This document shows, piece by piece, positions 1 to 41,640 of a stretch of 41,640 nt of DNA (position 1 is its first letter; every line of letters begins with the position of its first letter). The translations under genes were made by a program, and so were the position numbers. The notes beneath the pieces were generated by a model. The model was not told the DNA's origin and made no database searches. It saw nothing but the letters and a program-made list of their open reading frames with translations. Source of the stretch: a virus. Where the stretch lies: positions 1 through 41,640 of the IMG/VR virus record IMGVR_UViG_3300027906_000048. The stretch is one strand, 5' to 3'.

Positions 1-360
1 TTGTGCAGTTGGAGGAGGAGGTCCACCGTTACCATTAACAGCGTTACCATTCTTATCCATCTTCATAGTACCGTCACCCTTTTTAGATGCGGTCTGAATT
101 CCGAAGCTAGCTAAAACTCCAGTAAAAACTGAAGCTATAAAAGTTGGATCAATTTTCTGTTGTTCCAGTCCTGGAACTGTCACATAGTTAAGAGTCAGTA
201 TACCTCCACTCCAGACCAACACGCCAATTCTGACCATCGTTGAGATGATCGCAGCCTGTTCTTCAGCATCAGGTAGTATAGCATCTTTTGCTTTTGCAAG
301 CAAGCCCTTCTTTTCTTCTTTGGGTTCTTCTACCACTTCATCTTTAACTGTTTCTGGCAT
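1..360 (-). CDS. Partial small membrane protein, possible holin
   Basis: I read this frame directly; it starts with ATG at 360 and is still open after 120 codons at the window edge, so the C-terminus is missing. It begins with an acidic/lysine-rich, probably helical stretch (about residues 1-35, with KEEKKGLLAKAKDAILPDAE). Two hydrophobic segments follow, at about residues 38-62 and 72-90, separated by a short polar link (PGLEQQKIDP). The visible end is hydrophilic, with a Gly/Asn-rich stretch and PPPP. It begins 21 nt after the cupin gene and has a late-promoter-like octamer in front. Two helices, small size and late expression fit a holin, but I recognise no holin family. A virion or assembly membrane protein is equally possible. 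The gene is real with good confidence; the function is not established. Confidence 0.7.
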   Translation of the reverse strand, partial: MPETVKDEVVEEPKEEKKGLLAKAKDAILPDAEEQAAIISTMVRIGVLVWSGGILTLNYVTVPGLEQQKIDPTFIASVFTGVLASFGIQTASKKGDGTMKMDKNGNAVNGNGGPPPPTAQ

Positions 361-381
361 TGATATAAAAGTAACTAGCTC

Positions 382-864
382 TTATTTATCCCAAGCAAAA
401 CTTAAAGTGACCCTTGGTTCTATAACTATAGGATCATGATATACACCAGCAGGAATAAACATACCATCTCCAGGTGCTAAAGTATATTCGTCACCTTCTA
501 TATCATAGGTAGTGCTACCAATGGATTGAACCAATAAGACATCTATATCATCATTATGTTTTCCATAGGTAGGAGATGAAAAACCTAATGAGGTATAAAC
601 ATGCAAATTTCTTATACCTTCTTTCTTTTCAACCTTATTGAATACCTCTCCTATAGTATTAGGATAGTAATCATTCATCAATACAAATGTAGGAGCAGGA
701 GATCTCATTAAAGATTCTGCCATATTTAATATTTTAAATGACCCATCTTCAAAATCCTCAGAGAGCTTTGATATTACATCACCCCATTCAACATTACAAT
801 CTGTAAACTGTTGAGGTAAATATTCAAATTCTGTTCGGTGAGGGCAACATAATTTATTTGGCAT
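382..864 (-). CDS. Cupin / JmjC-like 2OG-Fe(II) family protein
   Basis: 160 aa. The C-terminal half looks like one cupin barrel. H103-x-D105 (in GKHNDDIDVLLVQ) is followed by IEGDEYTLAPGDGMFIPAGVYHDP, giving H143. This HxD...H arrangement is the iron-binding facial triad of cupin_8/JmjC-type 2-oxoglutarate oxygenases. The PGDGMFIPAG strand-turn is typical of cupins, and R151 could contact the co-substrate. The N-terminal ~90 residues are less recognisable. The start at 864 has AAAGGA about 9 nt upstream and overlaps the end of gp16 by 11 nt, so it is co-translated with the packaging/tail genes. A hydroxylase acting on a protein would fit the family, but the substrate is unknown. It could also be a structural cupin without catalysis. 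Confidence 0.7.
   Translation of the reverse strand: MPNKLCCPHRTEFEYLPQQFTDCNVEWGDVISKLSEDFEDGSFKILNMAESLMRSPAPTFVLMNDYYPNTIGEVFNKVEKKEGIRNLHVYTSLGFSSPTYGKHNDDIDVLLVQSIGSTTYDIEGDEYTLAPGDGMFIPAGVYHDPIVIEPRVTLSFAWDK
383..390 (-). promoter_or_regulatory. Late-promoter-like octamer GATAAATA
   Basis: The minus strand reads GATAAATA here, one base from the T4 late promoter core TATAAATA. It overlaps the stop codon of the cupin gene and lies 22 nt before the ATG at 360. The same octamer recurs upstream of the 111-aa gene (12658-12665). A transcription start 10-12 nt downstream would leave a very short leader, so the call is tentative. Confidence 0.45.
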
Positions 865-1270
865 CCATAAATCCTTTTTTAATCATCTTCTGCAATTCTG
901 CAGTGCTACCAGTAAATATAGCATTGTTCGTTACACTAGTTGGACCTTTCTTAGTCTCATCAATCTCCTTAACTTTTTTCTGGAGATCCATAAGTTTATC
1001 TGCAATATCAGCAGTTGATTTTAAGACCTGTCCTGCAACTTCAAACGCTCTAGGTGAACCAGATTCACCAGCAACCTCCATAATACCATTAAGAGTCTCT
1101 TGACCCTTTTCTATTAAGGAATATAACTGAGCACGAGAATATTCATAGTCTTTATCTACTTCAAGACTATGATCTTTTTTAACTGCAGGAGCTTCTTTAT
1201 GTGCATTAAACTTTTGAACATAGGTATGTTCAGAAGTAGTATTTAATGCGTCATCAATTGGAGAAGACAT
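854..1270 (-). CDS. 16: Small terminase subunit, gp16-like
   Basis: 138 aa; T4 gp16 is 164 aa. This subunit of the packaging motor recognises phage DNA and regulates gp17. The clearest match is near the C-terminus: NNAIFTGSTAELQKMI aligns with the T4 gp16 stretch NATVFMGSPTELMDEI. The middle (residues ~45-110, with ESGSPRAFEVAGQVLKSTAD) matches the T4 helical core around NADSPRHMEVFATLM and should form the oligomerising coiled coil. The start at 1270 overlaps the preceding gene by 17 nt and has a purine-rich AGGGGGATCGGAA just upstream. The position after gp15 follows the T4 order 13-14-15-16-17, so gp17 should follow beyond the left edge, after the cupin and membrane genes. Confidence 0.88.
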   Translation of the reverse strand: MSSPIDDALNTTSEHTYVQKFNAHKEAPAVKKDHSLEVDKDYEYSRAQLYSLIEKGQETLNGIMEVAGESGSPRAFEVAGQVLKSTADIADKLMDLQKKVKEIDETKKGPTSVTNNAIFTGSTAELQKMIKKGFMDAK

Positions 1271-1556
1271 TTTCCGATCCCCCTAACCAAGAACCACCAT
1301 TCTTTGTAGCCATGCGATACATTTTTTCATGCATCGTCACAGTCTCTTCAGCAGACTTTTCAAAGTCGGGTGAAGACTCATGACGAGAAGCATAAAGATC
1401 TGCTATCTCTTCTTCAGGTCTTGGGTTGTAAGCATCATCTGCTTCAGAAGAACCATACATATCAAACCTATCATTAGTAGCTATAGGCATATCATCATGT
1501 GGGTGTTTCTGGTGAAACCAGTCATCATAATGAATTTCAGGAAGTGGATCCATCAT
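1254..1556 (-). CDS. Acidic hypothetical protein between gp15 and gp16
   Basis: 100 aa, unrecognised. It is acidic and hydrophilic, rich in Asp, Glu, His and Met, with no hydrophobic segment. The N-terminus (MMDPLPEIHYDDWFHQKHP) and the middle (PRPEEEIADLYASRHES) look partly disordered. The C-terminal part (EETVTMHEKMYRMATKNGG) could be one helix. The first ATG forms an ATGA overlap with the gp15 stop, and the 3' end overlaps gp16 by 17 nt, so the gene is tightly embedded in the tail-completion/packaging operon. A packaging or head-tail joining accessory role is only a guess from position. Confidence 0.75.
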   Translation of the reverse strand: MMDPLPEIHYDDWFHQKHPHDDMPIATNDRFDMYGSSEADDAYNPRPEEEIADLYASRHESSPDFEKSAEETVTMHEKMYRMATKNGGSWLGGSENVFSN

Positions 1557-2365
1557 ACATCCTCTTGTCTAGTTGGACTATATTTCTTGGAATCGCCAAA
1601 CATAGTAGTTGTCTCGCTAAATCCAAAGTCATCTTCAGGTCCAGCAGTGACTGGATCTGGGGTGACAGTATACCTCATCTCACGCTTGGCAGTATCAGTC
1701 TTAGTATCTGCATAGTAATCGACTTGAACTTTCTTGATGAGACCATCTGTGCTATCAGCAACAGGACCAAAGAGGTATGTCTTAGCAGTGAAATTAAAAG
1801 TATACATCAAGACTCTTCTAGTTGAAAAATCTCCCTCATACTCATCACTGAATGATATATTATCTAGTACAATTGGTATATCTCTTTTCTCTCCTATAGA
1901 ATCTACAAGGTCTATTGTAACATTAAATGCTGGTTGAAAGAATGGAAGTATCTGTTCTACAATCTGTAATGCATCATCATTTAACTTAGTCATTACATTA
2001 AGTTCAAACCCTACATTGTATGGTATTGGGAGATATACTTTCTTTACTTTAGTATTGGATGGATCTCTATTATCAACTGCTTTAAAAGTTCTAGTTATAC
2101 TTGATTTTCTACCAGGGTCATATGACATCGATGCCATCTCAAATGACATCCTTGGCAATGTTATTGCAGTTGCTTTTGATAATTCTTCTTGTTGCTCAAG
2201 TTTTGCTAAGAATTTTTGTTTTGGTCCATATATCAATGGAACTTTAGTCTCACTAAGAGTTTCACCAGATCTATCATCATGTCTGATGTGAACATCATTA
2301 AACAATGTACCAAAAGCGATAATTGTTTTTCTTAATATCTCGTGATAAAAATAAGTACCTAACAT
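1553..2365 (-). CDS. 15: Tail sheath stabiliser / proximal tail completion protein gp15
   Basis: 270 aa against 272 in T4. In T4 this protein forms the hexameric ring that caps the tube and sheath and joins the tail to the neck. Aligned blocks include MLGTYFYHEILRKTIIAFGT (T4 MFGYFYNSSFRRYATLMGD) and the near-identical LQIVEQILPFFQPAFN (T4 FQIVEQILPYFQPHFN). Also matching are FSTRRVLMYTFNFTAKTYLF and GLIKKVQVDYYADT (T4 GLIRTTYTDFHANT). The start at 2365 shares its A with the gp14 stop (TAATG) and is preceded by GGAG 7 nt upstream, which fixes the start. The protein is collinear over its whole length with no insertion, unlike gp14. Confidence 0.93.
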   Translation of the reverse strand: MLGTYFYHEILRKTIIAFGTLFNDVHIRHDDRSGETLSETKVPLIYGPKQKFLAKLEQQEELSKATAITLPRMSFEMASMSYDPGRKSSITRTFKAVDNRDPSNTKVKKVYLPIPYNVGFELNVMTKLNDDALQIVEQILPFFQPAFNVTIDLVDSIGEKRDIPIVLDNISFSDEYEGDFSTRRVLMYTFNFTAKTYLFGPVADSTDGLIKKVQVDYYADTKTDTAKREMRYTVTPDPVTAGPEDDFGFSETTTMFGDSKKYSPTRQEDV

Positions 2366-4032
2366 TAAATATCTCCAAAGGGATTAGATTCAGTGAAGTC
2401 TAGAAGCTTATCTGCTTCCGTTTCAAACTCATCATTCATAAAGTATTCATCACCTGCTGCTTGATCACTCAAGTCATCAGTATAAGAGAATACTTGATAT
2501 CTGGCAGACGATGCAGTTCCAGTAATGTATTCACCAGATCTGAAATCACCTGTATTTATGGACACTTCAAGCTGTCTAGTAGTAGCATTCCAACTCTTAA
2601 CATATGCTTCAGCACCAGAAGTGGATCCAACTACCCTTTCATTTATATGATATGTTCCAATACCTGTACTCAATGGAGCACTAATAGAGACCGATGGAGT
2701 CGCTTCATAACCAGCACCAGCATCTGTTAGATATATTCTAAACATGCTAGATCCAGACAGGGTTGCGACAGCAGTTGCTTGAATCTGACCTGCCTTAGCA
2801 CCAACCATAGCACCAGTACCAACAAATGTACCAGGATTAGCAGTTCCAGTTCCTCCGAAGGAAGTACCAATACCAACACTATTAGTACCAATAGATGTAA
2901 CGATACCGCTACCAATCAATGTTACTTGACCAGCACCACTATAGAAATCAATAGTATGACCAATAGCAATATTTGCCATAGTATTGATTCCAGTAATCTC
3001 CATTGTTCCTGCAGTAGCAACACCAGTAAACTGATACTGTTTATCAACAAACTGAGGATGTTGAATAGTGATTAATGGTGGAGAAACATAGTTAGAACCT
3101 GGTTGTTGAATTCTAATAGAAGCAATACCACTATTAGTTAATGTGGAAGTTGCAGCAGCACCTACACCTGGAGTACCAAATCCAATAGTAGGTGGTTCAG
3201 TATATGCAAAACCTGGATTAGTTATTGCAAGATAATCAATAGCAGCAAGATTGCCCTTAGTGGTTATAAATCCAACAACAGCACCAAGAGATGTTGATAC
3301 ACCAGCAGGAGATGCTGACACACTAATAGAAGGTACTGATGTATATCCAGAACCATCATCATTTAGTGTAACCATTCTCATTGCACCTTCTAATGCAAAG
3401 GTGTCTACAGATGCCTTAGCAGTGGATCCTATACCAGCTAAACTAACTGTAGTGATGAATCCTTCTTCACTTAGTCTTTCATCAATACCAGCGACATTTG
3501 TATCGATAATATCGTCTTGAATCTGATATAGCTCACACTGTAATTCGTAAGTATAATTTTTACCTAACTGAAAGAAAGGTGATTCAAATTCTATATGCTT
3601 AATCTCAAATAATCTCTCTCCTAATGGGAACCAGATTAGATCACCCTCTTTGGGTCTAGTTCCAAAATCTAGATCACCATCCAATGCACCACCTAAGTTT
3701 GTACTGTTGAATTGAAATGGTGCAATAAAATCCTCGAATCTTTCTCTTGATATTGTTAAGGTAATCTCATTCTGTAAGTTGATGCCAAACTTTGTCATCA
3801 CATCACTACCCTTAGCATACCCCTCATAGTTGTTTAGGTATGCTTCGATAAGATAGTTATCATTAAATTTTGAAGATTGTACCTCACCTAAAATATCATC
3901 AGTAGCAATCTGTTTCCTTGGTATGTAATATACATCAATACCATGAATAGACAAATGCTCATCTACCAGAGACTGTACTAACCTCTGTTCATCAGGTGAA
4001 CCATGTTGGAAAAAAGGAGATACAGGTGTCAT
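2365..4032 (-). CDS. 14: Neck protein gp14 with inserted beta-repeat domain
   Basis: 555 aa, about twice T4 gp14 (256 aa). In T4, gp13 and gp14 form the neck between portal and tail. The N-terminal ~190 residues (MTPVSPFFQHGSPDEQRL, VYYIPRKQI, ITLTISRERFEDF, RPKEGDLIWFPL, LFEIKHIEFESPFFQLG) look like the conserved neck fold. The C-terminal end (EADKLLDFTESNPFGDI) also looks like a neck-protein terminus. Between them, about residues 215-510, is an insertion. It holds four GxGY/GxxY-type units (GSGYTSVPSISVSAS, PGFAYTEPPTIGFG, PGSNYVSPPLITI, GAGYEATPSVSISA) and a segment around GTASSARYQVFS. The insert is Ser/Thr/Gly-rich and beta-like, of the type seen in the baseplate proteins here. The gene is coupled to gp13 by TAATG. 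Core identity is strong; the role of the insert is unknown. Confidence 0.88.
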   Translation of the reverse strand: MTPVSPFFQHGSPDEQRLVQSLVDEHLSIHGIDVYYIPRKQIATDDILGEVQSSKFNDNYLIEAYLNNYEGYAKGSDVMTKFGINLQNEITLTISRERFEDFIAPFQFNSTNLGGALDGDLDFGTRPKEGDLIWFPLGERLFEIKHIEFESPFFQLGKNYTYELQCELYQIQDDIIDTNVAGIDERLSEEGFITTVSLAGIGSTAKASVDTFALEGAMRMVTLNDDGSGYTSVPSISVSASPAGVSTSLGAVVGFITTKGNLAAIDYLAITNPGFAYTEPPTIGFGTPGVGAAATSTLTNSGIASIRIQQPGSNYVSPPLITIQHPQFVDKQYQFTGVATAGTMEITGINTMANIAIGHTIDFYSGAGQVTLIGSGIVTSIGTNSVGIGTSFGGTGTANPGTFVGTGAMVGAKAGQIQATAVATLSGSSMFRIYLTDAGAGYEATPSVSISAPLSTGIGTYHINERVVGSTSGAEAYVKSWNATTRQLEVSINTGDFRSGEYITGTASSARYQVFSYTDDLSDQAAGDEYFMNDEFETEADKLLDFTESNPFGDI

Positions 4033-4853
4033 TAACCTATCATATCAAGGACTGGAATTTCGTAAGTAGATAGCATTTTTTCTTCTATCTCTCTTATCTC
4101 TAGGTCACCGTCTTCATAGATCTGACGACCATTAAGTTCTATACCACCAGGGAGTTTTACTCCTTGGAATTTAATGAGGTTCTGACCCCACTGTTTTTTA
4201 ATCTTTGCTGTTAGATATCTCTTCAAGAAAGAATCATTATAGACTCCACTATAGTTAGCAGGATCCATGATTCTATAACACTCAATTAATACCCAATGAC
4301 CAACAGTAGTAGAAGCCCAATCAATATCAAAATAAAGTCTATTGTTTCTCTTGTTGTATCTAATTTGAGTAGATGTAGTTAACAAGAAGTTAATATCTTC
4401 TAGATATGTTTTGGTCATAGAATAATTTAGGAGACCATCATAACCCATATTAAACGCAATATCATTTAAGAATAACTGATATTTCAAGTTAAACATACCA
4501 TTACTAAGTCCACTACTATCAAACTGCATAACTCTTTCAATTCCTAATATAGAATCTGGAACTGTTATGTAGTTTTGATTCTCCTCAAATACACCAGATG
4601 CAGTGGTTGTACTAGTAATACCTAAACTATTATCACCACCTCTTGCTCTACCTCTCTTCTTATCTTCTTCAGTAAGTTGATACTTAAGCAATACCTTTTC
4701 TACACCATCAAAATGTCTCTCATAAAAGAATTGTAGAGAGTCATCCATTAGGTCATCAACTTGCTCATCAGCAACATTAATCTCCAAAATTGGAGCACCT
4801 AATTGTCTTAAACAATAATCTTGTAATGTTGCCCTACTATTCGGTTTTGCCAT
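4032..4853 (-). CDS. 13: Neck protein gp13
   Basis: 273 aa; T4 gp13 is 309 aa. It forms the head-proximal neck ring that seals the DNA-filled capsid and accepts the tail. The N-terminus (TLQDYCLRQLGAPILEINVADEQVDDLMDDSLQFF) matches the gp13 pattern of an initial helix followed by a conserved VTDEQ-like segment. Further blocks are NYITVPDSILGIERVMQFD, LFLNDIAFNM, HWVLIECYRIMDPANY and the C-terminal ELNGRQIYEDGDLEIREIEE. The start has GGAGG about 10 nt upstream and is followed immediately by gp14 through a TAATG overlap. Nothing unusual is seen; this appears to be a plain core gene between two highly modular ones. Confidence 0.9.
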   Translation of the reverse strand: MAKPNSRATLQDYCLRQLGAPILEINVADEQVDDLMDDSLQFFYERHFDGVEKVLLKYQLTEEDKKRGRARGGDNSLGITSTTTASGVFEENQNYITVPDSILGIERVMQFDSSGLSNGMFNLKYQLFLNDIAFNMGYDGLLNYSMTKTYLEDINFLLTTSTQIRYNKRNNRLYFDIDWASTTVGHWVLIECYRIMDPANYSGVYNDSFLKRYLTAKIKKQWGQNLIKFQGVKLPGGIELNGRQIYEDGDLEIREIEEKMLSTYEIPVLDMIG

Positions 4854-7800
4854 TAGAAGAATCCTCCATCGATGGAGTCAGTCCATGTTGGGACTCCAGA
4901 AGCGTTTGTGGTCATTACATAGTTAGAAGTAGTTAGGAAGCCAACTGTGCTTGCTGTACTTACCAGTCTTCCATCTGCTTCAAAGTAACCCATACCATTT
5001 GGACCACTGTATCCAATACCAGTGCTTCCACCTTGATCTGAGCGATAGTATAATCCTTGCTTGAATGTAGCATATCCTACGACATGTACATTGTCTTGAA
5101 TAGTAACTTGACCTGCAGCAGAATCAAGAACCAGTTCTCCAGTATTAGTTTCTATTCTAGTAGAAGAGCTACCAGCACCAATCTTAATGTCAGAAACTGT
5201 AGTAACACCAGTAATAACAACTTCGTTGAATGTACTGATTCCTGTTATCTTAATGTTTCTACCATTAACTTCATCATAAACAACATCACCTATAACATTT
5301 AAGTTACCAGCGACAAATATGTCGTCTTGGAATGTTGCTATACCAACGAAGGTTGAGAAACCAGCGAAGGTCATTTCAGTAGCAATACCAGTTTGAATCC
5401 TGGCGTTAGTGATTGCAAAGTCAGTTGCTAAACCAGCAGTGATCTTAGCGTCAAGAATATCTGCATCAACAAGATCAACAGCATTGGCAGTAACTACACC
5501 AGCAGTTGCTGTGATAGAAGAACCAATTGCAACTTCTCCCTTATAAACACCGTTATCCATGAAGGTAACGATACCAAGCATCTCTGAACCAGATGCTCTA
5601 GCAATGAATCTGTCACCACTACCAGATGCTGCACTATCAGCATACATCAACTTAAGTGTCTTATTATCGACAGTTAAGAAGTCACTGTTACCAGTACCAG
5701 TCTGTACACTAAAGTAATCACTTCTTATTTGAAGTCTAGCATATGTTGCATTACCATTTGCATGAGTGAGGATTGTATGACCTCTGTTAGCAAATCCATC
5801 GGTATCAACATGTTCAAAGGTTAGGTCATCATCTGAACCTATTCTGATCTTAACATTATCTGGAAGATCTGTATGACTGTTAATTCCAATAGGAGCATTA
5901 ACTGTTAATGATCCATCACCAACTGTCTGACCAACTGTAAACGCTGTAGCAAGACCTGTAGCGATCCTAGCATCCACCACATCAAGGTTATTGATGTCTG
6001 CACTACTACTTACTGTTACAACGCCTGTAGCATTGATTCTCTCGAATCTAGCAGTATCTAAAACATCAAGTCTATCTCTAGGTGAAGCAGTTCTAATACC
6101 AACCTTCTGGTTGGCATCAACACGCCATGCTTCTGTGTTATCAGTACTAGCAACAATAGTACCATCACTACCACTATCAGTTAGAGCAATAGATGTATCA
6201 CCCTTCTGGAATGCATCCAGTTGAATAGTTGTAGCAGTTAAGATACCTAAGACATTGACATCACCAGTGATGTTAATATCACCAGCACCAGAAGGATCAA
6301 TGTTAATATCACCTGTAGTGGATTCAATGTTATTACCAGAAAGTTGAATATTACCAAATGTACCACTAGTAGGTGTTACCTGACTGCTATTACCAGAAGA
6401 ATCTGAAATAGTTAAGTTGGATAAAGCTTGTAAACTTGTTACCTGTTGTGAGAATGCAACTGTACCATTTTCTTGGTCAACATAGAATGCATCACCAACC
6501 CTAAAGTCTCCTTTCTGGTCGATACTAACAAAGGATACATCACCATTATTTGTTTGGGTAACTTCGTTTGCTTGAATTGCTGTATTAGGATCATTTGTAA
6601 TATCTCCACCAGCACCAACATGATTGAAGTTAAGTGCAAAACACCTTAGTGTTACACCATCACCATCAGCAATAACACCCTTCTGACCGTACTCAACAGC
6701 ACAACCAACAGAACGCATGTCAGCACCAAACTGACTGTAATCTGCTAGGGTTATCTTAGTAGCAGTTCCTACTCCACTGTTAGGTTGAGTAATCCTGATA
6801 TCCTGAGTAACTACTACATCATCAGTAGCAGTTGAGACACCGTTAGTTCCGTTAAAGTCAACTAGTATTGAAGTATTCTTATTACCAGCAGCCTCAGCAC
6901 TATAACCATAAGTATATGCACCATCTGGTATTGCATGAGATCCTTTCTGGACAAATACATCATCGATCCAACCTGTAACTGCGTTAGCAGCACCGTCAAA
7001 ATCAGCACCAATTACAAGAGGTTTCTGTACACCAAGATCAGTAGAATATGATGTTGCTTCAGCTCTCTTAGCACCATTAGAATATGCTATTAATTTTGTA
7101 CCTCTCTTGGCAACAGCGATATGATGCCATGCACCAGTTGTAATACCTGCACTAGCAGCAGACAATGCTGTTGTATGTCCAACACGAACATCGTACTCAT
7201 TACCTCTGAAAGCAATACTTAAACCACTTGTATCAGTTCCTGACTCTCTAAAGTCAACAGCAGTAGCACTAGTTAATCCAGTACTGTTTCTGTAAACCCA
7301 GAAACCAACAGCAAATTCTCCTGTACCAAATCCAAATTGATCATGAGATGCTGCACTAACAGAATCATTAGTACCATCCAACTTAAGTGATGCACTACCA
7401 AATTTCTTAACACTGGTGTCTAATTGAGCATCACCATTGAAGGTAAGAGTCTTAGCAGTTCTTGCTTGAAGTATTTCAAATCCTTTTTGCTTACCAGTTA
7501 CATCAAGATATGTGCCATCATAGTTAGCAACAACAGCAGTACCTAATCCAGTAACACCATCAGTATCATAGTAAGTAATTGTATTACCAATACCAAGTGC
7601 TGATGTTGTAGTAATACCAGTTAATCTTAATCTTGTCTTACCAGCAGATGCAAGACCTACTGTTCCAGATTCACCCTTAATACCTTCAGAAGCGAAGTAT
7701 GTGAAACAGTTAAGGAACTCAACACGAGCACCGTTGGTCATCACTAGACCTGGAGCATTAGGTACAATGAAGGTCGCTTCATTGAATAGCATTGCTGCTT

Positions 7801-10800
7801 CAAGAGAACTTTCTTGAACCTGTGAACCATCTACATATGCACCACCACCAGATATGTAAGAAGATGGAGCTGAATCAGCAGAAGCATAACCATATGGATC
7901 AGTAGCAGTTACATTAGTACCTTTGTTGTATACAGTTATACGCTGTACATAAGGTGATCTTGTAGTAATTGCAATACCAGGCTGATACTTAAAGGCATAA
8001 CCTTCATTTGCTGATGTATTGAAATACATATCAGCAATAGTTAAGTCTTCAACAACTGTTCTATCATTCAATAAGAAGCAGTCTTTTTGCTTCGTAGCAC
8101 TTGTTGGAACAATCTTAGTAGCACGAAGACCGTTACCCTTAACAGTAAGAGCTTCAGGGACATATAGTGGGAAGGTTTCTTCATAGACACCACCACCAAT
8201 ATTCAATGTCTCGTTAACTCCTATAACACTAGGAGCTCTGTTTACATTAATTGTAAATGAAGTTGTTGTATTTACTGTAACAGCAGTTGTTACACCAGCA
8301 ATAGGGTCAGTGCCAGAACGAGGATAAGTCTTACTTGCTGTATTACCATCCATCGTACAGGTGAATGATAATGAATTATTATCAAGGGTGATAGTATCAC
8401 CTGTCGTCATACCATGAGCACCAGCAAATGATAGAGTTAATTCTCCAGTATGCTCATTGTAAGTTGCTCCATTAGGAGACTTCTGATTACCTGACTCAGC
8501 ACCACTTTGAACATTAACTGCGTTTGTAGCAGTACCACCGTTATAGGTATGAGCATACCTATTAGAAATTCTTGATAGAGCGTATCTAATCGTTTTGAAC
8601 GGTCTATCCTTAGTACGACCACGAGAAGCATCGTAAGCATCAAGACCATGAGTATCAACAAACCATACATCATCAGCAGGGTTAACAGTAGCAATACCAA
8701 TCTGAGCAGGTTCTTTCCATGAAAGAGTGTTATCAGCATTAGTACTCAACATATGTTGAGTGTTAATACCAACAACTCCTGTGGAGTCATATAGAGAGGT
8801 TACATAACCAGCACCAACCTTAAGGTTTACAATATCTGCATCATTAACATCAATAACACCTGTGAAGGTTGCTGCAGTAGCAACAACAACATCAGTAACT
8901 GCTAATCCAGTCAGAGATAAACTATCAGCACTTAAGTTAGAAACATGTGCGGTTGTAATAGTAGCATAAGTACCAACCAGTGAAGTTACAACACCAGCAG
9001 TGACCTTAGCATTGACTATATCTCCTTCAGTTGCATCAATCGTAGTGATTGTAGCAGCAGTACCAACTATATCAGTAATAATACCAGAAGTTATCTTGAC
9101 ATCCTTAAGGTCAGCAGTTTCTGTATCAAATACTGTTATAGTTGCATAAGTACCAACTATCGATGTTATAACACCAGCAGTAATCTTAGCATTAACAATA
9201 TCTCCTTCTGTAGCATCAATTGTTGTTATAGTCGCTGCTGTACCAACGATATCAGTTATGATACCTGAAGTAATCTTAACATCTTTAAGGTCAGCAGTCT
9301 CTGTGTCAAAGGTTGTTATGGTTGCACCAGTACCAACAATGTCAGTAACAGCAATTCCAGTAAAGGTTAGGTTATCAGCACTTAAAGTTGTTATATGTGC
9401 TGTAGTGAATGTTGCATAAGTACCAACTGTTGAATCAACACTTAGGTCATCAATATAAGCAGTACCATCAATATGAAGATCTTTCCACTGTTGAGTAGAA
9501 GCACCAAGGCTATAGGTGTCATCATCATCAGGAATGAAACTTGAATCAATGTCAGCATTGAATACAATAGCATCACTGGTAGAATCACCAAGACCAATTA
9601 CACCACCTTTAAAGGTAACATTACCAACGAAGGTAGATGCTCCACCAACTCTGAGGTCACTAGTAATATTAACATCAGTAAATGTAGCAGCAACACCGAT
9701 AATATCAGTTATGATACCAACAGTAATCTTAGCAAATTCAATATCACCATTTTCAGAATCAATAGTGGTAATAGATGCTGCTGTACCAACGATATCAGTT
9801 ATAATACCAGAGGTAATCTTAACATCCTTTAGATCAGCAGTCTCAGTATCAAATACTGTTATGGTTCCATAAGTACCAACCTGAGATGTGATAATACCAG
9901 CAGTGATCTTAGCGTTAACTATATCTCCTTCTGTCGCATCAATTGTTGTTATAGTTGCTGCAGTACCTACAATATCAGTGATGATACCTGATGTGATCTT
10001 AACATCATTAAGGTCAGCAGTTTCAGTATCAAAATTTGTAATGGTAGCATAGATACCAGTTATTGATGTTATAACACCAGCAACAATATTACCATGTATG
10101 ATATCAGTTACAGTTGCATCAATCGTAGTGATAGTTGCAGCAGTACCAACAATATCTGTTATGATACCAGCAGTTATCTTAACATCTCTAAGATCTGCAG
10201 TTTCAGTATCGAATACTGTTATAGTCGCATAAGTACCAACCTGAGATGTAATAATACCTGAGGTGATCTTAACATCGTTTAGATCTGCTGTTTCAGTATC
10301 AAATACAGTTATTGATGAATAAGTACCAACATAAGATGTAATAATACCAGCAGTAACATATGCTGCTTCTATACCAAGATCATTAACATCTATTTGAGGA
10401 ATGGTAGCAACACCAGTGATGTTGACATCACCATCTACATCGAGCAACGCTGTAGGCGTTGTGGTCCCGATACCTACCCAACCGTCGCTATTACCAGATA
10501 CCCACTTAACATCACCTGAACCAATTATTAACTGATCGTCTTGATCTGGATATCTAACATCTTGTCCTTTACCAATGATAACATTGTTATTACCAGTATT
10601 ATGAGTACCAGCAGAGTTACCAATAGCTACATTATCACTACCATAAACATTGTATAGAGCAAACGCACCAATAGCAATGTTATTGCTTTGGTTAGTTGAT
10701 ATACCAGCACCCCATAGTGCTTCTCTACCAATACCAATGTTCTGATCGTGATCTTCCTTACCACTATTTGTTGTGATACCTGATCTTACAATTAAGAATC

Positions 10801-12079
10801 CATAAGTATCTGTTAATCCAACAGTACCAGTGGATAAGTAAATAGCATCATTATTGTCAGTTAATAGTGCAAAATTATCCTGTCCTTTAACTTTAAACTG
10901 CTGACCAATAACTTTTGCTAAATGTGCATTAGTACAAGTACCAATATTAAATGTTAAGTTACCAGTAACTGCACTGTTAATAGTTCCAAGGTCACCAAGA
11001 TTAGCAATCGCAATTGCCCAATCACCACCTTGTAAGTTGGAATAGTTATCTGTACTACCATATACTCTGTAAGCATAAGGATCATTAGATAATTGACTAC
11101 CATCCGAGAATGAAATAGTACTGGCATCACCAGTTTCACCGTAAGTAAGAACAGTTTGAGAACCTAAATCCTGACCTACCTTATCACCAATATAGATGTT
11201 ATGTGAACCTTCTGCCTCTTGTCCTGCAAGGTTACCAAGGAAAACATTAGATTCTGCTTTAGTCTGACCACCTTTCTGGAAAGCAGATTGACCAATAGCA
11301 ATGTTTCTCTTGGTATTTACTGCTAAACCAGCCTGTTGACCAGCCCAGTTACCAATGAACATTCCCTGACGATCACTACCATCAGTTTCTAGTTCACCTG
11401 CTTCTCTACCAATTCTTATTAACTGAGTTCTGAAGTCTACATTATCTTCAATAGTTGCAATACCAGTAACCGTAAGGTTCTTAGTAGTAGATGCATGACT
11501 TACATTAATCTGCTCAAACTGTGCAGATGTAGAATTAAAATCGTTGTATGTAGCACCAACACCAGCAAGAGCACTTATTAGACCAACTCTGTTTGTAAAG
11601 TGAGGTGTGTCTAAAGTCGTGGTAATGCCCAATGTGGCAATAGTACCAATACCAGCAATATGAATATTTCTACCTGTTACCTCGTCATATGAAATATCGC
11701 CTGTAACATTCAACTGTCCTGCAACAGTTAAATCACCCGACACAGTGGCTGCAGCACCTACTAGAAGGTCAGTAGCTACACTCCAGGTGTCAATCTTACC
11801 TTGTGGGTTAAGGATAACCGCTTTAGATGCAGTTGGTTTACCAAAGTCTGCAGGGTTATCTGGCAGCATATCGGTGTAGTATTCACCACCGATTGCTATT
11901 GGAGCCTGTGTAGGTCCATTTGGATTACCAATATATAATTTCTTATACGACTTACCAGCACCTACATCAGATGTATCATAGGTGTATACTAATTCACCGA
12001 ACGATACACCAGTACCGACTGGTGCTGCGGTTGGAGGCGAGGTTCCTTGCGTCCTCTTGATCAGAATCGTTGCGGCCAT
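4853..12079 (-). CDS. Giant tail-fibre-like / host-recognition virion protein
   Basis: 2408 aa with a fibre-type architecture. Residues 1-60 (ILIKRTQGTSPPTA, FGELVYTYD) look like a fibre attachment N-terminus. About 225-545 has YadA-head-like NxAIGxxA repeats (NIAIGQSAF, NVAIGNSAG) ending in VGIGTTTPTALLDVDG. About 566-1066 holds 30-residue repeats, mostly ITxGIITxxVGTxATIT followed by acidic Asp/Thr residues. About 1140-1820 reads as a right-handed beta-helix, starting DVWFVDTHGLDAYDASRG and RPFKTIRYALSRI. It is interrupted by one YPR module (~1195-1280) and a LamG/ConA-like domain (~1550-1710, GAWHHIAVAKRGTKLIAYSNG, WIDDVFVQKG). The end is IDGGFF. I see no S74 chaperone domain. A strong GGAGGGG lies 7 nt before the start. 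A host adhesin is likely from architecture; which fibre it represents is not clear. Confidence 0.85.
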   Translation of the reverse strand: MAATILIKRTQGTSPPTAAPVGTGVSFGELVYTYDTSDVGAGKSYKKLYIGNPNGPTQAPIAIGGEYYTDMLPDNPADFGKPTASKAVILNPQGKIDTWSVATDLLVGAAATVSGDLTVAGQLNVTGDISYDEVTGRNIHIAGIGTIATLGITTTLDTPHFTNRVGLISALAGVGATYNDFNSTSAQFEQINVSHASTTKNLTVTGIATIEDNVDFRTQLIRIGREAGELETDGSDRQGMFIGNWAGQQAGLAVNTKRNIAIGQSAFQKGGQTKAESNVFLGNLAGQEAEGSHNIYIGDKVGQDLGSQTVLTYGETGDASTISFSDGSQLSNDPYAYRVYGSTDNYSNLQGGDWAIAIANLGDLGTINSAVTGNLTFNIGTCTNAHLAKVIGQQFKVKGQDNFALLTDNNDAIYLSTGTVGLTDTYGFLIVRSGITTNSGKEDHDQNIGIGREALWGAGISTNQSNNIAIGAFALYNVYGSDNVAIGNSAGTHNTGNNNVIIGKGQDVRYPDQDDQLIIGSGDVKWVSGNSDGWVGIGTTTPTALLDVDGDVNITGVATIPQIDVNDLGIEAAYVTAGIITSYVGTYSSITVFDTETADLNDVKITSGIITSQVGTYATITVFDTETADLRDVKITAGIITDIVGTAATITTIDATVTDIIHGNIVAGVITSITGIYATITNFDTETADLNDVKITSGIITDIVGTAATITTIDATEGDIVNAKITAGIITSQVGTYGTITVFDTETADLKDVKITSGIITDIVGTAASITTIDSENGDIEFAKITVGIITDIIGVAATFTDVNITSDLRVGGASTFVGNVTFKGGVIGLGDSTSDAIVFNADIDSSFIPDDDDTYSLGASTQQWKDLHIDGTAYIDDLSVDSTVGTYATFTTAHITTLSADNLTFTGIAVTDIVGTGATITTFDTETADLKDVKITSGIITDIVGTAATITTIDATEGDIVNAKITAGVITSIVGTYATITVFDTETADLKDVKITSGIITDIVGTAATITTIDATEGDIVNAKVTAGVVTSLVGTYATITTAHVSNLSADSLSLTGLAVTDVVVATAATFTGVIDVNDADIVNLKVGAGYVTSLYDSTGVVGINTQHMLSTNADNTLSWKEPAQIGIATVNPADDVWFVDTHGLDAYDASRGRTKDRPFKTIRYALSRISNRYAHTYNGGTATNAVNVQSGAESGNQKSPNGATYNEHTGELTLSFAGAHGMTTGDTITLDNNSLSFTCTMDGNTASKTYPRSGTDPIAGVTTAVTVNTTTSFTINVNRAPSVIGVNETLNIGGGVYEETFPLYVPEALTVKGNGLRATKIVPTSATKQKDCFLLNDRTVVEDLTIADMYFNTSANEGYAFKYQPGIAITTRSPYVQRITVYNKGTNVTATDPYGYASADSAPSSYISGGGAYVDGSQVQESSLEAAMLFNEATFIVPNAPGLVMTNGARVEFLNCFTYFASEGIKGESGTVGLASAGKTRLRLTGITTTSALGIGNTITYYDTDGVTGLGTAVVANYDGTYLDVTGKQKGFEILQARTAKTLTFNGDAQLDTSVKKFGSASLKLDGTNDSVSAASHDQFGFGTGEFAVGFWVYRNSTGLTSATAVDFRESGTDTSGLSIAFRGNEYDVRVGHTTALSAASAGITTGAWHHIAVAKRGTKLIAYSNGAKRAEATSYSTDLGVQKPLVIGADFDGAANAVTGWIDDVFVQKGSHAIPDGAYTYGYSAEAAGNKNTSILVDFNGTNGVSTATDDVVVTQDIRITQPNSGVGTATKITLADYSQFGADMRSVGCAVEYGQKGVIADGDGVTLRCFALNFNHVGAGGDITNDPNTAIQANEVTQTNNGDVSFVSIDQKGDFRVGDAFYVDQENGTVAFSQQVTSLQALSNLTISDSSGNSSQVTPTSGTFGNIQLSGNNIESTTGDINIDPSGAGDINITGDVNVLGILTATTIQLDAFQKGDTSIALTDSGSDGTIVASTDNTEAWRVDANQKVGIRTASPRDRLDVLDTARFERINATGVVTVSSSADINNLDVVDARIATGLATAFTVGQTVGDGSLTVNAPIGINSHTDLPDNVKIRIGSDDDLTFEHVDTDGFANRGHTILTHANGNATYARLQIRSDYFSVQTGTGNSDFLTVDNKTLKLMYADSAASGSGDRFIARASGSEMLGIVTFMDNGVYKGEVAIGSSITATAGVVTANAVDLVDADILDAKITAGLATDFAITNARIQTGIATEMTFAGFSTFVGIATFQDDIFVAGNLNVIGDVVYDEVNGRNIKITGISTFNEVVITGVTTVSDIKIGAGSSSTRIETNTGELVLDSAAGQVTIQDNVHVVGYATFKQGLYYRSDQGGSTGIGYSGPNGMGYFEADGRLVSTASTVGFLTTSNYVMTTNASGVPTWTDSIDGGFF
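6940..7440 (-). other. LamG/ConA-like lectin domain inside the fibre gene
   Basis: The encoded segment runs from KKFGSASLKLDGTNDSVSAA to WIDDVFVQKG and has the order of motifs of a LamG/concanavalin-like jelly roll. These are an initial FGxxSLxLDG strand, GFWVYR, GAWHHIAVAKRG, LIAYSNGAKR and a closing IDDVxV strand. It lies in the middle of the beta-helix part of the fibre, where a carbohydrate-binding side domain would be exposed. Confidence 0.65.
8880..10380 (-). repeat. 90-bp (30-aa) in-frame repeats in the fibre gene
   Basis: The DNA and protein repeat with a 90-bp period; the segment at 9109-9124 recurs 180 bp away at 9289-9304 as the same codon positions. Two unit types alternate in protein. 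One is ITSGIITDIVGTAATITTID followed by ATEGDIVNAK; the other is ITAGIITSQVGTYATITVFD followed by TETADLKDVK. There are roughly eight units at 9700-10380 and about five at 8880-9350. They are separated by a non-repeat insert containing DDDDTYSLGASTQQWKDLHI. Confidence 0.85.
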
Positions 12080-12294
12080 TAGTATTCCCCTCCATCAACT
12101 GTGGTGGATGGTAAAGTTGTTTGTGTTATAAATTTAGCGGATGCTGAGTCATAGACCAGAAAACTACCATTAGTAAGGTTGTTTGCATTAACATCAGAAA
12201 GTAAAACTAGTTTACCTCCTCCTCCACCGCCTCCTAAAGAGCCGCTGGCAATAACCTTTACTTGGCTGCCAGTACCAATTCGTAATGATGGCAT
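12079..12294 (-). CDS. Small glycine-run protein, fibre-associated
   Basis: 71 aa, unrecognised family. Residues ~19-28 are SLGGGGGGGK, a run of seven glycines. The second half (LVLLSDVNANNLTNGSFLVYDSASAKF) reads as a small beta module, and the protein ends TTVDGGEY. The fibre gene immediately downstream ends in SIDGGFF, so both share a terminal (V/I)DGG-x-aromatic motif. TAATG overlaps join it to the genes on both sides. This suggests a small structural partner or an extra tip module of the fibre; that is inference from position and the shared ending. Confidence 0.75.
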   Translation of the reverse strand: MPSLRIGTGSQVKVIASGSLGGGGGGGKLVLLSDVNANNLTNGSFLVYDSASAKFITQTTLPSTTVDGGEY

Positions 12295-12629
12295 TACCTT
12301 GTTACCCCTGCTCTAACATTGACCATTCCTTCAACGACTTTTACCTTGCTTGTGCCGTCTGCCAAGATAACATCATAAAGGTAACGACCAGGTTTTATGT
12401 CCGTTGTGACAGTGCTTGCCATAGAGATTAAAATTTCACCATCTGGAGCACTGGATACAGTCGATGCAAAGGATACAGCAGTGCTGCTCCCTGCCCATTT
12501 ACGCAGTTGTGAAGTTACTGTGAAACCTGCTAGATTTAGGGTAGTGTTATTATCGTTATCACCAAGAGAAAATAAATGTTCAAAATCAGTACCCGATTCA
12601 ATCTGCAAATTAGCGACATATACTGCCAT
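12294..12629 (-). CDS. Small beta-sandwich virion protein, BppU-N/Ig-like
   Basis: 111 aa. The pattern resembles a small Ig-like fold widespread in phage tails just upstream of fibre genes. It shows an initial strand with GTDFEHLFSLGD, then NLAGFTVTSQLRKWAGS, a middle GEILISMASTVT, then PGRYLYDVILAD and VVEGMVNVRAGVTR. The xLxGYxxxxQIRK followed by PGxYxYDxxL order is the recognisable signature. It is preceded by a late-promoter-like octamer 29-36 nt upstream and followed by the 71-aa gene via TAATG. It begins the transcription unit that leads to the 2408-aa fibre, so a connector or fibre-base role is plausible. The fold assignment is moderate and the specific role unknown. Confidence 0.72.
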   Translation of the reverse strand: MAVYVANLQIESGTDFEHLFSLGDNDNNTTLNLAGFTVTSQLRKWAGSSTAVSFASTVSSAPDGEILISMASTVTTDIKPGRYLYDVILADGTSKVKVVEGMVNVRAGVTR

Positions 12630-12649
12630 CTTGTATGCTGACTATTATC

Positions 12650-12838
12650 CTATAAGGTATTTATCTTCTTAATCTCTGTTAGTACTTCTCGCAATACTTG
12701 AGTCATCTGACTGACTTTCAAGTCTAATCGATCCAAATCATTTCTTATGATTTCTAGATCTCCTAATTCTGATATTTTTGCTGGCACACATTCATCCCCA
12801 TGAAGGAATCTTAAGTGCTCAATGTGTGCGTCTCTCAT
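12650..12838 (-). CDS. Small helical protein
   Basis: 62 aa, unrecognised. The first ~28 residues (MRDAHIEHLRFLHGDECVPA) contain His/Cys but no clear metal site. The rest (LEIIRNDLDRLDLKVSQMTQVLREVLTEIKKI) has regular hydrophobic spacing that predicts one coiled-coil helix. It starts in an ATGA overlap with the end of the preceding 64-aa gene. The tandem arrangement of two small coiled-coil proteins suggests they may act together, for example as chaperones or connectors of the large neighbouring virion proteins; this is inference. Confidence 0.72.
   Translation of the reverse strand: MRDAHIEHLRFLHGDECVPAKISELGDLEIIRNDLDRLDLKVSQMTQVLREVLTEIKKINTL
12658..12665 (-). promoter_or_regulatory. Late-promoter-like octamer GATAAATA
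   Basis: The minus strand reads GATAAATACC inside the end of the 62-aa gene, about 29 nt before the ATG at 12629. It matches seven of eight positions of the T4 late core TATAAATA and is spaced to give a leader of about 15-20 nt for the 111-aa gene. It would start a transcript carrying the fibre and neck genes. Confidence 0.55.
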
Positions 12839-13029
12839 AATTTTGATGTAATTTTTTTAAGCATTTCCTTTATCTCGGAAATTTCATTTTTCATTGAATC
12901 AAGCTCTGCTTTTTGCATTGCTTTCTGTGCTTTCTGCTGCTGATAAGCAGCATAACCAGAGCTATCATGGTTGATGATAGCTCCTGTCTCATCTCTATAG
13001 AGATGTGGTTTACCTTCCACTTGCATCAT
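12835..13029 (-). CDS. Small coiled-coil protein
   Basis: 64 aa, no named family recognised. The N-terminal half (KPHLYRDETGAIINHDSSGY) looks like a short beta-hairpin motif. The C-terminal half (KAELDSMKNEISEIKEMLKK) has heptad spacing of a coiled coil. The first ATG at 13029 overlaps the stop of the 2436-aa gene (ATGA), and the 3' end overlaps the next small gene in the same way. It is therefore expressed with the DUF4815-type protein and may be its assembly partner. Confidence 0.75.
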   Translation of the reverse strand: MMQVEGKPHLYRDETGAIINHDSSGYAAYQQQKAQKAMQKAELDSMKNEISEIKEMLKKITSKL

Positions 13030-16000
13030 GCTAGTGCAATTGCCCTCATATTCTTAATGATAGGAATCTGTGCCTGATTAGTACCATTGAAAACAACTTT
13101 AATAACAAACCCAGTATAAGGTTCTAAGTCATTTATAGTGTACTGATACTCTTTGAAGTTTTCTCCAGGAGTAACATATTTATCAGAGCGGCCATCGTTC
13201 GCTGCAGGATCAATTACAGTATCTCCGTATCCATCACCAGTGGTGTCAACACTATTCTTATACCCTGGGAAGAGTATAAACTTTTGATCGACTTCACTAG
13301 AATCTGGTCTAAGCAAACTATAAAGAACTCTGAAGTCAGAAGACGCAGGTTTAAATGCATCAAATATAACTTTTAAAGAACTCGCTGGTTGCTTAATAGA
13401 AATTAACTTGGAAACATAATAAGATGTATGTGGATCTCCAGTAAGTAGATTAGATCTCTTATCTAGAGCATAACTTGTGTCATCAATTGGTTTGTTAATC
13501 CTATTTGAAGAGAACTTCATTGCCATAGTATCTAAGCAAATCATAGGAGAGCTTACTTCATCACCCCCATTGCTTAATGCTATTCTAGCAGTTAAAGATC
13601 TATTCCTAAAGAGATTTGTCAATCTAGCATCTTCATTCACTTCAGAAGCAACTATTCTATTAGTTGGCAACTGAGTTGCTTGATTAGGAAGATACTCTTC
13701 AAATCCTTGATCACTGAATGATGTTTCTGTACCATCCACACTAGTACCACTAACAGTTCTAAGACTTACAGTAATAGCATCTGTAGGACCAGGTGTTGTT
13801 ACATCAAATACAGGAGTAACTGTATCAAACATCATATTCTTGGATGAGTGACAATGAGAACCACCAACATAGGATTCACCGTTAAATGAAAGCTGTGGTT
13901 GTGATAACCCAGAAATGTCAGTTGTTCTACCTTCTCTATCAATCTTAATAATGTAATCATCCATATTTCTACCTAGAGTAGAAATATCATGAGTCTTGTT
14001 GATCTTACCTAAACTAATTCCAGAAATTTCATATTTCTGAATAGGAGATCCAGCAGCATGATTAATAGATTGGGTGTTATTAACACCTCGAACAATACCA
14101 CTTAGAGTATTAATACCAACTGAAGTGTAAGAAACAACTTCGTTGTTAATAATAGCATATGCAGTATTAGCAGCACTAACAAGTACTCCTTCAAATACAT
14201 CAAATCCTGTACTATCACCAATGGCAATGGAACTAGTTGTAGCATTGACTGCGGTTGATGTCACTGTTGGCAGAGTATCTGGAGATGCTCCACTAATAGC
14301 AACCTTATTGCCTGTACCATACATTCCATGATTGAAATAAGATACTCGTGCATATTCACCAGTATAGAGACTACCTGTCTCATCATACCTAGTAACATCT
14401 CTACCAGAATCAATAACAGTTCCAAGATCATGGAAGTAATTAACACTAGCAGCATTAGTAAACTCTTCTGCTTGAATATTAGTCAAGTAAAGAGTATCTA
14501 TTCCGCTAAGAGAATTAATACCAACTCTAACTCCTGAACCAGCACCACTCATTTCAGCAGTAACGATTCCTACAATGTCACCTACCTTATAACCTTGTCC
14601 GTCATCTTGAATGGTAACAGCAGTAATTCCTGAATTACCAGTACCAACGGTTACACCCAACTTCAATCCTGCACCTTGACCTGTAATTGCATATGTTGCA
14701 ACAGCTGCTGATGATGGAGTTCCATAACCTTCACCATTGGTTTGAATACCAACAGCAAGAGTACCACCAGTTTGAACTGGTCCACCAACATCTTCGATAT
14801 ATCCATATCGATATGTTGCACTAGCATCACCGACCTTTCTTCCAATAGTAAATACAGTTCCTATTAATCCAGCGTCAGTTGTAGTAGTGATTCCAAGTGC
14901 AGCCTTCTTAGGAAGAGTCTGAATTGGATTCAAATTCAATGCTGGTAAGATACCATTATTAGGTCTAATTGGAGGATTCTGGAATGTGACTACAGCATCT
15001 GATTCTACAAACTTAGCAGAGTAGATCTTGAAGCAAATGTCCTCAAATTGGCATGGAGTCCATGTAGACGCATTTTGCGACTTGAACATAGAACCAACCA
15101 TGAATTGATTACTATAAACCCTTCCTGCAGCACTAGGTAGACTTTGTGCGTTAATAGCAGTCTGCCCCATCTCTGCTGTAAAGACTTCCCAAGTATTCAA
15201 AGGTGATCCTGCAACAAAGCAATACTCTGTTTCTGGTTCCAAATAAATTGGTGATGGGAATTTAATATTTGTAGCTATAGAAGCATCATTAGAAAGAGTA
15301 ACATCATTTCCAGTTAAAACAACTCTAGCATCTGGTGTAACCAACTGTTCTGTTGGTTGACCCAATTCCATTGTTCTTACTTCAAACCAGCAAGGAACAG
15401 TTGGATCTGCCATCGTATAGAAGTAAAGATCTATAGAAGTTAGATAACATCCACCGATATCAGTCTTGAATGACTGTGCCAAGGGATCTCCACCTCTTCT
15501 TCCTCTTCTTCTCCGACTTCTCCTTCTTCTAGTACCATTACCTCTTCTGCCACCCCTACCAGTAACAATGACATTATTGGTAACAGTCCTATCAATGAAG
15601 GTTGTGTTATTAATAATAACTGGGGGTGGTGGTGGAGGTGGTGGGGGCGGTCTACGGTTTGTAAATGTAAGACTTACATCTCTCTGTATCGTCGTAGTCT
15701 CTAAAGTTGTAACACTTACATCAGTTTGTACAATTCGTGTTGTACCAATAGCAGTATATACAGCAGTTGCTACTGAATTGGCAGTACTACCCTTATGATA
15801 AACAACATTATTAGGATCAGATGTTACTTTAACTTCTCTTTCACCAGATCTTACTCTAGCAAGTGGAGTTGGTGAAGCAAATGGATCTCTAAGCCATATA
15901 CAAGCAGTAAGATCTCCATACACATCTGACCATAAATTAAGATCTGAGATAGTTGCTTGTGCTCCACTAGTCTCTCCAGAAACAACAGCACCTTCTGGAA

Positions 16001-19000
16001 GATATCCAAAGAAATCTCCTTGTGCAGCAGTTGCAAGAGCAGCAGTATCTATATTCAGTGTAGTAGAACCCTGAGAATACGCTGTAGGTAGTGTCTCATT
16101 CCTATCTAAAGGATTAAGTTCAAATGTAGTTGTAGGTGCAGTAATTGGTCCTTTCTTATGATCAGGTCTACAAAGTCGGAATCTATAAGTTTCTCCGTTT
16201 ACAAGAGAAGTGATAGTTTCTCCAACAGTAAATGCACCAATAACATTTTGAATACCAATAACTTTTGGAATTACATCAACATTACCAAGAGAATCAAAGT
16301 ATTGGAAGAATTTAGTATCAGGTCTTAAACCAGTTACATTATATTCAATGTTTCTTGATCTACAGAATGGATCAAATGTCTCCTGAGCAATATAAGTATT
16401 TCTAGATGTAATATCATCTCTCTCTACACCAGAGACAAATTCATTTGTGCTTGCAGATAATTCATCCTGACCAAATCCACCATCAACAGTAGTTGCACTA
16501 ACTCTAGTATCAAAAACTCTCCTTCTAATAATTTGAGTTGATAATGTTGAAGTTTGTTGAGTATTGATCCAATTATCACTGGATGGATTCAACTTCATCT
16601 CACCAGTATAAGCATGAACCAAGAATGGGTTTAAGTTTTCTACTCTAGTCGCAAAGTTCTGATCAACAAAAAGTTCTTCCTCATATTTGAGGGTAACCAT
16701 TCTACCTGTCTTTACTGCTTTCTCATCTAAGAGAGCAAAATTTTGGGTGAAATCTAATGTTTCTGGAGACTGTTCTGTTGATGGCAAGAGTTGCATATCA
16801 ATAGAACTTAAGTCTGTTAGAGGTTTTAAATGACCTCTATCAATATCAATATCAATTGGAGATGCTATATCAACTAAATTTCTATTCTTAAATGAGTCAG
16901 CAAAGAAACCACTCTTAAATCTATCTAAACCATCAGCATCTTTAACTTGTAAAGTTTCAATCTTTTGTTCCAATAGAGACAAAGATGTAACTTCTTCAAG
17001 ATGCTCTAACCTATCCTCAATGTCACCAATATCACGCATGGTGTATCGGCGATTATCTATTAAGAATACTTGAGCATTATTTGTATCATACAAGAAAGGA
17101 GGCCAAACAATAGTAGCCAATGTCATTGCATCTGGCTGATCAGCAGGTGGTTTGGGATTTGCTGATGGAACACCCATATCAACAACTGCATCACCAACAT
17201 TCTTAAGAATGACCTTATCTATTCTTCCAAAGTAATGTTGATATTTGAATTTTGATGATTCATTAGGAGTTGCAATTCTCGATCCAGAATCAATTACCCT
17301 ATTGGATGGATAGAAAGGAGATACAGTTGCACTACCAGGAACAAATGTTGAAACCCTAGGTCTGAAATCAAGAGTATCAGTTGCTCTTATGCCTCTTTTA
17401 CCTATTGCAGGAACATCTTTAGCAAATCTTTCTGTATCATAACTATTGACAGTAAATACATCTCCAACATCTGAAGATGGAATATCATATCTATCAAAAA
17501 TAACTAAGAGTTGTTTTGTTGGAACATAGTTCTCATTATTCCTCAATAGTCTAGAATAATCATAGTATTGTTCCCTCTGTCCTTTATCTAAGGTAAATGA
17601 ATTAGTAACATCCTTATACTTACCAAGAGTTACAGATTGCAAAGTTGCTGATGTATTGGATTCTTGGAATAAAAGAGTTTCTAGAAGTTTAAATTTATCA
17701 ATTGTTTTATATACAATACTAATAGAACTACTACCAGCATCAATTGCAACTATTCTTGCAACAGCATTAGTATCTTCACCAATAATTACTTCACCAACAA
17801 CCGCATTTTGGAAAATAGGATCAGTTGAGGTAAATACTAATTTGTCAAATAGTGGTACATTGGTATCTAAAGATTCATAAACAGCAACTATATTAGCAAC
17901 ATCAGGATAATTCAAACAAATCTCTTCATCCTGAACTCTTACTCCATATAGACCACTCTGAGTTAATCCATCATTAGTGCTGTTATTAGCATTAGATCCT
18001 GACATATCCTTAGAAGAATATGTAATGGATACCTGTTGACTTCTCTTATACTCTTTAGTCTTATTCTTAATATTACTTTTTGCTACTGTTACATTAACTT
18101 TCATCCCAGTTTCTGAGAATTTCAAACCATTAATGGTTAAAGTATCATTAGTAATAACTACTTGATCTTGATTGATTACTGCAATTTCACCATCATCATA
18201 TTGTACCTGATATCTTTCTTGATCAAATGAAACGAAACTAACATCGTCAAGACTAAGAGAACTTGTGTTAACAACCAAAACACCATTAGCATCGGTTGAT
18301 TCACCAGTTACTTGATCAGAAAGTAGTAATTCTGCACCAGTAAAATCTATGTCAGAAATATTACTTGTGGGTAATTTTAAATATAATCCAGAATTATCTT
18401 CATTAGTTAATTGTTGTTCTCCCTTATAAATCCTACCTTCAAATGTAGAACCTGGAAGAGCTCCAGTAAACAAGTCAGGATTAGTGGTTAGAGCAGCCAA
18501 CCTCATGCTTGCGCCATCAGCAGCAACATAAGATACTACATTGTGATTAGGTAAAGATTGATTGGATCTATAATAAACTATTATATCGCCAGGTTTAAAT
18601 CTATCAAATGTTTTACCAGTTGATGTGGTATCACCATTAGTCGCAATACGAACATCAGCATCACCAATATTATATGGAGTTCCTAGATTTAATTTCTTCT
18701 TAGCATAGAATGTATTTGACTGTTGAACATTCTCAACATCATCCATACTGTATGAAATTACCTTATCAACAACTCTGGATAAATTCTGATTACCCTTAAA
18801 GGATAATTTCTCACCTGCTTGGAACTTACCAGATACTTGTGTTAATGTAATAGTACTTGCACCAGCACCAGCAGATATTGTGTATCCTGTAGCACCACTT
18901 TCAGCACCTTCAACATAAGCAGATTCTACAACTTCTGCATTGGATACATTATCATTAATTAATAACTTAGTATATAACTGAACATCATATAAGTAAGCAT

Positions 19001-20336
19001 CAAACTCAGTTGAGTTATCCTTATACTTAGAATCTACTAAACCAAAGTTATAAACTTTAGCATCACCAACTTTCGTACTACTAATACCTGTTTGTAGATC
19101 AATGGAATTTCTAAATGTTGTAAGACCACTAACACCATTTAATCTAAGTCTATTTCCTAATCTAAGGTTAAATGTTTCTTCTATCTTATCTGATGTAGTT
19201 CTTGGTTTTTCTACATCAAGCATTTCTCCAAATGTTTCATACTGATACCCTTTAACATATGCAGTACCAGGAGATAACCTTACACATGCAAGAGATTCAT
19301 CTGGAACATTTCCTTGCTGAGTACTATTGGTGGCATAATACACACCCTCAGAACCCATCCTATCATTCAAACTATCAAGAACAGTGATAAAGAAAGGATT
19401 TGTGGTATAGTCTCCAGACTCATCATGAGTTCTCTGTGCAAGATAGTCCTCAATTTTATTATAATCACTATTACCGCTAATTTGTTTCTCAACTTCACCA
19501 CTTCTTACTCTAAGAATTTCGATAAAATCTGTATCATCAAAATCATTAACATCTTTCTTAGAAAGAACCAATTGTATTCTTAGTCTATCTGCGCCTGGTG
19601 CAGCATAGTTTGAAAACCCTTTTGCGTTATCATATAAACTAGCATCTTCTTTAGCGTTGATTGCACTCTCTACTACCTGTAAACCAACTCTGAATGAGGG
19701 TTGATTGTCATACTGATCTAATATAATAGTCTGTTGATTAACTCTTACAAAAGCACCTCTTACAAAATATACACCACTAGAAATAGAAGCTGCAGATGCA
19801 GAACTACAAGAATCCTGTTGGATTGTATTTGCAACAGATGAACCAGTGTTTATGGTAGTATTACCATAATTAAGAGGTTCTTCCATCAACAACAATTCAG
19901 AATCCTGGAAGAAGTCAAAAGATCCACTTGGACCTGGAGACATATATTTTACATATATTGTTGCATTAGAAGTTCTAGAGGTACTAGCAGCAATGTAGTT
20001 AATAACTTTTGCAGTAACACCTGAAGTTTGTCCTTTTATTCTCTTTCCTACAAGATCTTTTATATAAACTTCAACATCAGTTCCTAAATGAGTTGCATCT
20101 AATTGAACAGCAAAATAATCTCCATCGTAAGTAATACCACCAGGGATCACTACTGAACCCTCTTTAAACATGTGACTACCAAACTGCTCAATCTGATTCT
20201 GTAGAATAGATTGTAAGCTTGTTAATTCACGAGCTTGAACAGGGAATCCTGGCTTAAACAGAACTTTATGGTAATTTGATGTCCTGTCAAAGTCGTCGTA
20301 ATAAGGACTTATGTTCAGGTTAGTCTGTTGTGGCAT
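13026..20336 (-). CDS. Large DUF4815-type baseplate/tail virion protein
   Basis: 2436 aa. The N-terminus (NLNISPYYDDFDRTSNYHKV, LFKPGFPVQARELTSLQSIL, QNQIEQFGSHMFKEGSVVIP) is the recognisable DUF4815 phage virion signature. Around residues 1100-1160 a coiled-coil-like stretch (YTMRDIGDIEDRLEHLEEV) is conserved in such proteins. Near 1565-1615 there is a run of ten prolines, then a short linker and an arginine-rich stretch (RRGNGTRRRRSRRRRGRRGG). This leads into DPLAQSF and a compact domain to about 1720. Further on are two GxGY-type units (GEGYGTPSSAAV, GQGYKVGDIVG). It follows gp8 with a 4-nt gap, in the place of T4 genes 9/10. A baseplate periphery or fibre-attachment role is likely from position; equivalence to gp9 or gp10 is not shown. 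Confidence 0.82.
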   Translation of the reverse strand: MPQQTNLNISPYYDDFDRTSNYHKVLFKPGFPVQARELTSLQSILQNQIEQFGSHMFKEGSVVIPGGITYDGDYFAVQLDATHLGTDVEVYIKDLVGKRIKGQTSGVTAKVINYIAASTSRTSNATIYVKYMSPGPSGSFDFFQDSELLLMEEPLNYGNTTINTGSSVANTIQQDSCSSASAASISSGVYFVRGAFVRVNQQTIILDQYDNQPSFRVGLQVVESAINAKEDASLYDNAKGFSNYAAPGADRLRIQLVLSKKDVNDFDDTDFIEILRVRSGEVEKQISGNSDYNKIEDYLAQRTHDESGDYTTNPFFITVLDSLNDRMGSEGVYYATNSTQQGNVPDESLACVRLSPGTAYVKGYQYETFGEMLDVEKPRTTSDKIEETFNLRLGNRLRLNGVSGLTTFRNSIDLQTGISSTKVGDAKVYNFGLVDSKYKDNSTEFDAYLYDVQLYTKLLINDNVSNAEVVESAYVEGAESGATGYTISAGAGASTITLTQVSGKFQAGEKLSFKGNQNLSRVVDKVISYSMDDVENVQQSNTFYAKKKLNLGTPYNIGDADVRIATNGDTTSTGKTFDRFKPGDIIVYYRSNQSLPNHNVVSYVAADGASMRLAALTTNPDLFTGALPGSTFEGRIYKGEQQLTNEDNSGLYLKLPTSNISDIDFTGAELLLSDQVTGESTDANGVLVVNTSSLSLDDVSFVSFDQERYQVQYDDGEIAVINQDQVVITNDTLTINGLKFSETGMKVNVTVAKSNIKNKTKEYKRSQQVSITYSSKDMSGSNANNSTNDGLTQSGLYGVRVQDEEICLNYPDVANIVAVYESLDTNVPLFDKLVFTSTDPIFQNAVVGEVIIGEDTNAVARIVAIDAGSSSISIVYKTIDKFKLLETLLFQESNTSATLQSVTLGKYKDVTNSFTLDKGQREQYYDYSRLLRNNENYVPTKQLLVIFDRYDIPSSDVGDVFTVNSYDTERFAKDVPAIGKRGIRATDTLDFRPRVSTFVPGSATVSPFYPSNRVIDSGSRIATPNESSKFKYQHYFGRIDKVILKNVGDAVVDMGVPSANPKPPADQPDAMTLATIVWPPFLYDTNNAQVFLIDNRRYTMRDIGDIEDRLEHLEEVTSLSLLEQKIETLQVKDADGLDRFKSGFFADSFKNRNLVDIASPIDIDIDRGHLKPLTDLSSIDMQLLPSTEQSPETLDFTQNFALLDEKAVKTGRMVTLKYEEELFVDQNFATRVENLNPFLVHAYTGEMKLNPSSDNWINTQQTSTLSTQIIRRRVFDTRVSATTVDGGFGQDELSASTNEFVSGVERDDITSRNTYIAQETFDPFCRSRNIEYNVTGLRPDTKFFQYFDSLGNVDVIPKVIGIQNVIGAFTVGETITSLVNGETYRFRLCRPDHKKGPITAPTTTFELNPLDRNETLPTAYSQGSTTLNIDTAALATAAQGDFFGYLPEGAVVSGETSGAQATISDLNLWSDVYGDLTACIWLRDPFASPTPLARVRSGEREVKVTSDPNNVVYHKGSTANSVATAVYTAIGTTRIVQTDVSVTTLETTTIQRDVSLTFTNRRPPPPPPPPPPVIINNTTFIDRTVTNNVIVTGRGGRRGNGTRRRRSRRRRGRRGGDPLAQSFKTDIGGCYLTSIDLYFYTMADPTVPCWFEVRTMELGQPTEQLVTPDARVVLTGNDVTLSNDASIATNIKFPSPIYLEPETEYCFVAGSPLNTWEVFTAEMGQTAINAQSLPSAAGRVYSNQFMVGSMFKSQNASTWTPCQFEDICFKIYSAKFVESDAVVTFQNPPIRPNNGILPALNLNPIQTLPKKAALGITTTTDAGLIGTVFTIGRKVGDASATYRYGYIEDVGGPVQTGGTLAVGIQTNGEGYGTPSSAAVATYAITGQGAGLKLGVTVGTGNSGITAVTIQDDGQGYKVGDIVGIVTAEMSGAGSGVRVGINSLSGIDTLYLTNIQAEEFTNAASVNYFHDLGTVIDSGRDVTRYDETGSLYTGEYARVSYFNHGMYGTGNKVAISGASPDTLPTVTSTAVNATTSSIAIGDSTGFDVFEGVLVSAANTAYAIINNEVVSYTSVGINTLSGIVRGVNNTQSINHAAGSPIQKYEISGISLGKINKTHDISTLGRNMDDYIIKIDREGRTTDISGLSQPQLSFNGESYVGGSHCHSSKNMMFDTVTPVFDVTTPGPTDAITVSLRTVSGTSVDGTETSFSDQGFEEYLPNQATQLPTNRIVASEVNEDARLTNLFRNRSLTARIALSNGGDEVSSPMICLDTMAMKFSSNRINKPIDDTSYALDKRSNLLTGDPHTSYYVSKLISIKQPASSLKVIFDAFKPASSDFRVLYSLLRPDSSEVDQKFILFPGYKNSVDTTGDGYGDTVIDPAANDGRSDKYVTPGENFKEYQYTINDLEPYTGFVIKVVFNGTNQAQIPIIKNMRAIALA

Positions 20337-20340
20337 CGGT

Positions 20341-21918
20341 TTAGAATTCTAATACGATTTTGATGTCTTCTTTTTGACGAACATTTCTTGTAATAGCAGG
20401 TCTATTATCAAGATAGATGATCTCGCCACTCCTCTTATTTATTTCAGCTTCAGCAATACCATTTGTAAACTGAACGCCAAGGTCTACAACCTTACCAGCA
20501 GGTGTAGTTGTAGATATACCACTAAATGTAGCATCTACATTGACACTGAACGCAGTACTAGTTACTGCATTAGCAGAAGCACCAGACTGGAAGTTAATTA
20601 CAGGAGCTTGATTGTTAACTTCTAAACTATCAGTAGCATCAAATGTTGATTGGTTATAAGATAAACTTCTGTCTTGGAAGTACTTAATTACCTTAGTATC
20701 AATATCATAAGAGGCAACATATCCTCTTGCAGTACCAACACCAGTTATATTTTGTTCAATTTCTGTTCCAATACCAAGAGCCTGTGTAGTATCTCCAGTA
20801 AATTTGAGTGATCTCAGTGATGAGAATTCAGATGACTGTAGATAGTTAGTACCAGCAACACCAATTGCAGTAGGGTTTCTGATTAATCCAACTTGTGCAA
20901 ATCTAGTATCAGAAGCAAAATCATAAGATGATGCGTCAAATCTTGTATAAATTAGAACCTTATCAGTTCCAAGTTCTTTATAAGCATTATAACCATGCCC
21001 TAAAGACGGTGGAATAATAGGACTTAATTTAGCAAACTTAGTTGCTGAACCATTAATAGATGAAAGATCGATACGAGCATAACTGTATCCATAACCACCA
21101 TTAGTAACTTGGGCAGAAATAATCTGTCCTTGGGTGTTAGTTAGTATCCTAACTTTACCACCTGTTCCGTCACCAACAATATCAACCTCAATAGGACTTG
21201 ATAAGAAACTATAACCAGCACCTGCTTCATCAATCGATACTACCTTAATTTGATTACTATTAGTAGTAGAATCTCCATTATCTCTAACAACTTTAATATC
21301 AGCAGTAGTTGTGGTCTCCCATTCATTAGGAACCGCAATATACTCAGTAGAGTCAAATTTCACGATATCCGCAGGAGGAACCGTGAACATATATTTCCAA
21401 AGATAACTATCACCACTTACACCAGCAGCAGATGGTTCAAGATCAGTAAAAGTTGGTTCATCCAACGATGCGCTTGCAATAGTAGAAATACCAGCAGCAC
21501 CATTATTGATACAAACATAGACTCTATAGTCTTTGTTCATTACATAATAGTTTGCAGAATAAAGTCTACTTGAGTTAGATACTAAAGAACGATTAGTTGT
21601 ACTATAGTCATGACGGTACATATCATATGATGTACCTTTAGTCCAAGTAACTTTTCTAATCAATCTCCTAACATCACCAGGAAATACTTTCCGTCCAAAC
21701 AACATCGTGTCATAGACATGATTGTTGTAGTTAATACTATCAGTAGGTGATGGTGGCTGAACAGTAGTACTATTCCAAGTATCTGTGCGTCCAAATCCCG
21801 ATATTGTGGGATTTGCCAATCCTAGAAACGCATAGTAAGAGTTATTCCCACTAGTAACATCATCCATGAAGTTATTAGCGTTAATAATCCTAAACTGGTC
21901 GGTTATAATTGCTGCCAT
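20341..21918 (-). CDS. 8: Baseplate wedge subunit gp8
   Basis: 525 aa; T4 gp8 is 334 aa. It dimerises in the wedge with gp6, gp7 and gp10. T4-like blocks are the N-terminal AAIITDQFRIINANNF, FGRTDTWNSTTVQPPSPTDS (T4 FGRSEPWSS...PPYPTDS) and SYLWKYMFTVPPADIVKF with TEYIAVPNEWE (T4 GYVWEYLFEIPP...NEYIVVPWPEE). The C-terminus, GEIIYLDNRPAITRNVRQKE, matches T4 GEMIYMENRPPIIMAMDQTE. The additional ~190 residues lie between about 215 and 480. They include two GxGY units (GAGYSFLSSPIEVDI, GYGYSYARIDL) and LGHGYNAYKELGTD. A TATAAATA octamer lies about 35 nt upstream of the start, so gp8 probably begins its own late transcript. Confidence 0.93.
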   Translation of the reverse strand: MAAIITDQFRIINANNFMDDVTSGNNSYYAFLGLANPTISGFGRTDTWNSTTVQPPSPTDSINYNNHVYDTMLFGRKVFPGDVRRLIRKVTWTKGTSYDMYRHDYSTTNRSLVSNSSRLYSANYYVMNKDYRVYVCINNGAAGISTIASASLDEPTFTDLEPSAAGVSGDSYLWKYMFTVPPADIVKFDSTEYIAVPNEWETTTTADIKVVRDNGDSTTNSNQIKVVSIDEAGAGYSFLSSPIEVDIVGDGTGGKVRILTNTQGQIISAQVTNGGYGYSYARIDLSSINGSATKFAKLSPIIPPSLGHGYNAYKELGTDKVLIYTRFDASSYDFASDTRFAQVGLIRNPTAIGVAGTNYLQSSEFSSLRSLKFTGDTTQALGIGTEIEQNITGVGTARGYVASYDIDTKVIKYFQDRSLSYNQSTFDATDSLEVNNQAPVINFQSGASANAVTSTAFSVNVDATFSGISTTTPAGKVVDLGVQFTNGIAEAEINKRSGEIIYLDNRPAITRNVRQKEDIKIVLEF

Positions 21919-21952
21919 TGCAATGTTCTAGTGTGAGGTCTTACTATTTTGG

Positions 21953-21960
21953 TATTTATA
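21953..21960 (-). promoter_or_regulatory. Late promoter core TATAAATA upstream of gp8
   Basis: The minus strand reads exactly TATAAATA, the T4 late core recognised by the gp55/gp33 system. It overlaps the stop codon of the gp7-type gene and lies 35 nt before the gp8 start, an ideal distance for a short leader. It allows gp8 and the downstream virion genes to be made without transcribing the 16-kb gp7 gene. Confidence 0.7.
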
Positions 21961-24900
21961 AGGTTTTTCCAAGTGCTCCAGTATTACGCAGTCCAATATT
22001 CCTTCTTTGGGCAATTGGCCATTTATCTAAGTCTGGATCATAATCAAGTCCCTTAGCAGTTAATGAAAGTGGATCGAAGACATCTCTAATAGCAGAAGAG
22101 AAGCGTCCCCAACTGAATCTTGCTGCAGGGTGTGCAGTTGATCCAACTCCTACGAGTCCAGTTATGTTAGTTCCAGAATGGATATTACAAGTAATTACCC
22201 CTGTTCTAGCACTTCCGTCCCAAGATACTGAATGTGCATAGTATATATTGTCAAGTTCAAAGGTACTAATACCAATAGGATCAGAATCATGAGCATCAAC
22301 ACTTGTTATAACACCTGCTGCAGGTGATATACCAGATCCATAAACTCTGAATGGATATCCAGTTGTAAATCCAGTAACAAATGATGAATTCTCTTCATTA
22401 ACTAAGTTGTTAGTATCTAATTGGAATACAAGACCTAGATCAGTACCAATACCAGCAGAAGTTGTAATACCAGTAATTAAACCAGTATATCCCTGAACAT
22501 CAGTAACTAGAGGATCAATATCATTCCAGTACTCCCAGTTAACACCTGCTTGTGCTGTTGTACCAATACCAACACCATAAACGAAGATGCCAAAATCATC
22601 ATCTAATAATCCATCAACATCTCTAAAATTGAGATTGTGATCAACGAATAATGCAGTATCAGTGTCTGTGTATGACTTAATAACATTAGCAATTGGATAG
22701 ATCTGCGCTTCTTGAGAATCTCTTGCCTTAGAAACTATTCCACCAGCAAAGACTCTATCAACCTTTTGCTTATTCCAGCGCATTGGTTTGTAGTTATCAT
22801 TATTAACACCAGAACCTTGATAGAATGGAGTTTCTACAACAGATGCTGTTGCGATTCTAGTAACAATTCTTGCCCCTTGTTGAGCAAAGTTAGTGTTATT
22901 CTTAGGAACTTGATTCAATTCAATATCAGAACTCTTGAATAGTTCTACAGAGTCACCTTCTTTAATAATCTCATTGACATCAAAGAATATACTATCATCA
23001 CCAACTGTTCCTCTATAGAAGAAGATAAACACATCATCATTAATTGTAGGTGCAGTTTCAAAGTTAACTGAAGTTCCACCATTAAATGTGTAATGCTTAT
23101 TTGGTTCTTGAAGAACACCATTAACAAAGATTAGAAGAACTGGTCCAAGATCAATCTCTCTTGAATCTGGATCATTGTTATCAATCTCAAAACTGATTAA
23201 TTGGTTCTGATAATAAAGAGGATATCTCTTTCTATCACCATCTTGGAAAGGTCTGATATTGTCAATGTAATCAAGATTACCAAACTGCCAAGCAGAAATA
23301 TCATCATTAAAGATATCAGTTACTTCAATCTCAAATGGTATGAATAAATCACCTGCATCAGGATCAGTAGATAGTCCAGTTACACCAAACTTATCACCTT
23401 TCTTGAATCCATATCCAGGTTTTGCTAGATTCCACTCAGCAACTTCATTCAATAGGAACTCTGGTCCAGTTGAATAACCAACATAGTTTGTAGATATACC
23501 AATGATATCCACTGTAATAGAAGCACCAACACCTGTAGTTGTTGTGTTTCCAAGTCCTTCTCTGTAATTACCTTCAATACTTAATAAATCTCCTGATGGT
23601 TGTGGAACATTAATAACAGTATTCTTACTGTATCCAGTTCCGCCATTGACAAGATTAAAGACAAGTGAACCACCTGCACCAACTATTGCTGTTACAGTTG
23701 CGCCTATACCATATGGTGAATTACCAGGATCAGTTACACCGATAGCAGTTATTGTACCAAGATCTGTAGTATATCCAGATCCATATGTTAACTCACAATA
23801 GTAGATAGAAGCTGTACCACCAGAATGATAAGAGTGTGGAATAGTGCTTATACCAGCGTTAACACTGAAGGTTCTAGCAGAAACAATACCAGTTACATCC
23901 AACTGTTGATCATAATCTGGGTAAATGTTAGTTGTTAAACCAACTCTTACTGTACCACCACCAGTATAAGGATGTACTAATGTAGATACACCAACGAATG
24001 TAGTAAAGGATGTAGTAGTTCCTACAGACCTTACAGTGTAATAGTAACCCTGAACACCACTAGGATATGTCTTAGCACCATACTGACATGTAACACCAAT
24101 ACCTGCTAACTTGAAGTTCTCTGGTTTTACTAATCCATGATTAGCAGCAGTGAATTGAAGAATACCAGTTGCAGGGTTATAAGTCGCATTTGTTGGTGTT
24201 AATGCTGCACCAGACCAAGAATCAATATAGAGTGTGCTAGAAGCAGCACTTACAAACTGATGATCATATGCACCACCATACTGAACTGCTCCAGTTGTAG
24301 CACTTTGGAATGTATGAGCGTAATTTCCACCAGAAACTACAGCGTTAGTTGCCTCATGTCCTGCACCGATATCATAATTATGTACGCTAGTGTCAGTTGA
24401 AACACCAACTTGAAGTGTAATATATCCAGTCTGTTTCTTAATACCACCTGTAGTCGCACTATCGAATGTATGTGCAAACTGATGAGCAGGACCAGATGCA
24501 CCAACATCAACAGCAAATGTGTTAACAGTTGTGCTTGCAATAGATACCCACTTACCGCTAATAGGATCAGAAGATCTTGGATATGTATGAGCAATTCTAT
24601 AAGAGTCTCTAGCACACTTCAGTGATATTGAATTATCGTCAAACTTAACTCTATCGTTGTTCATGAATCCATGACCAGCGACTGTTACAGTCATAATACC
24701 AGCAGAAGGATCATATACAGCATCTGTTGCGGTAACACTAGTAGATCCTACTGAGTGAATACCAATTGGTTGATCAAATGCTCTATCTCTCTTCTGATCC
24801 ATGCTACCAACACCAGCAGCCTGGAAGGTATGCCCGTAAGCACCACCACCATGAATCTGTGATCTCTTAATAGCACCAGTTACGCCAGAAGCAAATATAT

Positions 24901-27900
24901 GATCTGATGTATCAGGAGAACTCATACCATTAGTTCTAAAGGTATTAGTCGTTACATTAGAAACCTGAATCCACTTACCACTATAAGGATCGGTTGTTCT
25001 AGGATATGCATGTACTGTACTATAGTCATCCTTAGCACATGTGAAGGAAACTGCACCAGTATCAAATAGAACCCAATCACCATTACTAAGACCGTGATTA
25101 GCAGATCTAACTGTCATGATACCAACAGTACCATCATATTGCGTACCAGCTTCAGCAGTTAACCCTTCATGCGGTACAAAATGATGAGTTGAAATATTTG
25201 TGGACGGTTGTGACGCTAAAACTTGGAACGAAATTGAATTTGCGCTCGTAGAAGCGATAGAAACCGCAGTTGTAAACCCAGGATCGCTAGATCTTGGATA
25301 ATTATGCACACTCTGATAAGTATCAAAACCACACCTAAATGACATCGATTCAGGTGAAATTTGGATAGATTGACCAGTCATGAAACTATGGTCACCGATA
25401 GTAGCTGTTACAATGCCAGCAGTGGGGTCGTAGATCGCCGAGGAGATGCTATAAGGTGCTATAGGTGACTTACCTACTTCAACACTAAATGAGGTGGTTG
25501 TAATGCCTGTAATAGGTAACCACTTACCACTGACAGGATCAGATGATCTTGGATATGTCTTGGTTGAAGTGCCGCCATCCATGTCACACTTGAAGGAAAT
25601 AGAGTCATTATCGAATCTAATCCAATCTCCATCGTGAATTAAACGCCCACCAGGTACAACTGTAACGGTCATAATGCCCGCATTGGCATCATAAACTGCG
25701 CCATTTACAGTCTGAGTATCGATTGTATTGCGTGGATATGCGTGAGAAGAAATATAACTATCGTTAGCACAACGGAAGATAAGTGATCCAGTCGCTAACT
25801 TGATCGCAGTTTGTTCTGCTAATCCATGTTGACCAATATTAAGATCAAGGAATCCCGTTGTAGGTGTATAAGTTGCAGTAGTAACACTGTAGTTAACTGT
25901 AGGTGATGTACCAACAGTAATAGCAATACCTGTAGCTGTAGTAGATGCAACTGAAATTGCAGTGTCATAATAAGGATCAGATGGTCTAGGATAAGACTTA
26001 GTTTGACTAGTTCCATCCATAGCACACTTAAAGTCAAGTGAACTACCCTTAATTTTGATGGTGTTACCTGCCATAATGTTATGGTTAGGTATAGTCATCG
26101 TCATGATACCTGCTACAGGATCATAAACCGCATTAGTAGGTGTCCAACCAACATTAGTAGTAATACCAACGAATACATCGAAAGTATCATTAGTAACATT
26201 CCTTACTTCAAGGAACTTATCATTTACAGGGTCAGATGCTCTTGGGTATGTGTGATTAGTTGCATAACCATCCTGATTACATGTGAATGTTAATCCACCT
26301 GTTGTAATACCAATCAAGTTAGGATCGGTAAAGTTATGATTACCATCAGCAATAACAGTGGCAATACCACTTGTATAATCATAAACAAAGGATGTAATAC
26401 CAATAGTGCTTCCGTATCCAAGACCAGATTTACCAACATTAACAGTGATTGTATCTGAAGTAGTCTTACCAAATGCTACAATCTTATTATGATATGGATC
26501 TGTTACACGAGGATAAGCATGATTTGTTGCATATCCATCTTTATCACAACTCATAGTAATTGCACCAGTAGCAATTCCAATTAGACCCTTCTGTGCTAGA
26601 ACTCTAGCAACACCAGTAGATCCTATAGAGAGTGTTAAGTCACCAGTTAGTGAATTATATGCTGCATCACTAAGAGAGACATAACTGATAGTAGAAACAC
26701 CAACATGGAAATAAAGTTCACCAACACCAATAGAAGCAATACCAATCTGTCTATTATTAACAGGATCTCCTGTACCAGACTTACCAACAAACATTGTGGC
26801 AGTAGTAGCAGTAGTCGATGCAACCGCTATATTTGTACCATAGAACGGATCAGTGGTGCGTGGATATGAGTGCTGACTGTTATGACCATCTAGATCACAA
26901 GTAAAGACTAGTGAATCTTGAGCAATCTGAACAGTATTAGTACCAGCAACTAAAGCATGTGATGGGAATGTAAGTGTTAGATCACCAGTAGTTTCGTTGT
27001 AAGAAGCGTCTGTAGGTGTTAAAGCAGTACCAACATTAGGTGTAACTGCGCCAGCAGCAGCATTTACAAACTTATGACTGTATCCTGCACGAGGATATGT
27101 GTGAGTAGTAGCGTAGTTATCTCTCTCACAAGACATGCTGAAGGAGTTAGTTTGAATACCAATTGTGCTAACTGCCTTTCTAAGTGGTGAATTTGCACCA
27201 ACATAGGTATGAACACCAGCAGTTGCGTCATTAGCCTTACCAACATTCACTCTAAATGTGTTTACACCAACCTGATCAATTGTTAACCAACGGTTTGCAA
27301 TACGATCTTTACCACTAACACTGTTTCTTGGATAGGTGTGTTGAGTACCATGAGAGTCTTTAGCACATGTAAAGATCAGAGCATTTTCAGGAATCTGAAT
27401 AAATTCACCATTTTGGAATCCATGTCCAGTAATAGTGAAGTCTATCTGTCCTAATGTTGGATCATATGTACAAGTTGTAATTGCATGAGATGATGCTGTA
27501 GTAAATCCAGCAGTACTAACCGCTACCTTCATTTCACCTTTTAATGCATCATATGCAAGACTAGTAGGTGCATGAACAACTCTAGTTGAAATACCAACAT
27601 TAAGAGTGAATGCTGTATTTGAAGTCTTAGTTATTGCAGTAGTAACACCTGAAATTGGGTCAGATGAACGAGGATAACTATGAGGAGTTTGATAATTGTC
27701 TCTCTCACAAGTTAATGTTACCGCACCAGCATCTAATGTAATGGTATCATTAGTAGACATACCATGAGCAGATGCAAATTCTAATGTTAATACACCAGTA
27801 CCAGCGTTATATGCTGCGTTATTAGGAGTCTTCTGATTACCAGACTCTGCACCACTCTGTACATTAACACCATTGGTTAGTGCAGATACAAACTTATGAG

Positions 27901-30900
27901 GATAATCACCACCAGTGAATATGGCATCTGTAGTAACACCAACATGCTTATGAGTGTAATTTCCGCCCAATACTAGAGCATCAGTAACAGAACTTCTGTA
28001 AATGTGCTTATAACCAATACACTCCATTTGGAGTCCATTTAAGTAAACACTTTCAGATAATTCAAGATTATGAGGTCCAACTGTGCTGACCTCCATAATT
28101 CCACTTTCATTGTCATAGTATGCAGTTTCAATAGCTACACGAGTTCCTTCTGTAGGGAATCCAACAAGATCTGTAATGACACCATAAGCATCACGAACAG
28201 GTCTTACATTAGCACCTCTAAATGGTGCATATCCTCTACCTGGTGTAGAAGCAACAGATATTATGATGCCACCCCTAGGTAACTGATTTTCATTAATATC
28301 CGTTACATCAATTATCGGCGTTTCATATCCTATAGAACTAATACCAGTGAATTGTACACTAGCAATACCAGCACTAGGATTATCTAAAATCTTGAAATTA
28401 GAATTAGTATTATTCTCACTATATGGTGCTTGGAAGATATTATTGATGAATAGTACACCATTACCACCAGTTGAACCAATACCAGTAACTGCAACACCAA
28501 TAGATGTTAATGGGTAAGTAGTTTCTAATCCGTCAAACTGTTCTGATATATCATCAAAGATTTGGTTCTTGGAATAATCCTTCCTTAGGAATGCTCTTCC
28601 ACCAAATGTTGCTCTTGCATATGGCAAGTTAGCAGCATTAGTAATTCCTAAGTCACCACCAAGAGGTGCTTTTGTGAAATGTACCTGACTATCTAAGATC
28701 TGGAATGATCCTCTAAAGAGTCTAGCAGTCTCACCAGCAGCATGTGAAGTAGCAGCAGTACCAACTGCGCCCCTCTCTACCTCTACTAATGTCCATGTAC
28801 CAATACCCACAACTGGTCCAATAGTAGTTGTACCAAAACCAACAGTTCTTACAATAGAATATTCATCTTCAATCTTGAGTAAATCTCCAGATTGGACAGA
28901 TGAAATACCACTTAATACAAATGCAGTTACATAACCAACAACAGGAACATTTAAATCATATTCGATTGAAGTGTATGATATTGGTTTTTGAACTAGACCA
29001 CTAATGGAAATCATAGATTTCTCATCTCTCTTTCTCATAGAGAATCTATGCTTATTACCAGTACCAGTACCATCAAGGAATGTTACAGCAGCCCCTACCT
29101 TAGCATCATTTTCTGTTAATGCAATTCTATACTGTTGATTGTTGTCCTTAATAGCATAAACTGTTGATGGTAAATATCCAGTTACACCAGCACCAGTTCT
29201 GTATATAAGAGCAGATCCACCAATACCAATAAGGTTAGAATCGGGAGTATATGTTAACTGCTCATAATTAGAGAAGAAGTGCTTCTGATTAAACATACCA
29301 GATGCACGATTTATTTGATTAGCATCTGCAATATTTGTTTCACGAGCATAAATTGGGATGCCTAAGTAATTTAAATCAAATGATTTGATATTTCTGTTAT
29401 TGATACCAAGATAAATTGTTTGTGCAACATTCTCATACACTGAACCATAATTAATATCACCAATACCGTCTCTAGTACCATTAGGGTCTAAAACCTTGTA
29501 TAGTACTTCATTATATGCAGTGACACTAACAATACCAGCAACTGATGGGTGGAACTCTAGTCCATAAGTACCATCGGATCTATAAGTAGAACCAAATGTT
29601 CCTATACCAGTTGTAGATCCAACTGATGCAAGTGGAGTTTCACTAATAAATGTTTGACTCTTCTCAGGATCAGATAACATGTAAATCTGATGTAAAGACT
29701 GAGTTGCGCCATAAGAAACATGAACTGTAGACTTAACAGTTAAATCTGTAAGACTTGTTATACCAACAATAGTTGTAATACCTGCTCTTGATTGACTTGA
29801 AGTTTCAAGTCTTGCAGATCTTTCTGTACCATCTGGAGTGAATGGAATCTTAAATCTATAATTAGAATCCCCAAGAGTAGATGGATCAACTATAATTGAC
29901 TTATACTTAACAGTTACATTATTTGAACGACCATTCTCAAAGTCAAACTTAACTAAACCACCTTCAATCTTAGATGTTACTGTACCAATAAACTGTGGTG
30001 CAGATAATCCACTTAGATTCTGTTTTGAGTTAAATGCTGCTAATTCTGTCAAATAAGTATCAACACCATCATGCATAATTGCATATTCTAGATAATCTAC
30101 CTGTTTTTCTAAATTTGTTCCAGGATTATCAATTGCTAAAAGTTGTACAATAGCAGCTTGACTGGATGAAGTAGATATTCCAAAAATATTAGTTGTTACT
30201 GAACCTGTGATAGTACTTCCTGCACCAGCAGTTGCTACACCACCTTCTAACCTAATATGACCAAAAGCAGAACTTCCACTACCTACAGAATCAGAGAAAT
30301 TAGTCTGGAATGACTTAACTTCATAATCAGTATCAAATGGTTCATTGGGACGGAAAAGTAGTTCAGTTATATCTGTACCAGCATTATATCTGGTATCAAA
30401 GGTTGCATATCCAGTACTAAGACCAGCTACTTGGTTCCAGTTCTGCATTTCTTGCTTTTGGAGCAAGAAAGTATCTTCATCAACAGTAACTGAGATGAAT
30501 TCGTTAAATTGGTAATGGTTCTTAGCAGGATCTTCTGCCTGATGGACACTTTGAGTTAACCATCTCTGGAAGTATCTTCCACCAGGATAAGTCGCAACAA
30601 CTCGATAATCACTTAAATCATTAGACTCATTTGAGACAAATTTAGGACTAATATCATCAATATTCAAAACTCGGTTAGTTCTGTTTAAAATGAAGTCAGA
30701 AAGTCTAGTTGCTCTTAATTCTACAAATTTAGAGATATTTCCTTGGGATTCAAAATCTCTTGCTAAATCAAACGGATAAATTGAATCTACTCTAAGTGGA
30801 TCGCCAATAAAGTCAAGAACCAGTCCACCAGCATCTTCTGCAGGTATATTTGTTTCGCCTGGCTTACCTGATGCCATAACTTCCGTATTGGCAAAGTTTT

Positions 30901-33900
30901 TAAGTCCAGATGGGTGAACTATATCATTAACATAGGTAACTAAGTCCTCATAAGTCTTAGGACTCTCAATTGCATAAGAAAGGTTCTGATAATAATCATT
31001 ATCAGGTAATACTTGGTTAGTGTCATTAATAAGTCCAACATTGTCTCTCCAACCAACTAAGGTCTTAACAGAAGACGCAATATTAAAACTACCATCAAAT
31101 TCCTTGATACCAATAACTCTACAAGAAGATCCGCTTAATTTACCAGTTAAGATATCATTAATTTCAAGTGGCTCTGCACCACTAACGATAATCTTAGCAG
31201 CATTAGAATCAATGAAGTCTAAAGCAACATCTGCAATAGGATTGTTATTTCTCTTAAATGGTTCATTTTCAATGAACTTAGAAGCACCTTTAACAACTTC
31301 AAATTGTGCAATGAAGGCTGCTTGGGTTAATTGACCAAATCCAAAGGAAACTGTTGCTCCAGTACCAGGATTTGTAGAAATTCCATTTAAATCGAATGTA
31401 ACTTCTCTTGGGTTGGTAGCATCATTATAATCAGTAACTTCAAATGGAATAAACTTATAATCTTGAGAGTTATATCCAGTACCACTTCCAGCGTCATAAG
31501 CAACACCTTCAACCATTAATTTATCACCAATTGCTATTGGTTCAGTAACATATCCTAAAACTGGAGTAGTAATAGTACAAGTTAAAATTCCAGCAGCGGC
31601 TTGTACATTAATAATGCTAATACCGTTACTATTTCTTACAGGAGCAACTCCATAGTCATTATTAGACAATCCAATAGGAGGTACAGAGACTGTTGCCTCA
31701 GTTACAGCAGAGTCACTTAATTCGCAAGTAATTAGTCCAGTTTCTACAACATCACCAGTTGCTTTATCGTATAATACTAATGCAGGTGCAGTAATATAGA
31801 ATTTACCGCCATATATGACATTAACCGCATCAATGGTAGAGAAACTGTCTATATTAACAACTCTAGGAACAAAAGCATCAGGTCTGAGAGTATTATCGGA
31901 TGGATATCCATAAACATCTTCTGGAACCGTTAATGACTGTAATTTGTTGATAGCATCAGATTCTGCAATCAATGTTGCGTTTTCTCCACGATCTCCAATA
32001 CTAGAAATACCAGGAAGTCTTGAATAGTTAAGTCCTGGACTTAATATTCTTGTTGAAGCAATACCACCAGTAGCATTAGTAGATCTAGTAGTATATTCAA
32101 TAATATCGCAATTAGCAGCAGTATAATTTAAAGATTCTGGTTTTTCCTCTAGATTGATATTAAATGTAGTATTTCCAATACTTGTTATTGGATATGTTGA
32201 TGTGTAAGAACTATCAACATACTTAATTTGAGATCCATTGAAAACAGTCTTATCAGCAGTACTAATACCACTTGAAAATAGACTATAGTAGATTATCTTA
32301 GGAGCTGTCTCAGAATGTCTAATTTTAATGGTTGGATGACCATCAGAATTAGGATTTGTTGATGCAACACCAACAGTTGCTGTAGTATGAACACCAACTA
32401 TCTCAAAACCAAGACTTGTGCCAGATCCTACAAATTCATTAAAGTAATTATTGTCATAATAGAATTTTAAGTCATTCCCAGATAAAGTGGGATCACTCAT
32501 ATCAAATACAAGATCATTATTCCTAAATGGTCTTAATTGTGGATTAATTGGGTTAATAGTTTGTCCAGATCCACCTTGAGATGTAATATTAACAACATTT
32601 GGAGTTCCTGAAGCTTCTTTAAATGTATTTGTTAATTGAATCGTATTTTCGTCAATTACAACAACATAATACTCTCTTTGAACTATTCCATCTGGAAGAT
32701 TTGAACCATAATACAAGATTTTATCACCAGTTATCAAATTATGCTTATAAACACTAATTCTGTTAGTAGTAGTGTTTATTCCAGTTTGGTCAATATTAAG
32801 TGGATTGAGAATCAGATAATTATCAATAATCTTAACTGTTGCAAAGGTTGTTGTACCAATACCAGTTGCAAGACCAGGTTTAACAATCAAATTGATCTCA
32901 TCATCAGTTTCTAACTCATGATTCTCAGCAGTTTGGATGGTAGTAGTGATTTTTTGTACAGATCCAGTAACTTGTGTATCTGGAGTGTGAGTAAACAGAT
33001 AATCATAAGCATCTGTACCACCAGTAACAAAATACACTTCATTAGAAGTTTTGGTTGTTTTTATACCAATAGTGTTTTCAGTTTTTCTTACCGCATAGCA
33101 TGGATCAGGTATATTGAAGGTAGTTCCAACACTATCAGTTTTTAAACCTAAAGTAGCTCCACCACTAGGAACAGTCAGACTTAAAGCATCATTAGTCTTT
33201 AACCCATGATTTTCTAAGTGAATATTCTGAGTTTTAATAGATCTAGTTGCAGTAACACCAAGATATTCAAAATCTCTAGTTATTGTTTGTCCTGTTGTAG
33301 TACCAAATCCTACTGCTTCTGTAGGGTTAAAATATATCTTTTTAGTTTGTTCAGAAATAAATTTATTGGTAACTATAGGAATCTCTATTTCATCAGCAAA
33401 GTATGAAACTCCCAATCCAACTACACCTGTAGTTGTAACACCAGTAGACCTACGAATTCTTAATACACTATCATCATTATAAACATTCAAAATATGAGCA
33501 GTTTCTTGCCCAATTTGAACAGTAGTAGCAATTCCTACTGTAGAACCAGTAGAAACAGAAAGTGGAGTCTGAGTAGAGAATCCAATTGTAGCACCAGCAG
33601 CGACTGAGACTGGAATATACTGAACTCTAATATCAGTAACTAATCCAACAACATCATTCTCTAAAAGTTTGGTTGAAACATTTACAGTGCTAATAACATG
33701 AGAATCTACTAATTTGTCTATACTAGTAGATAATCCAGCAACTTGTACATAATCTTTTACTTCTAACCCGTGTGATGGATCAAAATGACCAATAACACTT
33801 TGATCTTTCCATTCAAATACTATATTTTCGTATAATTTAAATGTAGTATCAATCTTATTAACAGTCTTACCTTTTAATAGATTAACTTTAGCGGCAACAC

Positions 33901-36900
33901 CAGATCCACCAGTTCCACTTTCATCAAAGTTTAATTGCGCTCCAAAAGTGTATCCTATACCAGAAGATGATATCTGTAAACGCTCTACTCCACCAATACC
34001 GATTTTATCTGGTATTGCGACATTAGGAATCTGCTTATATGGTTGATATACAAAATCATAAGCAACTCCATCACCAAATAGGTTATATGGAAGGGTATTT
34101 CGTACTAATTTGGATTCTTCAAAACTATAATTAAGTTGCTTAATCTTTTCACCAGAAACTGTATTAACTCTTAGTGGGAATCCTCTATAAGTATCACCAA
34201 TATAATATGGGAATACTGGAACATCAGTATTATCTACCGTTGCGAAATATGCATAAACACCTTCTTCAAATTCAGGTGTTTTACAGAATCTACCATTATG
34301 TTCATCTAAATCACCACTAGAATCATAATAATAATCTTCAACAAAGAAACCTGCTTCATATTCTGAAAGGGAAGGTCTATTTAAAATTCTAGTTGAATCT
34401 AACTTATAAGATGATATCATCCTCGTAGAAGAAGACTGAATATCATCAATATTAGTCAAACCATAAGGTCCATAAATTGGATTTCCATCATATGCCCATC
34501 CAATAATGGGTGAGTGTCCAGTTCCATCATCATTAAAGGCATCTTTAACTGTTGCACCATAAGCAACAGATTCAATAGCTAATCCACCGTCAACTGGAGT
34601 AAGATAGTCTCCATTCAGTGTACCACTGGTTTTATACTTATTAGCAACTAATGGTCTAACTCTAGTTGAGAATGTTGCAGAATCACCTGGAGGTTTAATA
34701 GAAACATTGGTTGTTGTTGCAGCATATCCAACACCTTGAGACAAAACTACAATTGAAGATATCTCCCTACCATCCATAACAGCACGAAGTTTCGCACCAG
34801 TTGCGCTACCAACACCAATTACTTCTAAATCTGGAGGTCCATCATAATCAGATCCTTTACTTTGTACAAAAGCATCAATAATTCTTCCATTAACAATGGT
34901 TAATCCAATTTGACCAAATGCTCCATAATTAACATCTACAGCAGGTGCTTTTTCAAAGTTAATGATATTTGAACCATAATCACGACCCTTATCAAATAAA
35001 ATAGCTTCTGTAACTTTACCACGAACAATAGGAGTTGATTTTAAAGTTACTGGTGTATCAGAATCAGTAATAACATTAACATCAACGGTTACAGGAGGAT
35101 ATGAGAAATCTTGATATCCAACTCCATGAGAAGTGAATCTTACATATTCTTTATTCAGATAATTTGTCTTATCTGGAGTTCTTGTGGTTGCAATACCTGA
35201 ATAGCAAAGTCTAAACTTGTCCTCATCAAGAGATATGATTTGATATTGTGAATTAGTTGATAATCCAGTAATAGCTGTTGCACCAACAGTAGTTGATATG
35301 CCATAATGAACCACTTCCCCATCTTTAAATCCATGATTAGGGAATTCAATAAAGTCTCTAAAAGTACTGACTCCAGTAGGTTCTATAGAAAGTCTCTTAT
35401 TAGTATATCCACTACCACCATCTAGGATACTAACTCTAGAAATGCGCCTCTTTGTATCATAATCTCTAAGTTGATGAATACCATTATTAAGGTATGCTGC
35501 TGTTGAACCAAAACCTATAGTGTTTACACCAGCAATTGCATCTGATTTTTGTGTATAAAGCTTGAATATTGTATCACTATGAATACCAACATAGTAAGAT
35601 TGACCTTCTACTAAAGAAGTATCAATACCAGCTGCTGCTTGTGTATGAATACCAACTACATTATTATTATTTGCACTATAAAGTACTCTATCCCCAGTTT
35701 TATAATAATGGGGTTTATCCATTATAAATCGACCACTATTAGGGTCAGCATGATCAATATTACCTCCATTATAGAAAGACTTAGCATTGAAGGTAAATTG
35801 TCTATATGCTAACTCTGTAATTGCTTGAGCAACTGCCCCACCACCATTTCCACCGTGTATATCAACAGAAACTACTTTTTTGATCTCAAAATCAACAGGA
35901 TCAATTAAAACATCAGTAACAGTACCACCAATAGCTAATCTACCAAATGCAGTATTAACTCCAGTAGAACTATTCTCTATACTGATAGCAGGTGGATTAA
36001 GAACATCATATCCAGTACCAGCATTAACAAGATCAAGTGCTTTTAAAGGTCCATAGTAAATATACCTGTCGGACTTATAATTGGTGATTTCTACACCATT
36101 TACCAACATTCCAGTATTACCATCTAAGGTTCTTTCAGAAGTTGTCTTTTGTAGTTTACCTTTAGTTAAATTTTGATCAAGAATGAACCTTTTAAGTGTT
36201 CTACCTGGGAAAATTGATTTTCTTGCTTGCTCAACTCTAATAAAGTCATGAGTTCCAGTTGTTACATCTGGAGGAGCAAATTTTATGGAAATACCAGATG
36301 GAATAAAGGATCTGGAAGGATATAACTTAATTTTGTTATCTTGTGATAATACTTCTACAAAATAAGAGTTAGCATCTAATCCACCAATAGCAACAGTATT
36401 TCCAATTGGAACATAAGCAATTTCTTCACCTGTTCTAAAAGGAACGCTCTGTGGGAAAGAAATTATGGTATATCTGTTAGATAGACTGTCATATCCACCC
36501 CATGAACCACCAGATACTGTAGGATTCTCTAAAACAGCATGAACTTTATCACTAGTGATCGGATATGAAGGAATAGAGTTAGAAGCTACAAATCCTTCTT
36601 TTTCACCACTCTCTGACCACTTATTATCAAGAACATAGGTGTTAGAAACATCAGATAAGATTTGAGACTGTCCACCAACGATAGGAACGATGGTACTGGT
36701 CGCTTTTTCTTGAAGTCTTCTTATATCGTAGTCAATTCCAGCAGTGGCGGTATAAGCACCCGATACACTAATAGAATTATTAACATTATTGATATAAGTA
36801 ACCGTTAATGGTGATGCAGCAACTGTTTCAGTGTTTCTGACCAACATTTCGATCTTATCACCGACCCTTAGACTTGCTTTATCAATATCACCCTTTAAAG

Positions 36901-38317
36901 TAAAGGTAGCACCAGATAAATCTTCAACTAGATACCTACCACTAGTATTATAGACCCAAGAGTTGAAAAATACCTGTTCAAAGGTCTTTTCTACTTGTGG
37001 GTTACTAACATATCTTCCAAGGTTCTTAACATTGACCTTAGAAGTCTCAGAAAGTCCATATAAGTCTTGAAGAGGGTCAAAATCACTTAAAACACCCGTT
37101 ATTTTCATAGTAACAGGTTTTTCAAGATTATTATCCTCATAACCATACACTATAGTTGGTGTATAGATGTTTTTAGTGGATTTAATATCTTTTGATGTTG
37201 TAGTTACACCAATAAACTGGTTTACAGTCTTTTCAGTGTATTCTAGTCTCATAAAGTCAGTCTCTGTAGAGACACCAACCTCAATAGTACCAGTTTGTCC
37301 AAATCCAATGGTAGAATCAACAGTTATAACCGTTGCACCCAATCCAACACTACCAACTGCTTGAGTTCGCCCTGGAACAACAAAACTACCTTGAATTAGG
37401 TCTCTATCATCATATCCAATGAACACCGAAAGACGATAGAAGTCATCTCTGATCTGAACAACCTCAGAAATAGGTCCACTAGCAGCATTTACTAAAGGAT
37501 TACCTACTTCATTATCTTGAAACAGAGTTTGTCCAATAAGCTTGTTAGGATCACCAGTAACTACCTGTACAGCAAAAGATTCCCTTCTCAGATAGTTTGC
37601 ATAAGATGGTTTAATTAGATATTTCTCAAGATCATTGATTTTTGGTTCTAAACCAAATAATGCTTTAAATAGAATCTTGAAAGATTCGTTAGTACCCTTA
37701 GATTCGTATAAACTTCTTGCTTCCTTTACAAAATTATTGATATCTAGTTCTGGACTTAACTTTACACCTTCCAATCCAGGTGTATACTGCGCTTTTAACT
37801 TATCATAAAACTCTTGAAGGAATAATGAACTTAAATTCTGAATTTGGGATCCAGTATCGTGTTCTGCGGCAAGAGTTTCAGTCCAACTTAAATTTTTATA
37901 GTCATCAATTGAGTGATATGTAGTAATTCCACTAAAACCTCTTATACAACCAGTAAAAGTGTTTGTAGTAACTCCAGTATATGTTATAATCTCATTATCA
38001 ATCTTTAAAAGACCCCATTCTTGAGGAAATCCCTTAGTACTAGTAGAAACAGTGATTTCATCACTATCTGTAGTAATACTAGACGCTAATGATACATTAC
38101 CAGATATAACATCCTTGGTTAAATTGTCAATTTTAATATATTTGTCAATATTCTCTCCAATATCAACAGGGCCACCTTGATATTCTTGGGAAATATAGTA
38201 CTGTTTTAAAAACCCCTCGAAAAGTGGATTTTCCGCAATAGAGAATTCTGGTGCTTGATCACCAACGACTTGATATGTCTTAACTCTGGAGGATAAGGGG
38301 CTATGAGTTTCTATCAT
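21956..38317 (-). CDS. 7: Giant gp7-type baseplate wedge protein
   Basis: 5453 aa uninterrupted; T4 gp7 is 1032 aa. In T4, gp7 initiates wedge assembly. Residues ~145-330 match the C-terminal core of T4 gp7: LQEFYDKL, EARSLYESKGTNESFKILFK (T4 ARFFESRSYDFYSTKGIEASYKFLFK), LIGQTLF (T4 LVGQTIY). The rest is modular. It includes GxGY units, HG(L/F)xxGD beta units, a YHYH-like domain at ~1270-1385, and a mixed region at ~2490-3300. The YPR repeats occupy ~3490-4600 among GGxYxHxF motifs, and a C-terminal domain around 5030-5140 carries LLIFVNGVLQEPNKHY. The ATG at 38317 directly abuts AAAAAAGG, an unusually short SD spacing, but no better nearby start is seen. Its place between gp6 and gp8 supports the gp7 call. 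The added modules probably form outward-facing arms; that is inference. Confidence 0.88.
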   Translation of the reverse strand: MIETHSPLSSRVKTYQVVGDQAPEFSIAENPLFEGFLKQYYISQEYQGGPVDIGENIDKYIKIDNLTKDVISGNVSLASSITTDSDEITVSTSTKGFPQEWGLLKIDNEIITYTGVTTNTFTGCIRGFSGITTYHSIDDYKNLSWTETLAAEHDTGSQIQNLSSLFLQEFYDKLKAQYTPGLEGVKLSPELDINNFVKEARSLYESKGTNESFKILFKALFGLEPKINDLEKYLIKPSYANYLRRESFAVQVVTGDPNKLIGQTLFQDNEVGNPLVNAASGPISEVVQIRDDFYRLSVFIGYDDRDLIQGSFVVPGRTQAVGSVGLGATVITVDSTIGFGQTGTIEVGVSTETDFMRLEYTEKTVNQFIGVTTTSKDIKSTKNIYTPTIVYGYEDNNLEKPVTMKITGVLSDFDPLQDLYGLSETSKVNVKNLGRYVSNPQVEKTFEQVFFNSWVYNTSGRYLVEDLSGATFTLKGDIDKASLRVGDKIEMLVRNTETVAASPLTVTYINNVNNSISVSGAYTATAGIDYDIRRLQEKATSTIVPIVGGQSQILSDVSNTYVLDNKWSESGEKEGFVASNSIPSYPITSDKVHAVLENPTVSGGSWGGYDSLSNRYTIISFPQSVPFRTGEEIAYVPIGNTVAIGGLDANSYFVEVLSQDNKIKLYPSRSFIPSGISIKFAPPDVTTGTHDFIRVEQARKSIFPGRTLKRFILDQNLTKGKLQKTTSERTLDGNTGMLVNGVEITNYKSDRYIYYGPLKALDLVNAGTGYDVLNPPAISIENSSTGVNTAFGRLAIGGTVTDVLIDPVDFEIKKVVSVDIHGGNGGGAVAQAITELAYRQFTFNAKSFYNGGNIDHADPNSGRFIMDKPHYYKTGDRVLYSANNNNVVGIHTQAAAGIDTSLVEGQSYYVGIHSDTIFKLYTQKSDAIAGVNTIGFGSTAAYLNNGIHQLRDYDTKRRISRVSILDGGSGYTNKRLSIEPTGVSTFRDFIEFPNHGFKDGEVVHYGISTTVGATAITGLSTNSQYQIISLDEDKFRLCYSGIATTRTPDKTNYLNKEYVRFTSHGVGYQDFSYPPVTVDVNVITDSDTPVTLKSTPIVRGKVTEAILFDKGRDYGSNIINFEKAPAVDVNYGAFGQIGLTIVNGRIIDAFVQSKGSDYDGPPDLEVIGVGSATGAKLRAVMDGREISSIVVLSQGVGYAATTTNVSIKPPGDSATFSTRVRPLVANKYKTSGTLNGDYLTPVDGGLAIESVAYGATVKDAFNDDGTGHSPIIGWAYDGNPIYGPYGLTNIDDIQSSSTRMISSYKLDSTRILNRPSLSEYEAGFFVEDYYYDSSGDLDEHNGRFCKTPEFEEGVYAYFATVDNTDVPVFPYYIGDTYRGFPLRVNTVSGEKIKQLNYSFEESKLVRNTLPYNLFGDGVAYDFVYQPYKQIPNVAIPDKIGIGGVERLQISSSGIGYTFGAQLNFDESGTGGSGVAAKVNLLKGKTVNKIDTTFKLYENIVFEWKDQSVIGHFDPSHGLEVKDYVQVAGLSTSIDKLVDSHVISTVNVSTKLLENDVVGLVTDIRVQYIPVSVAAGATIGFSTQTPLSVSTGSTVGIATTVQIGQETAHILNVYNDDSVLRIRRSTGVTTTGVVGLGVSYFADEIEIPIVTNKFISEQTKKIYFNPTEAVGFGTTTGQTITRDFEYLGVTATRSIKTQNIHLENHGLKTNDALSLTVPSGGATLGLKTDSVGTTFNIPDPCYAVRKTENTIGIKTTKTSNEVYFVTGGTDAYDYLFTHTPDTQVTGSVQKITTTIQTAENHELETDDEINLIVKPGLATGIGTTTFATVKIIDNYLILNPLNIDQTGINTTTNRISVYKHNLITGDKILYYGSNLPDGIVQREYYVVVIDENTIQLTNTFKEASGTPNVVNITSQGGSGQTINPINPQLRPFRNNDLVFDMSDPTLSGNDLKFYYDNNYFNEFVGSGTSLGFEIVGVHTTATVGVASTNPNSDGHPTIKIRHSETAPKIIYYSLFSSGISTADKTVFNGSQIKYVDSSYTSTYPITSIGNTTFNINLEEKPESLNYTAANCDIIEYTTRSTNATGGIASTRILSPGLNYSRLPGISSIGDRGENATLIAESDAINKLQSLTVPEDVYGYPSDNTLRPDAFVPRVVNIDSFSTIDAVNVIYGGKFYITAPALVLYDKATGDVVETGLITCELSDSAVTEATVSVPPIGLSNNDYGVAPVRNSNGISIINVQAAAGILTCTITTPVLGYVTEPIAIGDKLMVEGVAYDAGSGTGYNSQDYKFIPFEVTDYNDATNPREVTFDLNGISTNPGTGATVSFGFGQLTQAAFIAQFEVVKGASKFIENEPFKRNNNPIADVALDFIDSNAAKIIVSGAEPLEINDILTGKLSGSSCRVIGIKEFDGSFNIASSVKTLVGWRDNVGLINDTNQVLPDNDYYQNLSYAIESPKTYEDLVTYVNDIVHPSGLKNFANTEVMASGKPGETNIPAEDAGGLVLDFIGDPLRVDSIYPFDLARDFESQGNISKFVELRATRLSDFILNRTNRVLNIDDISPKFVSNESNDLSDYRVVATYPGGRYFQRWLTQSVHQAEDPAKNHYQFNEFISVTVDEDTFLLQKQEMQNWNQVAGLSTGYATFDTRYNAGTDITELLFRPNEPFDTDYEVKSFQTNFSDSVGSGSSAFGHIRLEGGVATAGAGSTITGSVTTNIFGISTSSSQAAIVQLLAIDNPGTNLEKQVDYLEYAIMHDGVDTYLTELAAFNSKQNLSGLSAPQFIGTVTSKIEGGLVKFDFENGRSNNVTVKYKSIIVDPSTLGDSNYRFKIPFTPDGTERSARLETSSQSRAGITTIVGITSLTDLTVKSTVHVSYGATQSLHQIYMLSDPEKSQTFISETPLASVGSTTGIGTFGSTYRSDGTYGLEFHPSVAGIVSVTAYNEVLYKVLDPNGTRDGIGDINYGSVYENVAQTIYLGINNRNIKSFDLNYLGIPIYARETNIADANQINRASGMFNQKHFFSNYEQLTYTPDSNLIGIGGSALIYRTGAGVTGYLPSTVYAIKDNNQQYRIALTENDAKVGAAVTFLDGTGTGNKHRFSMRKRDEKSMISISGLVQKPISYTSIEYDLNVPVVGYVTAFVLSGISSVQSGDLLKIEDEYSIVRTVGFGTTTIGPVVGIGTWTLVEVERGAVGTAATSHAAGETARLFRGSFQILDSQVHFTKAPLGGDLGITNAANLPYARATFGGRAFLRKDYSKNQIFDDISEQFDGLETTYPLTSIGVAVTGIGSTGGNGVLFINNIFQAPYSENNTNSNFKILDNPSAGIASVQFTGISSIGYETPIIDVTDINENQLPRGGIIISVASTPGRGYAPFRGANVRPVRDAYGVITDLVGFPTEGTRVAIETAYYDNESGIMEVSTVGPHNLELSESVYLNGLQMECIGYKHIYRSSVTDALVLGGNYTHKHVGVTTDAIFTGGDYPHKFVSALTNGVNVQSGAESGNQKTPNNAAYNAGTGVLTLEFASAHGMSTNDTITLDAGAVTLTCERDNYQTPHSYPRSSDPISGVTTAITKTSNTAFTLNVGISTRVVHAPTSLAYDALKGEMKVAVSTAGFTTASSHAITTCTYDPTLGQIDFTITGHGFQNGEFIQIPENALIFTCAKDSHGTQHTYPRNSVSGKDRIANRWLTIDQVGVNTFRVNVGKANDATAGVHTYVGANSPLRKAVSTIGIQTNSFSMSCERDNYATTHTYPRAGYSHKFVNAAAGAVTPNVGTALTPTDASYNETTGDLTLTFPSHALVAGTNTVQIAQDSLVFTCDLDGHNSQHSYPRTTDPFYGTNIAVASTTATTATMFVGKSGTGDPVNNRQIGIASIGVGELYFHVGVSTISYVSLSDAAYNSLTGDLTLSIGSTGVARVLAQKGLIGIATGAITMSCDKDGYATNHAYPRVTDPYHNKIVAFGKTTSDTITVNVGKSGLGYGSTIGITSFVYDYTSGIATVIADGNHNFTDPNLIGITTGGLTFTCNQDGYATNHTYPRASDPVNDKFLEVRNVTNDTFDVFVGITTNVGWTPTNAVYDPVAGIMTMTIPNHNIMAGNTIKIKGSSLDFKCAMDGTSQTKSYPRPSDPYYDTAISVASTTATGIAITVGTSPTVNYSVTTATYTPTTGFLDLNIGQHGLAEQTAIKLATGSLIFRCANDSYISSHAYPRNTIDTQTVNGAVYDANAGIMTVTVVPGGRLIHDGDWIRFDNDSISFKCDMDGGTSTKTYPRSSDPVSGKWLPITGITTTSFSVEVGKSPIAPYSISSAIYDPTAGIVTATIGDHSFMTGQSIQISPESMSFRCGFDTYQSVHNYPRSSDPGFTTAVSIASTSANSISFQVLASQPSTNISTHHFVPHEGLTAEAGTQYDGTVGIMTVRSANHGLSNGDWVLFDTGAVSFTCAKDDYSTVHAYPRTTDPYSGKWIQVSNVTTNTFRTNGMSSPDTSDHIFASGVTGAIKRSQIHGGGAYGHTFQAAGVGSMDQKRDRAFDQPIGIHSVGSTSVTATDAVYDPSAGIMTVTVAGHGFMNNDRVKFDDNSISLKCARDSYRIAHTYPRSSDPISGKWVSIASTTVNTFAVDVGASGPAHQFAHTFDSATTGGIKKQTGYITLQVGVSTDTSVHNYDIGAGHEATNAVVSGGNYAHTFQSATTGAVQYGGAYDHQFVSAASSTLYIDSWSGAALTPTNATYNPATGILQFTAANHGLVKPENFKLAGIGVTCQYGAKTYPSGVQGYYYTVRSVGTTTSFTTFVGVSTLVHPYTGGGTVRVGLTTNIYPDYDQQLDVTGIVSARTFSVNAGISTIPHSYHSGGTASIYYCELTYGSGYTTDLGTITAIGVTDPGNSPYGIGATVTAIVGAGGSLVFNLVNGGTGYSKNTVINVPQPSGDLLSIEGNYREGLGNTTTTGVGASITVDIIGISTNYVGYSTGPEFLLNEVAEWNLAKPGYGFKKGDKFGVTGLSTDPDAGDLFIPFEIEVTDIFNDDISAWQFGNLDYIDNIRPFQDGDRKRYPLYYQNQLISFEIDNNDPDSREIDLGPVLLIFVNGVLQEPNKHYTFNGGTSVNFETAPTINDDVFIFFYRGTVGDDSIFFDVNEIIKEGDSVELFKSSDIELNQVPKNNTNFAQQGARIVTRIATASVVETPFYQGSGVNNDNYKPMRWNKQKVDRVFAGGIVSKARDSQEAQIYPIANVIKSYTDTDTALFVDHNLNFRDVDGLLDDDFGIFVYGVGIGTTAQAGVNWEYWNDIDPLVTDVQGYTGLITGITTSAGIGTDLGLVFQLDTNNLVNEENSSFVTGFTTGYPFRVYGSGISPAAGVITSVDAHDSDPIGISTFELDNIYYAHSVSWDGSARTGVITCNIHSGTNITGLVGVGSTAHPAARFSWGRFSSAIRDVFDPLSLTAKGLDYDPDLDKWPIAQRRNIGLRNTGALGKTL
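24520..27860 (-). repeat. Twelve YPR-type protein repeats in the gp7-type gene
   Basis: Each unit encodes about 60-140 residues. Typically there is a strand-rich lead (AxYDPxxGIMTVTxxxH), then HGFxxGDxIxF and SxSFxCxxDxxxxxHxYPRxSD, then an alternating-strand tail (TxxTFxVxVGxS). YPR codons fall near 27669, 27331, 27090, 26857, 26510, 26242, 25986, 25733, 25550, 25292, 25000 and 24575. A degenerate TYPSG copy lies near 24061. The unit at 27090 is cut short and unit lengths vary from about 183 to 425 bp, so these are diverged protein repeats, not a clean DNA array. Confidence 0.9.
34170..34515 (-). other. YHYH-like domain within the gp7-type gene
   Basis: The encoded residues ~1270-1385 read IIGWAYDGNPIYGPYGLTN, later LDEHNGRFCKTPEFEEGVYA, YFATVDNTDVPVFPYYIGDT and YRGFP. 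This order (YDGxPIYGPYG, LDxxNGRxxxTPE, GxYxYxxT, FPYxIG, RG) is the signature of YHYH-domain proteins. The naming YHYH tetrad is replaced by YAYF. Confidence 0.7.
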
Positions 38318-38323
38318 CCTTTT

Positions 38324-40243
38324 TTATGACCGAGTGAAGGTTCCGTTAGAGTAACTAGAGGTAACTTTATATCCGATTCCAGATATTTGTTGTCCAGAAG
38401 AAATAGTGTCTCTCACGATATTTATCGTACTATTAGACATGTCTAATTGTAGGAATAAATCCTTCAATCCAATAATATCATTTGATTCTGGATATGCTTG
38501 AACTTCTATTATGCCAGATGCACGAGAAGTTCCTGTAATATTGATAGTATTGATCATAATTTCACCTTTTACATAATCAACAGTTCCTGCAGAAGGTAAA
38601 ACAACTGGTGGATCTTCATCTGACTGTTCACTTAACTGAATTACAGCAATATCACCTGTTTTTAGGTCGTCATGAGGTAAATCTGTAAGATAAACAGTAG
38701 TGCTAGACCCAGAAATGGTAAATCCAGTACTTTTTATGTTTTTACCCTTTGGATTTACATGAAATGCGTTACCAAAGCACAATTCATACTGAGTTGAGGC
38801 ATTAAAAACTGGTTTTAAGTCTCTTCGTATGGTTAATCGTGTAATATTTGATGTAATTGCATTATTTGTGTCATCAACGATTTTTTGAGACTCAGAGTAT
38901 TTAAATCTACCACCAAATGCATTCAAATTAGTAGATTGACCATAATTTGTTAAAGCTGCAACGACTTGAGACTTTAATCCATCAATATCACTATAAACGG
39001 TTGAATCATAGTAGACAGAACTGTCAAGTTCGATGTAAAGAACCTTAAGATCAACAATTCTTTGGTTAATTCCAGCAATAGAATAACTTTTTAATCTATC
39101 TAAAATCTGTACCTTAGTAAAGTCAGACAAATAGGTAGAATTTCGAGGTTTTACACTTAATATAACAGTACCAAACTCAGGTGGATCTAATTCTTCACCA
39201 CCAATAACAGAAACAGACTCTGCATCAGGGAAAACACTCTGTATAATACCTTCGTAATCCTTTGCTGTAACCGCCCTGTACTGTGAGGAGTAAACTCTAG
39301 GTGCAATATACCTAATTGAGTCTATAGACTCTATATCGCCTCCTCCCTTAGCAGTCTGGACGGTGTTTATAGTTGGAGTTATAGAAGAAGAAAGAGGATT
39401 TCCAGCATCATCTACTGCATCTGCACTAAATGAGAAGAATTTTCCATCATTTCCATCTTTCCCATCAGTGATAATGTAAGTAACTTCAATAGTATCTCCA
39501 TGACTCAACTTTTTACCAAATAATCCATCACCAAACATCAATTCATACTTCTCATCCTTGATTTCTTGAATAAGATAGATGTTTGACTTCTCATTAATAT
39601 TTGTAATATTGTCAATTCTCGAATATTCTAGTCCAGAACTAGATCCAGACTTCCTTACAAACACTCTAATTGATGCAGTATCAATAAATGGGTTATCTAA
39701 AACGAATCTTTGGTCTAAACTAGCATTTACAGTGAAATATTTTCTTAAAAGTGTACCTTGGTATATGGTAATATCTCTAAATTGAGCAGTTCTTGGTGGA
39801 TTTACTAAAATACCGCTTCCTTCGTCTATTGGACTGCTAACAGTAATGTCTTCTGGGATAGAAAATGTAAAAGAAGTGTTGTTTTTTGCTCCAACTGCAA
39901 CTAATCCTTTCCTTAATTTAACAGTATTACTATTTCCGTTGAATTTAAAGTCAAAATTTATGATTGCTGATGCAGATTTACGAGATCTTGGTACATATCC
40001 TATATTTCTTGCTAATGAAACTACATTTTCTCTTAAAGTTGCTGAATCCAAGAAGGATTCGTTGACAACCATGTTGCTATTGAACGCTGTAATGTAGGTA
40101 TTGTATGCCAATATATCGATTAATATCGACATATTTGAACCTTCAAAGTCAAAATCAGTAAAATCTGAGTTTGCTCTTAAATAAGAACGAATTTGACCTT
40201 TAATTTGGTCAAAATCAAGGTTAGTAAACTTGGTTACGGGCAT
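38324..40243 (-). CDS. 6: Baseplate wedge subunit gp6
   Basis: 639 aa, close to T4 gp6 (660 aa). gp6 dimers form the inner iris of the baseplate and link neighbouring wedges. The N-terminus (FTNLDFDQIKGQIRSYLRAN, FDFEGSNMSILIDILAYNTY, FNSNMVVNESFLDSATLREN, SLARNIGYVPRSRKSA) is strongly gp6/baseplate-J-like. The middle contains YELMFGDGLFGKKLSHGDTIEVTYI and AVTAKDYEGIIQSVFPDAESV, both typical of the family. The last ~150 residues carry a beta-rich end (STTVYLTDLPHDD, GTVDYVKGEIMINTINI). It starts 5 nt after gp25, with AGG near the start, and ends 6 nt before gp7. No insertion is seen, so it is an ordinary core component beside the greatly enlarged gp7. Confidence 0.93.
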   Translation of the reverse strand: MPVTKFTNLDFDQIKGQIRSYLRANSDFTDFDFEGSNMSILIDILAYNTYITAFNSNMVVNESFLDSATLRENVVSLARNIGYVPRSRKSASAIINFDFKFNGNSNTVKLRKGLVAVGAKNNTSFTFSIPEDITVSSPIDEGSGILVNPPRTAQFRDITIYQGTLLRKYFTVNASLDQRFVLDNPFIDTASIRVFVRKSGSSSGLEYSRIDNITNINEKSNIYLIQEIKDEKYELMFGDGLFGKKLSHGDTIEVTYIITDGKDGNDGKFFSFSADAVDDAGNPLSSSITPTINTVQTAKGGGDIESIDSIRYIAPRVYSSQYRAVTAKDYEGIIQSVFPDAESVSVIGGEELDPPEFGTVILSVKPRNSTYLSDFTKVQILDRLKSYSIAGINQRIVDLKVLYIELDSSVYYDSTVYSDIDGLKSQVVAALTNYGQSTNLNAFGGRFKYSESQKIVDDTNNAITSNITRLTIRRDLKPVFNASTQYELCFGNAFHVNPKGKNIKSTGFTISGSSTTVYLTDLPHDDLKTGDIAVIQLSEQSDEDPPVVLPSAGTVDYVKGEIMINTINITGTSRASGIIEVQAYPESNDIIGLKDLFLQLDMSNSTINIVRDTISSGQQISGIGYKVTSSYSNGTFTRS

Positions 40244-40248
40244 TTCTT

Positions 40249-40641
40249 TTACCTAGTCGCCTCTAAAAGGAAATTAAATGATTGTAAGGAGTAACTTTGA
40301 CCTACAATTTCATATTGAACAGTTAGTTCAAACTCATTATCATCAGGTTTTGGGTCTGCAGTTACAATTATACCGTCAATTCGTGGTTCATATGTTGCTA
40401 AAAGACTTTTTACTTCCCTTGCAATGACACCACCAGTAGCTACATCGCAAAATCCAAATAAAAGATCACTAACATCTGACCCTAGATCATTATAAAATCG
40501 CTCTTTAGTCTTAGTTTGCACCAGATTTCTTACGGAGCGCATTATAGCCCTCTCGTTTTTCAAGACATTTAAGTCTCCAGTTACAGGATTTGGTTGAAAA
40601 TCGAGGGTAATGTCCTTATATCCTCTGGATTTTTTCGCCAT
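40249..40641 (-). CDS. 25: Baseplate wedge protein gp25, lysozyme-fold GPW family
   Basis: 130 aa against 132 in T4. gp25 binds gp6 and helps nucleate sheath assembly at the baseplate centre. The family signature is clear: LKNERAIMRSVRNLVQTKTK, ERFYNDLGSDVSDLLFGFCD and the C-terminal EFELTVQYEIVGQ. The start ATG at 40641 lies inside a short hairpin and lacks a clear SD. A TATAAATA late promoter octamer lies 28-35 nt upstream. It begins the wedge transcript gp25-gp6-gp7. Confidence 0.93.
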   Translation of the reverse strand: MAKKSRGYKDITLDFQPNPVTGDLNVLKNERAIMRSVRNLVQTKTKERFYNDLGSDVSDLLFGFCDVATGGVIAREVKSLLATYEPRIDGIIVTADPKPDDNEFELTVQYEIVGQSYSLQSFNFLLEATR

Positions 40642-40648
40642 TGGCGAA
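40634..40648 (-). other. Short hairpin over the gp25 start codon
   Basis: On the minus strand TTCGCC-AAT-GGCGAA forms a 6-bp stem with a 3-nt loop, and the gp25 ATG spans the loop and the stem base. It is not followed by a U tract on the transcript strand, so it is not a terminator. It could hinder ribosome access to gp25, or it may be chance. Confidence 0.35.
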
Positions 40649-40668
40649 TTTATAATACATAACAGGGT

Positions 40669-40676
40669 TATTTATA
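40669..40676 (-). promoter_or_regulatory. Late promoter core TATAAATA upstream of gp25
   Basis: The minus strand reads exactly TATAAATA in the ~45-nt gap between the DUF1257 stop and the gp25 start, 28 nt before the ATG. Sequence, location in the largest true intergenic gap and distance all fit a T4-type late promoter for the baseplate wedge operon. Confidence 0.72.
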
Positions 40677-40686
40677 CCGTGTTTTC

Positions 40687-41064
40687 TCAATTCCAACGGG
40701 TGACTGTTAATTCTATACTATTATCATCCATCTCCCACTCCTCTGCAACCTGCCAACCTTCTTCTTTTACCTTATTATGGATAGTCATTCTTGCATATTG
40801 TTGTCTAACTTTCTCAATAAATCTTTCTGGAGGAAATGGTTGACTCCAAGTTTCTAAATCAGCAACTAACTCATATTCCTGTCCATTCCAACGAAATCCA
40901 ATTTCATTGTTAATAGAAATATCCACCTGCCATTTTTTATGATCATGGTCAAGTGGATTTTCTAACTCTACATTTTCCACTACATTATATTGTAGTAGTT
41001 CTAATGCTTCAAGTAAAGCAGGTTTTTTTGTAATCTGAGTCTTTATCGTACTGAAGTGTGACAT
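40687..41064 (-). CDS. ycf35-like: DUF1257 / Ycf35-like protein
   Basis: 125 aa from the preferred start. It resembles cyanobacterial and algal-plastid Ycf35 (DUF1257): MSHFSTIKTQI at the start, then an EALELLQY helix, INNEIGFRWNGQEYELVADL, QQYARMTIHNKVKEEGWQVA and the final SIELTVTRWN. I start it at the ATG at 41064. This ATG shares a base with the upstream stop (TAATG), has AGAAGG 6 nt upstream and gives the family's usual MSHF start; the TTG at 41070 would add two residues with no SD space. DUF2997 directly upstream is a common partner. The biochemical function is unknown to me. Confidence 0.85.
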   Translation of the reverse strand: MSHFSTIKTQITKKPALLEALELLQYNVVENVELENPLDHDHKKWQVDISINNEIGFRWNGQEYELVADLETWSQPFPPERFIEKVRQQYARMTIHNKVKEEGWQVAEEWEMDDNSIELTVTRWN

Positions 41065-41282
41065 TAGCAACCTTCTGAATCATGCGTAAATTCTTCAACA
41101 TATCCTTGGAAATCTAATTCCTGATAAAAAGAAGGAAGATACTCCCTATTCATTACATTACCAAGTTCCTCTTCTACTCCTTCAGTTGCCTTTAAACATT
41201 GCTTACCAGTTGCACCGATAACCTCTTCGGTTACCATACCATCTTGTCTAATAGTGTACTTAACCGTTTCCTGTTTGGACAT
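41064..41282 (-). CDS. DUF2997-like protein
   Basis: 72 aa. The N-terminal KYTIRQDGMVTEEVIGATGK and CLKATEGVEEELGNV match the DUF2997 pattern (strand, DGxVxExVxGxxGxxC, then a helix with the ExxLG motif). The C-terminal LPSFYQELDFQGYVEEF is less typical. It is followed by DUF1257 with a TAATG overlap, reproducing an arrangement known from cyanobacteria. No SD is evident at its own start. It is a small cytosolic protein, probably a partner of the DUF1257 product; the process served is not known. Confidence 0.78.
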   Translation of the reverse strand: MSKQETVKYTIRQDGMVTEEVIGATGKQCLKATEGVEEELGNVMNREYLPSFYQELDFQGYVEEFTHDSEGC

Positions 41283-41303
41283 AACTAAAAAAGCGAGTGT
41301 GTG

Positions 41304-41504
41304 TTATTTAGTCTCTTCGATTGCCTCTTTAATAACAGTCTTCAACTGTCTTAACTTTTTCTTACCTAATCCTGCCCTTGTATCGATTTTTACCTTTAAC
41401 CAGTATACAAACGCAAGTACTAGTATAAACTGAATCCCTTCACCCCATGAAAGATTCCATGCTTCATTGAGATCGAGACTCGCCGCCGCTAGGAGGTTAA
41501 TCAT
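41304..41504 (-). CDS. Small single-helix membrane protein
   Basis: 66 aa, unrecognised. A short N-terminal part (MINLLAAASLDLNEAWNLSW) is followed by a hydrophobic segment (about residues 25-42, IQFILVLAFVYWLKVKI). The tail is strongly basic, then mixed (GLGKKKLRQLKTVIKEAIEE), and is likely a cytoplasmic helix. The ATG overlaps the stop of the preceding basic protein (ATGA). Topology and size resemble phage accessory membrane proteins such as a spanin partner or antiholin, but nothing specific identifies it. Confidence 0.7.
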   Translation of the reverse strand: MINLLAAASLDLNEAWNLSWGEGIQFILVLAFVYWLKVKIDTRAGLGKKKLRQLKTVIKEAIEETK

Positions 41505-41640
41505 TTTCCTTGCCCTCTATAAGGTTTACGAGCCGAGTTTCGGGCGGTAGGGGAATATTTGGTATTCTTACCTTGCCCTTGTCTAGTCTTTTTTGGAGTC
41601 GTCTGGATTGTTGTTCCTGTTGGACTCGTGTACAGTTTCG
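41501..41640 (-). CDS. C-terminal part of a small basic protein
   Basis: I read this frame by hand: 45 codons then TGA at 41503-41501, cut at the 5' side by the window edge. The visible residues are very basic and polar, beginning KLYTSPTGTTIQTTPKKTRQ and ending ARNSARKPYRGQGK, with a repeated RQGQGK/RGQGK motif. The TGA shares bases with the next ATG (ATGA), the same coupling used elsewhere in the window, which supports this frame over the other open one. It looks like a small conserved cyanophage-type protein, possibly nucleic-acid binding from charge alone. Confidence 0.65.
   Translation of the reverse strand, partial: KLYTSPTGTTIQTTPKKTRQGQGKNTKYSPTARNSARKPYRGQGK

Follow-up and report, generated by a model that had tools for sequence, protein, structure and literature searches.

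Two small genes, one of the family DUF2997 and one of the family DUF1257 (Ycf35), lie directly upstream of the baseplate genes gp25 and gp6 in the DNA analysed here, a virus record of 41,640 bases whose tail, neck and baseplate genes are of the T4 type (hereafter, the window). Genes for Ycf35 occur widely among cyanobacteria and in the plastids of algae. Where such a pair comes from, whether it belongs with the baseplate genes that follow it, and what it may do in the infected cell are the questions addressed below. The accessible text of the literature mentions a suspected role of Ycf35 in photosynthesis and the presence of DUF2997 in some viruses (PMC13131479), and in that same accessible text no tested function of, or experiment on, Ycf35 or DUF2997 themselves was found. 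Searches of the literature for Ycf35 together with cyanophage, or for DUF1257 together with phage, returned nothing. The analysis shows that this is a real, conserved and host-derived phage gene pair.

The gene pair in the window

The profile search rejected neither DUF1257 nor DUF2997. Both scored well above the Pfam cut-offs (Table 1), and the existence of the pair next to gp25 and gp6, which a sequence-only reading of the window had proposed, was thereby confirmed. The stop codon of the DUF2997 gene and the start codon of the DUF1257 gene share a single nucleotide (TAATG). The ATG at position 41064 is the best start for DUF1257; a mechanical list of open reading frames (ORFs) begins the gene at a TTG at 41070 instead.

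Table 1 Features of the DUF2997-DUF1257 locus and its surroundings in the window
Feature	Position	Strand	Evidence and remarks
gp6	38324-40243		Downstream of gp25; Pfam and phrog searches
gp25-like baseplate wedge gene	40249-40641	-	Neighbour outside the cassette; Pfam GPW_gp25, 34.2 bits; phrog_261
TATAAATA, consensus late promoter of gp25	40669-40676	-	Starts 11 nt past the DUF1257 stop
DUF1257/Ycf35 gene, 125 aa from ATG	40687-41064	-	Pfam PF06868, 79.9 bits (cut-off 22.2), E 1.9e-22, profile 2-103 of 103; phrog_20456; model pLDDT 89.5
Phage-specific loop N36-P-L-D-H40-D-H42 of DUF1257 (ATG numbering)	40939-40959	-	Alignment of 67 phage and 106 cellular sequences
DUF2997 gene, 72 aa	41064-41282	-	Pfam PF11211, 60 bits (cut-off 24.1), E 2.1e-16, profile 1-47 of 47; phrog_23133; model pLDDT 77.1
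ACTAAATA, one mismatch to NATAAATA	41305-41312	-	CTAAATA part starts 29 nt before the DUF2997 ATG

For DUF2997 a β-hairpin and a helix were predicted, with Cys29, which is invariant in an alignment of 31 sequences, at the start of the helix. Neither the DUF1257 nor the DUF2997 model gave a Foldseek match at E ≤ 0.001, and a search of PDB sequences with the phage profile produced only matches of E ≥ 0.16. The best VIA-align score for DUF1257 (Z of 6.7 over 81 residues) falls in the range that the tool calls common and, therefore, no fold family is claimed for this protein.

Directly upstream of the pair (41304-41504, minus strand) lies a gene for a 66-residue protein of phrog_9048, a family of unknown function, the N-terminal half of which looks hydrophobic by eye. 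Members of this family were seen in 36 of the 83 phage loci described below, several of which have two copies ahead of the pair. The tail region of the window is occupied by a single ORF of 5453 codons (21956-38317, minus strand), and the C-terminal end of its product (21956-25000) resembles families of baseplate wedge and tail fibre proteins.

Distribution and conservation of the pair in phages

A relative of DUF1257 was encoded in 315 of 325 candidate stretches from IMG/VR. The best 80 of these 315 were fetched and examined, and together with the window, P-SSM2 and P-SSM7 they make up 83 loci, or 84 entries when the window's own copy in that set is counted as well. In 79 of the 84 entries a DUF2997 gene was located directly upstream of DUF1257, on the same strand and overlapping it; in the remaining five the contig ends 1 to 73 bases before the DUF1257 ORF. 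The two genes stay together in every locus that permits a judgement, which is more than chance. Both are under purifying selection, with a median dN/dS among the phage copies of 0.111 for DUF1257 (591 pairs, none above 1) and 0.384 for DUF2997 (1071 pairs, four above 1), and it is highly probable that the pair constitutes a functional unit.

In a collection of 50,697 phage records, DUF1257 was present in 15, and the same 15 contained DUF2997: three records of P-SSM2, one of P-SSM5, two of P-SSM7 and nine single-cell marine virus contigs. The cyanophage survey that the sequence-only reading had called for thus turned up both genes in named phages and in marine virus contigs alike. P-SSM2 and P-SSM7 (T4-GC 174/175 in these two) and P-SSM5 have the same pair in the same order as the window, annotated as hypothetical only; the DUF1257 protein of the window is 58 % identical to those of P-SSM2 and P-SSM5 and 47 % to that of P-SSM7. 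A gp6 resembling that of the window (E ≤ 1e-60) was found in 482 phage records, by name 372 of Synechococcus, 61 of Cyanophage and 24 of Prochlorococcus, which is an overall tally and is not paired record by record with the carriers of DUF1257 and DUF2997. Among named isolates, then, the pair was found only in Prochlorococcus phages.

The surroundings of the pair vary. When the 83 loci were sorted from locus maps, in which several gene names were assigned by eye, 45 had gp25 and gp6 as neighbours, 17 nrdB/talC, six a gp17 terminase group, five gp19-uvsW and three sugar-nucleotide genes. Rarer neighbours were of the purM type (two loci and P-SSM2), neck-like (two loci) and hli/psbA (P-SSM7), while one locus was left undefined. 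Among the named phages, the pair of P-SSM2 is located between nol and gp43 and that of P-SSM7 between hli and psbA. With 45 loci beside gp25 and 38 elsewhere, the pair behaves as a cassette. In the nrdB/talC class (L045-L082), DUF2997 extends at least 47 nt into DUF1257; its terminal stretch (NVTLQHNQ...) looks like the start of DUF1257 in another reading frame.

Origin of the pair

In cyanobacteria the two genes are part of the operon DUF2997-ycf35-fed7, listed as cluster g, with ssl1263, ycf35 and fed7/sll0662 as its members in Synechocystis (PMC4284462). DUF2997 was found upstream of ycf35 on the same strand in all 74 canonical host loci, and an ORF for a ferredoxin with the CxxCxxC..CP pattern was found downstream in 73 of these, the exception being L148. 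DUF1257 was not seen in every genome: it was present in 148 of 291 genomes of a phylum sample and in 21 of 26 from a genus of 31-33 % GC, where the five genomes lacking a match measured 1.0-1.4 Mb.

A tree of DUF1257 was made from 75 rows (14 phage representatives and 61 cellular sequences). As it has only 129 columns, many inner forks are left open. The phage rows formed one clade (100/100) and grouped with 20 rows from small-genome cyanobacteria (100/92), both values coming from a bootstrap that had not fully settled; the Ycf35s of the remaining cyanobacteria fell outside this group, as did the AAA-linked type discussed below. Long end branches, P-SSM7 among them, occur in the tree. When five rows that were long or odd had been taken out, the phage clade was recovered at 100/100 and its grouping with the small-genome hosts at 99/91, again with a bootstrap not fully settled. 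The small-genome hosts by themselves were held together at 92/83 in the 75-row tree and at 58/73 after the removal, and the phages may be placed either beside or inside them. The stem branch of the phages is long, 1.24 changes per column, from which it follows that the capture is old or that fast change came afterwards.

DUF2997, whose length does not suffice for a tree, was assessed by profile comparison alone. All 77 phage DUF2997 sequences scored higher with a fed7-type profile than with a profile of other cellular sequences (built from 74 and 12 sequences, respectively), as did all 67 phage DUF1257 sequences with the corresponding DUF1257 profiles. The nearest host copies are approximately 42-46 % identical to the phage proteins.

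A third line of evidence is the overlap between the two genes, which was seen in 34 of the 35 loci from small-genome hosts (-1 in 18 and -14 in 16) and in none of 39 other cyanobacterial loci, a group in which L163, from a genome of 3.0 Mb and placed among other cyanobacteria, was counted. All 77 phage loci that could be measured have it (-1 in 38, -14 in six and longer in 33); six of the 83 were not measurable. The 35 small-genome loci derive from genomes of about 1.1-2.9 Mb, with a GC content of 0.31-0.33 in 16 and of 0.37-0.67 in 19. On the basis of genome size and GC these hosts are probably picocyanobacterial, and the values suggest Prochlorococcus, marine Synechococcus and their kin.

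Tree, profile fit and shared overlap agree, and there is very little doubt that the phage pair was derived from a host. The sequence-only reading was right in considering both genes to be of cyanobacterial type, in that the phage DUF1257 proteins group with the Ycf35s of the fed7 operon and both proteins fit the fed7-type profiles better, and in regarding their order and overlap as host-like. A phylogeny placing the genes outside the cyanobacterial families had been named as the outcome that would overturn it; the tree, made for DUF1257, does not place the phage proteins there.

Absence of fed7 and replacement of a conserved loop

The phage pair is like the host operon in gene order, in the families encoded, in the stop/start overlap of the small-genome hosts and in its place in the tree, and differs from it in two respects. 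First, fed7 is missing. In the window the pair is followed by gp25, not by fed7; no Fed7-like ORF was detected at E ≤ 10 in the 83 phage loci, which outside the window reach at most some 5-8 kb from the pair, and no Fed7 was detected at E ≤ 1 in the 50,697 phage records. Phage PetF, reported in four of 16 cyanophages including P-SSM2 and P-SSM7 (PMC3037559), was considered as a specific partner, as its gene lies near the pair in P-SSM7, and was rejected because 279 phage records contain petF-like genes, compared with 15 that contain the pair. psbA, hli and petF are likewise host-type genes carried by cyanophages, but for these genes roles have been named.

Second, a loop of DUF1257 has been replaced. 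The comparison was made in the same alignment columns for 67 distinct phage and 106 distinct cellular sequences, after identical sequences, fragments of fewer than 95 residues and 14 redundant loci had been set aside. A loop consisting of G, one of the residues YFWHLN, up to two further residues and G was found in 102 of the 106 cellular sequences (72/72 of the fed7 type and 30/34 of the others) and in none of the phage sequences. The stricter form [RK]GYxG was present in 71 of the 72 fed7-type sequences, in 19 of the 34 other cellular ones and, again, in no phage. Two histidines spaced one to four residues apart are instead found in all 67 phage sequences, 64 of which have the form HxH, and in none of the 106 cellular ones; in the window, NPLDHDH takes the place of the cellular RGYxG-type loop. 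Five positions (25, 37, 40, 79 and 115) are fixed differently in the two groups at the 85 % level. The scaffold (MSHF, GF56-57, D69, W73, Q88, YA90-91, G103 and D114) is kept in at least 97 % of the phage DUF1257 proteins. In the predicted structure the loop links the strands 30-37 and 46-53 (TTG numbering).

As neither the RGYxG-type loop nor fed7 was found, the pair is best filed as DUF1257/DUF2997 of Ycf35 descent rather than as a functional Ycf35. Given the altered loop, the host function might have been lost instead of retained. The replacement of the loop is new here. Neither it nor the separation from fed7 was part of the sequence-only reading, and both will be unexpected to the specialist.

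In Synechocystis, Fed7 is reported to be raised under low iron and high light and to have a DnaJ protein and FTRc as two-hybrid partners, and its loss to lower stress tolerance (PMC4284462). Expression of ssl1263, fed7 and ycf35 is reported to depend on SigD under standard conditions (PMC8875361), and the Ycf35 protein to increase under copper and iron deduction (PMC8141849). The dependence on SigD and the response of Fed7 to low iron and high light would suit a phage copy that simply adds to the host Ycf35-DUF2997 function in photoprotection or in iron and redox stress, as has been supposed for psbA and hli, and so would the retained scaffold and the position of the P-SSM7 pair between hli genes and psbA. 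Such a supplement is nevertheless rather unlikely, considering that the loop present in every fed7-type host sequence is replaced in every phage sequence, that the stem branch is long and that the phages lack Fed7. Alternatively, an altered phage Ycf35 could displace the host Ycf35 from its complex and thereby inactivate or redirect that complex, as might be read from a new and strongly constrained motif in place of a host-conserved loop and from the ferredoxin partner not being carried by the phages. A decoy of this kind would have no obvious need for DUF2997, yet DUF2997 is kept in every locus that can be judged, and we consider this explanation improbable.

A second cellular branch and a possible chaperone function

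The second branch of DUF1257-DUF2997 genes is often located near genes for an AAA+ ATPase, a GrpE-like protein and Hsp70. Its loci were hand-picked from the listed matches (17 cyanobacterial, among them two near-copies, and 12 from Armatimonadota), and the counts that follow are to be taken as examples. Among the 17 cyanobacterial loci, an AAA gene was within range in 13 and absent from it in four, and GrpE or Hsp70 was within range in 12 and absent from it in five; the latter genes are on the other strand in L165 and L177, and in L167 only a piece of 60 residues is present. The Armatimonadota loci contained AAA in three of 12 cases and GrpE with Hsp70 in one. The best NCBIfam and PDB matches of the AAA+ gene are to CDC48/p97, albeit below the NCBIfam cut-offs. 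The GrpE-like protein scored below the Pfam cut-off in L166 and is annotated as grpE in the Pseudanabaena plasmid, and the Hsp70 of this branch scored above its cut-off.

A complete operon in the order AAA+, DUF1257, DUF2997, GrpE-like and Hsp70-like was seen in five cyanobacterial loci and one from Armatimonadota (L166, L168, L170, L174, L184 and L196), with two extra genes in L174. It is possibly an undescribed chaperone machine. These operons have both families in common with the phage pair, usually close together, but they differ from it in their reverse gene order, their AAA+ and Hsp70 partners and their separate branch in the tree. A scan of genome contigs with the Pseudanabaena protein gave three loci and one with the query A1 gave no relative, nor did scans of viral contigs with the Treponema and Pseudanabaena proteins.

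The other link to chaperones runs through ferredoxin. The Fer domain of plant and algal DnaJ-Fer proteins is reported to derive from cyanobacteria, and the Chlamydomonas proteins to interact with Hsp70B and Cge1 (PMC3564930). Both branches touch Hsp70-type machines, and it is on this ground that an accessory role in a chaperone mechanism is proposed. The sequence-only reading had suggested an auxiliary metabolic pair that may affect photosynthetic or redox physiology; the genome context points to protein maintenance. The proposal has the neighbours of the other branch and the data on Fed7, rather than Ycf35, as its basis, and a mechanism of the chaperone type can be put forward only tentatively. 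Taken as a whole, the explanation that we favour, with reservations, is that of a captured pair acting as a chaperone accessory coupled to the Fed7 branch, with its loop retuned.

According to this explanation, an ancestral cyanophage would have acquired DUF2997 and ycf35, the two leading genes of a picocyanobacterial fed7 operon, in what was probably a single event, and the cassette would since have come to occupy many positions in T4-like cyanophages. The two small proteins together would form an accessory of an Hsp70/DnaJ-type chaperone branch, which in cyanobacteria would be coupled to the stress ferredoxin Fed7. In the infected cell the phage pair might join the host assembly of Ycf35, DUF2997, Fed7 and DnaJ or compete with it, the His-pair loop changing the partner or the metal bound, and client proteins (photosynthetic, iron-sulphur or phage proteins) would stay folded under redox stress as host synthesis stops. 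A more specific form, which remains doubtful, would have DUF1257-DUF2997 as an ancient AAA+/Hsp70 accessory in which a surface with two histidines, perhaps able to bind metal, has taken the place of the GYxG loop and turns the host Fed7-DnaJ-Hsp70 branch to the needs of the phage. By keeping Ycf35 and DUF2997 without the ferredoxin and with one loop rewritten, the phages offer a natural dissection of the operon, which suggests the two proteins that work as a unit and the surface at which mutations should be aimed. A testable biochemical role for both families is provided by the other branch, with its AAA+/GrpE/Hsp70 neighbourhoods.

The second-branch loci with no AAA or GrpE/Hsp70 gene in range, the low counts among Armatimonadota, the lack of a Foldseek match for either model, the changed loop and the absence of Fed7 from the phages weigh against the favoured explanation, and one cellular locus does not fit the chaperone reading. 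Plasmid pTRESU01 of Treponema succinifaciens (915-18060; L085/L185) encodes a DUF1257 protein (52.6 bits) beside Tail_P2_I, in a cluster of the contractile-injection type with gp25, baseplate J, sheath, baseplate V, PAAR and M23 peptidase genes. No annotated chaperone gene was present around DUF1257 in positions 1-26000 of this record.

Late promoters and the baseplate operon

The late promoter of cyanomyoviruses is reported to be NATAAATA (PMC2984593). This motif, with a background of 0.23 per kb, was found between the pair and gp25 in all 45 loci of the gp25 class, 29-35 nt before gp25; it stays attached to gp25 in the eight loci that have an extra ORF after the pair. A late-operon reading of the pair is weakened by gp25 having this late promoter of its own. 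Upstream of the pair, the sequence ACTAAATA of the window is a possible weak late promoter, judging from its likeness to the consensus. CTAAATA was found 29-30 nt upstream of DUF2997 in 34 of the 41 gp25-class loci with a readable upstream region. Of 48 distinct upstream stretches, which are related and not independent sequences, six have a perfect NATAAATA ahead of the pair, where shuffles lead one to expect 0.85; no perfect motif was found near the pair in the 17 loci of the nrdB class. Expression of the pair may thus be timed differently in different phages.

That the pair is a virion or baseplate assembly factor, expressed late and aiding gp25/gp6 wedge assembly, is very unlikely: the one-mismatch motif, the excess of perfect ones, the Treponema cluster and the position of the pair directly, or in eight of the 45 loci by one ORF, upstream of gp25 would agree with it, but the pair has other neighbours in 38 of the 83 loci, that of P-SSM2 is located at approximately 147.5-148 kb near gp43 with gp6 at 73-75 kb, gp25 has its own promoter, 482 records have a similar gp6 and only 15 the pair, and the phylogeny leads to the fed7 type. 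The specific tie to the baseplate operon that had been drawn from the window is, for the first and third of these reasons, not supported. The extra ORF between DUF1257 and gp25 (L010, L017-L022 and L072) encodes a protein of about 190 residues that resembles, by eye, a 2OG-Fe oxygenase.
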